Of a stretch of 64,000 nucleotides of DNA, positions 1-64,000 are shown in pieces. Source of the stretch: an uncultured Pseudomonadota bacterium (GTDB taxonomy: Bacteria > Pseudomonadota > Gammaproteobacteria > Methylococcales > Methylomonadaceae); contig CAIXED010000008.1 of NCBI GenBank assembly GCA_903918375.1, positions 124,001-188,000 of the forward strand, in the 5' to 3' direction. Within the stretch, counting starts at the first letter, position 1; the number at the start of each line of letters is the position of its first letter. The position numbers were made by a program, and so were the translations under genes. The notes under the pieces were generated by a model. It searched no databases. It was not told the DNA's origin and saw only the letters and a program-made list of their open reading frames with translations.

Positions 1-242
1 AAACGACAAATATCCAAAAACTTGCGTGCAGGCACAGTAATTTGCCCAGTAGATTCTATTGAATCGCTATTAAGTTTAGCGACAATCTGAATTTCAGTAT
101 CGGTACCGGTCATTACCAACTGACCATCACTGACTTCAAGTAACACATTGGACAGAATCGGCATGGTTTGTCGTTTCTCGATAACGCTGACGATTTGTTG
201 TAGCGCGGGCAAAATCTGATCTTTGCTAATAATAAATTTCAT
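1..242 (-). CDS. dnaN: DNA polymerase III beta subunit (sliding clamp), N-terminal part only
   Basis: Reading the minus strand from the ATG at 242 gives 80 residues beginning MKFIISKDQILPALQQIVSV and continuing through MPILSNVLLEV and a TGTDTEIQI segment. This is the typical first domain of the bacterial beta clamp, the ring that tethers DNA polymerase III to DNA. The frame is open to the window edge, so the remaining three quarters (the family is about 366 aa) lie outside. It follows dnaA on the same strand, the usual dnaA-dnaN order, but with a gap of about 650 bp that holds the probable origin. Identification is confident despite truncation. Confidence 0.93.
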   Translation of the reverse strand, partial: MKFIISKDQILPALQQIVSVIEKRQTMPILSNVLLEVSDGQLVMTGTDTEIQIVAKLNSDSIESTGQITVPARKFLDICR

Positions 243-896
243 ATAAATATTTTTTATCTATTGTTACTACTATGTAAACAAAAAGCTGTGGAAAACCTAT
301 TTTTTATCTTTAAAAACAAAGGCTTTAGCGTTTTTTAACCTGTTATTGATTAAACTGTTTGACTGTTAGCGGATTGTGGACAACAGCAAGTCATTAATTT
401 CACTATGAGTTGTACACAGCTTTTTCCCATCATTAACCACATCTTGCTCACAATTTGCTGGCTATTATGGTTGAAACTGTTAGTTGTGGCTATCAAGGAA
501 TTTGATTTTTAAGTATGGCTGATTTTTTTAAAAAACCAACAGCGGCAAATCTAAGCGCGATTAGTTTCGCTAGTAATAACTAAAAATATAGATTTTTATA
601 TTTATTATTACTATTAGCAAAGCCATGTCTTGTGGAAAAGTCTATTTTTAATATAAAAATCAAGGTGATTTAACAAAATTAGTTCTGTAGATAATCAGGG
701 TTTTTGCTTGTTTATAGATTGTGGATAAGCTCAAAGGCGATTTTTACTCCCATCTTGTCCACAGTTTTTACTTAGAGATGCTGACAACTTAATCACAACC
801 GCCTTAGCTTGTGGATAAGTCGATTTTTGGGCATAAAAAAACCGACTGTACTGAAAAGTACAGTCGGTTTTTAGAGTGAATTAATTAAAAATCAGC
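243..896. other. oriC: Probable chromosomal replication origin (oriC) between dnaA and dnaN
   Basis: No gene fits this gap. Two perfect DnaA boxes (TGTGGATAA) lie at 720-728 and 810-818. Near matches are TGTGGACAA at 375-383, its complement TTGTCCACA at 755-763, TTGTACACA at 410-418, and TGTGGAAAA at 287-295 and 631-639. Between the box groups, about 575-660 is almost pure A+T and could be the unwinding element; it also forms an imperfect inverted repeat around 568-618. Boxes flanking an AT-rich tract between dnaA and dnaN is the classic bacterial origin arrangement. Function is inferred from these signals and position, not from replication data. Confidence 0.8.
836..872 (-). terminator. Rho-independent terminator after dnaA
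   Basis: A perfect stem ACCGACTGTAC / GTACAGTCGGT closes a 6-nt loop (TGAAAA) and is flanked by A and T runs on both sides. It lies 25 bp past the dnaA stop and can terminate in either direction. It would separate dnaA transcription from the origin and dnaN. Confidence 0.88.
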
Positions 897-2213
897 TTAG
901 TGGGACAAGGTTCGTAACAGATTTTTATAATCTTCTGCCATTTTCACATCTTCTTCTTTTAGCTCAGCAACCCGCTTACAAGCGTTAATAACGGTAGTGT
1001 GGTCACGACCACCAAACGCTTCACCAATTTCAGGATAACTGTGTGAAGTCAGCTCACGCGCTAAACACATCGCGATTTGTCGAGGTCTAGTAATCGATTG
1101 TTTACGGTTTTTCGACGACAAATCCGCCAGTCGGATTTTGAAATATTCTGCGACGGTTTTTTGAATGTTGTCGATGCTAACCAGTTTATCCTGCAAGCTA
1201 ATCAAATCATGCAAAGCTTCTTTGGTAAATTCCAAAGTGATGTCGCGGCCCGTAAATTGTGAATTGGCCATCACACGCCGCAAAGCACCTTCTAAATCAC
1301 GAACATTGGAAGGGATGCGCTTAGCAATGAAAAAAGCAATTTCCTGTTCCAGCTCTACACCGACTTGTTGCGCTTTTTTAATCAAAATCGCGGTACGGGT
1401 TTCTAAATCAGGCGGCTCAATCGCTACCGGTAAACCCCAGCTAAAGCGTGATTTCAATCTATCTTCCAAACCTTCAATTTCTTTTGGATATTTATCGCAA
1501 GTTAAAACTACCTGATGTTTTTGGTCGAGCAGATTATTAAAGGTATGAAAAAACTCTTCCTGCGAACGCTCTTTACCCGCTAAAAACTGAATATCGTCCA
1601 TCAGCAACACATCAATGTTGCGATAGTATTCTTTAAACTGGTTGATGCTGTTTTGCTGCAAGGCTTTGACCATGTCTTGCACAAACTTTTCAGAGTGCAA
1701 ATAAACGATGTTGGCATTAGGATTTTTCAACAACACCGCATTACCAATCGCGTGCATCAAGTGGGTTTTACCCAAGCCTGAGTTACCGTAAATAAACAGC
1801 GGGTTGTAGACTTTGCCGATGTTATCCGACACTGTCATCGACGCTGCTCTAGCCAATTGATTGGATTTACCTTCGACAAAGCTTTCAAAGGTAAAAGCTT
1901 TATTTAAAAAATTAGGCTGATTTTTTCTTGGCGCAGGGCCTTTAGTGATCACTGGTGCAGAAATGGTCGCTGCTTTTTTGCTACCAATTTCAAAATGTAC
2001 CGTTAAGGTGGCATTAGAAAACTCATGCACCGCATCTTCAATAATCGAAAAGAAATGCTGTTTGATGTGGTCGATGATAAAGCGATTAGGTGCCAGCAAT
2101 TTTAAATGACTGTCCGATTCCACCGCTTGTAAAGGACGAATCCAGGTGCTGAAATCGGAAGAGGGTATTTCGTGTTCAAGCTTAGCTAGACAGTTGTTCC
2201 AAATAGTGCTCAT
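897..2213 (-). CDS. dnaA: Chromosomal replication initiator protein DnaA
   Basis: DnaA binds oriC boxes and melts the origin in an ATP-dependent way. The 438-aa protein shows the N-terminal helicase-loading domain (starts [13 protein letters not shown]), a variable linker, the AAA+ domain with Walker A GNSGLGKT at about 143-150 and Walker [10 protein letters not shown] near 205-213, and the C-terminal DNA-binding helix-turn-helix with the signature [15 protein letters not shown] start at the ATG at 2213; an in-frame TTG two codons earlier is possible but less likely. Length matches the family. The gene is divergent from gmk across about 120 bp. Confidence 0.97.
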
Positions 2214-2318
2214 CGGCAATCAAAGATCCAGTTCCAAAGGCGGCTCATAATATCACATAGGCCTTTTTTGGCTTGACTCTTGATCGTTATCAGAAAAGAA
2301 TGACGGCCGCATTGATAA

Positions 2319-2948
<630 letters not shown>

Positions 2949-2961
2949 CTAAAAAAGCATC

Positions 2962-3405
2962 ATGAAAAAAACTCTATTCTCGAAAATGTTGATGTTGCTA
3001 ATGCTCGCTTCATTAGCGTTGTTTATTAACGGTTGTTCTAGTGACGAACCAGAAGCGACACAAGCCAATGCGTCTTCTGTGAAAGCAGCTAAACACAATA
3101 AAGTCGATGAAGGCGAAGCCAGTGATTCTGTTAAACAAAAATTTGAAAAACAGTTCACCAAAAACTGCGTGACTCGCGAGTTAGCTAATTCAAACAATCC
3201 AGACGTTGAAGAAAAACGCGCCCAAGACAGTTGCAGCTGTATCGCTAAACACATTGCTGATGACTTAGCCGAAGTCGATGCTGAAAAATATTTAGACGAC
3301 AATGAAGATACCCGTACTTTGCAAATCAAATTCGATACCGCGACTTTCTTCTGTCTACAAAACAAACAGCAATTTAAAGGCCCCATGCTGTTTGGCAAAC
3401 AATAA
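2962..3405 (+). CDS. Putative lipoprotein, function unknown
   Basis: A 147-aa protein with a type II signal peptide: basic start MKKTLFSKM, hydrophobic core, and a lipobox ending FINGC with the lipidated Cys at 25. After the signal comes a charged stretch, then a region with four cysteines (NCVTREL, a DSCSCI pair, and FFCLQNK) that could form disulfides in the periplasm. I do not recognise a family. It sits 13 bp after gmk. A hairpin with GTCGGGT/ACCCGAC arms at 3421-3449 follows but lacks a good T run. Confidence 0.75.
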   Translation: MKKTLFSKMLMLLMLASLALFINGCSSDEPEATQANASSVKAAKHNKVDEGEASDSVKQKFEKQFTKNCVTRELANSNNPDVEEKRAQDSCSCIAKHIADDLAEVDAEKYLDDNEDTRTLQIKFDTATFFCLQNKQQFKGPMLFGKQ

Positions 3406-3503
3406 GTTTTAACTCAAGCGGTCGGGTAATGGCTGGCGCCGAACCCGACTTCTCTGTTCTGGATTTGCTCAAAATCCACCGCCATTTATCCGATTAAAAT
3501 CCC

Positions 3504-4784
3504 ATGACCCAAGCAAAGCAATTATTTACCGAAGCCAAAAAATTCATCCCTGGCGGCGTTAACTCGCCCGTGCGTTCATTCAGCGGTGTTGGCGGAACGC
3601 CCGTCTATTTCAGCCGCGCCCAAGGTGCTTATGTTTATGACAGCGAAGCCAAACCGTATATAGATTATGTCGGTTCTTGGGGACCAATGATTTTAGGCCA
3701 CGCCCATCCCGAGGTGATTGAAGCGGTTAAACACACGGCAGAAAACGGTCTTAGCTTTGGCGCACCGACCGAAATCGAAACCCAAATGGCAGAAAAAGTT
3801 TGCCAATTATTACCATCGATTGAATTAGTCCGTATGGTCAGCTCCGGCACCGAAGCCACCATGAGCGCCATCCGCTTAGCCCGCGGCTATACCGGACGCG
3901 ACAAGATTGTGAAATTTGAAGGCTGCTACCACGGCCATTCCGATTCTTTATTAGTGAAAGCCGGTTCAGGGGCTTTGACATTTGGCGTACCTAGTTCACC
4001 GGGGGTTACTGCCGCAGTTGCTGCAGACACTATCACCTTAACTTACAACGACAGCGAACAGGTTAAACAGACTTTTGCCAAAATTGGCGAACAAATTGCC
4101 TGCATCATCGTCGAGCCAGTCGCTGGCAATATGAACTGCATTCCGCCACAAGCCGAGTTTTTACAAACCCTGCGCCAAGTTTGTGATCAACACGGCAGTT
4201 TATTAATTTTTGATGAAGTGATGACCGGTTTTCGGGTTGATTTACACAGCGCCCAAGGTCTTTACAAGGTCAAACCGGATTTAACTACGCTTGGCAAAAT
4301 CATCGGTGGCGGGATGCCAGTCGGTGCGTTTGGTGGTAGTCGCAAAATCATGGAATACCTCGCCCCGCTAGGGCCGGTTTATCAAGCCGGTACTTTGTCA
4401 GGTAATCCAGTGGCGATGGCGGCAGGTTTAAAAACTTTGGAATTAATCAGCCAGCCCGATTTTTATCCACAACTAACCGCTAAAACCACACGCTTGCTAG
4501 AAGGCTTGCAACAAGCCGCCGACCAAGCCGGTATTGCCTTTACTACCAACCAAGTCGGTGGGATGTTTGGATTATTCTTTAGCCAAGAAAAAACCATCAG
4601 CCGTTTTGCCCAAGTCATGCAATGCGATCAAGAGCGTTTCAAACGTTTTTTCCACGGCATGTTGGAACAAGGTGTTTATTTAGCACCTTCAGCGTTTGAG
4701 GCGGGGTTTGTCTCGGCGGCGCATAGCGATGCTGATATACAGGCGACGATTGAGGCTGCGGAGAAGGTGTTTGGTAGTTTGTGA
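3504..4784 (+). CDS. hemL: Glutamate-1-semialdehyde 2,1-aminomutase
   Basis: Converts glutamate-1-semialdehyde to 5-aminolevulinate, the committed C5-route step of heme and other tetrapyrroles. This PLP class III aminotransferase-fold enzyme is 426 aa, the usual length. It has the [16 protein letters not shown] cofactor-phosphate segment, the [12 protein letters not shown] aspartate motif, and the Schiff-base lysine in [18 protein letters not shown] (Lys265). It begins with [20 protein letters not shown], typical of the family. It is followed by the REP/RAYT locus. Confidence 0.97.
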
Positions 4785-4847
4785 AAACCTAAGTTGGAAA
4801 CTGTTATCACTGAGGCCAAAAAACCAATGTACACAAGCATGTAATTA

Positions 4848-4878
4848 GTAGGGCGGATAAGCGTAGCGCCATCCGCCG
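4848..4878 (+). repeat. REP element, left copy (upstream of RAYT)
   Basis: An imperfect palindrome: GTAG followed by GGCGGAT, an inner GCG-TA-GCGC segment, and ATCCGCC. Its complement recurs at 5488-5519 with one internal difference (TAG versus CAG), so the two copies are inverted around the transposase gene. This is the form of REP sequences mobilised by RAYT proteins. Confidence 0.85.
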
Positions 4879-4936
4879 AATAAGGCTTTTACTTACAGAA
4901 TGAAGCATCAAATGCGCTGCTCAATCAATTAACTTT

Positions 4937-5434
4937 ATGCCCAATTACCATCGTAATCGTGTCCTTGGCGGTACTTATTTTTTTACTGTGAATTTACATG
5001 ACCGAAAATCAAGTTTGTTAATTGATCACATCGATGAATTGCGTGAGGCTGTTCGTGCAGTTCGGCGACAACATCCATTTCATATCGACGGTTGGGTGGT
5101 GTTACCTGAACATATGCACACCATTTGGACTTTACCGCCGGACGATGACGGTTATTCACAACGCTGGCAGGCAATCAAAAAAGCGTTTTCTAAAACTATT
5201 CCTAAGATCGAATCTCGTTCCGAGGTACAAATCCGTCGTCATGAACGCGGTCTTTGGCAAAGGCGTTTTTGGGAACACACAATTCGTGATGAAGCGGATT
5301 ATGCGGCTCATATGGATTACCTACATTACAATCCGGTGAAACATGGTTGGGCTAAATCAGTTAAGGAGTGGCCATTTTCTAGTTTTCATAACCTAGTGAA
5401 AACCGGTGTTTATTCCTTGGATTGGGGGGGCTAG
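4937..5434 (+). CDS. REP-associated tyrosine transposase (RAYT, IS200-like Y1 family)
   Basis: A 165-aa single-strand DNA nuclease/transposase of the Y1_Tnp (HUH) family that acts on REP hairpins. The start [20 protein letters not shown] is typical. The metal-binding His pair is His59/His61 in [11 protein letters not shown], and the catalytic tyrosine lies in [12 protein letters not shown] (Tyr131 or Tyr128), followed by WPFSSF. The gene is intact and bracketed by two inverted REPs, which supports the assignment. RAYTs are usually single-copy, vertically kept genes with an unsettled host role. Confidence 0.93.
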
Positions 5435-5487
5435 CAATAGAGCCTTTAGGTATCGACTTGGGTGAATGGCTATGATTGAGGCTTTAC

Positions 5488-5519
5488 ATGGCGGATGGCG
5501 CTGCGCTTATCCGCCCTAC
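5488..5519 (-). repeat. REP element, right copy (inverted)
   Basis: The reverse complement reads GTAGGGCGGATAAGCGCAGC followed by GCCATCCGCC, matching the left copy at 4848-4878. Together they bracket the RAYT gene. It lies immediately upstream of rmuC, next to a TATAAT box at 5521-5526. Confidence 0.85.
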
Positions 5520-5535
5520 ATATAATAGAGGTTTG

Positions 5536-6888
5536 ATGGAAACTTGGATTTTGCCCTTGGTGGCAGTTGTGGGATTGCTTATTGGATATGCTGTTAGCAC
5601 TTGGTTAAACCGTCAGCATCGCCAACAATTATTGGCGCAGATTGATAGCTTAAATCAGCAACTACAAAATCAAGCGCTTAAGTTAGCGGTGGCCGATGAG
5701 CGTTTGCAGTCGGTGCAACAAAAACAAAGCGAGTTGCATGACTTGCAACAACAGGTGTTGCAACTGACCGCCGAAAATGCTGATTTAGACGCAAGGCAAC
5801 AAGAACAGCGCAAAAGCTATGATGACAAAATTCGCTTGTTACTCAATGCCGAAAATCAACTCAAAACCCAATTCGAAAACCTAGCCCACAAAATTTTCGA
5901 AGAACGCGGCAAACAATTCAGCGAACAAAACCAACAAAGCATCGAAAACTTGGTTGCGCCGCTCAAGCAACAATTAGGCGAATTTAAAACTCGCGTCGAA
6001 ACCGTTTACGACAACGAAACCAAAGACCGGATTAGTTTGCGGGAAGAAATTGTTTCTTTGCGCCGCGATACCGCCAAAATGAATCAAGAAGCCTTGAATT
6101 TAACCAAAGCCTTGAAAGGTGACAACAAAGCTCAAGGCAATTGGGGCGAGATGATTTTGGAAAAAGTGCTGGAACAATCCGGTTTGCGGAAAGGTATCGA
6201 ATACGAAACTCAAGGCGCGTTTCGTGATGAAGATAATCGTTTGTTCAAGCCCGATGTGATTGTGCGTTTGCCGGAAAACAAAGATGTGATTATCGATTCT
6301 AAAGTCTCGTTAATTGCTTATGAGCGTTATTGTTCTACAGAAGATGATCAACAGCGTTTAGATGCCTTAAAACAACACACCGAAGCGGTGCGAAATCATA
6401 TTAAAGGTTTAAGCAATAAAGACTATTCCAGTTTAAAAGGCTTACGTTCCTTGGATTTCGTCTTGTTATTTATGCCGATAGAAGCCGCGTTTATGGCGGC
6501 GTTTCAGGCCGATGAAAAACTGTTTAATGATGCCTTTGAACACAAAATTGTCGTGGTTACTCCGACCACTTTGTTGGCAACCTTACGCACCGTGCAAAAC
6601 ATCTGGCGTTATGAACAGCAAAATGAAAACGCGCGTTTAATTGCCGATAAAGCCGGTGCTTTGTACGACAAAATTCGTGGTTTTGCCGAAGACATCGAAA
6701 AACTCGGCAATCAGCTCAACACTGCTCATAAAACTTATGATGGCATCGTCAATAAACTCAGTAGTGGTAATGGCAATTTATTACGCCAAGCCAGTGCTTT
6801 TGAAGAGCTGGGAGTAAAAATCAAAAAGAAACTACCCAAAACTTTGACTGAGCAAATGGGTTTAGAAGAGGGTGGGGAAGATTTTTAG
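5536..6888 (+). CDS. rmuC: DNA recombination protein RmuC
   Basis: RmuC family proteins limit inversions at short inverted repeats and have a nuclease-like core. I start at the ATG at 5536 (METWILPLVAVVGLLIGYAV), preceded by AGAGG. The longer frame from 5476 would read through the REP and is rejected. The 450-aa product has one N-terminal membrane helix (about 4-20), a long coiled coil (about 25-130, rich in Q/E/L), and the conserved core with GNWGEMILEKVLEQSGL, FKPDVIVRLP and VIIDSKVSL. Its placement beside inverted REPs may be coincidental. Confidence 0.94.
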   Translation: METWILPLVAVVGLLIGYAVSTWLNRQHRQQLLAQIDSLNQQLQNQALKLAVADERLQSVQQKQSELHDLQQQVLQLTAENADLDARQQEQRKSYDDKIRLLLNAENQLKTQFENLAHKIFEERGKQFSEQNQQSIENLVAPLKQQLGEFKTRVETVYDNETKDRISLREEIVSLRRDTAKMNQEALNLTKALKGDNKAQGNWGEMILEKVLEQSGLRKGIEYETQGAFRDEDNRLFKPDVIVRLPENKDVIIDSKVSLIAYERYCSTEDDQQRLDALKQHTEAVRNHIKGLSNKDYSSLKGLRSLDFVLLFMPIEAAFMAAFQADEKLFNDAFEHKIVVVTPTTLLATLRTVQNIWRYEQQNENARLIADKAGALYDKIRGFAEDIEKLGNQLNTAHKTYDGIVNKLSSGNGNLLRQASAFEELGVKIKKKLPKTLTEQMGLEEGGEDF

Positions 6889-6911
6889 GTTAGGAATATC
6901 AAGGAGAATAA

Positions 6912-7982
6912 ATGCGTTATCTATTCGCTGTTTTGGTGATGGCGTTAACCGCTTGCGAGCAAACACCATCTGCACCACCAGCGCCTCGTCCGGCGCTAGT
7001 GGTTACCGTTGGAGAACAAACAACGGCTGCACCGATGGCTTTAGTCGGTGAAATTCGTTCTCGTTATGAAACTGCCCAAGGCTTTAGAATCGACGGCAAA
7101 ATTATTCAGCGTTTAGTCGATGTCGGAACTAAAGTCAGCAAAGGTCAAGTATTAGCCAAGTTGGACAATATCGATACCGGCTTGTCCAGCCAAGCAGCAC
7201 AAGCGGAAGTTAAAGCGGCTGAAGCCGATTTAGATTTGGCACAAGCTGAGTTGGATCGATATCGTCAATTACACCAACGCAAATTTGTCGCGACTCAAGC
7301 TTTAGAGATTCAAGAAGCAAAATTCAAAGCTGCTGCTGCTCGCGTTAAGCAGGTTAAAGCGCAAGCAGCTGTCAGCGGTAATCAATCTAATTACACGCAA
7401 TTAGTGGCGGAACGTGATGGTGTGGTGACCGAAATTCATGCCGAGCCGGGGCAAGTGGTGATTGCCGGTGATCCCGTTGTGCATATTGCAATGCCCAGTG
7501 CGATGGAAGTAGCGATTGCGGTGCCGGAATCGCGGATGGATGGCGTGGTGGTTGGTACGGCAGCGGAAGTGCGGTTGTGGACTGATCCGAAAACCGTTTA
7601 TCCAGCCAAAGTTAGAGAAGTGGCGCCTGCTGCAGACAGTGTGACGCGAACTTTTCGTGTCCGCGTGGCATTAGGCGAGATTAATAGTCCGGTTATGCGA
7701 TTAGGCATGACCGCTGGAGTACGCTTTTATTATCAAAACTCGCATGATTGGTTGTTACCGATGACAAGCGTCACGCAACGCGATGGGCAGTCGGTGGTGT
7801 GGGTAGTCAATGCTGAAAATGGCGAAGTTCAGCCTAGACCGGTGCAAATGGGTGGATTTCGTGAAGATGGGGTGCTGATTAGTCAAGGCTTGCAAGCCGG
7901 TGATCAAGTGGTGATTGCTGGGGTACAAACCTTAGTGCCAGGCCAAGCGGTAAGACCAACACCGGTAGTGCGGAGCGAATAA
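6912..7982 (+). CDS. RND efflux periplasmic adaptor (membrane fusion) lipoprotein
   Basis: A 356-aa adaptor that links an inner-membrane RND pump to an outer-membrane channel. The signal peptide MRYLFAVLVMALTAC ends in a lipobox with Cys15. A biotinyl-lipoyl half-motif GFRIDGKIIQRLVDVGTKVS, a helical hairpin (about 95-155) and the second lipoyl half (DGVVTEIHAEPGQVV) are followed by beta-barrel and membrane-proximal domains. An AAGGAG site precedes the ATG. Its stop overlaps the pump start (TAATG), showing an operon. No outer-membrane channel gene is next to it, so it may borrow a TolC-like protein. Confidence 0.92.
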   Translation: MRYLFAVLVMALTACEQTPSAPPAPRPALVVTVGEQTTAAPMALVGEIRSRYETAQGFRIDGKIIQRLVDVGTKVSKGQVLAKLDNIDTGLSSQAAQAEVKAAEADLDLAQAELDRYRQLHQRKFVATQALEIQEAKFKAAAARVKQVKAQAAVSGNQSNYTQLVAERDGVVTEIHAEPGQVVIAGDPVVHIAMPSAMEVAIAVPESRMDGVVVGTAAEVRLWTDPKTVYPAKVREVAPAADSVTRTFRVRVALGEINSPVMRLGMTAGVRFYYQNSHDWLLPMTSVTQRDGQSVVWVVNAENGEVQPRPVQMGGFREDGVLISQGLQAGDQVVIAGVQTLVPGQAVRPTPVVRSE

Positions 7983-10900
7983 TGAAAGGCTTTAATTTAT
8001 CCGAATGGTCGTTACGGCATCCCGCTTTGGTGTTATATGCAATGTTGGCGCTAACCATTATTGGTATGGCTTCTTATAGCAAACTGGGACAATCGGAAGA
8101 TCCACCGTTTACTTTTAAAGTGATGGTGATTCGCAGTGCTTGGCCGGGGGCGAATGCTTTAGAGGTTGAGCAACAGCTCACCGATAAATTAGAGAAAAAA
8201 CTCCAAGAAGTGCCGTGGTTGGATGTGCTGAAAAGTTATTCCCGCGCGGGTGAATCGTTGATTTTCCTGCAAGCTAAAGATTCTGCACCGCCAAGCGAAA
8301 TTCCTAATATTTGGTATCAAGCCCGTAAAAAAATCAGCGACATTCGTTACACCTTACCTAGCGGTGTTCAAGGCCCGTTTTTTAATGACGAGTTTGGTGA
8401 TGTTTATGGCAATTTGTACGCATTAAGTGGTCAAGGCTACGATGACGCCGAGCTGAAACGCCAAGCCGATGTGGTGCGAGCTGAGTTATTAAGGGTCGCC
8501 AATGTTGGCAAAGTTGATTTTTTTGGCGAGCAAAGCCAAAAGATTTATATCGAATTATCCAACGCCAAATTAGCCACCTTTGGCATCGATACCGCTACTT
8601 TTTTACAAATGCTACAAGCGCAAAACCTGATGGCAGCTGCAGGCGCTTATGATTCGGCTGATGAGCATATTCGGATTGATGTGTCCGGTACTTATGACGA
8701 TTTGCAGCAAATACGCGAAGTACGTTTAGGTACTCGGAATAGTGAATTTCGTCTCGGTGATGTCGCAACCGTCAAACGTGGTTATGAACATCCGACCAAA
8801 GAGCGGGTGCGATTCATGGGCCAAGAGGCGTTATTAATTGGCGTTTCGATGCAGCAGGGCGGTGACATTATTAAGCTTGGTCTTGATTTGGATGCCGCGG
8901 TTGCCAAAATCCAAGCGCAATTACCGGTTGGCTTGCAATTGCAAATGGTGTCTTCGCAGCCTAGAGCAGTAAAAAGTTCGGTGCATGAGTTTGTTAAATC
9001 GCTAACTGAAGCGGTGGTCATCGTGTTGGCAGTGAGTTTGTTGTCATTGGGGTTACGCAGTGGGATTGTGGTGGCGATTAGCATTCCGATTGTATTAGCC
9101 GTGACGTTTTGGTTAATGCACTTGTTTGGAGTTGGCTTACATAAAATTTCGCTGGGTGCTTTGATTTTGGCGCTGGGTTTATTGGTCGATGACGCGATTA
9201 TTGCCGTTGAAATGATGGCTTCAAAAATGGAGCAAGGTTGGGAGCGAGGCAAAGCGGCTGCGTTTGCTTATACATCGACCGCCATGCCGATGCTCAGTGG
9301 TACTTTAGTCACTGCCGCTGGTTTTTTACCGATTGCTACCGCTGCATCGGCCACCGGTGAATACACCCGCTCGATTTTTCAAGTGGTGGTGATTGCTTTA
9401 TTGGTGTCGTGGTTAGCAGCGGTTATTGTCGTGCCGTATTTGGGTTATCGGCTGTTACCCGATTTAAGCGACCATGCTCCGCAAGCCAGTTTTATGCAAA
9501 CTGTTTGGGCGCGAATTCGCCGTCAGCCATTGCCTGTTGCTCAACAAAATCATCATGATTTATACCAAAGCGGTTTTTATCAGCGTTTCCGCGCTTTAGT
9601 GACTGCCTGTGTTAAGCATCGTTGGTGGGTGATTGCGATCACAGTAGCGATTTTTGTGCTGTCGATTGTGAGTTTTAAATATGTTCAGCAGCAGTTTTTT
9701 CCTGATTCAACGCGGCCAGAAATCATTGTCGATTTACGCTTAACCGAAGGCGCATCGTTTGATGCTAGCGCCAGCGAAGTTAAAAAACTGGAAGCGTGGT
9801 TGGAAAAACAAAGCGGTATTGAAAATTATGTGGCTTATATCGGCACGGGTAGCCCGCGCTTTTATCTGCCTTTAGATCAACAAATGCCGCAGCGTAGTTT
9901 TGCCCAAGTGGTGATTTTGACCGAAGGCCCTCAGCAGCGCGAACAACTGCGATTACAGTTATTGGCCTTGTTTGAAAACGATTTTCCTAGCTTACGTGCC
10001 AGTGTTTTGCGTTTAGAAAATGGCCCGCCGGTGGGGTTTCCTGTGCAATTTCGGATTTCGGGGCCAGATTTGCAAACCTTGCGCGGCATTGCTCGGCAAG
10101 TGGCTGATGTGATGCGGGCTAATCCTAATTTATCCAATGTGCAATTGGATTGGGATGAGCCGGTGAAAGTCGTGCAGGTCAATATTGATCAATCTAAAGC
10201 GCGGTTGTTAGGGGTGTCATCCAGTCAAATCGCCAATTTGATTAATGGTGCTTGGCAAGGTTTATATGTCACTGAGTTTCGCGAAGGGATTGAGCGAATT
10301 GATGTGGTTGTCCGAGGGATGGAAGCCGAGCGTCAGCGTTTATCGCGCTTGCAGAGTTTGATGATTTACACTGCAACCGGTCAAAGTGTGCCCTTGTCGC
10401 AAATCGCTAGTTTTGATTATGGTTTTGAAGAAGGTGTTATTTGGCGGCGTAATCGGATTCCAACCATCACCGCCCGTGGTCATGTTTACGGCAAAATCCA
10501 AGCACCGACAGTTTCCGCGCAAATCGAATCACAATTGGCATCGATTCAAGCTAATTTGGCGGTTGGTTATCACATCGAAACTGGTGGCGCGGTGGAAGAA
10601 TCGGCTAAAGGCGGTAGCTCGGTAGCGGCGGGGATGCCATTGTTTTTGTTTAGCGTGTTGACTGTGTTGATGATTCAATTGCAAAGTTTTTCGCGAGTAG
10701 CTTTGGTATTGTTGACTGCACCGTTAGGCATGATCGGTGTGACCTTGTTTTTATTGATATTTCACCAGCCATTCGGTTTCGTTGCCATGCTCGGCACCAT
10801 TGCTTTATCGGGAATGATTATGCGTAATTCGGTGATTCTGGTGGATCAGATTGATCAAGATAAGCAGGCGGGGCATTCTGATTTAGAGGCGATAGTCGAT

Positions 10901-11092
10901 TCTACCGTGCGGCGGTTTAGGCCGATTGTATTGACTGCTGCTGCGGCGATTTTAGCGATGATACCGTTAACCCAAAGCGCGTTTTTTGGACCGATGGCGG
11001 TAGCGATTATGGGCGGGTTAACCGTGGCTACGGTGTTGACCTTGCTGTTTTTACCGGCTTTGTATGCGGCTTGGTTTGGGGTGAGGGATTAA
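7982..11092 (+). CDS. RND-family multidrug efflux transporter, inner-membrane permease
   Basis: A 1036-aa HAE1/AcrB-like proton antiporter. It begins with the typical cytoplasmic start plus TM1 (LSEWSLRHPALVLYAMLAL) and the QSEDPPFTFKVMVIRSAWPG segment. Two periplasmic porter regions alternate with TM clusters at about 335-560 and 860-1030. The proton-relay aspartates are visible in LALGLLVDDAIIAVE in TM4. The C-terminal half has RPIVLTAAAAILAMIPL. Length is slightly below AcrB (1049). Substrate cannot be told. It is coupled to the adaptor gene by a one-base overlap. Confidence 0.94.
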   Translation: MKGFNLSEWSLRHPALVLYAMLALTIIGMASYSKLGQSEDPPFTFKVMVIRSAWPGANALEVEQQLTDKLEKKLQEVPWLDVLKSYSRAGESLIFLQAKDSAPPSEIPNIWYQARKKISDIRYTLPSGVQGPFFNDEFGDVYGNLYALSGQGYDDAELKRQADVVRAELLRVANVGKVDFFGEQSQKIYIELSNAKLATFGIDTATFLQMLQAQNLMAAAGAYDSADEHIRIDVSGTYDDLQQIREVRLGTRNSEFRLGDVATVKRGYEHPTKERVRFMGQEALLIGVSMQQGGDIIKLGLDLDAAVAKIQAQLPVGLQLQMVSSQPRAVKSSVHEFVKSLTEAVVIVLAVSLLSLGLRSGIVVAISIPIVLAVTFWLMHLFGVGLHKISLGALILALGLLVDDAIIAVEMMASKMEQGWERGKAAAFAYTSTAMPMLSGTLVTAAGFLPIATAASATGEYTRSIFQVVVIALLVSWLAAVIVVPYLGYRLLPDLSDHAPQASFMQTVWARIRRQPLPVAQQNHHDLYQSGFYQRFRALVTACVKHRWWVIAITVAIFVLSIVSFKYVQQQFFPDSTRPEIIVDLRLTEGASFDASASEVKKLEAWLEKQSGIENYVAYIGTGSPRFYLPLDQQMPQRSFAQVVILTEGPQQREQLRLQLLALFENDFPSLRASVLRLENGPPVGFPVQFRISGPDLQTLRGIARQVADVMRANPNLSNVQLDWDEPVKVVQVNIDQSKARLLGVSSSQIANLINGAWQGLYVTEFREGIERIDVVVRGMEAERQRLSRLQSLMIYTATGQSVPLSQIASFDYGFEEGVIWRRNRIPTITARGHVYGKIQAPTVSAQIESQLASIQANLAVGYHIETGGAVEESAKGGSSVAAGMPLFLFSVLTVLMIQLQSFSRVALVLLTAPLGMIGVTLFLLIFHQPFGFVAMLGTIALSGMIMRNSVILVDQIDQDKQAGHSDLEAIVDSTVRRFRPIVLTAAAAILAMIPLTQSAFFGPMAVAIMGGLTVATVLTLLFLPALYAAWFGVRD

Positions 11093-11101
11093 GGATTAAT
11101 T

Positions 11102-11133
11102 AAAAAGGTGGTGGATTGCCCCACCACCTTTTT
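11102..11133. terminator. Bidirectional terminator between the RND pump gene and typA
   Basis: Stem AAAAAGGTGGTGG / CCACCACCTTTTT with loop ATTGCC. It lies between the convergent genes, 10 bp past the pump stop and 13 bp past the typA stop, with T runs on both strands. Confidence 0.92.
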
Positions 11134-11145
11134 AATGACTAGCTC

Positions 11146-12963
11146 TTACTCAGACGCTCTTGCCGCCCGTTTACGATCGTTTTCAGATAATAATTTTTTC
11201 CGTAAACGAATCGATTGTGGGGTTACTTCGACTAACTCGTCTTCATCAATAAACTCTAAAGCCTGTTCCAAAGTCATTTTTTGGATACGGGTTAAGATTA
11301 AGTTTTCGTCAGTACCAGCGGCGCGGATGTTGGTTAGCTGTTTCGCTTTAGTTGGGTTAACTACCAAATCGTTGGCACGCGAGTGGATACCGACCAACAT
11401 ACCTTCGTACACTTCGTCAGCGTGAACCAAGAACAATTCACCACGTTCTTGCAGGGCAAACAAGGCATAAGCCAAAGCTTTACCTTGTACCATCGACACT
11501 AATACACCGCGTTTACGCATACCAATAACGCCTGGTTTGGTTGGGCCGTAGTGGTCGAAAACGTGGTAGAACAAGCCTGAGCCTGAAGTGGCAGTCATAA
11601 ATTCGGTTTGGAAGCCGATTAAGCCGCGTGATGGCACCATGTATTCCAAACGAATACGGCCTTTGCCATCGGGAACCATGTTCAACAAGTCGCCTTTACG
11701 TTCGCCCAATTTTTCCATGATGGCACCTTGGTGAATTTCTTCAACTTCGATGGTCACCATTTCAAACGGTTCGCTCATCACGCCGTCGATTTCTTTGATA
11801 ATTACTTCTGGTCTTGATACACCCAACTCGAAACCTTCACGGCGCATGTTTTCAATCAAAATTGATAAATGCAACTCGCCACGACCAGAGACTTTAAATT
11901 TGTCTGGATCAGCGGTGTCTTCAACCCGCAAAGCCACGTTGTGTTGGAGTTCTTTGTGTAAACGGTCGCGAATTTGGCGAGAAGTAACGAATTTGCCTTC
12001 TTTACCAGCGAACGGTGAGTTGTTGACTTGGAAAGTCATGCTCACAGTCGGTTCGTCAACTTTCAATGGTGGTAAGGCTTCAACAGAATCTTGTTGGCAC
12101 AAGGTGTCAGAGATTTCCAGTTTGTCGATACCGGTGAAAGCGATGATGTCACCCGCTTGCGCTTGCGGCACTTCGACACGTTCCAAGCCTTTGAAACCAA
12201 AGATTTGCAACATACGCACGTTACGAGTTGCGCCTTCACGGTTAATCAAAGTTAATTGTTGGTTAGATTTAACCGCACCACGTTGAATACGACCGATACC
12301 GATAACGCCGACGTAGCTGTTGTAATCCAAGCTGATCACTTGCATTTGGAATGGGCCGTCGATGTTAACTGGTGGCGGGCTAACTTTTTCGACAACGGTT
12401 TGAAATAACGGAGTCATATCGCCGCCTTCCACTGAGCTATCTAAGCCAGCGTAGCCTTTTAGGGCTGAAGCGTAAACGATAGGGAAATCTAATTGTTCGT
12501 CAGTTGCGCCAAGGCGGTCGAACAAGTCGAAAGTTTGGTCGATAACCCAATCAGGACGAGCACCTGGGCGGTCGATTTTGTTGATAACAACAATCGGTTT
12601 TAAGCCTAAAGCGAAAGCTTTTTGGGTAACGAAACGGGTTTGTGGCATTGGGCCATCTACCGCGTCAACCAGCAATAATACTGAGTCAACCATCGATAGA
12701 ACCCGTTCAACTTCGCCACCAAAGTCGGCGTGGCCTGGGGTGTCGACGATGTTGATGTGATAGCCGTTCCAGTCAATCGCGGTGTTTTTCGCCAAAATGG
12801 TAATGCCGCGCTCTTTTTCTAAAGCGTTGGAGTCCATGACGCGTTCATCGACTTTTTCGTGAGAGTCGAAAGTGCCGGATTGTTGTAAAAGTTGGTCAAC
12901 GAGGGTGGTTTTGCCATGGTCAACGTGAGCGATGATGGCGATATTTCTGAGTTTTTCTATCAC
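11146..12963 (-). CDS. typA: Ribosome-associated GTPase TypA/BipA
   Basis: A 605-aa translational GTPase of the EF-G/LepA group that binds ribosomes and supports assembly and stress or cold growth. Visible motifs are the G1 loop [15 protein letters not shown], switch [14 protein letters not shown]3 [15 protein letters not shown] and G4 [10 protein letters not shown]. They are followed by domain II, an EF-G-like domain and the BipA-specific C-terminal region ([19 protein letters not shown]). The start is a GTG at 12963 ([20 protein letters not shown]), without a clear Shine-Dalgarno. Length is as expected. Confidence 0.97.
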
Positions 12964-13018
12964 AGGATTTACTTAATGGTTTTTAAAAAGAATAGGGTGG
13001 GTCAATATTTAATGAGGT

Positions 13019-13411
13019 TTAGCTTTGTTGCCAAGGTAGGCCATGAAAACGCCAGCCGTCGATGTTGCCACGGTGTTTGTTTTCGTCTAATGCACCTTCA
13101 AAGCCTTGAACGATATTAATTAGATGTTGATAGCCGACAGCTTCTAAAGCTTTTGCGGCTTCAACTGAACGTACACCGGTGCGGCAAAGCAAAAGAACGG
13201 GGGCGCTTTTGTCAGTGGCGTGTTGTTGTACTTGAGTAACAAAATTAGCGTTCAGCTGCATACCAGGAAATTCTTTCCAGGCGACATGAATGGCTTTTAG
13301 TGGATGGCCAACAAAGCCGTGTTCAATCGCAGTTCTGACATCAATCAGCACAGCAGCCGGATTGCTTTGTAATACGTCCCAAGCTTGTTTAGGGTCGAGG
13401 TTTTCTATCAT
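13019..13411 (-). CDS. Rhodanese-like sulfurtransferase domain protein
   Basis: A 130-aa single-domain rhodanese, probably cytoplasmic. The active-site loop LLCRTGVRS (Cys76) would carry a persulfide; VLIDVRT and the surrounding sheet match the fold. A tail after about residue 105 (ENKHRGNIDGWRFHGLPW) is conserved in a subgroup of short proteobacterial rhodaneses. No signal peptide is seen. It lies 55 bp before typA on the same strand. The sulfur donor and acceptor are not evident. Confidence 0.88.
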   Translation of the reverse strand: MIENLDPKQAWDVLQSNPAAVLIDVRTAIEHGFVGHPLKAIHVAWKEFPGMQLNANFVTQVQQHATDKSAPVLLLCRTGVRSVEAAKALEAVGYQHLINIVQGFEGALDENKHRGNIDGWRFHGLPWQQS

Positions 13412-13640
13412 TTAGCTTCGCTCCGCGATGAGTTTGGTTAATCAGCTGCGCTGCAAGTTGCCGATCGGGGTGTCATTTGGGGTAAAAAACAGGTCTTTTC
13501 TGACGGGTTTTTTGCGGCTAAATGTTTGATAAAACAGTAAGCCAGTCGATTTAAGGCTGCCATTATCGCATTACACAGGGTTCGGTCAAGAAAACGGATT
13601 GTGACAATGGCAGTTTGAGGGGAATTTTGTTGCTAATCGG

Positions 13641-14546
13641 CTAAGGTGGATCCATGCCAATCCGGTGTGGTAGCCAGCCTTGGATAAATTCCAAAAACGA
13701 ACGGACTTTCGCTGATAAATATTTACGGTGTGGATAAACTGCGTAAATTTCTAGCGGGGCGATGCCGTATTGTTCCATGATGACTTCCAGTCGCCCCAGC
13801 TCAATATCGCGACCGACGATGTAGCGAGGCAGCATAATCACCCCCAAGCCGTTAACCGCCGCATTACGAATTGGGTCGGCCATATTGGCTTGCATTCGGC
13901 CGGTGACTTTAACCATCCTTTCACCAAGGATACCTTTAAAGCGCCATTTATTACGCGGTGGGATCGCCCAGTTGATTAAGCAGCTGTGATTTTCTAAATC
14001 TTCTGGATCTTGCGGGGTGCCGTGAGTTTTTAGATATTCCGGTGAGGCGCAAACCACTAAAGATGAGGTGGCGATTTTCCGCGCCACTAAACTGGTGTCA
14101 TTTAATTGCCCCAGATAAATCGCAATATCGACGCCTTCATCAATTAAATCGACCTGACCGCCTTTTAAAACCATTTCCACTGAAAGATCGGGATAGTTTT
14201 TGAGGTAATCGGTCATGGCGGGGGAAATGTGCGTTGCACCAATCACCGGTGGCGCGCAGATTTTTAAAATGCCGCGCGGTTCGGTTTGTAATTTGGTCAC
14301 CGCCGATTCCATTTCATCAACATCTAAAAGCACTTGCTGGCAACGATCCAAATATTCTTCACCGGCTTCGGTTAGGCTTAAACTACGGGTGGTGCGATTG
14401 AACAAGCGGGTGTTGAGTTCATTTTCAAGCTGCATAATGTGCTTGGTTGCCATCGCGCGGGAAATGTCCAAATCCTTGGCAGCACCGGCAAAGCTTCCGG
14501 CTTTGGCGACGCGTACAAAGACGTTCATGCTAGTTAATTTGTCCAT
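13641..14546 (-). CDS. LysR-family transcriptional regulator (CrgA-like group)
   Basis: A 301-aa regulator. The N-terminal winged helix-turn-helix (MNVFVRVAKAGSFAGAAKDL through RLFNRTTRSLSLTEAG) is followed by a type 2 periplasmic-binding-like effector domain. I start at the ATG at 14546 because AGAGG sits 7 bp upstream; an 8-residue longer start exists. The gene is divergent from a 46-aa membrane peptide gene, and the shared gap carries a perfect palindrome with the LysR T-N11-A form. The effector is unknown. Confidence 0.93.
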   Translation of the reverse strand: MDKLTSMNVFVRVAKAGSFAGAAKDLDISRAMATKHIMQLENELNTRLFNRTTRSLSLTEAGEEYLDRCQQVLLDVDEMESAVTKLQTEPRGILKICAPPVIGATHISPAMTDYLKNYPDLSVEMVLKGGQVDLIDEGVDIAIYLGQLNDTSLVARKIATSSLVVCASPEYLKTHGTPQDPEDLENHSCLINWAIPPRNKWRFKGILGERMVKVTGRMQANMADPIRNAAVNGLGVIMLPRYIVGRDIELGRLEVIMEQYGIAPLEIYAVYPHRKYLSAKVRSFLEFIQGWLPHRIGMDPP

Positions 14547-14598
14547 TAGGCGACCTCTTATCATTGCCAAAAAATGATTGACATTTTTATTGTTTCTT

Positions 14599-14658
14599 AA
14601 TTGTATACAATTTGTTTAACATCTGCCTAATTGTAAACTTATGTTTATCCTGTATAGT
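14599..14658 (+). promoter_or_regulatory. Divergent control region: LysR-type palindrome plus promoter for the small ORF
   Basis: AATTGTATACAATT at 14599-14612 is a perfect palindrome containing the T-N11-A pattern bound by LysR proteins. The half-site AATTGTA recurs at 14629-14635, 30 bp on. Overlapping that half-site is a promoter-like pair, TTGTAA (14631-14636), a 16-bp spacer, and TATAGT (14653-14658), pointing to the small gene at 14724. Binding by the adjacent LysR protein is inference. Confidence 0.55.
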
Positions 14659-14723
14659 AGGCAGCAATTAAAGAGAAACGACATAGAGAACTTGTGACAG
14701 CACAAGTTAGGTAAAGGAAAAGC

Positions 14724-14864
14724 ATGAACAACTTAAGTAAAGATATCTTAGTAGGCGCGTTATATATCGCCGGCATCTCAAGCTTCATTTCTGGACTCTT
14801 CGTCATCTCTGCAGTGCTTTTCGCCACTGCCTCAATGTTTACCAACATTGCCAGCATAGCTTGA
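14724..14864 (+). CDS. 46-aa predicted membrane peptide, function unknown
   Basis: ATG at 14724, preceded by AGGAAAAGC (a good Shine-Dalgarno), opens 46 codons to a TGA at 14862-14864. The peptide starts MNNLSKDILVGALYIAG and is almost wholly hydrophobic, long enough for one long or two short membrane helices. A promoter-like pair lies about 65 bp upstream and a terminator about 90 bp downstream. I do not recognise the sequence. The divergent LysR gene suggests regulated expression. Codon periodicity is too short to judge, so confidence is moderate. Confidence 0.6.
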   Translation: MNNLSKDILVGALYIAGISSFISGLFVISAVLFATASMFTNIASIA

Positions 14865-14952
14865 TCAAACAGCTAAGCTCCGAATTTGTAACTACCTCCT
14901 GGTGTTGTAATAACTAGCAGATCCTCCTCATAGCATTCTGCTTGGTTTTTTG

Positions 14953-14986
14953 CCTTCCACTGCGTAAGCACTGGGAGGTTTTTTTT
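14953..14986 (+). terminator. Terminator upstream of hisE
   Basis: A hairpin with arms CCTTCCACTGC and GCACTGGGAGG (one mismatch, one wobble) and loop GTAA region, followed by eight T. It would end the transcript of the 46-aa gene before hisE-tatABC. Confidence 0.75.
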
Positions 14987-15053
14987 GCCTGTCGTTTTTG
15001 GCCGTTAAAGCAACGTGTTATGATTTTTGCCCAAATTCCTGCGAGTAATAATA

Positions 15054-15377
15054 ATGAGTGACGTTTTACAGCAATTAGCCGACGTTTTAGAACAACGTAA
15101 ACAACAATCCGCCGATCAATCGTATGTGGCCAGTTTGTATGCAAAAGGTTTGGATCATATTCTGAAAAAAATCGGTGAAGAAGCCACTGAAACCGTGATT
15201 GCCGCTAAAGATGGCGACAAAGACAAGATTATTTACGAAACCGCCGATCTTTGGTTTCACAGTATGGTGATGTTGGCGCATCAAGGTTTGGGGCCGGATT
15301 TGGTGATTGCTGAATTACAGCGTCGTTTCGGTTTGTCGGGCTTAGAAGAAAAAGCGCAACGTAATACATCTAAATAG
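15054..15377 (+). CDS. hisE: Phosphoribosyl-ATP pyrophosphatase
   Basis: Hydrolyses phosphoribosyl-ATP to phosphoribosyl-AMP, the second step of histidine synthesis. The 107-aa all-alpha protein, started at the ATG at 15054 ([16 protein letters not shown]), carries the MazG-like metal motif [15 protein letters not shown] and the second EE/D site [14 protein letters not shown]. An upstream in-frame ATG (15027) would add nine residues and is less likely. It heads a hisE-tatA-tatB-tatC-yggS run, separate from hisBHAFI some 40 kb away. Confidence 0.95.
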
Positions 15378-15386
15378 GAGTAGACC

Positions 15387-15596
15387 ATGGGTTTCAGTAT
15401 TCCCCACTTATTAGTGGTATTGGTGATCGTGATTTTGGTATTCGGTACCAAGCGGCTTAAAAATGTCGGCGGTGATTTGGGCGAAGCGATTAAAAGCTTC
15501 CGTAAAGCCATTAATGACGGTAGCGAACAGCAAAAAACTACAGTTAAAGATGATGACGTCTTGGAAGGCGAAGTTAGCCATAAAGATAAACAATAG
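15387..15596 (+). CDS. tatA: Twin-arginine translocase subunit TatA
   Basis: A 69-aa pore-forming subunit of the Tat system, which exports folded proteins across the inner membrane. It has an N-terminal membrane helix ([13 protein letters not shown]), the hinge [23 protein letters not shown] amphipathic segment, and an acidic cytoplasmic tail. A GGAG site precedes the start. It lies between hisE and tatB with gaps of 8-9 bp, clearly one operon. Confidence 0.95.
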
Positions 15597-15604
15597 GCCA
15601 CAAG

Positions 15605-15919
15605 ATGTTTGAAGTGGGCTTTTCAGAATTAGTGATGGTGGGCTTGGTGGCTTTGATTGTCATTGGTCCTAAGCGTTTGCCAACTGCCGCTCGCATAGCA
15701 GGGTTGTGGATAGGTAAGCTCCAAAGCACCATTGCCAACGTAAAGATTGAAATCAAACAGCAATTACATGCCGAAGAAATGCGGCAAATCATGCAGCAAC
15801 AAAGCATTGTTGAGGATGTGCAGCAATTGGTAGCCGAGACTCAGCAGGTAGTCAACGACATCAAAACCAGCAGTGAAGGCCTTTCAAAGGATTTGAACAA
15901 TCATGACAAACCTGCCTGA
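15605..15919 (+). CDS. tatB: Twin-arginine translocase subunit TatB
   Basis: A 104-aa TatB that partners TatC in binding RR signal peptides. The start MFEVGFSELVMVGLVALIVI is the TatB membrane helix with the conserved Glu at position 8, followed by GPKRLPTAARIAG and a long amphipathic coiled region (about 30-95). Its 3' end overlaps tatC by 17 bp, which suggests translational coupling. Confidence 0.95.
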   Translation: MFEVGFSELVMVGLVALIVIGPKRLPTAARIAGLWIGKLQSTIANVKIEIKQQLHAEEMRQIMQQQSIVEDVQQLVAETQQVVNDIKTSSEGLSKDLNNHDKPA

Positions 15920-16646
15920 ATTAGGTAACGAACAGCCATTTATCAGTCATTTAATCGAGTTAAGAGATCGGCTGTTAAAGATGATTTTTTGTGTGTTGCT
16001 AATTTTTATTGGCACCGCAACGTATGCCAACGAGATTTACCACTATCTAGCAGAACCTTTGTTGCAACACATGCCGAAAAATAGCAGCATGATTGCGATT
16101 GATGTCGCTTCGCCATTTTTCACGCCGTTTAAATTAGCGTTTGTGGTCGCGGTTTTTATTTCGGTGCCATTTATTCTCTATCAATTCTGGGGCTTTGTTG
16201 CGCCCGGTTTGTACCGTCACGAAAAGGTCATGATTGCACCGTTATTATTGGCGAGTACCTTGTTGTTTTATGGCGGCGCGGCGTTTGCTTATTTTCTGGT
16301 TTTTCCGTTGGTATTTGGTTATTTAACTGCCGCAGCGCCAGAAGGTGTGGCGGTGATGACCGATATTGCTACTTATCTGGATTTTGTTTTAGGGATGTTT
16401 TTTGCTTTTGGTGTGGCGTTTGAAATCCCGATTTTTACTATCGTTTTAGTTTGGACTGGGATTATTAGCCCGCAAAGTTTGGCGGAAAAACGCCCTTATG
16501 TCATCGTTGGTGTGTTTGTGATTGCCATGTTTTTGACGCCACCCGATGCGTTATCGCAAACCTTGTTAGCGGTACCAATGTGGATGTTATTTGAGGCGGG
16601 ATTATTGTTTTCGCGTCTGTTTGTGAATAAAGCAGACGATGAATAG
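15903..16646 (+). CDS. tatC: Twin-arginine translocase subunit TatC
   Basis: A 247-aa inner-membrane receptor for Tat signal peptides with six predicted membrane helices. The N-terminal FISHLIELRDRLLK is the conserved signal-binding stretch, and SVPFILYQFWGFVAPGLY with YRHEK follows TM2. Conserved AFGVAFEIPIF and FVIAMFLTPPDALSQ segments are present. It overlaps tatB (17 bp) and yggS (8 bp). Confidence 0.97.
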   Translation: MTNLPELGNEQPFISHLIELRDRLLKMIFCVLLIFIGTATYANEIYHYLAEPLLQHMPKNSSMIAIDVASPFFTPFKLAFVVAVFISVPFILYQFWGFVAPGLYRHEKVMIAPLLLASTLLFYGGAAFAYFLVFPLVFGYLTAAAPEGVAVMTDIATYLDFVLGMFFAFGVAFEIPIFTIVLVWTGIISPQSLAEKRPYVIVGVFVIAMFLTPPDALSQTLLAVPMWMLFEAGLLFSRLFVNKADDE

Positions 16647-17313
16647 TCTTAAACAGCATTTTCAATTAGTGCGAAATCAAATTCGCGCCGCCGAAATAGC
16701 CGCCAATCGAACGATTGGTTCGGTGCAATTGTTGGCAGTCAGCAAGACCAAGCCTGCCGAACAAATCGCAGCAGCCTATCGTTTGGGGCAACGCCATTTT
16801 GGCGAAAATTATTTGCAAGAAGCCTTAATCAAGCAGCAGCAATTAGCCGCGTTTAACATTAGTTGGCATTTTATTGGCCCTATTCAATCCAATAAAACCA
16901 AGCCGATTGCTTGTCATTTTGATTGGGTACATAGCGTTGATCGGTTAAAAATTGCTGAGCGATTAAGTGAACAACGCCCTGCCAATTTGCCGCCGCTGAA
17001 TATCTGTTTGCAAGTCAATATAAGTGGTGAAGACAGTAAATCGGGGATAAGGCTTGAGCAATTGCCTGAGTTAGTTAAACAAGTCCAAGCCTTGCCAAGC
17101 TTGCGTTTGCGCGGGGTGATGGCGATTCCAGAGCCCGAAGATGATTATCAACGCCAACGTCAACCCTATCGACAGCTATACCAAGCCGTGCAACAGTTAA
17201 ATCAGCCCAGTTTGGATAGTTTTTCTTATGGCATGAGTGGCGATCTTGAAGCTGCGATTGCTGAAGGCGCAACCATAGTTAGAATTGGTACTGCCTTGTT
17301 TGGCTCGCGTTGA
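16639..17313 (+). CDS. yggS: YggS-family pyridoxal phosphate homeostasis protein
   Basis: A 224-aa PLP-binding TIM-barrel protein (PLPBP/YggS) that buffers PLP and affects amino-acid pools. The PLP lysine is in LLAVSKTKP (Lys36), with FGENYLQEA, WHFIGPIQSNK and the C-terminal MSGDLEAAIAEGATIVRIGTALFG signature. Its ATG overlaps the tatC stop by 8 bp. Linkage to tat genes rather than to pilT or proC is an oddity of this genome region. Confidence 0.95.
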   Translation: MNSLKQHFQLVRNQIRAAEIAANRTIGSVQLLAVSKTKPAEQIAAAYRLGQRHFGENYLQEALIKQQQLAAFNISWHFIGPIQSNKTKPIACHFDWVHSVDRLKIAERLSEQRPANLPPLNICLQVNISGEDSKSGIRLEQLPELVKQVQALPSLRLRGVMAIPEPEDDYQRQRQPYRQLYQAVQQLNQPSLDSFSYGMSGDLEAAIAEGATIVRIGTALFGSR

Positions 17314-17401
17314 ACCCCCTATAAAAGGTACATTGTGGCTAATAGGCCGGATTTAATAGATAATGTGCTGTGTTTTTTGATGAAGTTAATTTCCTAACAT
17401 A

Positions 17402-19162
17402 ATGAAACAAAAGCTAGAATCACTTTTACAAGCCGCGGTTGCCGCACTTAAAAACCAAGCTGTTTTAGATGCAGAGGTGGTTGCCCGTATCAATATCGAG
17501 CGGGTTAAAGATCCGGTCAATGGCGATTTCGCCACGAATCTAGCGATGTTGTTGGCTAAACCTGCCAAATTAAATCCACGCCAATTAGCGGAAAAAATCG
17601 TTGCAGAACTAGCAAGCGATGCAGCAATTACTAAAGTTGAGATTGCTGGCCCTGGTTTCATTAATTTCTTCATCAATCCTGATACCCAATTTCAAATTGT
17701 TAAGCAAATCCATGATGCTGGCGCTGAGTTTGGTAAAAGCCAAATCGGTGCAGGTAAACGGGTGCAAGTCGAATTCGTTTCAGCGAATCCAACCGGCCCG
17801 TTGCATGTTGGTCATGGTCGCGGTGCGGCGTATGGTTCAGCCGTTGCCGATTTATTAGACGCGGCTGGATTTGCGGTTGAGCGCGAGTATTACGTTAACG
17901 ACGCTGGTCGGCAGATGGATATTCTCGCTACCAGTGTTTGGTTACGATATTTAGAAGCCTGTGGTGAAGTGTTTACTTTCCCAAGCAATGGCTATCGTGG
18001 CGAATATGTGCGGGATATTTCCGCTAATTTGCATCAAAAAGCCGGTGATTTATATCGCCACGCCGCTGAACAAATCTTTGTTGATATTCCTGCCGATGAG
18101 CCGCAAGGTGGCGATAAAGAAAAGCACATTGACGCTTTGATTGATCGTGCCAAAACCTTGTTGGGAACCGATAATTACAATCAAGTCTTCCAAGCCGGTT
18201 TAGATGATATTTTGGCCGACATCAAAGATGATTTGGCTGAGTTTGGCGTGAGCTACCAACACTGGTTTTCTGAACGCTTGTTAATGGATGATGGTTCGAT
18301 TCAACAAGCGTTAAAACGTTTAGATGAAGCGGGTTTCTTATACAAACAAGAAGGTGCAACTTGGTTTGCTTCTAGCCGTTTGGGTGATGAAAAAGACCGT
18401 GTGGTAATTCGCGACAACGGCCAAAGCACTTATTTTGCATCCGACATTGCTTATCACATGAATAAGCTGGATCGTGGTTTTGATCAAATCGTCAATATTT
18501 GGGGTGCCGATCACCACGGTTACATTCCGCGGGTAAAAGCGGCGATGCAGGCTTTGGGGGCTGATGATTCCAAATTAAAAGTGTTGTTAGTGCAGTTCGC
18601 GGTGTTGTATCGCGGTGATGAAAAAGTGCAAATGTCGACTCGTTCCGGTGAATTTGTCACTTTAAGACAATTGCGCAGTGAAGTCGGTACCGATGCTTGT
18701 CGTTTCTTCTATGTGATGCGTAAATCTGAGCAACACATGGATTTTGACTTGAAACTGGCGACCTCAAAAAGCAATGAAAATCCGGTTTATTACGTTCAAT
18801 ATGCTCACGCTCGGGTTTGTAGTGTATTGCGTCAATTGGATGAAAAAGCCCGTCAGCGTGACATTCAATTAGGTTTTGATAACCTTAATCTGTTGGTTGA
18901 AGAGCAAGAAACGGCTTTATTAACCACTTTATCTAAATATCCAGAAATTTTGGAACGCGCTGCGGTTTATTACGAACCCCATCAATTGATCCATTATTTG
19001 CGTGAATTAGCGAACCAATTTCATACTTATTACAACGCTCATCAATTCTTGGTCGATGATGACAAGTTATGCAATGCGCGTTTAAATCTGATTTGTGCGG
19101 TCAAGCAAGTGTTAGTCAATGCTTTAACCCTACTTAAAATCAATACACCTGAAACGATGTAA
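17402..19162 (+). CDS. argS: Arginyl-tRNA synthetase
   Basis: Charges tRNA-Arg with arginine. The 586-aa class I synthetase has an N-terminal additional (tRNA D-loop) domain (about 1-110), the HIGH-type motif [14 protein letters not shown], the [27 protein letters not shown] catalytic stretch, a degenerate KMSKS ([10 protein letters not shown]), and the DALR anticodon-binding domain ending KINTPETM. Length is standard. The SPOR protein gene begins on the base after its stop. Confidence 0.97.
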
Positions 19163-19819
19163 ATGGCCAGAGATTATAAACACCGCGTAAATAAGCCTAG
19201 CTACAGTAGTGGCCGTAGGCAGCCGAAAAAAAGCGCCTCAGGGGCTTTTTGGCGTGTGCTATTGGTGGCGGTGTTACTGGTCATTTTTGGTGTCGGTTTG
19301 AATATGATTACCAATATGGTGAAAGAATTGATGGCAGGTAAGCCGGAGTTATTCACCAAGCCAGCAGAAGATAAAGTTAAACAAGAGCTGCTTGTAAAAC
19401 AGCCGGTGGTGGTTGAGCCTGAAAAGAAAGTTGAACAAAAAACATCAACGACGGCTAGTGCTGAGCCAGAAGAACCGCGCTACGATTTCTACACCATTTT
19501 GCCGCAAGCGGAAGTCGTTGTTCCTGATTATGAAATTAAAACCCGAGTTCGTGAAGAGTTGGTTGGAAAAACTAAAACGACTAAATACATGATGCAAGCC
19601 GGTTCATTCCGTGATGTTGCCGATGCAGAGCGTCACAAAGCGAAACTGGCGCAACTAGGCATTGAATCGCGAGTTGAAGCGGCAAAAGTCAATAATGTGA
19701 TGTGGCACCGCGTTAAAGTAGGGCCTTACGATAACTCCTCAAGCGTATCGACTATTAAAGACTTGTTAATTAAAAATGGCATTGGCGTGATTGTTACCGA
19801 AGGTAATAGTAATCAATAA
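19163..19819 (+). CDS. SPOR-domain cell-envelope protein (FtsN/DedD-like)
   Basis: A 218-aa bitopic membrane protein: short basic cytoplasmic start, one membrane helix (about 30-52), a low-complexity Pro/Glu/Lys linker containing YDFYTILPQAEV, and a C-terminal SPOR domain (about 140-215) with YMMQAGSFRDVADAERHKA and WHRVKVGPY. SPOR domains bind denuded peptidoglycan at the septum, so a role in division is likely. The argS-SPOR pairing is common in gammaproteobacteria. It converges on rsmI with only 7 bp between. Confidence 0.9.
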   Translation: MARDYKHRVNKPSYSSGRRQPKKSASGAFWRVLLVAVLLVIFGVGLNMITNMVKELMAGKPELFTKPAEDKVKQELLVKQPVVVEPEKKVEQKTSTTASAEPEEPRYDFYTILPQAEVVVPDYEIKTRVREELVGKTKTTKYMMQAGSFRDVADAERHKAKLAQLGIESRVEAAKVNNVMWHRVKVGPYDNSSSVSTIKDLLIKNGIGVIVTEGNSNQ

Positions 19820-19826
19820 CATGGTT

Positions 19827-20672
19827 TTAACTTTGTTCCTGCAAATCTAATGCAGCTTGATAGAGCCGTTTTTTGCGTTGGCCGGTAATTTCAACCGCTA
19901 ACGCAACGGCAGTTTTGATTGAACATTGCTTTAGCAACAGACTTAAAATCCGCATTTCTTCATCGCTAATGTCTTGGCTTTCTTCGGTAACAGTAACGCC
20001 GTCAACAATCACCACAAATTCGCCTTTACGCATGTTCTCTTCGTTTTGAACCCGTAATAGCAAATTAGCAAGACTGTCTTTCACTATCGTTTCGTGCAAT
20101 TTAGTGATTTCGCGAGCGATGACGATTTGATGGTCAGCAGGAAAAACGCTCAGCATATCTTCTAAAGCGGCCTGAATTCGATGACTGGATTCGTAAAACG
20201 CCCAAGTGGAGGTATCGTTTAGTTTTTCCTGAAAAAAGTTTTTGCGAGCTGAAGAGGTTCTCGGTAAAAAACCTTCAAAGCTAAAGCGGCTTAAAGCCAT
20301 GCCAGAAGCGGATAGCGCAGCAATCAAAGCGCAAGCACCGGGAATCGGTGAAACCTCTAGCAATTGCTGTTTAGCTAGTTTGACTAACGGTAAACCGGGA
20401 TCGCTTAATAACGGTGTGCCAGCATCGGATACTAAGGCAATCGATTCACCGGCTAACATACGGTCAACCAAGCCTTGTGAGGCTTTGTCTTCGTTGTGTT
20501 GATGTAAGGAAATTAGTGGTTTGTTAATGCCATAATGTTGCAGTAACAAACGGGCGTGACGGGTATCTTCGGCAGCGATTAAATCAACTTGTTTGAGCAC
20601 TTCAATCGCTCTAAAACTAAAATCGGCTAGATTACCGATTGGTGTGGCAACCACGTATAATTTCCCGCTCAT
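19827..20672 (-). CDS. rsmI: 16S rRNA (cytidine1402-2'-O)-methyltransferase
   Basis: A 281-aa SAM-dependent tetrapyrrole-methylase-fold enzyme that 2'-O-methylates C1402 of 16S rRNA. It begins MSGKLYVVATPIGNLADFSF at the ATG at 20672. Further motifs are AAEDTRHARLLL, ALVSDAGTPLLSDPG and FYESSHRI, and a C-terminal RsmI-specific helix-turn-helix domain. A longer open frame (to 20846) overlaps the divergent yraN gene and its RBS and is rejected. rsmI divergent from yraN-diaA matches the enterobacterial order. Confidence 0.95.
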   Translation of the reverse strand: MSGKLYVVATPIGNLADFSFRAIEVLKQVDLIAAEDTRHARLLLQHYGINKPLISLHQHNEDKASQGLVDRMLAGESIALVSDAGTPLLSDPGLPLVKLAKQQLLEVSPIPGACALIAALSASGMALSRFSFEGFLPRTSSARKNFFQEKLNDTSTWAFYESSHRIQAALEDMLSVFPADHQIVIAREITKLHETIVKDSLANLLLRVQNEENMRKGEFVVIVDGVTVTEESQDISDEEMRILSLLLKQCSIKTAVALAVEITGQRKKRLYQAALDLQEQS

Positions 20673-20765
20673 CGCTGACGCTGTCCTGTTTGATATGAAT
20701 ATATTGATATTATCCGTGGTCAGAGCCGATTTTGCTGGAGTTTTGCAGGATAAGGAGAGCTGATT

Positions 20766-21723
<958 letters not shown>

Positions 21724-21768
21724 GTATTAATCAAAATCGAGCATCTTTAATAAGACGCTTTGGGCTTT

Positions 21769-21796
21769 AAGGTGATGGAGTTGATGCCATCACCTT
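21769..21796. terminator. Probable shared terminator hairpin between diaA and the channel-like gene
   Basis: Stem AAGGTGATGG / CCATCACCTT with loop AGTTGATG, placed between the convergent stops at 21723 and 21807. The T tract is weak on both strands, so function is likely but not sure. Confidence 0.6.
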
Positions 21797-21806
21797 GTCT
21801 TAGATA

Positions 21807-22775
21807 TTAACTGTTGGCTATATTATATGTGGTTACAACAGTAACGCATAAAAATGCCAGTGTGTGTATCACAAAAGCAGTTTTTCCTACTCTATTCGCC
21901 TTTTCTTTTTGATTTGATTTTGCATAATATTCGGTATATATTGATGAAAATATCACTATCGGTATTAGGCTGAATATAAAAATCTGAATAACATCAATAT
22001 TTGAGAAATTAGTAGCAATCGGTAATGAGGCATCAATTGAGTTTTTATTGCCTATCGATAAAAATATTGCCGCGCCAGACATAGCCATTCTGGGAGATAA
22101 TTCTAATACCGAGCGTAAGTGAGGGGTGCTATTGGTCAGTGAAACAATCAGTAGCAATAAAGTCGCAACCAAATAGCCTGTGAGATTGCTAACAAATACA
22201 CGGGTGCCATTGCGTTGGATAGGGATTTCATAAACTAATCTTGGGTACGATGATACTTTATCATTTAAAAAGCCAAAATTAGTTGGATATTCAAAGCTTT
22301 CTGGTTGTGATTTTAATGCGCCAATTCGCCATTCATTTAATGAAAGTGTTGGTTCTATGGTGCTATTTTTATCGGGAATAAATTGGAGTTTATCTGCTTC
22401 AGTATCTGCACTTTCTAAAACTAATTTTAAATATTGCGTATCAAATGGATAATTCGATGTATCCCATAATTGTGAAATAGTCGCACTAATTTTTGCTTCG
22501 GTGTGGGTTTTACCATTAGGTAAGTCAAAGTTTCTAACTATTTCCCACTTAACTGATTGTGCGCCGATAATTTCTACAGATTTTGCAGGTTGAAAATTTG
22601 CAATTGAATGATTCCACCAAGCCCATAAAATAACTTGATAAGAGCCTTTGCTAAAATCAAGATTATTAATTTGAGAAATGTAAACACCGCTTTCTATGTT
22701 TATAGGCTCTGCATTAATCGGTGAGCTGAAAAATAAAAAAACATTGATGAGTATTAGTAGTGTTTTAATTTTCAT
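21807..22775 (-). CDS. Predicted pentameric ligand-gated ion channel (Cys-loop superfamily) homologue
   Basis: A 322-aa protein. A signal peptide (1-22) is followed by an extracellular beta-rich domain (about 25-190) with the Pro-loop signature YPFDTQ at 109-114 and LNEWRIGAL further on. The pre-M1 segment YEIPIQRN leads into four hydrophobic helices: M1 about 192-214, M2 about 226-246, M3 about 259-280, and M4 about 299-317. The M2-M3 linker SIDASLP resembles the xASLP of known channels. Order, spacing and length match bacterial pLGICs such as GLIC. Ligand and ion selectivity cannot be told. The gene is AT-rich and divergent from a TPS locus. Confidence 0.7.
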   Translation of the reverse strand: MKIKTLLILINVFLFFSSPINAEPINIESGVYISQINNLDFSKGSYQVILWAWWNHSIANFQPAKSVEIIGAQSVKWEIVRNFDLPNGKTHTEAKISATISQLWDTSNYPFDTQYLKLVLESADTEADKLQFIPDKNSTIEPTLSLNEWRIGALKSQPESFEYPTNFGFLNDKVSSYPRLVYEIPIQRNGTRVFVSNLTGYLVATLLLLIVSLTNSTPHLRSVLELSPRMAMSGAAIFLSIGNKNSIDASLPIATNFSNIDVIQIFIFSLIPIVIFSSIYTEYYAKSNQKEKANRVGKTAFVIHTLAFLCVTVVTTYNIANS

Positions 22776-22893
22776 GATTGATTTTCATAGTGATTTTTGG
22801 TAGCAATCAATTTTGCGAAGGCAAAATAAGAGAGCTAATTTATTGTACAATTGTAAGTATAAGAAATTTTATATTTATTTGAAAGTAGTTGCA

Positions 22894-24609
22894 ATGAAGT
22901 CAAAAATAGTGATTTTTATGGGGATGATTCCTTGTGTTGGCTTAGCACAAGTACCTGATGCTGGTAGTATGAGTCGGCAACAAGAATCTCAGCCAGTGAT
23001 TCAGAGTGTTCCTGAGTTAGAAAAAAGCCCTAAGCTTGATTCAACCAATAAAAAAAACCAGCTAAAGGTATTTATTAGAAATATTGTAATTAGCGGTGAT
23101 CAAGCAATAATTCCCAATGATTATTTGCAAACCTTAATACCACCTGCTATTGGTCAATATTTAGATTTTGACCAAATTCAAGCAATCACCAATCAAATCA
23201 CCTCTTATTTAAGAGCTAGTGGCCATCTATTGGCCCAAGCCTATTTGCCAGAACAAGATATTACTGAGGGCAATATTCAAATTAATATCTATGAAGGTCA
23301 TCTTGAAAAAAATCAGCAAGGTCAAAATATAGTCATTAATACAGCTGATGAAGTCAGATTAGATAAGCAATTGATAGAAGATCGTCTGGCTAATGTCATT
23401 AATGGCGAACGTCTACAAGGTGAACAACTAGAACGGGCATTGTTATTGTTAAATGATTTACCTGGAATTGATGCCAGTGCTAGTTTGGAAAAGGGGAAGC
23501 AGGCTGGTGGTAGTCAAATGACAGTTGATGTAGAGGAAGATTCAGCGATTAAGGCAAACTTTGTCATTGATAATTATGGCAATCGCTATGTCGGTGCTTG
23601 GCGTGGTCATCTTAATGGTGAGTTAAATGACGCTTTTGGTTTGGGCGATCAGTTAACCATCGGCGGTACAGGATCAGAAAGTCTTGGCCAAGGCCGCGCG
23701 TCTTATACTTTGCCGGTAGGGAATAATGGTCTTGAAGCTAATATTAATTATAGTTATTTGAGTTATGAGATTGGTCGCGAATTTCAACAGCTTAAAAATC
23801 AAGGTATGTCGCAATTTGTAGGTGGCGGTCTTCGTTATCCATTAATACGATCCCGTCAATTTAGTTTGTGGGGGGCAACAGACTATGTCCATAAAAATCT
23901 CCGTAATAATAATTTACAAGAGATTACTAATGATCGATATGTTGATAATGGTGCTATTAGTTTAAATGCACAAAGTTTTGATTATTTTTTAGGTGGTGGT
24001 TATACGCAATATTCTTATCGAACCACTTTAGGGCAGGTTGATTTATCCAGTGTTCAAGCCGATCAATCTGCCGATAGAGTGACAGCAAAAACAGTAGGCT
24101 TCTATAGCAAACACAATTTCAGTTTGGCTCGATTACAGAAATTAGGTGAAAATTTTGGTTTGTATTTTTCGGCAAATGGGCAATTGGCAGGCAAAAATTT
24201 AACCAGCGCTGAGCAGTTCATATTAGGTGGCCCTAGTGGTGTCAGAGCTTATCCCTTGGGGGAAGGTGTTGGCGATAGCGGTTGGGTGGCGAATGTTGAA
24301 TTGCGTTACGACTTGCCTTATCGAACCGATATTGCTCAAGTGCAATTGGTAGGTTTTTTTGATGTGGGGCATATTAAGCAGAATGAGCAGGTTTGGAAGA
24401 ATTCGGTGACTAATGCGACTGGGCGAAACCAATATTCTTTGAGTGGTAGCGGTGTGGGTATTAATGTTGGCTTTTCGGAAAACTTAACTATACGTTGTTC
24501 TTGGGCGCAAAGTATTGGTAATAATCCAGGACGAGCTAAAAATGGCAATAATAGCGATGGCTTGAATAATAATCAGCAATTTTGGCTGCAATCCATTATT
24601 TCATTTTAA
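22894..24609 (+). CDS. TpsB-family outer-membrane transporter of a two-partner secretion system (ShlB/FhaC type)
   Basis: A 571-aa outer-membrane barrel that exports a TpsA partner. The chosen ATG at 22894 gives signal peptide MKSKIVIFMGMIPCVGLAQ; the upstream part of the open frame is not coding-like. Two POTRA domains follow (about 60-215, including YLDFDQIQAITNQITSYLR and QLERALLLLNDLPGI), then a 16-strand barrel with GGPSGVRAYPLGEG, the conserved loop-6 motif, and a terminal Phe (QSIISF). It is 14 bp before the tpsA-like gene. Confidence 0.92.
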   Translation: MKSKIVIFMGMIPCVGLAQVPDAGSMSRQQESQPVIQSVPELEKSPKLDSTNKKNQLKVFIRNIVISGDQAIIPNDYLQTLIPPAIGQYLDFDQIQAITNQITSYLRASGHLLAQAYLPEQDITEGNIQINIYEGHLEKNQQGQNIVINTADEVRLDKQLIEDRLANVINGERLQGEQLERALLLLNDLPGIDASASLEKGKQAGGSQMTVDVEEDSAIKANFVIDNYGNRYVGAWRGHLNGELNDAFGLGDQLTIGGTGSESLGQGRASYTLPVGNNGLEANINYSYLSYEIGREFQQLKNQGMSQFVGGGLRYPLIRSRQFSLWGATDYVHKNLRNNNLQEITNDRYVDNGAISLNAQSFDYFLGGGYTQYSYRTTLGQVDLSSVQADQSADRVTAKTVGFYSKHNFSLARLQKLGENFGLYFSANGQLAGKNLTSAEQFILGGPSGVRAYPLGEGVGDSGWVANVELRYDLPYRTDIAQVQLVGFFDVGHIKQNEQVWKNSVTNATGRNQYSLSGSGVGINVGFSENLTIRCSWAQSIGNNPGRAKNGNNSDGLNNNQQFWLQSIISF

Positions 24610-24623
24610 GTGTTGAAATCGTT

Positions 24624-26240
24624 ATGAATTTAAAGTTTAAAGTCTGTTTTTTATTAATTTCAATGAATCAGTTGGTTTGTGCCGACCCTAATCTCAATCA
24701 ATTACCTACTGGTGGTCAAATTACTCAAGGGGTTGCTAGTATTAATCAGGTAGGTAATGCGCTAACAATACAGCAATCGACCGATAACATCGTTGCCGAG
24801 TGGAGCAGTTTTAATATTGGCGAGGCTGCAGCAGTTAATTTTTTACAGCCAAATCATAATAGTATCGCTTTAAATCGAATTACCGATCAAAATCCGAGCA
24901 TGATTTATGGCCAATTAAATGCTAACGGTAATATTTATCTGATTAATCCTAATGGCATTATTTTCGGGAAAAATGCTCAGATTGATACCAATGGTATGAT
25001 TGCCTCCACTTTGCAAACCAGTAATCAAGATTTTTTTAACAATACCAATATCTTTTCTTATGGTTTGAATAGTGCTGCTGGCAAAATTGATAACCAAGGC
25101 AGAATAACCGGACATGGTGGTGTTGTCGCTTTAATTGCGCCACAAATTAGTAATAGTGGCAGCATTGTTAATGATAGCGGCTCAATCGCTTTGGCCGCGG
25201 GCGAAAAAGTAGTGTTAGATTTTTCAGGTGATGGTTTGATGACGGTTAAAGTAGATACAGCCGTTGTTAATGCTTTAATTGAGAATAAGGGCTTAATTAA
25301 AGCGGATGCCGGTACTGTAATTATGACTTCGCATAGTGCCAATGCAGTTATGGATAGCGTGATTAATAATACCGGTCGTATTCAGGCTAAAACTATGCAA
25401 AATCGAAATGGCCGGATTGTATTAGATGCTGGTGAAACGGGTGTTACAACTACTTCGGGTTATATTGATGCTTCTTCTGGGGGCGAGATTAATGCTAATA
25501 ATCTAACTCAAACTAATGGCAGTATCACTGGAAATAATATGCAATTTTCTAGTTTTAGCCAAACCGCTGGAGTTGTCGAAGCGGAAGGTAATTTTGATGT
25601 GACAAAAAACTATTCCCAAGGAGGAGTAGGGGGTATTAGTGTTGGTCGTGATGCAGCGATTAATAATTATTCTGGTGATCTTGAATTGGGTAATTTGGCC
25701 GTGGGTGGGGTGTTAAATGTGAATGGTTTTGGTGGTGATATTGTTCAGGTAGAAAATACTCAGCTAATTATTAATGGTATTAGTCGCTTTGATGCTAAGA
25801 ATAATGACAATCTTGCTGATGTTTATTTAGATAGTGAAGGTAATGATTTTCTATCAGGAATCAATATATCAGCTAATAATTTGTTATTAGTTGGGAGTAA
25901 TTCCTTATTGTTAGGGGATATTTCCGCTAATGGTTTTTTAGATGTGACTGCGGGTAATAATATTAACCAAACTGATTCTGGAACTATTAATGCTGTTGGC
26001 TCGGTCATTATGGAGTCTCTTGATGGCTTAATTACATTAAATCCAGGCAAATATCATTTTCATAGTGATTCAGTGCTAATAGATAGTGAGTCAATTGTAG
26101 AAAATATAGTTACTTCCAGTGTAAATAATACTGAAGAAGGCTTTAAAGAAGCGGATAGTGAGTTTGAAGAAGGTGAGAGTGTGGAATCGACTTCAGCGTT
26201 TTTAAATAGAGTTAGTCAATCACCTATTCGTCATCGATAA
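24624..26240 (+). CDS. Short TpsA-family secreted exoprotein (filamentous-haemagglutinin-like N-terminal domain)
   Basis: A 538-aa protein. A signal peptide (1-20, ending VCA) is followed by a TPS secretion domain with NIVAEWSSFNIG, NPSMIYGQLNANGNIYLINP and NPNGIIFG (108-115), the hallmarks recognised by TpsB. Beta-helix-like repeats rich in Asn/Gly/Ser fill the middle. An acidic Glu/Ser tail ends the protein. It lacks the long haemagglutinin repeats and any C-terminal toxin domain, and is much shorter than typical TpsA (over 1000 aa). The frame ends cleanly, 10 bp from gpsA. Function is probably surface or secreted adhesin. Confidence 0.88.
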   Translation: MNLKFKVCFLLISMNQLVCADPNLNQLPTGGQITQGVASINQVGNALTIQQSTDNIVAEWSSFNIGEAAAVNFLQPNHNSIALNRITDQNPSMIYGQLNANGNIYLINPNGIIFGKNAQIDTNGMIASTLQTSNQDFFNNTNIFSYGLNSAAGKIDNQGRITGHGGVVALIAPQISNSGSIVNDSGSIALAAGEKVVLDFSGDGLMTVKVDTAVVNALIENKGLIKADAGTVIMTSHSANAVMDSVINNTGRIQAKTMQNRNGRIVLDAGETGVTTTSGYIDASSGGEINANNLTQTNGSITGNNMQFSSFSQTAGVVEAEGNFDVTKNYSQGGVGGISVGRDAAINNYSGDLELGNLAVGGVLNVNGFGGDIVQVENTQLIINGISRFDAKNNDNLADVYLDSEGNDFLSGINISANNLLLVGSNSLLLGDISANGFLDVTAGNNINQTDSGTINAVGSVIMESLDGLITLNPGKYHFHSDSVLIDSESIVENIVTSSVNNTEEGFKEADSEFEEGESVESTSAFLNRVSQSPIRHR

Positions 26241-26250
26241 ATCAATGCGA

Positions 26251-27249
26251 TTAATTTTCTGGTTTTTGGTCGCGAGTGAGTAAATTCTGGACGGCAAGTT
26301 TAGGCTCTAAATTTTCGAATAAAACCTTGTAGACTTGCTCGGTAATCGGCATTTCAACTTGATAATGTTTTGATAGTAGATAAGCTTCGCGAGCGGCACC
26401 GATACCTTCAACTTCTTGAGCAATTTCAGTTAAAGCTTGTTGTTGGCTTTGTCCTTGGCCTAGTGCTAAACCGAATCGGCGGTTGCGGGATTGGTTGTCG
26501 GTACAAGTTAAAATTAAATCACCTAAACCGGTTAAGCCCATAAATGTATCGGCTTGGCCGTTCAATTTAATCCCTAAACGCATGATTTCATTTAGGCCGC
26601 GAGTGATTAGGGCTGCGCGGGTGTTGGCACCAAATCCCAGTCCATCCGCTATGCCAGCGGCAATCGCCAATACGTTTTTACAAGCGCCACCAACTTGAAC
26701 GCCGATGATGTCGGTGCTGGTATAGATTCTAAAACAATGATTATGCAGAATATCAGTTAGTTGATTAGCTAAACTTTCCGAATTTGAGGCGATGGTCAGT
26801 GCAGTAGGTAAGCCTGCCGCGACTTCTTTAGCAAAAGTTGGACCGGATATGACTGCTGTGTTGATGTTATTGCCTAAAATGGCAAGACTCACTTGGCTAA
26901 GCAGTTCGCCTGTTTCGCTATCAAAACCTTTGGTGGCCCAGGCAATCTGGTTGTTTTCGCTTAAAAACGGTTGGATGGCGATTAGGGTATTTTTGAAAGC
27001 GTGGCTAGGTACGGCTAGCAAAATAAGCTGACTAAAACTAACCGCTTGTTGCAGATTATCAGTGACGTGTAAATTGGCTGGAAAATTAAATCCTGCTAGA
27101 TAACGCTGATTTTCTCGAGCTTGTTTTACTTGAGAAATATGCTGCGGGTTGTGTCCCCACAGCATGGTCTCACAGCCATTTCGAGCGGCTTGGAGGGCTA
27201 GGGCAGTCCCCCAGGAACCAGCGCCCAAAATGCTGATGGATTGTGGCAT
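26251..27249 (-). CDS. gpsA: NAD(P)-dependent glycerol-3-phosphate dehydrogenase
   Basis: Reduces dihydroxyacetone phosphate to sn-glycerol-3-phosphate for phospholipid synthesis. The 332-aa enzyme has the Rossmann motif ILGAGSWGTALAL at the start, WATKGFDSETGELLSQV, ISGPTFAKEVAAGLPTA, the catalytic lysine in GGACKNVLAIAAG, and TRGLNEIMRLG. Length is normal. It is the last gene of the arsR-yibN-secB-gpsA run, 8 bp after secB. Confidence 0.97.
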   Translation of the reverse strand: MPQSISILGAGSWGTALALQAARNGCETMLWGHNPQHISQVKQARENQRYLAGFNFPANLHVTDNLQQAVSFSQLILLAVPSHAFKNTLIAIQPFLSENNQIAWATKGFDSETGELLSQVSLAILGNNINTAVISGPTFAKEVAAGLPTALTIASNSESLANQLTDILHNHCFRIYTSTDIIGVQVGGACKNVLAIAAGIADGLGFGANTRAALITRGLNEIMRLGIKLNGQADTFMGLTGLGDLILTCTDNQSRNRRFGLALGQGQSQQQALTEIAQEVEGIGAAREAYLLSKHYQVEMPITEQVYKVLFENLEPKLAVQNLLTRDQKPEN

Positions 27250-27257
27250 AACTGAAT

Positions 27258-27761
27258 TTAGTTCAAAGTCGGTGAAGCAGGTTCTGCTTGTTGTGATTGC
27301 AATTGCTGCATGTACAGCGCATCGAAATTGACAGGTGCCAAAATCAATTGCGGGAAGCCGCCTTTGCTGACTAAATCAGAAATCACTTCGCGAGCATAAG
27401 GGAACAAGATATTAGGGCAGAAGCTACCTAATAATGGCCCTAGTTCTGCTTCATCAAATCCTGATGCAGAAATAATGCCGGCTTGATTAACTTCGACCAA
27501 ATAAGCCGTTGCTTCGCCAATTTTGACAGTTACAGTCAATGATAAAACCACTTCATAAATATCATTTTCCAAGGCTTGGGTTTGTGTGCCCAAGTTAATA
27601 TCTAATGAAGGTGCCCATTGTTGAGTAAAAATTTGTGGGGCGTTTGGTGTTTCAAAAGAAATATCTTTAGTATAAATTTTTTGAATCGCGAATTGTTTTT
27701 CAGCGTTTTGCTGTGCTTCGGTTACTTCTGGAGTTTCGTTTTTTTTGCTTTTGTCAGCCAT
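27258..27761 (-). CDS. secB: Protein-export chaperone SecB
   Basis: A 167-aa tetrameric chaperone that keeps preproteins unfolded and passes them to SecA. The conserved core runs from [19 protein letters not shown] through [13 protein letters not shown] and [34 protein letters not shown] to ALY. A charged N-terminal tail precedes it. It lies between a rhodanese gene and gpsA, the same order as yibN-grxC-secB-gpsA in enterobacteria minus grxC. Confidence 0.97.
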
Positions 27762-27783
27762 GAGATAAATTCCTATTTAATAA

Positions 27784-28221
27784 TTACTCTTTGATTTTGC
27801 CTTGTTTAATTGGCAATTTGTTATCTTCCCAAGATTGGATGCCACCTAGTAAGTTATAGACTTGTTCAAAACCTGCTTTGGTTAAGGTTTTGCAAGCAGA
27901 AACTGAGCGAGCGCCGGTTTGGCAGTTAATAATCAAGGGGTGTTGCTTGTGCTTGGATAATGACTGTAGTTTTTCTTCGAGACTTGCTAATGGGATGTTA
28001 ATTGCATTTTCAATGTGGCTTTTGAGAAACTCGTGTGAATCACGAACATCAATGATGACAACATCGTCATTGTTCATTTTAGTCACAGCAATTAAAGGTG
28101 AGATGCTTTGGTATTTATTAAATGAATTCGAGATTAAATCTTGAATTAATAAGAAAATAACGCATACCAATGAAAACACAAGCATGTAGTGGTTTGTAGC
28201 AAATTCGATATATTGATCCAT
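27784..28221 (-). CDS. yibN: Membrane-anchored rhodanese (YibN-like)
   Basis: A 145-aa protein with one N-terminal membrane helix (about 11-30) and a rhodanese domain: VVIIDVRDSHEFLKSHI, then the active loop INCQTGARS with Cys100, then GGIQSWED. It probably handles sulfane sulfur at the inner membrane. It follows a small ArsR regulator with a persulfide-sensor cysteine pair, 16 bp downstream, so sulfur-responsive control is plausible. Upstream of secB, as YibN is in enterobacteria. Confidence 0.9.
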   Translation of the reverse strand: MDQYIEFATNHYMLVFSLVCVIFLLIQDLISNSFNKYQSISPLIAVTKMNNDDVVIIDVRDSHEFLKSHIENAINIPLASLEEKLQSLSKHKQHPLIINCQTGARSVSACKTLTKAGFEQVYNLLGGIQSWEDNKLPIKQGKIKE

Positions 28222-28237
28222 TGCGGGTTTTTGGTGG

Positions 28238-28561
28238 TTAATGAGAATTAGGATTCGATTCGCAGAAAATATCGCGCATCGTGTGAATTAGGCTGATAAC
28301 TCGTTGGTCATCAATGAAATAGAAAACTCGATTGGCTTCTTTTTTAAAATCAAGGATGCCTTTGTCTCTCAAAATCGCGAGATGTTGAGAAATGTTGCTT
28401 TGGCTAGTGCCAACTTGTTCAACAATGTCTTGAACACTAATCGCTTGATTACCCAATACGCAGAGTATTTTTAATCGCAGTGGATGCGACATAGCTTTTA
28501 GGCAGCGTGCAGCACGATTGACGTCTGAATCGTCATAAGGAATTGTTTCTTTGGCGTCCAT
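28238..28561 (-). CDS. ArsR-family regulator with persulfide-sensor (SqrR/BigR-like) cysteine pair
   Basis: A 107-aa winged-helix repressor, starting at the ATG at 28561 (MDAKETIPYDDSDVNRAARC); the open frame runs farther upstream without a convincing start. MSHPLRLKILCVLG is the dimer/helix region, and VGTSQSNISQHLAILRDKG the recognition helix. Cys34 in helix KILC and Cys100 in DIFC are 66 residues apart, the spacing I recall for the disulfide/tetrasulfide pair of SqrR and BigR. The metal motif ELCVCDL of classical ArsR is absent. It precedes a rhodanese gene. Confidence 0.88.
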   Translation of the reverse strand: MDAKETIPYDDSDVNRAARCLKAMSHPLRLKILCVLGNQAISVQDIVEQVGTSQSNISQHLAILRDKGILDFKKEANRVFYFIDDQRVISLIHTMRDIFCESNPNSH

Positions 28562-28792
28562 AAATCGGTTTTTTAAGATTAGCAGGGCTGTGTGATTTTT
28601 CAGGCTGCGACGCAGGCTCGTACTGTTATAATGCAAAATTACTATTGCAAAACGGTCCGCAAATCTAACAGAGTGGACATTATTGTTCAATACCTCAATT
28701 TTTCACGCAGGATACATTAACGATAACTATCGGTTGTTTTGATAGCCTGACTTTTTGATCAATCTCGGTAAAACCAATTTTGGAGTTTATAC

Positions 28793-30331
28793 ATGGCCAA
28801 TCGACCAAAACCTTTGTTGCTACTTATTCTTGATGGCTTTGGCATCAGAAAAGAGCGCGAAAATAATGCTATTGCTTTGGCAAACACCCCTTGCTGGGAT
28901 AGTTTGCAACAGGATTATCCAATGACTGCTTTGGATTGTTCTGGTGATGTTGTGGGTTTGCCAGACGATCAGATGGGCAATTCCGAAGTGGGTCACTTGC
29001 ATATTGGTAGTGGTCGTTTGTTGCGCCAAGAATTGTCACGCGTTAGCTATGAAATTGAAGAAGGTTCGTTTTTCAACAATCCAGTCTTGTGCCAAGCAGT
29101 TGACGAAGCGATTAAAAAAGATAAAGCCTTGCACATTATGGGCTTGTTATCAGCGGGCGGTGTTCACAGTCATGAAACCCAAATCATGGGTATGATTGAA
29201 TTAGCCGCAAAACGCGGTTTGAAAAAAATCTATTTACACGCCTTTTTGGATGGCCGCGATGTGCCACCTAAAAGCGCAGACAGTTCATTGCAATTAGCTG
29301 AAGACACCTTTAAAAAATTGGGTGTTGGCCAAATTGCGACGGTTAGCGGTCGTTTCTATGCGATGGATAGAGACAATCGTTGGGATCGTGTTCAACGTGC
29401 TTACGATTTGATTGCTAAAGGCGAATCGCAATACAGCTGCACCTCAGCTCGCCAAGCGTTGGCTGAATCTTATCAGCGTGATGAAACCGACGAATTTGTG
29501 GTGCCAACCGCAATTTTGGATGAAAACGGTCAAGCGATTGTTTTGGATAAAGACGATTCTGTTGTTTTCATGAACTTCCGTGCGGATCGCGCTAGAGAAA
29601 TTTCAATTGCCTTAACCAGCAAAGAGTTTGATAAATTTGAGCGTGGCTGTGAACCACATCAAGGTTATTACGCAACTTTGACTGAATACAACCAAGCCTT
29701 CGATTACCCAATTGCTTATCCATCAGTTGATGTTAAAAACAGTATCGGTGAAGTGGTGGCTAATTTGGGCATGAAGCAATTGCGTTTAGCGGAAACCGAG
29801 AAATACGCACACGTTACTTTCTTCTTGAATGGTGGTCGTGATGAACCATTTGCCGGTGAAGACAGAATTTTGGTGCCATCGCCAAAAGTTAAAACCTACG
29901 ATATGCAGCCAGAAATGAGTGCGGCCGAAGTGACCGAACATTTGGTCGGTGCAATTACTGGTGGTCAATACGATTTGATTATCTGTAACTACGCTAACTG
30001 CGACATGGTGGGACATACCGGTAATTTAGAAGCAGCGATTAAAGCCGTGGAAACTATTGATAGCAGCTTGGCGCAAGTCGTAGCGGCCAGTAATCAAGTC
30101 GGTGGACAAATTTTGATTACTGCCGATCACGGTAACATTGAGCAAATGACCGATGTTGAAACCGGACAAGCCCATACCGCACACACTACTAATCTGGTGC
30201 CTTTAGTGCATGTTGGTGGTAGCAAACCATTATTGGACGGTGGTAACTTAGCCGATTTAGCGCCAACCATGCTGGCTATCATGAACATTCCACAACCGGT
30301 GGAAATGACTGGTCGCTCTTTGCTTGGCTAA
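28793..30331 (+). CDS. gpmI: 2,3-bisphosphoglycerate-independent phosphoglycerate mutase
   Basis: Interconverts 3- and 2-phosphoglycerate in glycolysis and gluconeogenesis using Mn. The 512-aa alkaline-phosphatase-superfamily enzyme has LLLLILDGFGIR (metal Asp), the phosphorylated Ser64 in QMGNSEVGHLHIGSG, SAGGVHSHE, FLDGRDVPP and the C-terminal metal site ITADHGNIEQM and AHTTNLVP. A GGAG site lies 8 bp before the ATG. It is followed by envC 3 bp later. Confidence 0.97.
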   Translation: MANRPKPLLLLILDGFGIRKERENNAIALANTPCWDSLQQDYPMTALDCSGDVVGLPDDQMGNSEVGHLHIGSGRLLRQELSRVSYEIEEGSFFNNPVLCQAVDEAIKKDKALHIMGLLSAGGVHSHETQIMGMIELAAKRGLKKIYLHAFLDGRDVPPKSADSSLQLAEDTFKKLGVGQIATVSGRFYAMDRDNRWDRVQRAYDLIAKGESQYSCTSARQALAESYQRDETDEFVVPTAILDENGQAIVLDKDDSVVFMNFRADRAREISIALTSKEFDKFERGCEPHQGYYATLTEYNQAFDYPIAYPSVDVKNSIGEVVANLGMKQLRLAETEKYAHVTFFLNGGRDEPFAGEDRILVPSPKVKTYDMQPEMSAAEVTEHLVGAITGGQYDLIICNYANCDMVGHTGNLEAAIKAVETIDSSLAQVVAASNQVGGQILITADHGNIEQMTDVETGQAHTAHTTNLVPLVHVGGSKPLLDGGNLADLAPTMLAIMNIPQPVEMTGRSLLG

Positions 30332-30334
30332 TCA

Positions 30335-31561
30335 ATGAAGCCTAGCGTTTGTTTTTTAATAACCGCTCTCGGCATCAGTCCGGCGCTTTATGCCGCGACT
30401 GATGCTGCTAAGAATCGTGAATTACACGAGGTTCAGTCGAAAATTCAGCAAGTCGGTGCGGATGTTCGAGTATTAGCGGCAGAAAAAAGCGAACAATTAG
30501 AACAATTAAGAAAGCTGGAAAAACATTTTGGCGAGTTAATCAACGCTGTTAATACGATTAAATCGCAAATTGCTCATCAAGAACGGGTTTTGCAAGAGGT
30601 TCGCAATAAAGTTGCAGCAACACAAAAAGATATTCGCACCCATCAACGCGGTTTAGAAGGCTTGATAAAAGCGGTCGCGGCAATGGGCGATAAAGATAAT
30701 TTAAAAATTGTCTTAAATCCCAGTGATCCAACCTTATCTAGTCGAATGTCGGTTTATTACGATTACATCGGCAAAGCCCGCCTACAAAAATTGCAGGCGA
30801 TTCAGGAAGATTTCCAAACTTTGCGGCAATTAGAGTCGCAAAAAGACACCGAAGCACAATTACTGCAAATATCGTTAGATAAAAAACAGCAAGAAACCGA
30901 TGCCCTGCAAGCCCTTAAAAATCAACGTGAAAATTTATTAGCGCAGATTAATAGCAATGTCGCTTCTAAAACCGAACAGCTACAACGTTTAGTTCATGAT
31001 GAGAAAAAACTAGAATCCTTGCTGGCTTCATTACCAAAAACTGATGATAATGGATTTCATAAAGCGCCACAGAGCGTTGAATCGGTGCGACCGGTTCAAC
31101 ATTCGACGATAAATACAGACGATACGCCGAAAAAGTCGGAACCGATTGTTAATGAAACAGTCTCAAATCAGTCATTTGAATCGTTAAAGGGTGAATTAGC
31201 TTGGCCGGTTCAAGGTGCAATAGCCGAACGATTTGGTAGTAAACGATTTGAAGTCACTTGGGATGGTGTTGTTATAAACGGTCGCGAAGGTGCCGATGTG
31301 CATGTGGTAGCATCAGGTCGAGTGGTGTATGCCGATTGGTTTCGCGGTTATGGTTTGATGGTGATTGTCGATCACGGCAAAGGCTATTTGAGTTTATACG
31401 CCTTCAATCAGAACATCAGCAAAAATGTTGGCGCCCATGTTAGAGCCGGTGACACGATCGCATCGGTCGGGCGTAGTGGTGGTAGAAGCCAAGCCGCTTT
31501 GTATTTTGGGATTCGCAGCAAAGGTAGGCCGGTTAATCCAGAGCACTGGTGCCGAAAGTAG
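30335..31561 (+). CDS. envC: Murein hydrolase activator EnvC (degenerate M23 LytM domain)
   Basis: A 408-aa periplasmic protein that activates amidases at the septum. Signal peptide 1-20 (ALYAA), two long coiled-coil segments (about 25-110 and 150-235), a linker, then a LytM domain (about 285-405). The catalytic metal residues of true M23 peptidases are missing: the HxxxD is replaced in GREGADVHVVASG and the HxH by LYFGIRSKG, as in E. coli EnvC. The gpmI-envC-ctpA order is typical. Confidence 0.94.
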   Translation: MKPSVCFLITALGISPALYAATDAAKNRELHEVQSKIQQVGADVRVLAAEKSEQLEQLRKLEKHFGELINAVNTIKSQIAHQERVLQEVRNKVAATQKDIRTHQRGLEGLIKAVAAMGDKDNLKIVLNPSDPTLSSRMSVYYDYIGKARLQKLQAIQEDFQTLRQLESQKDTEAQLLQISLDKKQQETDALQALKNQRENLLAQINSNVASKTEQLQRLVHDEKKLESLLASLPKTDDNGFHKAPQSVESVRPVQHSTINTDDTPKKSEPIVNETVSNQSFESLKGELAWPVQGAIAERFGSKRFEVTWDGVVINGREGADVHVVASGRVVYADWFRGYGLMVIVDHGKGYLSLYAFNQNISKNVGAHVRAGDTIASVGRSGGRSQAALYFGIRSKGRPVNPEHWCRK

Positions 31562-31609
31562 GTTAAGGGAAAATTTAAAATAATTGGTTTTTGAGGATTT
31601 AAAAAACAC

Positions 31610-32959
31610 ATGGTAAAAAACAAAAACAGTTTGATTTTAGTCGCAGGCTTTGTTTTAGGCGCTGCTGTTAGTGTATGCGGTAGTGTTTTAGCTGAAAAAC
31701 CAGCACCTGCACCTAAAGTAGATGACCTGCAATCCTTACCATTTGATGAATTGCGGACCTTTACCGAGATTTTCGGACGGATTAAGCAAGATTATGTTGA
31801 GCCTGTATCCGACAAAAAATTATTAGAGGATGCGATTCGCGGCATGTTGTCTGGATTAGATCCTCACTCAGCGTATTTGGCCAGCGAAGAATATAAAGAA
31901 TTGCAAGAAGGTACTACAGGTCAATTCGGTGGATTAGGGATTGAAGTGGGCATGGAAAACGGCTTTGTGAAAGTCGTGTCACCGATTGACGATACTCCAG
32001 CGCAACGTGCCGGTCTTAAATCGGGTGATTTGATTGTTCGTTTGGATGATAAGCCAGTAAAAGGCATGACATTAGCCGATGCAGTCAAAACCATGCGCGG
32101 TGAGCCAGGTACTGATATTGTTTTGACTGTGATTCGTGAAGGTGAAGAAGCGCCTTTAAAATTCACTTTAACTCGTGACATTATCAAAGTTAAAAGTGTC
32201 AAAAATAAATTGCTAGAAAAAGATTACGGCTATTTACGTATCAGTAGTTTCCAATCGGCAACCGGTCAAAATTTGGTTGATGCGGTTGAGGAACTGAAGA
32301 AAGAAAACGAACGCCCATTAAAAGGTGTGGTGTTGGATTTGCGTAATAACCCGGGCGGGGTTTTGAATGCCGCAGTTGAAGTCAGTGATGCCTTTTTAAA
32401 CTCGGGTTTAATCGTATTTACTGAAGGCAGAATTAAAAACTCAGAAATGCGTTTTAATGCAACCCAAGGTGATGTCATCAACGGTGCGCCAATTGTGGTT
32501 TTAATTAATGGCGGCTCAGCCTCAGCATCAGAAATTGTCGCAGGCGCATTGCAAGATCAAAAACGCGCTGTAATTATGGGTGAGAAGTCATTTGGTAAAG
32601 GCTCGGTACAAACTATTTTGCCAACCAGCAATAATGCTGCGGTTAAATTAACCACTGCCCGTTACTTCACGCCATCAGGCAGATCAATTCAAGCGGAAGG
32701 TATTGAACCGGATGTGAAATTGGCTCGGGTTAAATTAGAAAACCTAGAAAAAGCCAAAGTTGAATCAATCAAAGAAGCTGATTTATCGCATCATTTGACC
32801 AATGGCAATAAAAACAAGCCAGTCAAAGAAGACAAAAAAGAAGAAAAAGATGCTGTTGAAACATCAGAAAAAGAAATAGAAGATAAAGCAGCAATTGTAG
32901 ATTATCCGCTTAATGAAGCGCTCAATCTGTTAAAAGGCATTGGTATTTTAAGAAAATAA
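31610..32959 (+). CDS. ctpA: C-terminal processing peptidase, S41 family
   Basis: A 449-aa periplasmic serine protease that trims C-termini and degrades envelope hydrolases in related bacteria. A signal peptide or anchor (about 8-28), a PDZ domain (about 105-180, GLGIEVGMENGFVKVVSP) and the protease core with Ser305 in GGSASASEI and Lys330 in GEKSFGKGS, 25 residues apart as expected for the Ser-Lys dyad. The C-terminal tail is very Lys/Glu-rich. It follows envC and ends at a terminator. Confidence 0.94.
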   Translation: MVKNKNSLILVAGFVLGAAVSVCGSVLAEKPAPAPKVDDLQSLPFDELRTFTEIFGRIKQDYVEPVSDKKLLEDAIRGMLSGLDPHSAYLASEEYKELQEGTTGQFGGLGIEVGMENGFVKVVSPIDDTPAQRAGLKSGDLIVRLDDKPVKGMTLADAVKTMRGEPGTDIVLTVIREGEEAPLKFTLTRDIIKVKSVKNKLLEKDYGYLRISSFQSATGQNLVDAVEELKKENERPLKGVVLDLRNNPGGVLNAAVEVSDAFLNSGLIVFTEGRIKNSEMRFNATQGDVINGAPIVVLINGGSASASEIVAGALQDQKRAVIMGEKSFGKGSVQTILPTSNNAAVKLTTARYFTPSGRSIQAEGIEPDVKLARVKLENLEKAKVESIKEADLSHHLTNGNKNKPVKEDKKEEKDAVETSEKEIEDKAAIVDYPLNEALNLLKGIGILRK

Positions 32960-32969
32960 ATCATGTCAG

Positions 32970-33014
32970 GCCTACCCAATATCGTTAATTATGCGACATT
33001 GGGTAGGCTTTTTT
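32970..33014 (+). terminator. Terminator after ctpA
   Basis: Arms GCCTACCCAAT and ATTGGGTAGGC around a 17-nt loop, followed by six T. It closes the gpmI-envC-ctpA unit. Confidence 0.88.
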
Positions 33015-33118
33015 GTGTCCGCAGATAATGTTGAGCCGAGTTCAGAATAATCAAAATGGGATATACAATGAAGGTATAAACCAAATGCTTGGCAATGAAT
33101 TTAGATTAAGAGGATTTT

Positions 33119-35755
33119 ATGCGTAACTGGAAAATGCTTCCCGCTATATTAGGTGTAACAGCTTTATTGGCTGTTGGTCTGTATGTTGCGTTTTATTTTG
33201 TATTTCTGGATTTCTTTGTCGATCTTTGGTGGTTTAGATCATTAGAGTTTGAATCGTATTTCTGGCTTAGATGGTTATATCGTTTTATTTTTTCGGTAGT
33301 TGTAACGGTATTTTTCTTCACTATATTCCTATTCCATTTTTTCATTGCTTCGCGATATTTGGGGCTTAATCCACCCGATGAAGTTGTATCCGATAGTAAG
33401 AAAATGCAGAGTTTTCAGCGTTTTGCAGACGTTTTTATGAATGGCTCCGCCAAGATTTATACACCGGTGTCATTGATATTAGCCATTCTTATTGCAATAC
33501 CTTTTTATTTACAGTGGGAACAAGCATTATTGTTTTTCTTTGGCGGTAATGCTGGGGTTAATGATGCTATTTATGGCAACGATATTGGTTTTTATTTATT
33601 TTCCTACCCAGTTTATATCTTAATTCAAAAGGAGTTGTTGCTAAGTGCGACGGTAGTTTTCTTGGCGACTGGTTTGTTATATTGGTTGGAACATATTTTT
33701 GTTCCAAATCAACGAAAACAATTTCCGCTAGGCGCTAAATTACATTTGGCCATTTTATTAGGTTTTGTCGCTTTATTTGTTATTTGGGGCTTCTTGCTTG
33801 AGCGGTTTGGGCTGTTATATTCAAATAATAATGAACCGGTGTTTTTTGGCCCAGGTTTTGTTGAATTACGCTATCAATTACCACTAATCTGGTTACTTGT
33901 CGTTACTACGCTTGTGATTACAGGCTTGATTGTTTTTAATGTTTTTGCTGAAAAACATCGACATAAAACGCCATTAATTTTAGCAATCTCAGTTTTGTTT
34001 GCGCTTTTAGGATTAAGGCACACGCAATTAATTCCGAGCTTAATTGAGAAATTTGTTGTTAAACCTAATTTTAGTCGAGCTGAGGCGGATAATATTCGCG
34101 ACAATATCAATTCAACTTTAGCCGCTTATGATCTTAATCAGATTAAAACCATCGATTTTAAAGTGAGTATTGATGCGGCCAAGGATATTGAAGAATGGTC
34201 AACGACCAAACATTTTGAAAATATTCCGGTTTGGGATAGAGAATTATTAATTGATAGTTATAGTCAATTACAGGGGATAAGACCTTATTATGGTTTTCCT
34301 ACTATTGACGAAGATCGTTATTTTATTAATGGACATCATCAACAAGTTAACTTGGCTGCTCGCGAAGTTAATATTCAAAAATTACCTAAAGAAGCTCAAA
34401 ACTGGGAAAACACCCATCTTCGTTATACCCATGGTTATGGTGCGGTGGTGTCACCTGCGGCCCAAGACGCAGGGATTCCAATTGTTTGGTATTTGCGTGA
34501 TTTGGATTTAACCTCTGAGGTAGGCTTTGCGGTTAAAAATCCTGATATTTATTTTGGTCAGGAGCAATATCAATATGCTGTTGTACCTAATAAATTAATA
34601 TCTGAGGATATTTCGAGTTCGCAAGTCGATAGCGGAAAAGCTTATGGTGGAAATGCAGGGATTCCAATTCCATCTTATTTTAGAAAGATGCTGCTTTCAT
34701 TCTATTTGAAAGATGAAAAAATATTTTTCTCTCCTAATATCAATAAAGACAGTCAGATTTTATTGCGACGTAATATTGGTGAACGGATTAAATCTATAAC
34801 GCCTTTTTTACAACTGGATAAAGATCCCTATTTAGTGCTCAATAAAGATAGGTTTTATTGGATACAAGATGCATATACTGTCTCTGATCATTATCCAGTA
34901 TCAAAACCTACAATTGATAGCGCATTAAATCACAATCAACGGTTTAACTATATTCGTAATGCCGTCAAGGTAGTGGTAGATGCTTATGATGGACGTGTTG
35001 AATATTTTATATCGGACTCAAAAGACCCAATTATCAGTGCCTACAATAAAGCCTATCCTGGATTCTTTAAGAAAATAGAGGAAATGCCTGACAGTTTGCT
35101 TGAACATTTACGTTATCCGCGAGATTTGTATTATCAGCAAATGAAGATTTACGCCAAATATCATCAAACTACGCCTGAGTTATTTTATGAGCAGGCCGAA
35201 ACTTGGCAGGCTGCATTAGTCGATGGCGCAGAAGTATTACCTTATTACATTACCATGGATTTAGATCACTGTAATGACCAAGAAGAGTTTGTGATGATTA
35301 ATCCGATGACTCCTATTCATCGAGATAATTTGAGTATGGTCGGTGTGGCAGGTAGTTTGGATCAAAGCACTTGTGATCATCGCTATAACCCAGGTATTAC
35401 TGTTTATAAGTTTCCCAAAGAAGTCCAAGTGAATGGTCCTTCACAGGTTAATGCTTTAATTGATCAAAACCCTGAAATTGCCGCACAATTTACTTTATGG
35501 AATCAGCTTGGCTCTGAAGTTAAAAAGGGGCGTATGGTGGTTTTACCGATGGGTAATTCAATTCTTTATGTGCAGCCGATTTATACGTTAGCCTCCAAAA
35601 CTAAAATGCCGGAATTGTCGCGAGTTATTGTTTCTATTGGTAATCAAGTGGTTATGGATAAAACCTTATTAGCGGCCTTTGAGCGCTTGAAGGCATTGTT
35701 TTTGAGTGGGTCAGCGAGTCCTCGCTCAGGTGTTTCCTCTGTTAGAGATAAATAG
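33119..35755 (+). CDS. UPF0182 family large membrane protein
   Basis: An 878-aa protein of the COG1615/UPF0182 family, function unknown. Seven or so membrane helices fill about the first 310 residues (start MRNWKMLPAILGVTALLAVG; DLWWFRSLEFESYFW is a family hallmark). A large extracytoplasmic region follows, with YGFPTIDEDRYFING, QNWENTHLRYTHGYGAVVSP, KAYGGNAGIPIPSYFRKML, YYQQMKIYAKYHQT and a MTPIHRDNLSMVGVAGS stretch. An AGAGGA site precedes the ATG. Length is near the family norm of 900. Confidence 0.92.
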   Translation: MRNWKMLPAILGVTALLAVGLYVAFYFVFLDFFVDLWWFRSLEFESYFWLRWLYRFIFSVVVTVFFFTIFLFHFFIASRYLGLNPPDEVVSDSKKMQSFQRFADVFMNGSAKIYTPVSLILAILIAIPFYLQWEQALLFFFGGNAGVNDAIYGNDIGFYLFSYPVYILIQKELLLSATVVFLATGLLYWLEHIFVPNQRKQFPLGAKLHLAILLGFVALFVIWGFLLERFGLLYSNNNEPVFFGPGFVELRYQLPLIWLLVVTTLVITGLIVFNVFAEKHRHKTPLILAISVLFALLGLRHTQLIPSLIEKFVVKPNFSRAEADNIRDNINSTLAAYDLNQIKTIDFKVSIDAAKDIEEWSTTKHFENIPVWDRELLIDSYSQLQGIRPYYGFPTIDEDRYFINGHHQQVNLAAREVNIQKLPKEAQNWENTHLRYTHGYGAVVSPAAQDAGIPIVWYLRDLDLTSEVGFAVKNPDIYFGQEQYQYAVVPNKLISEDISSSQVDSGKAYGGNAGIPIPSYFRKMLLSFYLKDEKIFFSPNINKDSQILLRRNIGERIKSITPFLQLDKDPYLVLNKDRFYWIQDAYTVSDHYPVSKPTIDSALNHNQRFNYIRNAVKVVVDAYDGRVEYFISDSKDPIISAYNKAYPGFFKKIEEMPDSLLEHLRYPRDLYYQQMKIYAKYHQTTPELFYEQAETWQAALVDGAEVLPYYITMDLDHCNDQEEFVMINPMTPIHRDNLSMVGVAGSLDQSTCDHRYNPGITVYKFPKEVQVNGPSQVNALIDQNPEIAAQFTLWNQLGSEVKKGRMVVLPMGNSILYVQPIYTLASKTKMPELSRVIVSIGNQVVMDKTLLAAFERLKALFLSGSASPRSGVSSVRDK

Positions 35756-35792
35756 ATTATATTAATTTGATTTTGAAAGGAGTTATTGTATT

Positions 35793-36605
35793 TTGAACCA
35801 CTCAGTTTTTATATTTGTTGCCTTACCGTGTGAAGCAAGACCATTGGTTCAAGCATGGAAATTGAAAAAAAATTCGCCACAACAGCCGTTTACTATTTAT
35901 GCAAATGATGAACGAGTTGTAGTAATCAGTGGGATTGGCAAATTAGCTATGGCGGCCGCGGTTGCTTATACGATGTGCCTTTATCCAGATGCATTAAATC
36001 CGGTGTTATTAAACTTTGGCATAGCTGGGCATCAATTTTTTCCGGTTGGTAGTTTATATTTGGCAGATAAAATTACTGATTTGGAGAATACTAAAAACTA
36101 TTATCCTCAATTAACGTTTGGAGATGATTTTTTTACAAACTCTTTAACGACAGTTTCCAAGCCTCAAATCAATTATGAGGGCGATAGTCTGTTTGATATG
36201 GAAGCTGCTGCATTTTATGAAATTGCGACAAAATTCAACACTAATGAATTAGTGCATTGCTTGAAGATTGTTTCGGATAATTCTGAAGTGTCGTTGGCAA
36301 ATATTAGTGAAGAAACGGTTATTGCTTGGATTACTAATAAGATTGATGAGATTGATAGCTTGATTTATCAGTTGCTTAAGATTAGAGATTTATTGCCAAA
36401 AATAAATACTGATTTTTATGAGCAAATGATTCAACTAGTACATTTTTCGGAGGCTAGTGCCGTGAAACTTAAACAATTAATGCAAAGATGGCAAATTGTG
36501 ATGGGTAATAGCGATATTAAATGGACTGATAGTGGTGCTAGTACAGGTAAGGAATTAATTGCTTGGATGGAGCATCAGTTAGAGCAGAAGGATTTTGATC
36601 TATAA
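35793..36605 (+). CDS. Nucleosidase/nucleoside-phosphorylase-like protein with helical C-terminal extension
   Basis: A 270-aa protein with a TTG start at 35793, preceded by AAAGGAG. The first about 190 residues look like a PNP_UDP_1 fold: VALPCEARPLV, GIGKLAMAAAVAY, LNFGIAGH and FDMEAAAFYEIA, the last matching the DMEAAA ribose/catalytic motif of MTA/SAH nucleosidases. Residues after about 195 are helical and charged and not part of that fold. It may act on a purine nucleoside, but the substrate is unknown. Confidence 0.7.
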   Translation: MNHSVFIFVALPCEARPLVQAWKLKKNSPQQPFTIYANDERVVVISGIGKLAMAAAVAYTMCLYPDALNPVLLNFGIAGHQFFPVGSLYLADKITDLENTKNYYPQLTFGDDFFTNSLTTVSKPQINYEGDSLFDMEAAAFYEIATKFNTNELVHCLKIVSDNSEVSLANISEETVIAWITNKIDEIDSLIYQLLKIRDLLPKINTDFYEQMIQLVHFSEASAVKLKQLMQRWQIVMGNSDIKWTDSGASTGKELIAWMEHQLEQKDFDL

Positions 36606-36608
36606 AAA

Positions 36609-36632
36609 ACGGGGCGCTTTATGCGCCCCGTT
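36609..36632. terminator. Terminator between convergent genes at 36.6 kb
   Basis: Stem AACGGGGCGC / GCGCCCCGTT with a short TTTAT loop. Six A precede it, giving a T run on the minus strand; the plus-strand T run is only three. It best serves the small secreted-protein gene. Confidence 0.85.
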
Positions 36633-36642
36633 TCAGAATCAA

Positions 36643-37029
36643 TTAGATTAATTTTTTCAAATTTTCTAAAGTTTCTTTTGCACCAGCCAAGTGGCCTTTA
36701 GCTTCATCAAAGCTACCAGCTTTTGCAGCTTTTTCAGCAGCTTTCATGTGTTTAGCAACTTTTGAGTTTTCTCTAGCAACTCTGTCGTTTGCGTTGATTT
36801 CTTCAGCAAAGTTAGCTGCTTTTTTGATTGCAGCCGCTGCGTCTGCAGGAGAAGCACCGTTGTTCATAGCAGTTTCTGCTGCTGCGATTAAATCTTGAAC
36901 GCCTTTAACAGCATCAATTGGTTTGTGTGTAACTCTACCTGGATCAGATTCTGCAACTGCAGCAGTTGAGAAAGAACCCATAGCAACCGCTAAAGAAAAT
37001 GCGACAACAGCACTTTTTAAAATTTTCAT
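36643..37029 (-). CDS. Small secreted alpha-helical protein, function unknown
   Basis: A 128-aa protein with a clear signal peptide (MKILKSAVVAFSLAVAMGSF through AVAES, cleavage near 26). The mature part is Ala/Lys/Glu-rich, with helices bounded by NGASPADAAAAIKKAANFAEE and VAKHMKAAEKAAKAGSFDEA. The layout resembles small periplasmic helical-bundle proteins of the SmbP type, but His residues are few, so metal binding is unlikely. A GAGG site lies 7-8 bp before the start. Strong RBS and terminator suggest high expression. Confidence 0.72.
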   Translation of the reverse strand: MKILKSAVVAFSLAVAMGSFSTAAVAESDPGRVTHKPIDAVKGVQDLIAAAETAMNNGASPADAAAAIKKAANFAEEINANDRVARENSKVAKHMKAAEKAAKAGSFDEAKGHLAGAKETLENLKKLI

Positions 37030-37163
37030 GTATGAACCTCATAGTTGTTTTTATAAGAACATATAGCTGCTATCACAAGCGTTTTAACTACTACATGCTG
37101 TCGCGATAATAGCATAATTTATGCGGTTTCATAGCAGTTTTAGGCTGAAAATGGGCGGAAAAC

Positions 37164-38000
37164 TTATTCCACACTGATTAAAATTTTATCCAACCAAGCG
37201 GTCGGTAACAACCGTTTCAACCAAGCAAATAAATGGGTTGGAACGGTGACCGGATAGCGATATTTAGGTTTGTTTGACTCCAAAGCATGAATCACTTTTT
37301 CAGCTACCGCTGTTGCCGGTAATGTAAACGGTGCAGCAGGGCCTTGTTTCTGCAAACGAGCTTCCATGGCTTGATAGGTTTCGCGGTGGTAGCTGTTGCT
37401 TGAATCGATATTTTTTTGATACATCGCAAAGGCATTTTTGCGGAAATGGCTTTCAATCGGGCCTGGTTCAATCAAGGCAATATGAATGCCTGTGCCACGT
37501 AACTCCAAGCGCAACGTGTCAGCCAAACCTTCTAAAGCGAATTTACTGGCGTTATAAGCACCACGATATTTCATCGCCACAAAGCCCAAAACCGAGCTGT
37601 TGTAGATAATTCGGCCATGACCTTGTTGACGCATTAAAGGAATCAGCAGATTAGTTAACTCGTGAGTGCCAAAGAAGTTGGTTTCAAATTGATTTCTCAA
37701 GGTCTCGCGGCTCAAATCTTCAACTGCTCCGGGTTGACCAAAAGCACCGTTGTTAAATACAGCATCAATTTTGCCATCGGTGAGTTGAATTAATTGCTCA
37801 ACCGCCTGTTGAATACTGGCAGAATCGGCTAAATCCAGTTGTAAGCAATCAAAGCCCTCGCTTTGTAAGCGAATAACGTCGTCAGCTTTTCGCGCTGAGC
37901 AAATCACCCGATGTCCGCGTTTTTGTAATTCAATCGCGGTTGTGTAGCCAATGCCAGATGAACAGCCGGTGATAAAAATGGTTTGAGTTTGTTTAGTCAT
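37164..38000 (-). CDS. Short-chain dehydrogenase/reductase (SDR)
   Basis: A 278-aa classical SDR oxidoreductase. The cofactor loop TGCSSGIG is at 11-18, NNGAFG at about 83-88, the catalytic Ser in IIYNSSVLGF, and Tyr149/Lys153 in YNASK. The C-terminal EPGPIESHF is typical. Arg at the end of the second strand (CSARKADD) hints at NADP(H). Substrate unknown. No clear partner genes lie nearby. Confidence 0.9.
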   Translation of the reverse strand: MTKQTQTIFITGCSSGIGYTTAIELQKRGHRVICSARKADDVIRLQSEGFDCLQLDLADSASIQQAVEQLIQLTDGKIDAVFNNGAFGQPGAVEDLSRETLRNQFETNFFGTHELTNLLIPLMRQQGHGRIIYNSSVLGFVAMKYRGAYNASKFALEGLADTLRLELRGTGIHIALIEPGPIESHFRKNAFAMYQKNIDSSNSYHRETYQAMEARLQKQGPAAPFTLPATAVAEKVIHALESNKPKYRYPVTVPTHLFAWLKRLLPTAWLDKILISVE

Positions 38001-38235
38001 AAAAAGGGATTGTTCGCTTAGAGTGAATGGTATCTTTCGATTAATGGGCTTGTTTGGCCTTAGCTAACTCTCTATTATCGAAGCCGTTGTTGCTGTAAAT
38101 CTGTTTTTTATATCTCGCGTCGCACCTTTCAAGCCTTGAAAATCGCAGCTTTTGTGCGTCAAGCAACCGATTTGCGCCATTTTGCAATAAAATAGCAACA
38201 TATTCATCCATGCAACCTGCCTTAGGAGCTATTCA

Positions 38236-39534
38236 ATGGCTGACAGCAAGTCAATTAATCTGACGCTTAACGATCAAGACAAGCAGTTTGAGCTGCCTAT
38301 TTTATCCGGTTCAATGGGGCCGGATGTGATCGATATTCGTCGCCTGTATGGTCAAAGTGGTTTATTTACTTATGATCCTGGCTTTACCTCAACTGCTAGT
38401 TGTACCTCAAAAATCACCTTTATCGATGGTGATGAAGGGGTTTTGTTATACCGCGGTTATCCAATCGAGCAATTAGCGGAAAGATGTGACTTTTTAGAAG
38501 TCTGCTATCTGCTGTTAAACGGTGATTTACCGAATGGCTCAGAAATGAAAGGTTTTGTTACCACCGTTAGTCAGCATGTGATGGTGCATGAACAGCTTAG
38601 CAAATTCTACAGTGGCTTCCGTCGTGACGCGCATCCAATGGCGGTATTAGTCGGTGTTGTTGGTGCTTTATCAGCGTTCTATCACGATGTTATGGACATC
38701 AACAGCAAAGAAGATCGCTATATGTCAGCGATTCGCTTGATTGCCAAAATGCCGACTATGGTGGCGATGAGCTACAAATACAGCATTGGGATGCCGTTTA
38801 TCTATCCAAAACGCAAACTCGGTTATGCCGAAAACTTTATGCGGATGATGATGGGTGATCCTTGTGATGAGTACTTACCTAATCCAGTTTTAGTGCGTGC
38901 TTTAGATAGAATTTTGATTCTCCACGCTGATCACGAACAAAACGCTTCAACTTCAACTGTTCGCCTAGCCGGTTCAAGCGGTGCGAATCCTTACGCTTGT
39001 GTTGCTGCAGGGATCGCCTGTTTGTGGGGCGCGGCCCACGGTGGTGCTAATGAAGCCGTGTTAAACATGTTGGAACAAATCGGCGATGTGTCGCGGATTA
39101 ACGAATTTGTTGCCAAAGCTAAAGATAAAAACGATCCATTCCGACTGATGGGATTTGGGCATCGGGTTTACAAAAATTACGATCCACGCGCGAAATTAAT
39201 GCGCGAAACTTGCCACGAAGTATTGGACGAATTGAAGCTCAACGATGACCGATTGTTCAAACTGGCGATGGAGCTTGAGCGAATCGCGCTTGAAGACCCT
39301 TACTTTGTAGAGAAAAAACTATACCCAAATGTCGATTTCTACTCAGGCATCGTTTTAAGAGCATTAGGGATTCCAACCGAAATGTTCACCGCGATTTTTG
39401 CGATGGCGCGTTCAGTAGGTTGGATTGCACAATGGGATGAAATGATTTCCGATCCAGAACTAAAAATTGGTCGTCCAAGGCAGCTTTATCAAGGTGTCAC
39501 CAAACGCGACGTTCAACCGATTTCTAGTCGATAA
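38236..39534 (+). CDS. gltA: Citrate synthase (type II, GltA)
   Basis: Condenses acetyl-CoA and oxaloacetate. The 432-aa type II citrate synthase shows [45 protein letters not shown] and [17 protein letters not shown], covering the catalytic His and Asp positions. The N-terminal domain typical of the hexameric NADH-inhibited form is present. AGGAG lies before the ATG and a strong terminator follows. Confidence 0.97.
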
Positions 39535-39538
39535 GCGT

Positions 39539-39570
39539 AAAAAAGCCCGCGTTAAGCGGGCTTTTTTTTG
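39539..39570. terminator. Terminator between gltA and hpnN
   Basis: Stem AAAAAGCCCGC / GCGGGCTTTTT with loop GTTAA, with T runs on both strands. It serves the convergent gltA and hpnN genes. Confidence 0.93.
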
Positions 39571-39582
39571 ACTGAAGATTTT

Positions 39583-42243
39583 TTAGACTTTGCTTTTTAA
39601 TACCAACTTACTTAAAGCCGGTAACACAACAAAGGTACAAGTCATAATCCAGAAAATGCCGATGGTAATCACCAAGCCCATGCTGGCAATCCCTTGATGC
39701 GGTGAAAACGCTAAGCCGACAAAGCTGGAAATCGTCGTCAACGCACCGTAAAACATCCCTCTTGCGGTGCTGGATTGATAAATGTTTTGTTCTTCAGACA
39801 ACGAATGATGGAGTTTTTCCACCATGTGAATCCCATTATCAACCCCCAAGCCCATCAACAAAGGCAAGGCGATGATATTGGCAAAGTTAATCGGTGTGCC
39901 GGTAAACACGGTGGTGGCCATGGTAAACAAACCGGCCAACACCAGCGGTGTCATTACCAACAAGGTGTCAACGATGCTGCGACGAATCACTAATAACAAC
40001 AGCGCAATCGAAACCAAAGCAATAATTATCGCTTCTTGAAAGGCACCAATCACCGCTTTCATCGATTCCCAATACATCACCGGTAAATCAGTCGCATTCG
40101 GCGCAATCGCCTGAACATCAGTAATAAAAGTCTGCAAATTAGTTAAATCATTCAAATCTTGTTTAGGGAAAATTTGAATTCGATATAAACCTTCTTTACT
40201 TAACCAACGTTCTTTAATTTCCGTCGGAATCGATGCTGGGGTAATTTCTTGGGCATTAAAACCATTCAATAATTCGTTCATCACTGAGGGCAAAGTGCCT
40301 AGCAATGAAGTTTGAATTTTCTCAATAAACAAGCCGCGATCCGGTTGTAAACGCGCATCCAGCTCCACCATCACATCCAGCAATTCTTGTTTAAAGTTTT
40401 GCAGGGATTTGATGTCAGCAGGATTGGTTTTTTTCGGCAAATTAGCATCAATCGCCGCAATCATCCGTTTGATACTTGGCACCGGATCATCACCGGCTTT
40501 TAACTGCGGAAAAGATTGACCTTGTTGTCCCAGCGTCATTGCCATTTCGTCAATAATCGCCAATTTGTCTTCTTGTTGATCAGGGACAAAATCAAACAAG
40601 CTCACGGTTTTATCAACCGTGCTTAAGCTCTGCAATTGCTTTTGCATCGCCCGCGCTTCATCTGCAGACTTAGCCAACACGGTTAAAGTCATCGGTGAAG
40701 TATCTTTAGTTTTCATCAACTCTTTAAAGGCAACCACCGATTCTGTATTGGGATCACGAAGATTGAGCGGATTAAAATCCGTTTGAACTTGCGTGGCAAA
40801 ATAAATCGCGGCAATCGCACCCGCCGCGGTGAGAGCGGTAATCGGCTTGGCGTAATGCAAAGTAAACGATGCTAATAACAAAGAAAATTTTGACGCGCCA
40901 GGTTGTTCGCCTTGGTGTAATTTGTGTCTCGGTGGCGCAGGCAGCACTTTTAGCAATGCAGGCAACACCGTCAAGGTGACGAATAAACAGATAAATAAGC
41001 TAGTACCCGCTAATAAACCTAATTCGGAAATACCTTGGTAATCGGTTGGAATAAAAGCAAACAAACCAATTGACGTCGTGATTGCACAGAGTAGCAATGA
41101 TGGCGCGGTTTCTTGCAATGAGGAACGAATCGCGCGGGTTTTGTCGTTGCCGTGTAAATTCAGATTGTCGCGATAACGCAGGCAAAAGTGGATTGCATAC
41201 TCAACCCCTAAACCAATATTCGAGACCGCAAAAGCCACCGAGATTAGATTTAATTGCTTAACCGCTACCGAAGCAAACAAGCCGCAAAACACCATGCCCA
41301 GCGCCAAGGTCATCAAGGTGGCAATCATCAGCAACCAAGAACGGTAAGCCAATAATAAAATCACCAATACCAAGACAATCGAAAAAATGCTGGCAGTAAA
41401 AGTGCCTTCGCTCATGCCCGCCATTTCATCGTGTTCTAAACCGACTTCGCCCGTTACCCAGACTTTAACCGCTGGTAAATTCGGATCTTGGATTTTATTC
41501 ACCGCATGGCGAATCGAATTAATCGCAGGCTCAACCGGTAAAATCTGGTTGTAATCAAATTTAGGCGTCACAAAAATAAAGGCTTTATCCGATTGCTGCT
41601 CACTGATTTTGTTTTCAGCAATCAGCTTTTGCCAAGACAGCAAATCGGTTTCGCCGTTTAAGGTTTTATGCAGCGAATAAGTCACTTTATCAATCAGCGA
41701 CATAATGTCGATGGGCACTTCCTCGGTTTTAGTTTCTGCATTTAAGGCATCTTCAAAAATCGAGAAAAAACCATTCAAGCTAGGATCGCGGGAAATACGG
41801 CCAATAAATGGTTGCGCTTGTGCCAAGGTAATCGAAAAGTCTTGTAACTTATCGCTATCCAAATACAACAAACCATTGCGATGAAAAAAAGCATTTTCAT
41901 CTGGGCGATAGACTTTGGTGAAATGCTCGCTATCAGCGCTTAATTCACGGCTCATACGTTGCGCCGCAGCTTTAGTTAATTCGGGGCTAGACGATTCCAC
42001 AACTAATAATAGCGTATGTACTTCTTGCCCAAATGCTTGCTCAAAATTGCGGCGGTTTTGTTGAAACGGTGCATCCGGCGCAATCAGTTCAGCGGTATCG
42101 GTATTCACCATCAAATGAGTACCGGTATATTGAATCGCTAAATAAGCCAATAACACTGCCGCCGTTAACAATAAAGACGGCGAATACAGCAGCCAGCCGC
42201 TCCAACGATGTGCAAACTGACGTAAATTATTTTCCATCGACAT
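39583..42243 (-). CDS. hpnN: HpnN-type hopanoid transporter, RND/MMPL superfamily
   Basis: An 886-aa RND-like protein with two repeats, each made of one helix, an extracytoplasmic domain and five to six helices. The N-terminal region NTDTAELIAPDAPFQQNRRN and FFHRNGLLYLDSDKL with PFIGRISRDPSLNGFF matches HpnN, which moves hopanoids to the outer membrane in hopanoid producers. GVEYAIHF and GVDNGIHMVEK are the helix 4 relay motifs. It follows the Ca/Na antiporter gene by 2 bp. No other hopanoid gene is in view. Confidence 0.85.
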   Translation of the reverse strand: MSMENNLRQFAHRWSGWLLYSPSLLLTAAVLLAYLAIQYTGTHLMVNTDTAELIAPDAPFQQNRRNFEQAFGQEVHTLLLVVESSSPELTKAAAQRMSRELSADSEHFTKVYRPDENAFFHRNGLLYLDSDKLQDFSITLAQAQPFIGRISRDPSLNGFFSIFEDALNAETKTEEVPIDIMSLIDKVTYSLHKTLNGETDLLSWQKLIAENKISEQQSDKAFIFVTPKFDYNQILPVEPAINSIRHAVNKIQDPNLPAVKVWVTGEVGLEHDEMAGMSEGTFTASIFSIVLVLVILLLAYRSWLLMIATLMTLALGMVFCGLFASVAVKQLNLISVAFAVSNIGLGVEYAIHFCLRYRDNLNLHGNDKTRAIRSSLQETAPSLLLCAITTSIGLFAFIPTDYQGISELGLLAGTSLFICLFVTLTVLPALLKVLPAPPRHKLHQGEQPGASKFSLLLASFTLHYAKPITALTAAGAIAAIYFATQVQTDFNPLNLRDPNTESVVAFKELMKTKDTSPMTLTVLAKSADEARAMQKQLQSLSTVDKTVSLFDFVPDQQEDKLAIIDEMAMTLGQQGQSFPQLKAGDDPVPSIKRMIAAIDANLPKKTNPADIKSLQNFKQELLDVMVELDARLQPDRGLFIEKIQTSLLGTLPSVMNELLNGFNAQEITPASIPTEIKERWLSKEGLYRIQIFPKQDLNDLTNLQTFITDVQAIAPNATDLPVMYWESMKAVIGAFQEAIIIALVSIALLLLVIRRSIVDTLLVMTPLVLAGLFTMATTVFTGTPINFANIIALPLLMGLGVDNGIHMVEKLHHSLSEEQNIYQSSTARGMFYGALTTISSFVGLAFSPHQGIASMGLVITIGIFWIMTCTFVVLPALSKLVLKSKV

Positions 42244-42245
42244 GA

Positions 42246-43220
42246 TTACGCGCTCACCACAGTATTAATCAAATACAGCGTATAACCGACATAAACAGCG
42301 AGTAATGCACCACCTTCTAGGCGGTTAATACGGCCATCGCCACCGTTGCGGTTATAGCCTAAAGCAAACAATGCCACGGTTAACAAAGCCATTAGCGGCC
42401 AGTCGCGGTGCAGAATTTCGCTAGGAATTGACATCGGCTGAATCGAACCGGCCAAGCCGACAACCCCTAAAGTATTAAACAGGTTAGAGCCAATAATATT
42501 ACCTATCGCCAAATCATCTTCACCTTTACGGGCGGCAACAATTGATGAAGCCAATTCTGGAAGAGAAGTACCGATAGCGACAATGGTTAAACCAATCACC
42601 AAATCACTAACACCTAAATCGTGAGCAATCGACACCGCGCCCCAGACTAACATTCTTGAACTGACTACCAGCAACACCAAACCACCGATTAGCCAGATAA
42701 AGGCTTGACTGGTTGACATCGCGTGTTCGTCCAACTCATCTTCCATTTCATCTTCAAGCACATCATGTGGTTGATTACTGCTCTGACGCATCATCCAACC
42801 CATCACCACCGCCAATAAACCTAATTCCAAAAAGCCATCAAATTGCGATAACTGACCATCATAAATTTGCACCAGCACAAACACAGTCACCAAAAACAAA
42901 ATCGGCAACTCTTTACGAATCACTTGCGAATGCACCACGATTGGGCTAACCAAAGCCATACTGCCTAAAATCAAAGCAATATTGGTAATGTTAGAACCAT
43001 AAGCGTTACCCAAGGCGATGCCAGGATTGCCCTGTAAAGCTGACAACGCCGATACCGATAATTCCGGTGCCGATGTGCCAAAACCAACCACGACCATACC
43101 AATTAACAGTGGCGACATGCCCAGCGAGCGAGCCGCAGCCGCAGCGCCTTCAACAAAAATATCGGCGCTCCAAACCAAAATAATCAAGCCAATTACAATC
43201 ATCAACAGTGGCAAAGCCAT
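42246..43220 (-). CDS. Calcium/sodium antiporter (YrbG-like, CaCA superfamily)
   Basis: A 324-aa inner-membrane cation exchanger with about ten helices and the two inverted alpha-repeats: GFGTSAPELSVSALSALQGN with GNAYGSNITNI, and AIGTSLPELASSIVAARKGE with GNIIGSNLFNTLG. An acidic loop (EDEMEDELDEH) lies between the halves. AGGG precedes the ATG. It is coupled to hpnN (stop and start 2 bp apart). Ion choice is inferred from the family. Confidence 0.92.
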   Translation of the reverse strand: MALPLLMIVIGLIILVWSADIFVEGAAAAARSLGMSPLLIGMVVVGFGTSAPELSVSALSALQGNPGIALGNAYGSNITNIALILGSMALVSPIVVHSQVIRKELPILFLVTVFVLVQIYDGQLSQFDGFLELGLLAVVMGWMMRQSSNQPHDVLEDEMEDELDEHAMSTSQAFIWLIGGLVLLVVSSRMLVWGAVSIAHDLGVSDLVIGLTIVAIGTSLPELASSIVAARKGEDDLAIGNIIGSNLFNTLGVVGLAGSIQPMSIPSEILHRDWPLMALLTVALFALGYNRNGGDGRINRLEGGALLAVYVGYTLYLINTVVSA

Positions 43221-43273
43221 AAATTACCCTTCAACAAAAAACAAAAACCAAGCTAGTGCAAGCGCCCTAGAAA

Positions 43274-44101
43274 TTAATTAACAGTCCATTGCACAACGCC
43301 ACTATAAGCACTGGCAATCACCACCAAACCAAACACAATTCGATACCAAGCAAACACAATAAAATTATGATGACTGATATAACGCAACAAACCTTTAACC
43401 GCTAATAAAGCACTGATAAACGCCGCGATTAAACCGGTCGCAAACAGCAAGCTATCATCAGCCAGATTCAACAAATCCCGATGTTTATACAAGTCATAAG
43501 CACTCGCCACCACTAAAGTCGGAATCGCCAGAAAAAATGAAAATTCAGTGGCTGCTTTACGCGATAAACCAAATAACAAACCGCCGATAATCGTCGCACC
43601 AGAACGCGAGGTGCCAGGAATCAGGGCAAATGCCTGAGCAAACCCCAGTTTTAAAGCATCTAACACGGTTAAATCATCGACATGACTAACGCGAATCTTA
43701 TGCTCACGTTTCTCCGCCCAGATAATCACAAACGCCCCGACAATAAACGCCAAAGCCACCGGTAACGGTTTAAACAAAACCGCTTTAATCTGTTTGCCAA
43801 ACAAAAAACCCAAACTCGCCAATGGCAAAAATGCCACCGCCAAATTTAAAACAAACTTCTGCGCTTGCCGCTCGCGAGGAAGGCCAGTGATAACACTAAA
43901 AATTTTCTGACGGTATTCCCAGCAAATCGCCAAAATCGCCCCAACCTGAATCACCACGCTAAACAACTTGGCTTTATCATCATTAAAATCCAGCAAATCC
44001 CCTGCTAAAATCAAATGACCGGTACTAGAAATTGGCAAAAACTCGGTCAAGCCTTCTACCACGCCCAAAATCAAGGCCTTAATCAACAATTCAATATCCA
44101 A
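43274..44101 (-). CDS. uppP: Undecaprenyl-diphosphatase (BacA/UppP)
   Basis: A 275-aa membrane phosphatase that recycles undecaprenyl pyrophosphate for cell-wall synthesis and gives bacitracin tolerance. The E-rich motif [20 protein letters not shown] and the [20 protein letters not shown] motif hold the catalytic Glu, His and Arg. Seven to eight helices; normal length. It lies 53 bp before the antiporter gene on the same strand. Confidence 0.97.
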
Positions 44102-44361
44102 TTTTCAAGCTCCAAAAATGCCAGCGGCTCAAGCTAAGTCCGCGATTTATCAGCTGGTATTTAAACAGAAAGGGTTTACAAACAGACATAGCCAAAAAGC
44201 CATGCAAACGGGGCGGGATTATAGTCGAAATAGTGAGGGTGGCGTAAGCCTAGGGACGGCTACTGATGGGGGCCAAGTATTTGATATTAGAACTGTGTTT
44301 TGAATTTGTTATTCTTGGCTATCGATGACACGCCTTAAAATCACATTTAATAGAGAACGCC

Positions 44362-44994
44362 ATGACCGATTACTTCAACGCAGGACAACGCCAATTGCAA
44401 GATCAGTTTGATAGCCGTCGCTTAGCCGACCGCTTGCAGCAAGGCATTATTCAAGCGGTTATTAACCCCGCCGATGCTGAATTTATCGAAGCGCAAAATA
44501 TGTTTTTTCTTGCTACCGTCGATGAAAAAGGCCAAGCCAATTGTTCTTATAAAGGTGGGCCAAAAGGTTTGGTTAAGGTCGTTGATGAAACCACGCTGGC
44601 TTTCCCGATTTATGACGGCAATGGCCTGTTTATGTCTGCCGGTAATGTGTTGGTGAATGGTCAAGTGGGTTTGTTGTTTATCGACTTTGAGCGACAAGCG
44701 AGGGTTCGGGTCAATGGGCTTGCCAGTATTACCGCTGATGATCAGTTATTGGCGGCTTGGCCGGAAGCTTTGTTTGTCGTGCGGGTGGCGGTGAGAGAAA
44801 CCTTCCCAAATTGTCCACGTTATATCCACAAAATGGCTTTAGTCGAACAATCAAACTTTGTACCGAAAGTCGATTGTGAAACGCCTGCGGCTGATTGGAA
44901 AAAACTGGAAATTGTCGCTGATGTGTTACCCGCTAAAGACGCCCACCTTGCAGGTAATGAACAAGATGTTTTAGCGGCGATTAATCGGAATTAG
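44362..44994 (+). CDS. Pyridoxamine 5'-phosphate oxidase family flavin-binding protein
   Basis: A 210-aa protein with a split-barrel FMN-binding domain: AQNMFFLATVDEKGQANCSY, LAFPIYDGNGLFMSAGN, VGLLFIDFERQARVRVNG and VRVAVRETFPNCPRYIHKM, as in PNPOx-like and general-stress FMN proteins. No true PdxH motifs, so vitamin B6 oxidase activity is not implied. Likely an FMN- or F420-type reductase. It stands alone. Confidence 0.85.
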   Translation: MTDYFNAGQRQLQDQFDSRRLADRLQQGIIQAVINPADAEFIEAQNMFFLATVDEKGQANCSYKGGPKGLVKVVDETTLAFPIYDGNGLFMSAGNVLVNGQVGLLFIDFERQARVRVNGLASITADDQLLAAWPEALFVVRVAVRETFPNCPRYIHKMALVEQSNFVPKVDCETPAADWKKLEIVADVLPAKDAHLAGNEQDVLAAINRN

Positions 44995-45061
44995 CTTACT
45001 GAAAAACTGGGGCAGATGGGTCGCTTAATCCTGTTTTGCCTGTCATTTTGGAGAACGACGG

Positions 45062-45364
45062 ATGACTGCTATTACTTTTGATAAGCTGAAATTTGCTAAT
45101 CGGTTAAAACAAGCCGGTGTGCCATCGGCTCATGCAGAGGCAGAAGCGGAGGCTTTAGCAGATATACTAGAAGCTAATTTAGGTGAACTAGCTACCAAAG
45201 CCGATATTTTGGATACAAAAAAAGAATTGTCTTCAAATATACAACATTTGGAGCAAAGAATGAGTGCTCAATTTATTCAACTCGAACAGCGTATGACGAT
45301 TAAGTTGAGGGCTTTAATGGTGGTGGCTGTCGGCATTGTGGTAACTTTGGTAAAGCTGCTGTAG
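45062..45364 (+). CDS. Small coiled-coil membrane protein (DUF1640/CCDC90-like)
   Basis: A 100-aa protein. An N-terminal region FDKLKFANRLKQAGVPSAHAEAEAEALADIL, a heptad-rich coiled coil (about 50-80) and a C-terminal membrane helix (about 83-100) are the pattern of the DUF1640 family, related to mitochondrial MCUR1/CCDC90. GGAG precedes the ATG. Such genes are often repeated and mobile-associated in bacteria. Function unknown. Confidence 0.8.
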   Translation: MTAITFDKLKFANRLKQAGVPSAHAEAEAEALADILEANLGELATKADILDTKKELSSNIQHLEQRMSAQFIQLEQRMTIKLRALMVVAVGIVVTLVKLL

Positions 45365-45797
45365 TTCGGTTAGCTGAACGGTCTTAAAGCTGCTCATGTT
45401 GTTGATGTCATGGACATGGCTTTTTAGCCACTGTGACGTTGCATTCTAGGGGTGGAAATCAGAACTGTGGATGATTTCTAATCGCGCTGCTTTATGCAAA
45501 ACCTAGTTGAATTGCTGATGAGCCTCAATAGCGTGGTTTGTGTGTAGAAGTTGGTTGGACGAATGCTCGTTATCGGCCAAAAGCGAGCCGCAGCACTTCG
45601 GATTTTGTGTCCGGAGTGGATTCGATAGACGTCTGACCGCTTGTGTGATTGCGCTACTGGGGCTGGTCTTGCGTAGCCTCTACACAGCGGTAGCTGAATC
45701 AAGGGTGTCAGACATCAATCAGCAGACTAACATCAAAAATTTGTAAGCGTGTTGCCCTTCGAATACTCGATTCTATCAAGGTTGCTTGCTAATAAAG
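45365..45797. other. Gene-poor stretch beside the nuclease-helicase module
   Basis: No convincing gene in 433 bp. Short open frames on both strands (for example 45540-45746 plus and 45478-45702 minus) lack RBS and known motifs. The plus-strand frame at about 45549-45630 reads VGWTNARYRPKASRSTSDF and ends in a stop, and could be a remnant of a degraded gene. The stretch marks the 3' edge of an accessory insertion. Confidence 0.4.
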
Positions 45798-48700
45798 CTA
45801 ACTTTCGAGTTGCTTCCATATTGCATAATAAATACGGCCTGATTCATTACCCAAAGCATTAATCCACGCTTTAGCCTCCATGCGACTCAGTTCGTCTCTA
45901 ACTTCAGATAACGATTGTTTGCCAATTGCCCCCATTGAGTTGGCTAAGGGGATTGCCGCCATGCGAGGAACGCCCAGTAAACGCAAAGTAATGGCGTTGT
46001 CATCATTTACACCGTAGTAAGCGCGGGACGGTAAATTGCGCAAGGGACTGTCTTCTTCAATCTCTCCAGCGGTCATGGACAACAAAGCCCCCAATCCCCA
46101 AGAAGCGGTTTGGGTTAATTTACCAAACAGATTCTGGCCGCATTTGGTCATATCATCGGCAAAATGGGTTTTGGCTATTACTTGTACTGGAACACCGTTT
46201 ACCCAGTCTTTTAAAATCAAGGCTAGTTTTTGACCATCAGGATTTTGTCCGCCGGTAACCACATTAAGGTTATCGCGTAACTCGGGCACTTTCAGCAAAA
46301 CTCCCATCATTTTTTGCAAATCGGTGTTGTCTTTGTGGAACAAGGTTTCGCTGTTCCAAACGCTTTCTTTAATGCCTTGCTCGTTTACTGCTTTAAGTGC
46401 TGTTCTAATGCTTTGTAGGGAAAAACCCGTGCTATCCACTAGCTTGAGTGGTTGGCCTGACTGCTGGAAATAGTCAATGTAACTTCTAATGCCACTGAGC
46501 AAAGTATTCGCTTTAGTTAAGTTTTTTTGGCGCAAATGTTCAAATCCAAAAGTGCCACGCAGGATTTCTTCGATTTTGTCGATAAAATCAGGCGGGCAGT
46601 CCATTTGGCGGTAAGTGTGGGTTAGGTATTGCAAAAATGAAGACCATTCTGGGTGTCGATACACAATACCGCCTAAATCAGTCAGCCAGTCTTCGGCTTC
46701 ACTTACCATACCAATCAATGCCGAATTCAAATCTCCGCTTTGCTCGTCGATAAATTTTGCCAGCTTTTGCGCTTTTTCGTCATTTTCGGCAACCAATGCG
46801 ACCACTCCCAAACTACCTTGATCAACCCTTCCGGCACGGCCTGCAATATTCCAAAAATCTTCCGGCGGCATATCAAAATATATTCCTGATTTTTTATCGT
46901 AATATTGATGCGCAGCCATGACGACACCGGCAACCGGAAAATTGACGCCTTGGGCAATCGTGGTGGTGGCGGCTAAAAAATCAATCTCGTTATTTTCAAT
47001 CAACCACTCCATCAAAATTCTGGTTTCATCTGACAAACCGCTGTGATGAACACCGATGCCATAATTCAGTAAATCAATAAGCTGGAACCCCTCACCATAC
47101 TCCAAACGCAAAAAGTCTTGTACTAAGTGGATATTTTCGGATAGCACAGCACGACGGTTGCAATCTAGCTTTAGCTTGTCCGCAAGCATCCAAACCCAAT
47201 CGGGGCGACCGTGCATCAAGATGATAGCACCGCGTTGTTTTAAGCTTTGCGCGGTCAATGCGGCTAAGCTGCCCTGTTTCTTAGCTTGGCTATAGCTATG
47301 TCGGTCATTTACTTCTTTGGGCAAAGCAAGCGTTGCATCAATACTTAAAGTTTTTCGTGTCGTGTGTTTGGGTTTAAATTGCAGCTGGTAGTCATAGCTT
47401 CTACGATTAAGCGGTGCGCCTTGTTCTGCCTGAACAATGCCGATAACCCGATCATTCGGTTGCCAATCAAGGCTTAAACTGATGTCCTGTGAATTAGCCT
47501 CGCCCAGCCACCGCGCTACTTCACGGGCGTTCTTGATAAATGGGGTCAGGAGCAAAAATTGCGCATGTTGGCATTCTTTGTTGATGGTCGCCAGCAACAA
47601 CTCCAAACGTAAGCCTCTGGTTTTATCCTGAAGCGTGTGAGCTTCATCGACCACCACCAAAGTTAAAGGTCGCCCGACTTTAGTCTCCAAATCTTGTCGT
47701 AACATCAAATCAAGTTTTTCAGGCGTGGTTACGAGCACACGGAATGCGCGACGTTCATCGTGTTCATGCAGTAGCTTGGTTTCGATGCCATCAATTTCCA
47801 AAGCCGGGCTAACTTGCTCAACGCTAACACCCAAAGGTTCAAAATCTCTTCGTAAACACCGCGCTACCTGATTGACTAGAGCTTTGGTCGGTGCGATATA
47901 CGCCACCCAGCCGCGCTCAGGTTCAAATTGGTTTAAGGCTTGCAAAATACGGAACTGGGCAATCAGTGTTTTACCGCTGGAAGTGGGCAAGCTGACCACA
48001 ACGGCACGACGGCTTGAACCCAGCAAACCTTCTTCCGCCAAAGCACGGCGTTGCGGCGGTAACACATCAAACAGCACTTTATCGCCCCGCCCCCTATCAA
48101 CCAGACTTCGGACAAACGCGGTGACTCGCGAATTGACAGCACGGGTAACCGTCCAGATTGAATTGTCAGTTAATTGTTTAGCGCAAGCCGCTAATAAACG
48201 GGTCATCGGTGCAAGCGAAGAGCAGCCAGTGGGTTCTAACGCTGCCAGCGCACGATCAAAGTGCATATCCAATAAAGGACGAATATGAAAACTGCCTTCA
48301 ACAACGCCATCGGTTAGAAAATAAGCCATGATTTCAGCCGCTTTTGCCAAATGATAAAAAGCGATCAATTCCATTGCCGCTATCTTGGCATTTGCTCCTG
48401 ATTGGGTTTGCAGGTAATCCGCTTCAAATTGGTTTTGACTTAGACGCAGGTTGGCAATCAGTTCCAGCACAGCATCGCGATCTTTCCAGCCGTGTTTGCG
48501 GATTACACTTAGCCAAAGTTCCAAAACTGTAGCCCAAGTCCGTTCTCTCCAACTAACCGAACCCAAGGGCAATGTAGACCAAGTTTTTTCGCGTAGCATT
48601 CTTGTAGCATCCGCACCTTTATCGCCGATCACAGCTAGAGCGCAGTAGCGCAACACCTGTTCAGCTTGTGTAATCGGTTCAGGTTTGTCAGGCAAGACAC

Positions 48701-48938
48701 GGAATAATCGAAACGCGTTGGCGGCGCAATCACGCAACTGGTCTTGATTGTCTTCGTTGATGCCATCAAGCAATAAGTCAAGCGCTACCAGTTCCAGAGC
48801 CTGAGCATTACGTTCGATTAAGCCAAAATCAATATCGACGGCGGTTTGCAACAAGGCTTGGTATAAAAGCGCTTTATTGGCTTCGTTTTGGGCTAGTTCC
48901 AAGCCATCATGCAGACTATCCAATAACCAGTGGCTCAT
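45798..48938 (-). CDS. Large Ski2-like DEAD/DEAH-box helicase of a two-gene putative defence module
   Basis: A 1046-aa superfamily 2 helicase. I start at the ATG at 48938 (MSHWLLDSLHDGLELAQNEA), whose ATG overlaps the nuclease stop (ATGA). An alpha-helical region of about 310 residues with no motif I recognise comes first. The core holds P-loop SLPTSSGKT (316-324), VAYIAPTKALVNQV (Ia), TTPEKLD, DEAH (431-434), ATTTIAQGVNFP (near 657-668) and NIAGRAGRVDQG (motif VI, 698-708). About 330 residues follow. The organisation fits HamB-type helicases of Hachiman in outline, but the long N-terminal region makes the assignment uncertain. Confidence 0.85.
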   Translation of the reverse strand: MSHWLLDSLHDGLELAQNEANKALLYQALLQTAVDIDFGLIERNAQALELVALDLLLDGINEDNQDQLRDCAANAFRLFRVLPDKPEPITQAEQVLRYCALAVIGDKGADATRMLREKTWSTLPLGSVSWRERTWATVLELWLSVIRKHGWKDRDAVLELIANLRLSQNQFEADYLQTQSGANAKIAAMELIAFYHLAKAAEIMAYFLTDGVVEGSFHIRPLLDMHFDRALAALEPTGCSSLAPMTRLLAACAKQLTDNSIWTVTRAVNSRVTAFVRSLVDRGRGDKVLFDVLPPQRRALAEEGLLGSSRRAVVVSLPTSSGKTLIAQFRILQALNQFEPERGWVAYIAPTKALVNQVARCLRRDFEPLGVSVEQVSPALEIDGIETKLLHEHDERRAFRVLVTTPEKLDLMLRQDLETKVGRPLTLVVVDEAHTLQDKTRGLRLELLLATINKECQHAQFLLLTPFIKNAREVARWLGEANSQDISLSLDWQPNDRVIGIVQAEQGAPLNRRSYDYQLQFKPKHTTRKTLSIDATLALPKEVNDRHSYSQAKKQGSLAALTAQSLKQRGAIILMHGRPDWVWMLADKLKLDCNRRAVLSENIHLVQDFLRLEYGEGFQLIDLLNYGIGVHHSGLSDETRILMEWLIENNEIDFLAATTTIAQGVNFPVAGVVMAAHQYYDKKSGIYFDMPPEDFWNIAGRAGRVDQGSLGVVALVAENDEKAQKLAKFIDEQSGDLNSALIGMVSEAEDWLTDLGGIVYRHPEWSSFLQYLTHTYRQMDCPPDFIDKIEEILRGTFGFEHLRQKNLTKANTLLSGIRSYIDYFQQSGQPLKLVDSTGFSLQSIRTALKAVNEQGIKESVWNSETLFHKDNTDLQKMMGVLLKVPELRDNLNVVTGGQNPDGQKLALILKDWVNGVPVQVIAKTHFADDMTKCGQNLFGKLTQTASWGLGALLSMTAGEIEEDSPLRNLPSRAYYGVNDDNAITLRLLGVPRMAAIPLANSMGAIGKQSLSEVRDELSRMEAKAWINALGNESGRIYYAIWKQLES

Positions 48939-49879
48939 GACGGCGCTCCACTGGATATTAAATGCGGTAAGTCTGCAATCGAGTGGGGAAGATAAAGCGC
49001 TTGCAAATGGCAAGTGCTTGGCGAGCTTATTTGATTTGCTAAATGTTGTGCGCGACTTTTTAAATCATTCTCAGCAGGCTCTGTATCGCGGATTAAAACG
49101 CCAAAAAGGGCTATGGCTTTGTTGCCGGAGGTAAGTAATAAAGCAACTGCCGCATTAAATTGGTCTTCATGTGGCGAGTTTTTACAGCGCGGCTGAAGGT
49201 AGCGTAGTAGTTGAGACAGAATGCTTAAATCTGCCGCCAGCGTCTCCAATTGTTGAGCCATGCCACCGCGACCATTCATCACATTGGGTGGTGTTGAGAC
49301 ATCGCTGGAGGCTTTTACTTCGCCAAGAACTAAGCGGGTTTCGTTTCCCAACTCAATAAAACCAATTAAGTCGGCACCGGGTAAACTGGCTTTAGGTGTG
49401 CGTTTGTCGCGCTCGGTATTCCAAGGCCAAATAACTCCGTGTTTTTGGTTAAGCCACGCTTCGGCTAAGGCTTCAGCAACAGCCCAATCACGTTCCTCGG
49501 GTGTTTCGGCAACCAAAAGTGCATCAAGGCTAGTTTGGGCAAAGCCTGTTGTCGCCAAGCCGCGTAAATGTACTTTGAAATCCTCTTGAGCAGCTTGATC
49601 ATGCAAACGTTCAGCAACATCCCTTTGTAAAAAGGTATGGTAATGGTCACATTGCTCCAAGGATTTGCCTTCCCAATAGACTGCGCCATCAACCCCACTG
49701 TATGCTAAATTCTCCACGACTGCCTTGATTGCTGATGTTAATAAAAAATCGTAATGACAGCTTATTTGCCTTTCCCTGTCACAGCAAATTAGATTATATC
49801 TGTCAGCTAAGAGTCGTAACAAGACAACCAACCAAGATATATCCCGAAAATCAAATCTCAACCACTTGTTCAAGTTCAC
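48935..49879 (-). CDS. PD-(D/E)xK nuclease-like protein (HamA-like candidate) paired with the helicase
   Basis: A 314-aa protein from the GTG at 49879. A nuclease-like site is visible: an acidic helix RDWAVAEALAEAWL (Glu136-Glu140), then Asp170 in LPGADLIGFIEL and Glu187-Val-Lys189 in RLVLGEVKAS, spaced as in PD-(D/E)xK enzymes. The first 50 or so residues look less protein-like. A GTG at 49717, with AAGG five bases upstream, would give a 260-aa product beginning with the conserved-looking ENLAYSGVDGAVYWEGK. Its stop overlaps the helicase start. DUF1837/HamA membership is my inference, not seen directly. Confidence 0.7.
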   Translation of the reverse strand: MNLNKWLRFDFRDISWLVVLLRLLADRYNLICCDRERQISCHYDFLLTSAIKAVVENLAYSGVDGAVYWEGKSLEQCDHYHTFLQRDVAERLHDQAAQEDFKVHLRGLATTGFAQTSLDALLVAETPEERDWAVAEALAEAWLNQKHGVIWPWNTERDKRTPKASLPGADLIGFIELGNETRLVLGEVKASSDVSTPPNVMNGRGGMAQQLETLAADLSILSQLLRYLQPRCKNSPHEDQFNAAVALLLTSGNKAIALFGVLIRDTEPAENDLKSRAQHLANQISSPSTCHLQALYLPHSIADLPHLISSGAPS

Positions 49880-49933
49880 TAATAAAGCGGTTGGCCTTCA
49901 TTCCAATTTCATCTTGCAAATAGCCTTTTAAAT

Positions 49934-50497
49934 TCAATCAGCGATTGTATGTGAATTATCGGCATCAGAAACAACTGCTTGCGCTTCCCTTCGCAACAAC
50001 TCCGCCTTACGCGCCACACCCCAACGATACCCCGATAAATTACCGTCACTGGTAATCACTCGATGACAAGGAATAACCAAGGCTAAAGGATTCGCGGCAC
50101 AGGCTGCCGCGACAGCTCGCACCGCGCTGGGTTGGTCTATGCGTTTGGCGATGGCGGTGTAACTGGCAGTGGTGCCGAGCGGGATGGTTTTTAAGGCTTG
50201 CCAGACTTGTTGTTGGAAAATCGTGCCGCGTATATCGAGCGGCAAATCCAAATCTTGTTGTGGGGATTCGATAAAGGCGATGACTTTGGCGAGATGTTGC
50301 TGTAATAGCGGCTTGTCAGCTTGTAACTGCGCGTCGGGATGTTTGTGTTTAAAGGTGTTGATCAGCGAGTCGGCGTGATCGCCTAAAGCAATCGCGCAGA
50401 CGCCGTGTGGACTCATCGCCAGTAAAACTTCACCGAGTGAGCTGTGTCCTAATGCAAATTCAATCGTGTTATCTGAGCTAGGGTTCAATGTGTTCAA
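49934..50497 (-). CDS. ogt: Methylated-DNA-[protein]-cysteine S-methyltransferase
   Basis: A 187-aa suicide repair protein that takes alkyl groups from O6-alkylguanine. The C-terminal winged-helix domain has FQQQVWQALKTIPLGTTASY, the arginine finger region SAVRAVAAACAANPLAL and the acceptor Cys144 in VIPCHRVI. The N-terminal half is the Ada/Ogt ribonuclease-like domain. It overlaps the AI-2E-type permease gene by 20 bp. Confidence 0.93.
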   Translation of the reverse strand: MNTLNPSSDNTIEFALGHSSLGEVLLAMSPHGVCAIALGDHADSLINTFKHKHPDAQLQADKPLLQQHLAKVIAFIESPQQDLDLPLDIRGTIFQQQVWQALKTIPLGTTASYTAIAKRIDQPSAVRAVAAACAANPLALVIPCHRVITSDGNLSGYRWGVARKAELLRREAQAVVSDADNSHTIAD

Positions 50498-51548
50498 TGG
50501 TTTCTTGCTCCTTGCGGATTAACCAGTCTAAAACTAAGGCATAGCTGGTAGCTAATAAGGTGGGGCCAATAAATACGCCGATAAAACCAAACGCCAAAAG
50601 ACCACCAAAAATACCAAAAACAATTAATACAAACGGTAATTCAACTTCTCTACTGATTAATATCGGTCGTAGCCAGTTGTCAATGGTGCCGACAAATAGC
50701 AAAAACCACGCGGCAATAAAAATTGCCCAGCCGGTTTCACCGTTGGCTAATAACCAAGCCGAAATCGGCAGCCAGACTAATGTGCCGGCTGCTGGAATAA
50801 TCATTAAAAAGAAGGCGATTACCCCCAGTACAAAAGCATAGGGTACCCCGGCAATCACAAACCCCAAAATCGCTGCCAAAGCTTGTACTAAAGCGGTGCC
50901 TAAAATGCCGTAAACCACGGCGCGTAAGCTGGTGCGGACGATGTTCAAAATGCGTTGGGTTTGTTCGCCAGCCAAGCGTTGCACGGCAATCACGACATGC
51001 TGAGCGACACGTTCACCGTCGCGATAAAAGAAAAACAACACCAGCGTACTTAAGCCTAAGTGCATTAATTCTGCCGCCAGATTGATGCTTTGATGGAGCA
51101 ACCAGCTACTGCCGCTGAGTGCATATTGCCGAGCTAAATTAACCAATCGACTAGAGTCATCACCAAATCTCAGCCAGGCTTCTTCAGCGCTATTGCCGAT
51201 CACAGGCAGTTCGTGTAGCCAATGCGGCGGTTGTGGCCAAGTGTGGGCATTGTCACCTAACCATTGTAAAAGCCGATTTATATCGTCTGTAAATGTAAAT
51301 GCCGCGGTTACAAACGGGGTTAAGATTAAAATCGCAATCGGTAACACCATGCACAGCGCGGCTTTGTTGGCGCTGATATTGCGCCATTGCCGCAAACGGC
51401 TGTACAGCGGCCAAGTGACGAAACACAAAATCGCTGCCCACAATAAATCAAACAAAAATGGCCGCAAAACCTGATAGCAAGCAAATAGCAATAAAAACAA
51501 AGCTGCCAAGCTGGCTATTTTTTCGTAGCGGGAATTTGAGTTGAGCAT
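50478..51548 (-). CDS. AI-2E family transporter (YdiK/PerM-like permease)
   Basis: A 356-aa inner-membrane protein with about eight helices and a large loop after helix 2-3 (about 85-150). VLFFFYRDGERV and YAFVLGVIAFFLMIIPAAGT, then DNWLRPILIS and the C-terminal GGLLAFGFIGVFIGPTLLA are hallmarks of the family, once linked to autoinducer-2 export and now also to Na/H antiport. Its 3' end overlaps ogt. Substrate unknown. Confidence 0.92.
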   Translation of the reverse strand: MLNSNSRYEKIASLAALFLLLFACYQVLRPFLFDLLWAAILCFVTWPLYSRLRQWRNISANKAALCMVLPIAILILTPFVTAAFTFTDDINRLLQWLGDNAHTWPQPPHWLHELPVIGNSAEEAWLRFGDDSSRLVNLARQYALSGSSWLLHQSINLAAELMHLGLSTLVLFFFYRDGERVAQHVVIAVQRLAGEQTQRILNIVRTSLRAVVYGILGTALVQALAAILGFVIAGVPYAFVLGVIAFFLMIIPAAGTLVWLPISAWLLANGETGWAIFIAAWFLLFVGTIDNWLRPILISREVELPFVLIVFGIFGGLLAFGFIGVFIGPTLLATSYALVLDWLIRKEQETIEHIEP

Positions 51549-51697
51549 AATGGCGTCTAAAAATAAGGGCAGGGGACAATCTTCATCTTACGCTGATAAG
51601 CGTGTCATGGTTGTGACAATCGTTAATAGTTAAGGTTTAACTTGCTTGCAGCTTGGCGGTTTCCTTAGAATGAGGGCTGTTTCTTAGGAGTGATTGT

Positions 51698-52216
51698 GTG
51701 AATTCACCAGCATTTAAGCCTCTCAATATTGCGGTGTTAACCGTTTCCGATACTCGCAGTTTGGATGATGATTTATCGGGGCAAACTTTAATCAACGGTC
51801 TAACTGCTGCTGGTCATGCGGTTTATGACCGAAAAATCGTCATCGATAACATTTATAAAATCCGTGCCGTTGTCAGTCAATGGATAGCCAATTCTGAAGT
51901 GGATGTGATTCTCACCACCGGCGGCACAGGCGTGACAGGTCGTGATGGCACACCAGAAGCGGTGTCACCGTTATTGGATAAAACTTTGGATGGTTTTGGT
52001 GAAGTATTTAGAGCGATTTCTTATCAAGAAATTAAAACCTCGACTATCCAATCGCGAGCCATTGCTGGGGTTGCCAATGCCACTTATATTTTTTGTTTGC
52101 CCGGTTCTTCTTCAGCTTGTCGCACCGCTTGGGAGAATTTGATTAAAGAGCAATTGGATTACCGAACCAAACCCTGCAATTTAGTGCAGTTAATGCCGCG
52201 TTTATTGGAGAAATAA
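51698..52216 (+). CDS. moaB: Molybdenum cofactor biosynthesis protein B
   Basis: A 172-aa MoaB/Mog-fold protein for molybdopterin metabolism. The start is GTG at 51698 with TAGGAG 7 bp before it. Motifs: IAVLTVSDTRSLDDDLSGQT, then DVILTTGGTGVTGRDGTPEA (MPT-binding loop), and FCLPGSSSACRTAWENLI. Other Moa genes are not adjacent. Its stop overlaps the DUF423 gene start (TAATG). Confidence 0.94.
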   Translation: MNSPAFKPLNIAVLTVSDTRSLDDDLSGQTLINGLTAAGHAVYDRKIVIDNIYKIRAVVSQWIANSEVDVILTTGGTGVTGRDGTPEAVSPLLDKTLDGFGEVFRAISYQEIKTSTIQSRAIAGVANATYIFCLPGSSSACRTAWENLIKEQLDYRTKPCNLVQLMPRLLEK

Positions 52217-52581
52217 TGCAGCGCAATATTTTATTTTCGGCAGCGATTGCCGGATTTTTAGCCGTCGCTTTGGGCGCATTTGGCGCTCATGCTTTGAAAC
52301 ATTCGTTGTCTGACTATGAGTTAGATATTTATAAAACTGCTGTTAACTACCATATCTGGCACGCTTTGTTGCTGGCGCTAATTGCTGCTTTGCCAGCCCA
52401 TAAACTGCTTAATTGGGCGGCAAGACTGCTAATCATCGGCATCGTGCTGTTTTCTGGTAGTCTCTATCTATTAGCGGTAAGCAAGGTAAGCTGGCTGGGG
52501 ATGATTACACCGCTGGGCGGTGTGGCTTTTTTACTGGCTTGGGGACTTTTGGCGCTGGTTGCTTATCAACACAAAGCCTAA
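52216..52581 (+). CDS. DUF423 family small membrane protein (YgdD-like)
   Basis: A 121-aa inner-membrane protein with four helices. GAFGAHALKHSLSDYELDIY, YHIWHALLLALIA, FSGSLYLLAVS and ITPLGGVAFLLAW are the DUF423 signatures. Function unknown. Overlaps moaB by one base. Confidence 0.93.
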   Translation: MQRNILFSAAIAGFLAVALGAFGAHALKHSLSDYELDIYKTAVNYHIWHALLLALIAALPAHKLLNWAARLLIIGIVLFSGSLYLLAVSKVSWLGMITPLGGVAFLLAWGLLALVAYQHKA

Positions 52582-52621
52582 TTTCCAAATCCTATAACTT
52601 TACATCAGATTAAAAAACATC

Positions 52622-55264
52622 ATGCGCGAAGCAAGCCCGCAAACTATTTACCTAAAAGACTACACCTGTCCTGAATATTTAATCGACACGGTCGAATTAG
52701 AATTTGATTTAGACGAACAAGACACATTGGTGCGTTCTAAATTAAGCCTGCGTCGTAATCCACAAAGTGAAGTGAGCAATGCGCCTTTGGTGTTAATGGG
52801 TGAAGAGCTGCAATTAGTCAGCATCGCTTTAGATAGCCATTTATTAGCCGACACAGATTTTGCCTTATCGGCAGAAAGCTTAACTATCCATCAAGTGCCA
52901 CAAGATCAAGCCTTTGTGGTCAGTATCAAAAATCGCATCAATCCCAAGGCCAATACCGCACTAGAAGGTTTGTACCTGTCGAGCAGTATGTTGTGTACCC
53001 AATGCGAAGCACAAGGTTTCCGCAAAATCACTTGGTTTTTAGATCGTCCTGATGTGATGACACGCTTTAAAACCACGTTAATGGCCGATAAAAGCAAGTA
53101 TCCGGTGTTGTTGTCGAATGGCAATAAAATTGCTCAAGGTGATTTGGATAACAATCGCCATTGGGTGAGCTGGGAAGACCCGTTCGCTAAGCCCTGCTAT
53201 CTGTTCGCTTTAGTGGCGGGGCAGTTGGAATCTGTGGCTGATCAATTTACTACCATGAGCGGCCGACAAATTGCCTTGGAGATTTTTGTCGAGCAACACA
53301 ACGTTGATAAATGCGACCACGCCATGCAATCGCTGAAAAACGCCATGTTGTGGGATGAGCAAACCTATGGCCTTGAGTACGATTTGGATTTGTACATGAT
53401 TGTTGCCGTTGACCATTTCAATATGGGCGCGATGGAAAACAAGGGTTTGAACGTGTTTAACACCAAGTTTGTGCTGGCGCGACCTGATACCGCTACCGAT
53501 AGCGATTATGAACACATTGAAGGCGTCATCGGTCATGAATATTTTCATAACTGGACTGGCAACCGCGTCACTTGCCGCGATTGGTTTCAGTTAAGTTTAA
53601 AAGAAGGTTTTACCGTGTTTCGTGACCAAGAGTTTAGCGGTGACAGAACCTCGCAGGCGGTGAAACGGATTGAAGATGTCAATGCTTTACGCACTCGCCA
53701 ATTTGCCGAAGATGCCGGCCCTTTAGCGCATCCGATTCGCCCCGAAGCCTATATCGAAATCAACAACTTTTACACGCTGACCGTCTATGAAAAAGGCGCG
53801 GAAGTGGTGCGGATGTTGCACACTTTGTTGGGCGCAGACGGTTTTCGTAAAGGCTGTGATTTGTATTTTGCCCGCCACGATGGTCAAGCCGTGACTTGTG
53901 AAGATTTTGTTACGGCGATGGAAGCAGCCAATGGCGTTGAATTAAAACAGTTTAGATTGTGGTACTCGCAAGCCGGTACGCCGGTGTTAAACGTCAGTCA
54001 AAAATACGATGCCGACAGCCAAACTTTGCAATTAAGCATTCAACAAAGCTGTCCAGCCACGCCGAATCAAGCGCAAAAATTGCCTATGCATATTCCGGTG
54101 AAACTGGGCTTGTTGGCAGCCGATGGTTCGGCGGCTGAGATTGTGTTTAATGGTCAACGTAGCCAAGAAGTGACCTTGGATGTCACCGAAGCTGAGCAAA
54201 GTTTTAGTTTTGAAAACTTGCCGCAACAGCCGGTGGTGTCGTTGTTGCGCGGTTTTTCTGCACCGGTGAGTTTGAAAATTCAACGTAGTTTGGAAGAGCT
54301 GGCCTTTTTGCTACGCCACGACAGCGACACTTTTAGTCGTTGGGAAGCAGGGCAGCAATTAGCCAGCCAAGTGATTTTCAAGTTGATTGATGATTTACAA
54401 AATCAACGGCCTTTGGCTTTGGATGCCGTGGTGGTTGAGGCTTATCGCAGCATCGTTAACAGCGAAAGCAGCGATTTGTCGTATCAAGCTTTGTTGCTGA
54501 CCTTGCCGGAAGAAAGTTATTTATCAGGGCAAATGGCGGTGATTGATGTCGATGCGATTTATCAAGCGCGGCAATTTGTTAGAAAAACGTTGGCGGTACA
54601 ACTGCAAGCTGAATTTAAGCAGTTATACCTCCAGCATCATCGTGATGAGTCAGGCTGTTTTACGGCAGATGCGGTGGGCAGACGGCGTTTGAAAAACACC
54701 TGTTTAAGTTATTTATTAAGCTTGGAAACCGCCGAAAACTATCAATTAGCCAGCCAACAGTTTGCCAGCGCTGGCAATATGACCGACCAAATGGCGGCTT
54801 TGTCGGTGATGGTCAATAGTCATCATCCGGCTAAAGCTCAAGCCTTGGATGGTTTCTACCAACAATGGCAACAAGAAGCCTTGGTGATTGATAAATGGTT
54901 CGCACTACAAGCCACCAGCAGCTTGCCGAACACGTTTGCTACCGTCCAAGCGTTGATGCAGCATCCAGCCTTTGATATGAAAACCCCGAATCGGGTGCGG
55001 GCTTTGGTGGGCGCGTTTACTCAAGCCAATCCTTTGCATTTTCATGCCAAATCCGGTGATGGTTATCGCTTCTTAGCTGACCAAGTTTTAGTGCTGAATA
55101 GCCTGAATCCACAAATTGCATCGCGGATGGTGACAGGGCTGGCGCAATGGCGTCGTTACGATGTCGCGCGGCAACTGTTAATGAAACAGCAATTGCAACG
55201 CATCGTCGATACCGAGGATTTGTCCAAGGATGTCTACGAAATTGCCAGCAAGAGTTTGGCGTAA
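52622..55264 (+). CDS. pepN: Aminopeptidase N (M1 family)
   Basis: An 880-aa cytoplasmic zinc aminopeptidase that finishes peptide breakdown. GAMEN is at 269-273 and the zinc motif HEYFH at 305-309, followed by NWTGNRVTCRDWFQLSLKEG with the third zinc Glu. The four-domain layout and length match E. coli PepN (870 aa). It is separated from hisB by 49 bp. Confidence 0.97.
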   Translation: MREASPQTIYLKDYTCPEYLIDTVELEFDLDEQDTLVRSKLSLRRNPQSEVSNAPLVLMGEELQLVSIALDSHLLADTDFALSAESLTIHQVPQDQAFVVSIKNRINPKANTALEGLYLSSSMLCTQCEAQGFRKITWFLDRPDVMTRFKTTLMADKSKYPVLLSNGNKIAQGDLDNNRHWVSWEDPFAKPCYLFALVAGQLESVADQFTTMSGRQIALEIFVEQHNVDKCDHAMQSLKNAMLWDEQTYGLEYDLDLYMIVAVDHFNMGAMENKGLNVFNTKFVLARPDTATDSDYEHIEGVIGHEYFHNWTGNRVTCRDWFQLSLKEGFTVFRDQEFSGDRTSQAVKRIEDVNALRTRQFAEDAGPLAHPIRPEAYIEINNFYTLTVYEKGAEVVRMLHTLLGADGFRKGCDLYFARHDGQAVTCEDFVTAMEAANGVELKQFRLWYSQAGTPVLNVSQKYDADSQTLQLSIQQSCPATPNQAQKLPMHIPVKLGLLAADGSAAEIVFNGQRSQEVTLDVTEAEQSFSFENLPQQPVVSLLRGFSAPVSLKIQRSLEELAFLLRHDSDTFSRWEAGQQLASQVIFKLIDDLQNQRPLALDAVVVEAYRSIVNSESSDLSYQALLLTLPEESYLSGQMAVIDVDAIYQARQFVRKTLAVQLQAEFKQLYLQHHRDESGCFTADAVGRRRLKNTCLSYLLSLETAENYQLASQQFASAGNMTDQMAALSVMVNSHHPAKAQALDGFYQQWQQEALVIDKWFALQATSSLPNTFATVQALMQHPAFDMKTPNRVRALVGAFTQANPLHFHAKSGDGYRFLADQVLVLNSLNPQIASRMVTGLAQWRRYDVARQLLMKQQLQRIVDTEDLSKDVYEIASKSLA

Positions 55265-55313
55265 GCACCACAATCACGTAAACTAGGCCGCAAATAACCT
55301 ACCTGCAACCAGC

Positions 55314-55907
55314 ATGAACCCACGCACAGCACAGGTTGAGCGCAATACGCTCGAAACCCAAGTAAAAGTCGCCATCAATTTAGATGGTCAAGGCACCGCC
55401 AGTTTTACCACTGGCTTGCCGTTTCTCGATCACATGTTGGATCAAGTTGCCAGACACGGCATGATCGATATGGAGATTGTTTCTCACGGTGATTTACACA
55501 TCGATGCTCATCACAGCGTTGAAGATATTGGCATTACTTTAGGTCAAGCCTTTGCTAAAGCTTTGGCTGACAAAAAAGGCATTTACCGCTATGGTCATGC
55601 CTATGTGCCTTTGGATGAATCCTTGTCACGCGTCACTATCGATTTCTCCGGTCGCCCAGGTTTGTTCTATGAAGTGAGCTTTAATCGCGGCATGATTGGC
55701 GGTTTTGATGTTGATTTGTTCCGCGAATTTTTCCAAGGCTTTGTCAATCATGCTGGGGTGACCTTGCATATTGATAATCTCAAAGGTGGCAACGCCCATC
55801 ATATTGCTGAAACGGTGTTTAAAGCCTTTGGCCGCGCGGTGCGTATGGCGATTAGCCATGATAGCCGTATGGCTGGCATCATGCCGTCGACAAAAGGCAG
55901 TCTATAA
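55314..55907 (+). CDS. hisB: Imidazoleglycerol-phosphate dehydratase
   Basis: A 197-aa Mn-dependent enzyme of histidine synthesis, monofunctional (no N-terminal phosphatase domain as in E. coli HisB). [33 protein letters not shown] and [21 protein letters not shown] are the repeated His/Glu metal sites. It starts the hisBHAFI unit. Confidence 0.97.
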
Positions 55908-55937
55908 TTTCCCGTTATCCTTAATCATCTAGCGTTT

Positions 55938-56579
55938 ATGTCATCAGTTGTTGTTATCGATTACGGAATGGGTAATTTGCATTCCATCGCCAAAGCTTTG
56001 CAACACGCCGATAGTGGCGTTAATGTGCAAATCAGCGCCGACCCAAAAACCATCGCCGCTGCCGATAGAGTAGTGTTTCCCGGCGTCGGTGCAATGCGCG
56101 ATTGTATGCAGGCTTTGCATGAAACCGGTTTGGCTGAGGTGATTAAACAAGTTGCCAATAGCAAGCCTTTGCTGGGCATTTGTTTGGGTATGCAAGCTTT
56201 GCTGACGGATAGCGAAGAGGGCGGCAAAATCGATTGTTTGAATTTGTTTCCTGGCCACGTTCGCCGTTTTGCGGATGATTTAACCGATAGCAATGGCGAG
56301 CGCTTGAAAATTCCGCACATGGGGTGGAATCAGGTTCAGCAATTGCCGCATCCATTATGGCAATCGATACCGCAAAACAGCCGTTTTTACTTTGTCCACA
56401 GCTATTTTGCCGCGCCTGATAATCAACAAGATTGCATTGCCACCAGCGATTACCCGCAGCCGTTTACCTGCGCCTTGGCTAAAGACAATGTATTTGCTGT
56501 GCAATTTCATCCTGAAAAAAGCCAAACGGTTGGTTTGCAACTGTTACAGAATTTCTTGCGCTGGGATGGCGCTAATTAA
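55938..56579 (+). CDS. hisH: Imidazole glycerol phosphate synthase, glutaminase subunit
   Basis: A 213-aa class I glutamine amidotransferase that supplies ammonia to HisF. Triad: Cys82 in LLGICLGMQALL, and His191 with Glu193 in VQFHPEKSQ. VVIDYGMGNLHSIAKAL is the typical start. Located between hisB and hisA. Confidence 0.97.
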   Translation: MSSVVVIDYGMGNLHSIAKALQHADSGVNVQISADPKTIAAADRVVFPGVGAMRDCMQALHETGLAEVIKQVANSKPLLGICLGMQALLTDSEEGGKIDCLNLFPGHVRRFADDLTDSNGERLKIPHMGWNQVQQLPHPLWQSIPQNSRFYFVHSYFAAPDNQQDCIATSDYPQPFTCALAKDNVFAVQFHPEKSQTVGLQLLQNFLRWDGAN

Positions 56580-56636
56580 ACCCTGCCGTCATCGGCTTTT
56601 AACTAAATGTACTGATTTAACCGCTGAGATTTAACT

Positions 56637-57371
56637 ATGTTGCTGATACCTGCAATTGATTTGAAAGAAGGAAAATGTGTTCGTTTACGCCAAGGTCGCA
56701 TGGAAGATGACACCGTGTTTTCTGATGATCCAGTGGCTGTCGCTGGTCGTTGGGTAGAAGCTGGAGCAAAACGCCTGCATTTAGTCGATTTAGACGGTGC
56801 TTTTGCTGGTAAACCGCGCAACGCTGATGTAATTCACGCGATTGTCGAAGCTTATCCGAATGTGCCTGTACAAATTGGCGGCGGGATTCGCGACGAAGAG
56901 ACTATTGAGGCTTACTTAGAAGCCGGTGTGCAATATGTGATTATCGGTACTAAAGCGGTTAGCGAACCGCATTTTGTTCGCGATGTAGCTATCGAATTCC
57001 CAGGTCACATCATCATTGGCTTAGATGCTAAAGACGGCAAAGTAGCGATTGATGGTTGGTCAAAACTATCGCGTCATGACGTTATCGATTTGGCTCAAAA
57101 ATTTGAAGCCAATGGCGTTGCAGCGATTATCTACACCGATATTTCTCGCGATGGCATGATGCAAGGCGTCAATGTCGAAGCCACTGCCAAACTAGCCCGC
57201 GCGGTTAACATTCCAATTATTGCTTCTGGTGGCATCACTAATATGGCCGATATTCATGCTTTAGGTGCAGTTGCACACGAAGGCATTATGGGCGCCATTA
57301 CCGGTCGTGCGATTTACGAAGGCACGCTGGATTTTGCCGAAGCCGAAAAACTTGCCGAATCATTTGAATAA
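56637..57371 (+). CDS. hisA: ProFAR isomerase (HisA)
   Basis: A 244-aa TIM barrel that isomerises ProFAR to PRFAR. Catalytic Asp8 ([15 protein letters not shown]) and Asp130 ([16 protein letters not shown]), with phosphate loops GGGIRDEE and [11 protein letters not shown]. Followed by hisF after 3 bp. Confidence 0.97.
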
Positions 57372-57374
57372 GCA

Positions 57375-58148
57375 ATGAGTCTTGCCAAACGAATTATCCC
57401 CTGTCTGGATGTTGACAATGGCCGCGTCGTTAAAGGCGTGAAATTTGTCGATATTCGCGATGCCGGCGATCCGGTTGAAATTGCGCGTCGTTATGATCGA
57501 GAAGGTGCCGATGAAATTACTTTCCTCGACATCACCGCTACCCATCACGACCGCGACACCATTGTCCATGTCGTCGAACAAGTCGCCAGCGAAGTGTTTA
57601 TTCCCTTAACCGTCGGTGGTGGGATTAGAACCTTGGACGATATTCGCCGGATGTTGAATGCTGGCGCTGACAAAGTTGGTATCAACAGCGCGGCGGTGTT
57701 TAATCCTGAATTTGTTCAGCAAGCTGCTGATAAATTTGGCTCACAATGTATTGTGGTGGCGATTGATGCTAAAAAAGTCAGTGCCGAAGGTGAGCCAAAC
57801 CGCTGGGAAATTTTCACCCACGGCGGTCGCAAATCGACTGGTATCAATGCCGTCGAATGGGCGATTAAAATGCAAGATTATGGCGCTGGTGAAATCTTAT
57901 TGACCAGTATGGACCGAGATGGTACCAAATCTGGTTTTGACTTGCCATTAACCCGAGCGATTAGCGATGCGCTAACCATTCCGGTGATTGCGTCTGGCGG
58001 GGTAGGTAATCTGGATCATTTAGCCGATGGCATTATCGACGGCAAAGCTGACGCAGTGCTTGCGGCCAGTATTTTCCACTTTGCCGAATACAGCATCGAA
58101 CAAGCTAAATTGCACATGCAAAGCCGTGGTATTGAGGTTAGGCTGTGA
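57375..58148 (+). CDS. hisF: Imidazole glycerol phosphate synthase, cyclase subunit
   Basis: A 257-aa TIM barrel that uses HisH-derived ammonia to form IGP and AICAR. Asp12 in [14 protein letters not shown] and the second catalytic Asp in [10 protein letters not shown], with [12 protein letters not shown] and [14 protein letters not shown] phosphate loops. It overlaps hisI by four bases (GTGA). Confidence 0.97.
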
Positions 58149-58531
58149 GTTTAGCGTGGTTAGATGAGATTCAATGGACCGATGACGGCTTGGTGCCGGT
58201 TATCGCTCAACAACACGACACAGGCCGCGTGGTGATGTTTGCTTGGATGAATCGTGAATCGCTGGCGTTGACCGTCGAAAGCGGTTTTGCAGTGTATTGG
58301 TCGCGTTCCAGACAGCGTTTATGGCGCAAAGGCGAAGAATCAGGTCATCAACAAAAAGTCATCGATATGCAATTAGATTGTGATGCCGATGTCATCTTGC
58401 TAAAAATCGAACAACAAGGCGGTATCGCTTGCCACACTGGTCGCCAAAGCTGCTTTTATCGTAGCTTGCAAAACGGTCAATGGCAGGCTACCGAAGCAGT
58501 TTTAAAAGACCCGCAACAAATCTACAAATAA
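58145..58531 (+). CDS. hisI: Phosphoribosyl-AMP cyclohydrolase
   Basis: A 128-aa Zn/Mg enzyme that opens the PR-AMP ring. GTG start within the hisF stop. Motifs: [51 protein letters not shown] with the zinc Cys and [11 protein letters not shown]. HisE is not fused to it; the separate hisE is at 15 kb. Confidence 0.96.
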
Positions 58532-58715
58532 GTGCTTATTCCGTTCCTGTTGAGCTGTTTCAGCATGAGCGGAAGTCAAAATCCCTATCTAAAACCTACC
58601 AATCAGTTTCCTTCAGGCAAAAAAAATCCAGCTAAAGTGCCGGATCAGAGAAGGAATAGATAATGCTGCGCATAAGCATTGATGGTTAGAATACAGATAA
58701 ACTAAGTCCATGAAA

Positions 58716-58927
58716 ATGTGGCTAATTGTCGCGCGGCAAATTGTCGCAGTTAGCCTTAAGCGGTTTTTGTTATTAAATCTGAGGTTTAAAAATTAAATTA
58801 GCCTGAGCTAAAGCATAGAAAAATAAAAACTGCGGCATATGACACACTTTTCTCTAAATATTGTGTCATATGACATAGTTTATTTAAATCAATGGCTTGC
58901 AGTTGTTAGTGCGACAATTAGCCGCAT
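58716..58927. repeat. Small inverted-repeat element (MITE-like or recombinase site)
   Basis: ATGTGGCTAATTGTCGC at 58716-58732 is matched in reverse complement by GCGACAATTAGCCGCAT at 58911-58927 (16 of 17). AATTGTCGC also recurs directly at 58739-58747. Between them lie exact 11-bp arms CATATGACACA (58836-58846) and TGTGTCATATG (58862-58872) around a 15-nt loop. The interior has no open frame. Such nested inverted repeats are usual in ends or non-autonomous copies of recombinase-mobilised elements. Confidence 0.6.
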
Positions 58928-58999
58928 TTATTTAATCCAAAAATCCATTTAACCTAGCTCTCAATACTTGTATGCGAGTATTAGTTGCTTGTTCTTTTT

Positions 59000-59024
59000 A
59001 ACCGGTCTCTGGCCGGTTTTTTTT
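59000..59024 (+). terminator. Terminator hairpin of an unassigned transcript
   Basis: AACCGG / CCGGTT arms around a 7-nt loop, followed by eight T. No coding gene ends just before it. It may end a short RNA starting in or after the inverted-repeat element, or a long hisI read-through. Confidence 0.7.
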
Positions 59025-59208
59025 ACCAAATTTGGAATAGGTTTTCTCCCCTCGAAAACCGACAAGGATGTTTTCTTTATTAAAAAAATTAAGTTTCGCC
59101 ATTTGCAGCCTTAGGTTTTGCGCGATTCTCATCAATAAAAATAGAAATTGCCCATTTACCTGACTGTGTCCCATCGCTTAACCAATACTGGCTTTTAAAT
59201 AACGATTT

Positions 59209-59730
59209 ATGCCAGATATAAACCTTGAACAGCTTGCGAATTATTTTTCGCTGTATCGTGCCGAATTACATCGATTTTTATTACGTCGAGTTGATTGTGA
59301 GCAGATTGCCAATGATTTATTGCAAGATACTTATCTGCGATTTGTCGACTACCAAGATCAACAAACGATTGAAAATCCGCGCGCGTTTCTCTATCGCGTT
59401 GCAGGGAATCTAGCGATTGACCATTTAAGAAGTCATCAACGCCAAAAATCGTTAATCGCAGACTTCGATAATCGAGATCATCACCTCGATCAAGCTTTGT
59501 TAAACAACCCCGAACACATCATTGATCAACAGCAACAATTACAGCGATTGCAGCTTGCGGTTAATCAATTAGACCCCGTCTGTCGCGATGTGTTTATTCG
59601 CAGTCGCTTTCAAAGCCAAACCCATCAACAAATTGCCACCGATTTAGGTAAGTCAAAGAGCTGGGTGGAAAAACAAATCGTCCAAGCTTTGCGCCATTGC
59701 CAGCAAGCGCTCGAAATTAATCAGTCATAA
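59209..59730 (+). CDS. ECF sigma factor, FecI type
   Basis: A 173-aa extracytoplasmic-function sigma factor. Region 2 (LLRRVDCEQIANDLLQDTYL and FLYRVAGNLAIDHLRSHQR) and region 4 (DVFIRSRFQSQTHQQIATDL, then SKSWVEKQIVQALRHC) are present. It heads a FecI-FecR-TonB-receptor set, so it is expected to turn on the receptor gene when the receptor binds its ligand. Confidence 0.92.
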   Translation: MPDINLEQLANYFSLYRAELHRFLLRRVDCEQIANDLLQDTYLRFVDYQDQQTIENPRAFLYRVAGNLAIDHLRSHQRQKSLIADFDNRDHHLDQALLNNPEHIIDQQQQLQRLQLAVNQLDPVCRDVFIRSRFQSQTHQQIATDLGKSKSWVEKQIVQALRHCQQALEINQS

Positions 59731-59799
59731 AAATCCGGTAGTTGTGGTTTGAATCGTCTTAACTAATAATCCTAATTTGTATTCTTAACCTGTATCGAC

Positions 59800-60744
59800 A
59801 TGACGAACCGCAAGATCCCCGATTCGATCCAAGAAGCCGCCTATCTTTGGGTCGCTAAAATGACTTCTGGCGATGTCGATCAAACCCAACAGCAACAGCT
59901 ACAAAATTGGTTAGCTGAAAACCCTGCTCATCAGCAAGCCTACAATGTGGCAATCAATCTTTGGCAACAGCTTGGGCAATTAAAGTTAAGTCCTTCAATC
60001 CCAAGCATTCAAACTAGCAGACGTCGCCGTCGTTATTCTCGTCGATTAATTGCCAGCGCTGCTTCGATTGCTGGGCTTTTATTACTGGCTCAACCGAGCG
60101 TAATCAAAACCTTACAAGCCGATTACACAACCGCCAGCGGTGAAAGCAAAATGGTGCAATTGAGCGATGGCAGCACGGTTTATCTCAATACCGCCAGTGC
60201 GATTGCCGTTGATTATTCTGCCGAACGGCGTGGGATTCACTTATTAGCCGGTGAAGCCGAATTCGTAGTACAAAAAAATCCTGAGCGCCCTTTTGTGGTA
60301 ACAGCAGGGAACGAAACCATAAAAGCCTTGGGCACTGCGTTTATGGTCAAAAATCACCAGCAAGACGTGATCGTCACCATGTTGGAGAATCGGGTAGAAA
60401 TCAGCGTGCCGCAATTAACTCAGCCGATTGTCCTCAATCCTGGCGAGCAAGTGAGTTATCAAAATCAGCAATCGCTTGGTGCAGTTCATAAAGTGGATAC
60501 TCAAAAAGCCACTGCTTGGCGGCGTGGAAAATTAGTTTTTGAATCAACCCCGCTCAAAACCGTTATCGAAGAAATCAATCGTTATCATCCAGGAGTAGTC
60601 AGATTAGTGGGCACTGAACATGCCCAATTACCGGTGAGTGGCGTGTTTGATTTACAGCAACTAGATCGGTTATTAGGCGTGATTGAACACACTTTGGCGG
60701 TTAAATCGACACGGATCGGCGAACAATTGGTGTTGATTTATTAA
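59800..60744 (+). CDS. FecR-family anti-sigma/signal transducer
   Basis: A 314-aa inner-membrane regulator. Cytoplasmic N-terminus with ETF-like WVAKMTSGDVDQTQQQQLQN and ENPAHQQAYNVAINLWQQL (DUF4880), a membrane helix at about 77-92, and a periplasmic FecR domain (VQLSDGSTVYLNTASAIAVD and RPFVVTAGNETIKALGTAFM) plus a STN-like C-terminal part. It relays receptor occupancy to the sigma factor. Confidence 0.92.
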   Translation: MTNRKIPDSIQEAAYLWVAKMTSGDVDQTQQQQLQNWLAENPAHQQAYNVAINLWQQLGQLKLSPSIPSIQTSRRRRRYSRRLIASAASIAGLLLLAQPSVIKTLQADYTTASGESKMVQLSDGSTVYLNTASAIAVDYSAERRGIHLLAGEAEFVVQKNPERPFVVTAGNETIKALGTAFMVKNHQQDVIVTMLENRVEISVPQLTQPIVLNPGEQVSYQNQQSLGAVHKVDTQKATAWRRGKLVFESTPLKTVIEEINRYHPGVVRLVGTEHAQLPVSGVFDLQQLDRLLGVIEHTLAVKSTRIGEQLVLIY

Positions 60745-60816
60745 TTTTTTTTACGGTGTTTGCTTTCCCAGTCGTCTTACCCTCTAACCAAGTCTAAAAA
60801 CAACAAGAGGGTTAAC

Positions 60817-63129
60817 ATGAATACACGGTTATTTTCACGTTCAAACCGTTTTCGTCTAGGCGTATTAAGCCTAGCGATAGCGACGCAATTACACACAGTA
60901 GAAGCGGCACCGGCTAACCAGTCGGCTGTTGCTTCTAGCAATATCAGCTTTAACATCCCCAGCCAAAAACTGATTCCGGCGCTATCGGCATTTGCAGAAC
61001 AAAGCGGTTTGCAATTGCTTTACAGCGCGGAACTAGCCGAAGGCAAGCAAGCACCGACTTTATCTGGCAGCTTTAATAGCGAACAAGGTTTGCAACGCTT
61101 ATTAAAAGACAGCGGTTTAAGCTTTCGTTTTGTTGACCAAGGTGTGGTGACGATTGAAAAACAAGCTCAAGCAAACACTAAACCGGTCGCGCCTAACAAC
61201 AACTCAACCAAAGCAGCAGTCGATACCAGTACCTTGGCTGAAACCGTGGTGACCGCCAACCCAGTGATTGAATCGATAGGTCTTGATGCTTTTTCCAGCT
61301 CTTCAGCGGTGGTGTCCGAGGATCAAATCAGAGATCAAAACGCACTCGATATTGCTTCGGCATTACGCAGAACACCGGGGGTACAAATTTCCCGTTACAA
61401 CCCTGTCGGGGCTTTTGGTGGTGATCAAGGCGGTGCGGTTTCGATTCGTGGTCAAGGCATGGGTAGACCGGGTAGTGAAATCAAAACCTATATCGATGAT
61501 GTGCCTATGTATATAGCAACTTGGAATCATCCATTATTGGATTTATTGCCGGTTAATGGCATGAAATCGATTACGGTTTATAAAGGCCCTCAGCCACAAA
61601 TTAACGGTAATAACTTTGGCTCTATCAACCTCGAAAGCAAATCTGCGATTGAAGAGGGTATTCATGGTAGCGGGCGTTTATCCGGTGGCTTTTTCGGCAC
61701 CATCAGTGAGCAAGCTGATATTCAAGGTAAAAAAGGCGATTTAGATTTCTCATTAGCTCAAGGTTATGCCAAATCCGATGGTAATCGTAAAAATGGTTAC
61801 GGTGAATTGCGTAATGTGATGGGTAAAGTGGGTTATCAACTGAATCCAAACTGGCGCGGCGATCTGAACTTTTTATATGCCAATAATCGTTCCGGTGATC
61901 CTGGTCAAACCGGTGTTACGCCACCGAAAGGTGAATTCGATACCACGGCGGGCATGGTGGCTGCGAGTGTTAGTCATGAACATGGTGATTGGAAAGGTAA
62001 ATTTACCCTTTACCATAATGGTGGTGATGGCAATTGGTTACAACAAAATACCTATTGGACTGGGTGGAGTGGTCAGCCATTTATGTCGGCACCTAATTCA
62101 AGTTCTGACATGAAATCGCAATACAGCATGGATGGTTTTCGCTGGAAAGAGCAGTTTTCTCCATGGAAAGGCGGGACAGTGTTAGCCGGTATTGATAACG
62201 AATGGCAAAACGGTCAAGTTGATAATTACGGCGCAGAATCAAGCAGCAGTGTTTATCATATTGTGACACCGACTTTTAGACTCAGCACGCCTTATGTTGC
62301 ACTGAATCAAGACATTGCCCTAAATAGCGAATGGACCTTAGTGCCTTCGGTGGGTGTGCGTTATTACGACCATAGCCACTATCAATCGAAAGTATCGCCT
62401 CATGCCGGTTTATCATTGGTATCACAAGACTTAACCCTGTTTGGTAATGTTTCAAATGGCGTTAACTATCCAGGTATTGATGGCGCTGCTAATGCTGGTG
62501 CGCTGTCTTATGTGCCACATGGTTTTTTACCTACCGATTTCTCTGCTAATGGCTGGCAGAATATGTCACCTGAAAATGTCGATCATGCCGAAGTTGGTTT
62601 AAAAGCATCGCCATTTGAGAGTACCAAAATTGATTTGAGTTTCTTTATCGATAACGTCAAAAATCGCTATGTATTTGATTTGATGTCTGGTAACTATACC
62701 AATTATGGCAGCTACTGGATGCGTGGTTTTGAAGCCTCGGTTAAACAAGATTTGATTGCCGATTGGGCAATGTTTGCCAGCTTAACCATGCTTAACCCTA
62801 GCATCGATAATTTACCGTACACACCTGCTCAAGCAGTGACTGCTGGTATCAACGGCCCGATTGGCCCGCTACGCTTCTCGTTTGATATGCAATATCAATC
62901 TCGTGTTTGGGCGCTTAATCGTAGCCGAAATGTGGGTGCAAGCAATACCGATCAAGTCGAAGCCTTCACCGTGGCAAACACCCGTCTAGCTTACCCAATG
63001 CCGCAACTCGGTAAAAAAGGTGAGGTATTCGTTGGCGTAGAAAACTTATTCGACAAACGCTACCAATATCGCCCGGGTTATGAAATGCCAGGCATTTGGG
63101 GCCAAGTTGGTATCGCCGCGAGTTTCTAA
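60817..63129 (+). CDS. TonB-dependent outer-membrane receptor with STN signalling domain (FecA-like)
   Basis: A 770-aa receptor, started at the ATG at 60817 after AAGAGGG. Signal peptide to about residue 31 (VEAAP), STN domain (about 42-120: FNIPSQKLIPALSAFAEQSG), a TonB-box region with ETVVTANPV, then plug (RRTPGVQISRYNPVG, QGGAVSIRGQGMG) and barrel ending QVGIAASF. The STN domain and FecI/FecR neighbours show a self-inducing uptake system. Ligand unknown. Its stop overlaps the amidohydrolase start. Confidence 0.94.
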   Translation: MNTRLFSRSNRFRLGVLSLAIATQLHTVEAAPANQSAVASSNISFNIPSQKLIPALSAFAEQSGLQLLYSAELAEGKQAPTLSGSFNSEQGLQRLLKDSGLSFRFVDQGVVTIEKQAQANTKPVAPNNNSTKAAVDTSTLAETVVTANPVIESIGLDAFSSSSAVVSEDQIRDQNALDIASALRRTPGVQISRYNPVGAFGGDQGGAVSIRGQGMGRPGSEIKTYIDDVPMYIATWNHPLLDLLPVNGMKSITVYKGPQPQINGNNFGSINLESKSAIEEGIHGSGRLSGGFFGTISEQADIQGKKGDLDFSLAQGYAKSDGNRKNGYGELRNVMGKVGYQLNPNWRGDLNFLYANNRSGDPGQTGVTPPKGEFDTTAGMVAASVSHEHGDWKGKFTLYHNGGDGNWLQQNTYWTGWSGQPFMSAPNSSSDMKSQYSMDGFRWKEQFSPWKGGTVLAGIDNEWQNGQVDNYGAESSSSVYHIVTPTFRLSTPYVALNQDIALNSEWTLVPSVGVRYYDHSHYQSKVSPHAGLSLVSQDLTLFGNVSNGVNYPGIDGAANAGALSYVPHGFLPTDFSANGWQNMSPENVDHAEVGLKASPFESTKIDLSFFIDNVKNRYVFDLMSGNYTNYGSYWMRGFEASVKQDLIADWAMFASLTMLNPSIDNLPYTPAQAVTAGINGPIGPLRFSFDMQYQSRVWALNRSRNVGASNTDQVEAFTVANTRLAYPMPQLGKKGEVFVGVENLFDKRYQYRPGYEMPGIWGQVGIAASF

Positions 63130-64000
63130 TGCAAAACCGTCGAATTAAGCTTGCTTTAATCGCTGCCAGCCTTTGGGCTGGTGGCGTTGTTGCTGCCGAC
63201 AAAACGCCCGCTGTGCTGTTAAAAGCGCAGCGGGTTTTTGACGGTGTTGAATTACATCAGGCTGCCGCTGTTTTAGTCGTCGACGGCAAAATCAAAGCGA
63301 TTGGCGATGCCAGCCAGCTTAAGGCCAAAGCCGCGCAAACCATTGATTTAGGTGATGCCACGCTGTTGCCGGGATTGATCGAGTTGCACGGCCATGTCGC
63401 CTTTCAGCATGTGCCGCAAAACACTGTGTTAGCGCATGGGATTACCACGGTGCGCGATGTTGGTGGGCCATTATTGCCAACGGCTGGCGGCAATGGTCAA
63501 TTACGTTTACTAACCGCTGGGCCGATTATCACTGTGGCTAATGGTTATCCGTTGCCGATTTTTGGCCATGGTCACGCTGACGGCCATCAAGCTCATCAGC
63601 ATGGCCATCAAAATCACAACCCGATTGCGATAACCGTTGCCAGCGAACAGCAAGCCAGACAAACGGTTAAAGACTTAATTGCTGGCGGTGCGGCGGTGAT
63701 TAAAATTGCCTTAGAACCGGGTGGGGAAGTGGGGGCGCCGTGGAGTCAACATGCTAGTGAAACGCCAACCCCTTGGCCGATGTTGAGTGTTGATTTAGTC
63801 AAAGCCATTAGCGACGAAGCCCATCAACACGGCAAGCTGGTTAGCGCGCATTTGTCAGAAGATATTGGCGTATCGATTGCCTTGGCAGGCGGGGTTGATG
63901 AATGGGCGCATATGCCGTGTTTAGCGATTTCCGATCATTTGTTGCAACAAGCTGTCCAGCAAAAGGTCAAAGTGGTTGCGACTTTAGATACGCTATCGCA
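63129..64000 (+). CDS. Secreted amidohydrolase (imidazolonepropionase-like), partial, with His-rich insert
   Basis: An ATG at 63129 overlaps the receptor stop (TAATG). About 290 codons are open to the window edge. A signal peptide (1-23, GGVVAA) is followed by an amidohydrolase fold: LLPGLIELHGHV with metal His87 and His89, ITTVRDVGG, VIKIALEPGG with the Lys192 bridge candidate, and a HGKLVSAHLSE histidine. Between the early strands lies a His-rich loop (147-163, nine His/Gly alternations) that could bind metal. It probably acts in the periplasm on the ligand brought by the receptor. Confidence 0.85.
   Translation, partial: MQNRRIKLALIAASLWAGGVVAADKTPAVLLKAQRVFDGVELHQAAAVLVVDGKIKAIGDASQLKAKAAQTIDLGDATLLPGLIELHGHVAFQHVPQNTVLAHGITTVRDVGGPLLPTAGGNGQLRLLTAGPIITVANGYPLPIFGHGHADGHQAHQHGHQNHNPIAITVASEQQARQTVKDLIAGGAAVIKIALEPGGEVGAPWSQHASETPTPWPMLSVDLVKAISDEAHQHGKLVSAHLSEDIGVSIALAGGVDEWAHMPCLAISDHLLQQAVQQKVKVVATLDTLS

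Follow-up and report, generated by a model that had tools for sequence, protein, structure and literature searches.

A divergent Hachiman-like nuclease–helicase gene pair, PADLOC candidate PDC-M23, carried as a small cassette in an uncultured Methylomonadaceae bacterium

What is the role of two coupled minus-strand genes, for a predicted nuclease and a large helicase, that lie among housekeeping genes, and to which known system do they belong? We addressed these questions for a pair, here called A–B, in a 64,000-nucleotide stretch of DNA (the window). A first-pass annotation of this DNA had proposed a defence module on the plan of Hachiman (HamAB) and AbpAB, in a distinct or undescribed group; this interpretation was partly supported. 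We conclude that A–B is probably a divergent third lineage of HamAB type, providing a Hachiman-like nuclease defence triggered by DNA structure.

The gene pair

48935–49717, minus strand: gene A (PDC-M23A), encoding a 260-aa HamA-like predicted nuclease with GTG start and D-GEXK motif (PADLOC, alignment, profiles, fold)
48935–48938, minus strand: ATGA overlap of the A stop and the B start (sequence)
45798–48938, minus strand: gene B (PDC-M23B), encoding a 1046-aa Ski2-like SF2 helicase whose N-terminal region, ~280–300 residues long, is helical (PADLOC, Pfam, fold)

The two coupled ORFs of the first-pass annotation stand, but its start of the nuclease ORF most likely does not. The four-base overlap that it placed between this ORF and the 1046-aa helicase was found at 48935–48938, and likely leads to translational coupling. 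Gene A had been listed as 48935–49879 (minus strand). We moved its start to the GTG at 49717, which follows AAGG and is most likely the true one, because AAGGCANTCGTG at this codon is also present in the two closest relatives in the alignment, in the next relative, G051, an ATG start codon aligns with the same place, and the PADLOC profile begins near it (residue 55 of the longer ORF corresponds to profile position 5). The 54 codons with which the longer ORF opens are leader sequence and derive from a dispersed repeat. The residues singled out earlier as D170, E187 and K189 are present and become D116, E133 and K135 in the 260-aa numbering; together with G132 and V134 they make up a D-GEXK motif. 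The three residues are invariant, and the motif is found, in all nine aligned A proteins.

The pair is already catalogued, as PADLOC candidate PDC-M23. A matched PDLC04527 (PDC-M23A; E = 7.1e-103) and B matched PDLC04531 (PDC-M23B; E = 0), each over nearly the full length; with both models matched and the genes adjacent, we saw no difference from the candidate. The suggestion of an undescribed group was thus half right; PDC-M23 is not named in the literature searched.

B also matched the Pfam families DEAD (1.2e-23) and Helicase_C. The "full SF2 motifs" reported for it are a slight overstatement: in the window motif III is LLTPF rather than SAT. Across 13 PDC-M23B rows motif III is LLTPF or LLMP[YFN], hence LL[TM]P, and motif II is DEAH in 12 of the 13, whereas long HamB has DEGH. 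The helical N-terminal region noted earlier was reproduced in a predicted model, in which residues 2–280 form a series of helices.

A and B were adjacent in 14 of the 14 loci where both are visible; 13 of these have the four-base overlap, L067 being unclear, and L068, where a contig end leaves just 111 bases of A, is outside the 14. Among the three closest copies dN/dS was 0.15–0.30, indicating purifying selection (for more distant relatives dS was not usable, and those comparisons were excluded). Two long coupled ORFs, paired in 14 loci and under purifying selection in the three closest copies, are therefore not a product of chance.

A moved cassette among housekeeping genes

45574–49833, minus strand: whole moved unit (~4.26 kb), recognised by DNA identity with G524 and G031 relative to pepN
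49718–49833, minus strand: leader, partly common to the three closest cassettes, part of a dispersed intergenic repeat and with a promoter-like site
45574–45797, no strand assigned: 3' tail of the cassette, also present in G524, and in G031 no further than 45707 (DNA alignments)
44109–49991, no strand assigned: stretch without counterpart in G003, which has uppP and then ogt
44362–44994: PNPOx-family gene, inside the stretch absent from G003
45062–45364: small gene, inside the same stretch

At the DNA level the cassette is 90% identical with that of G524 and 86% identical with that of G031, both at other chromosomal sites, compared with 68–71% (G524) and 76% (G031) for pepN. On these alignments A–B in the window is a horizontally moved cassette of ~4.26 kb among housekeeping genes. 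Near-identical copies at different places in related bacteria suggest that A–B travels as a small unit. Its right edge lies at 45574–45580: G524 shares the cassette down to 45574, and colinearity of G009 with the window ends at 45580, beyond which the two differ. The gene-poor edge described earlier (45365–45797) was borne out to the extent that it holds this boundary. G003 is colinear with 39415–44108 and 49992–51530 of the window. An accessory island had also been suggested; a moved cassette at a variable site was confirmed, but no wider island, as the neighbours are mostly housekeeping or transport genes. Of the ten neighbouring genes scanned, nine matched DUF423 or Pfam families with housekeeping or membrane-transport roles; the tenth, a small gene, had no Pfam match. 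GC content was uninformative on transfer (0.468 for the cassette, 0.365–0.478 in the window's 4.26-kb stretches), and no RNA family reached its gathering score in 42000–53000.

The leader contains a promoter-like TTGTTA-18-TATAAT at 49822–49793; such sites are no commoner in the region than in shuffles (4 found, shuffle mean 6.5). The dispersed repeat upstream of A has matches in 45 of 101 related genomes, most of them lacking the A–B pair, and we rejected this element as a cassette-specific regulator. Short matches to residues 7–51 in G007, G034 and, as a second match, G031 were rejected as relatives of A; they belong to the same repeat and are excluded from all counts.

Relationship to Hachiman and other systems

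The closest characterised system to A–B is Hachiman, an anti-phage defence whose helicase detects abnormal DNA and then sets free a DNA-cutting partner. The E. coli system with long HamB (PDB 8vx9/8vxy) has the same two-gene nuclease–helicase plan, and its HamA chain has 259 residues (260 in A). When a profile of nine A proteins was searched against 177,635 PDB sequences, the HamA chains 8vxy_A and 8vx9_A came first (E = 5.6e-4 and 7e-4), the match covering 106 of 261 profile positions. Comparison of A with HamA sets of 7 and 19 proteins by hhalign gave 92% and 94% (E = 5e-7 and 1e-7); controls with the 7-protein set (20 column shuffles and one reversed) gave at most 1.9%. In a joint alignment D116, E133 and K135 are in register with the D, E and K of 17 of 19 HamA proteins. 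The ExK motifs are likewise in register by hhalign, but two residues out of register in the HMMER profile alignment. A thus carries the motif of Hachiman's nuclease, D-GEXK being the canonical HamA motif according to excerpts of PMC12799240. Judged by these profile comparisons, A is homologous to HamA.

The likeness is a distant one in single-profile searches. The HamA and HamB profiles named in the first-pass annotation gave a split result: Pfam HamA (PF08878, DUF1837) matched none of the nine A proteins at E ≤ 10, a search in which HMMER filters drop most matches above 0.1, and had no match in G000, while the PADLOC HamB model matched B at 2.5e-64, with a better score for the PDC-M23B model. 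PADLOC HamA models matched two of the nine A proteins (best 0.01), and the A profile matched five of 19 HamA proteins, missing both plasmid HamA proteins recognised by Pfam. It had no match at E ≤ 1 to the rhizobial, Streptomyces and Methylobacter plasmid partner proteins, two of which are Pfam HamA. On plasmids and phages of annotated collections, A had no match at E ≤ 1e-5.

Structure predictions also point to Hachiman, with HamA and HamB as the best PDB fold matches of A and B, at modest TM-scores. For the model of A (5-sequence alignment, pLDDT 71), HamA was the sole PDB match with E ≤ 1e-3 (8.3e-6, probability 1.00; TM ~0.5, rmsd 7.2). The model of B is weak (pLDDT 63.6, pTM 0.48), with values below 50 across much of the first RecA domain. 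Its top matches were three HamB chains (E = 2.9e-20 to 1.0e-19; TM 0.41–0.47, rmsd ~17), followed by Hel308 chains, which have higher TM by target (0.53–0.56). In HamB an N-terminal helical bundle holds HamA; the N-terminal region of B, with its predicted helices, was not matched to that of long HamB in a profile comparison (5.6%). Against the Hachiman reading, plain sequence comparison places ASCC3, Slh1, Brr2 and Hel308 above HamB in their scores with B.

In the helicase trees PDC-M23B proteins form a clade of their own (100/99), the deeper order being left open with outgroup-like rows. This separate clade and the lack of Pfam HamA matches count against strict membership in Hachiman. Of the 19 HamB proteins, L080 (332 aa) was excluded from both trees on account of its length, and L092 (548 aa) was removed ahead of tree building; L072, whose B is cut by a contig end, was left out. 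A search for a bacterial Hel308 as yardstick returned a caspase–helicase fusion instead.

AbpAB of E. coli, the other system invoked earlier, is similar in combining a nuclease with a Ski2-like helicase. In AbpA a Cap4-like nuclease at the N terminus precedes a HamA domain whose residues are inactive (PMC12278908, in extracts), whereas A consists of one 260-aa domain and its motif is intact; in the trees AbpB clusters with short HamB, and B lies outside that clade. We therefore rejected membership in AbpAB. Helicases of three rhizobial plasmid pairs (L104, L105, L106) are the sister group of PDC-M23B (98/98), and a gene for a ~285-aa protein lies directly upstream of each. By eye, the partners in L104 and L105 have D..QxK instead of D..ExK; neither the A profile nor Pfam matched them. 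Profiles, fold and helicase trees together support the Hachiman plan, in a distinct group.

Proposed mechanism and the association with type I restriction

B would most likely bind A, its helical N-terminal region perhaps forming the contact, and patrol DNA. Where B encounters a DNA end that is free or single-stranded, or an infecting phage's replication intermediate, its ATP-driven movement may release or activate A, a putative PD-(D/E)xK DNase, which would destroy phage DNA and probably host DNA too (abortive infection). That the two proteins form a complex, sense DNA ends, release the nuclease and cause loss of DNA throughout the cell is taken from work on HamAB, as described in portions of PMC12278908, and we infer it for A–B by analogy. 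A–B itself displays coupled, conserved genes, intact catalytic and helicase residues, transfer, and repeated placing in restriction operons.

Five of the 14 loci lie inside type I restriction–modification (hsd) operons. In a sixth (L023, in G459) the pair sits between relics of such a system, with hsdS and hsdR decayed and A and B open. One other locus is in a defence island, one follows BrxL and one is among phage structural genes. A overlaps hsdS by four bases in L012, L013 and L022, and also in L067 if its first start codon is used. L012 has an AAA_13 gene, with a PrrC/RloC-type domain, between B and hsdM. These arrangements favour a rival explanation, in which A–B is a back-up module of type I restriction, its trigger being either the breakage of unmethylated phage DNA by HsdR or the anti-restriction proteins of the phage. 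There is a precedent in PrrC, which a linked type I enzyme keeps silent and a phage anti-restriction factor triggers (PMC2610378, in part).

Eight of the 14 loci, however, have no type I Hsd match: seven of the 13 searched at E ≤ 1e-6, and the window, which has no hsd gene among the ten neighbours and just a chance-level match at its edges (E = 0.19). L023 kept A–B after loss of the restriction system, so the latter is not required. HsdM-like matches occur near three of 25 loci of HamAB-like or sister pairs, in stretches that mostly extend a few kb beyond the pair; methylase proximity alone is therefore not special to PDC-M23. Moreover, TgvAB, a two-gene type IV system embedded in type I restriction–modification loci, protects without them, although 10- to 100-fold less for several phages (from sections of PMC11411939). 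We consider the back-up role rather unlikely.

A bolder version of the Hachiman-like reading makes PDC-M23 a third major Hachiman lineage, one whose evolution took place within type I restriction operons and whose task was to sense their failure or success: restriction that has stalled, or the DNA ends that HsdR leaves, would lead to HamA-like destruction of the genome. The pair would then have escaped as a stand-alone cassette on at least one occasion (window, G031, G524) and, on one occasion, through decay of the restriction system around it (G459, L023). We offer this as a speculation that is doubtful as it stands. The embedded relatives allow a direct test of whether a DNA-end-sensing suicide nuclease responds to the breaks made in restriction, and such a response would link a very common bacterial defence to abortive infection. 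The Hachiman-like reading also connects a so far uncharacterised PADLOC candidate with a mechanism whose structural details are known, and the exact residues to mutate in A–B are now given.

It is improbable that A–B is instead a modification-dependent, type IV-like restriction pair, cutting modified phage DNA directly while the cell survives. MspJI, a modification-dependent nuclease, comes next after HamA among the fold matches of A (E = 0.025–0.03), and TgvAB occupies the same kind of place as the embedded pairs. The MspJI match is far weaker than that to HamA, though, no base-reading domain was found in A or B with Pfam, and B is a Ski2-like helicase.

A housekeeping DNA-repair role of the Hel308 kind is very improbable: the core of B resembles Hel308 (2va8, E = 6.3e-28; NCBIfam Hel308, 115.7 bits, far below the cut-off of 1200) and Hel308 chains come next after HamB in its fold matches, but we rejected this role on the patchy distribution of PDC-M23A (eight of 311 genomes of the order) and the horizontal movement of the cassette, and its relatives lie in restriction operons, in a defence island and among phage genes.

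Gene boundaries and leader DNA

The pair consists of a nuclease gene (A) and the gene of a Ski2-like helicase (B), placed as follows.

48935-49717, minus strand: A (PDC-M23A), nuclease; start set by alignment with relatives and by the start of the PADLOC profile
45798-48938, minus strand: B (PDC-M23B), helicase; open reading frame in the window sequence

The 4-base overlap of the two minus-strand genes, described in the first-pass annotation, is present in the window sequence as ATGA. The reading frame assigned there to the nuclease also stands, while its start at 49879 makes the gene 54 codons too long. Against that longer frame, the proteins of the two closest copies, in the related genomes G031 and G524, match only from residues 37 and 45 onward, and AAGGCANTCGTG is kept in the window and in both copies. 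A more distant relative, G051, has an ATG start at the same place as the window GTG, and the PADLOC profile for A starts at about the corrected position. Because the shared AAGGCANTCGTG, the G051 ATG and the profile start agree on the site, we conclude that A is a protein of 260 aa.

A TATAAT box was found in the DNA before A; promoter-like sites in this region are not commoner than in shuffled sequences. The leader DNA is part of a repeat, and 45 of 101 related genomes show matches to it. This dispersed intergenic repeat (window 49753-49833 and many other loci, L026-L045) is ~160 bp long with palindromic parts, and reaches up to 11 matches per genome among the matches listed (8 candidates were scored in most genomes). 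In the window, G031 and G524 the repeat lies directly against the A-B cassette, and it might act as a recombination site.

Relationship to Hachiman

When the pair was run through PADLOC, as the first-pass annotation had proposed, both genes were named as PDC-M23 components (A, PDC-M23A; B, PDC-M23B), and models of HamB, the Hachiman helicase, ranked next for B. PDCs are described as putative candidates, several of which came from guilt by embedding, and most of those in the core set as awaiting validation (PMC12988326). PDC-M23 was not named in any paper found in the literature searched.

Pfam gave no match on window A, and DEAD plus Helicase_C on window B. The Pfam profile of HamA, the Hachiman nuclease, matched 0 of 9 A proteins. 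When a profile of the nine proteins was searched against all PDB sequences, two HamA chains ranked first (5.6e-4 and 7e-4); D116 is in register in that alignment, but ExK is offset by two residues. Profile-profile comparison of A with two HamA sets gave 92% and 94%, with ExK on ExK; the highest control value for the first set (20 column shuffles and one reversal) was 1.9%. When A was aligned jointly with 19 HamA proteins, D116/E133/K135 fell on D/E/K in 17, the other two being without the motif. Invariant positions of the nine A proteins include E82, E86, D116, G132, E133, V134, K135 and Q156. The canonical HamA motif is given as D-GEXK (PMC12799240), and E138/K140, the ExK of the solved HamA, as required for Hachiman defence, from a double mutant (PMC12278908). 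Single-sequence-model support for HamA is weaker. PADLOC HamA models match two of the nine A proteins (best E 0.01), and the A profile matches 5 of 19 HamA proteins, four of them beside a HamB of >1,100 aa and the fifth (L092) beside a HamB frame of 548 aa; two plasmid HamA proteins are not matched.

The predicted structure of A, built from 5 sequences (pLDDT 71.4, pTM 0.74), has HamA 8vxy_A as its sole PDB match at E<=1e-3 (8.3e-6, probability 1.00; TM 0.49/0.51, rmsd 7.2), MspJI following at 0.025. For the weaker B model (pLDDT 63.6, pTM 0.48), the three best matches by E-value among 350,542 chains are HamB, over 1171-1205 columns with gaps (TM 0.41-0.47, rmsd about 17); Hel308, ranked after HamB, has a TM by target of 0.53-0.56. 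The structure comparison advised earlier returned HamA and HamB as the best PDB folds, with modest TM values and a weak B model. Profile comparison of B with long HamB gives agreement for the C-terminal parts (94%) and none for the N-terminal parts (5.6%).

In a helicase-core tree of 31 rows, the 13 PDC-M23B rows group together as a clade (100/99). Long HamB forms a separate one (98/92), and so does short HamB joined by AbpB, the helicase of AbpAB (100/99). The clade persists in a second tree of 40 rows, with nine additions including outgroup-like helicases, and a group from rhizobial plasmids branches as its sister (98/98). There, long HamB is weakly held together (81/41) with the L077 HamB outside, and the deeper branch order is weakly resolved. 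The rhizobial pairs (L104:3806-7811, L105:3743-7715, L106:3758-7811) encode a partner protein of ~285 aa, with D..QxK and no Pfam match in L104 and L105; CBASS genes lie upstream in L105.

By fold and profile, A-B is a divergent Hachiman variant; by the strict Pfam test on sequence it is placed outside Hachiman. The Hachiman-type plan proposed in the first-pass annotation is supported in divergent form, and the group is only in part undescribed, since PADLOC lists the pair as candidate PDC-M23. A-B is a real, active-looking defence candidate and a member of this catalogued family.

Distribution, genome setting and movement

Among 311 genomes of the order, 8 carry PDC-M23A. In the phylum sample of 398 genomes it occurs in 2, one of them the window's own, and Pfam HamA in 15. 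Scanning IMG/VR gave 4 loci with the A query (one a fragment) and 5 with the B query. A directly precedes B in all 14 distinct loci with both genes visible, with the 4-base overlap in 13; in L067 it depends on the chosen start.

Type I restriction-modification (RM) operons enclose 5 of the 14 loci (L012, L013, L022, L066 and L067, the last judged by similarity to other Hsd proteins). The L022 contig ends within hsdR, which still gives a match, and hsdS was not found in L066. A overlaps hsdS by 4 bases in L012, L013, L022 and possibly L067. In L023 the pair lies between cysS and folD, with an hsdS remnant before it (23 residues, E 7e-5) and an hsdR remnant after it (E 8e-23); here the RM genes decayed, and the frames of A and B remained open. 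None of the 14 further flank stretches in this search gave a match below E 0.08. The L024 pair belongs to a defence island, L065 has WYL, DUF2779 and BrxL genes upstream, and the L073 pair is surrounded by genes for phage tail, capsid and portal proteins. The window, L008 (a Methylicorpusculum MAG contig, treated as one record with G524), L011, L025 and L072 show none of these settings.

The window cassette shares 90% DNA identity with the copy in G524, from a different genus of the family, and 86% with that in G031, from the same genus, and the three cassettes lie at three different sites; for comparison, pepN identity is 68-71% over the main matching pieces in G524 and 76% in G031. Between uppP and ogt, genome G003 has no counterpart of window 44109-49991. 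In G009, a near relative, the flank is kept up to 45580 with other DNA beyond, making the cassette site a variable accessory spot; that DNA (L119:1-430) is possibly coding and runs off the contig. Both genes are under purifying selection in three pairs (window, G524, G031; dN/dS 0.145-0.297 for A and 0.162-0.208 for B).

Possible mode of action

Given the homology to HamAB, B would survey DNA, a free DNA end would start ATP hydrolysis by B, and A would then be set free and degrade DNA in the cell. The RM setting suggests the hypothesis that HsdR-made breaks, or HsdR failure, could trigger the pair; this cannot be the sole mode because stand-alone cassettes exist. Those parts of the defence-system literature that were searched gave no account of a Hachiman system lying within type I RM, which is not proof of absence.

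Between B and hsdM, the L012 RM operon also encodes an AAA_13 (PF13166) protein (6085-7572, minus strand). In genome G475, L112:3390-6410 (minus strand) encodes a protein of 1006 aa in which a caspase domain at the N-terminus (Peptidase_C14, 1.8e-9) is fused to a Hel308-like helicase (DEAD 8.1e-19, archaeal helicase domain 4); it may be a defence protein with helicase sensor and protease effector.
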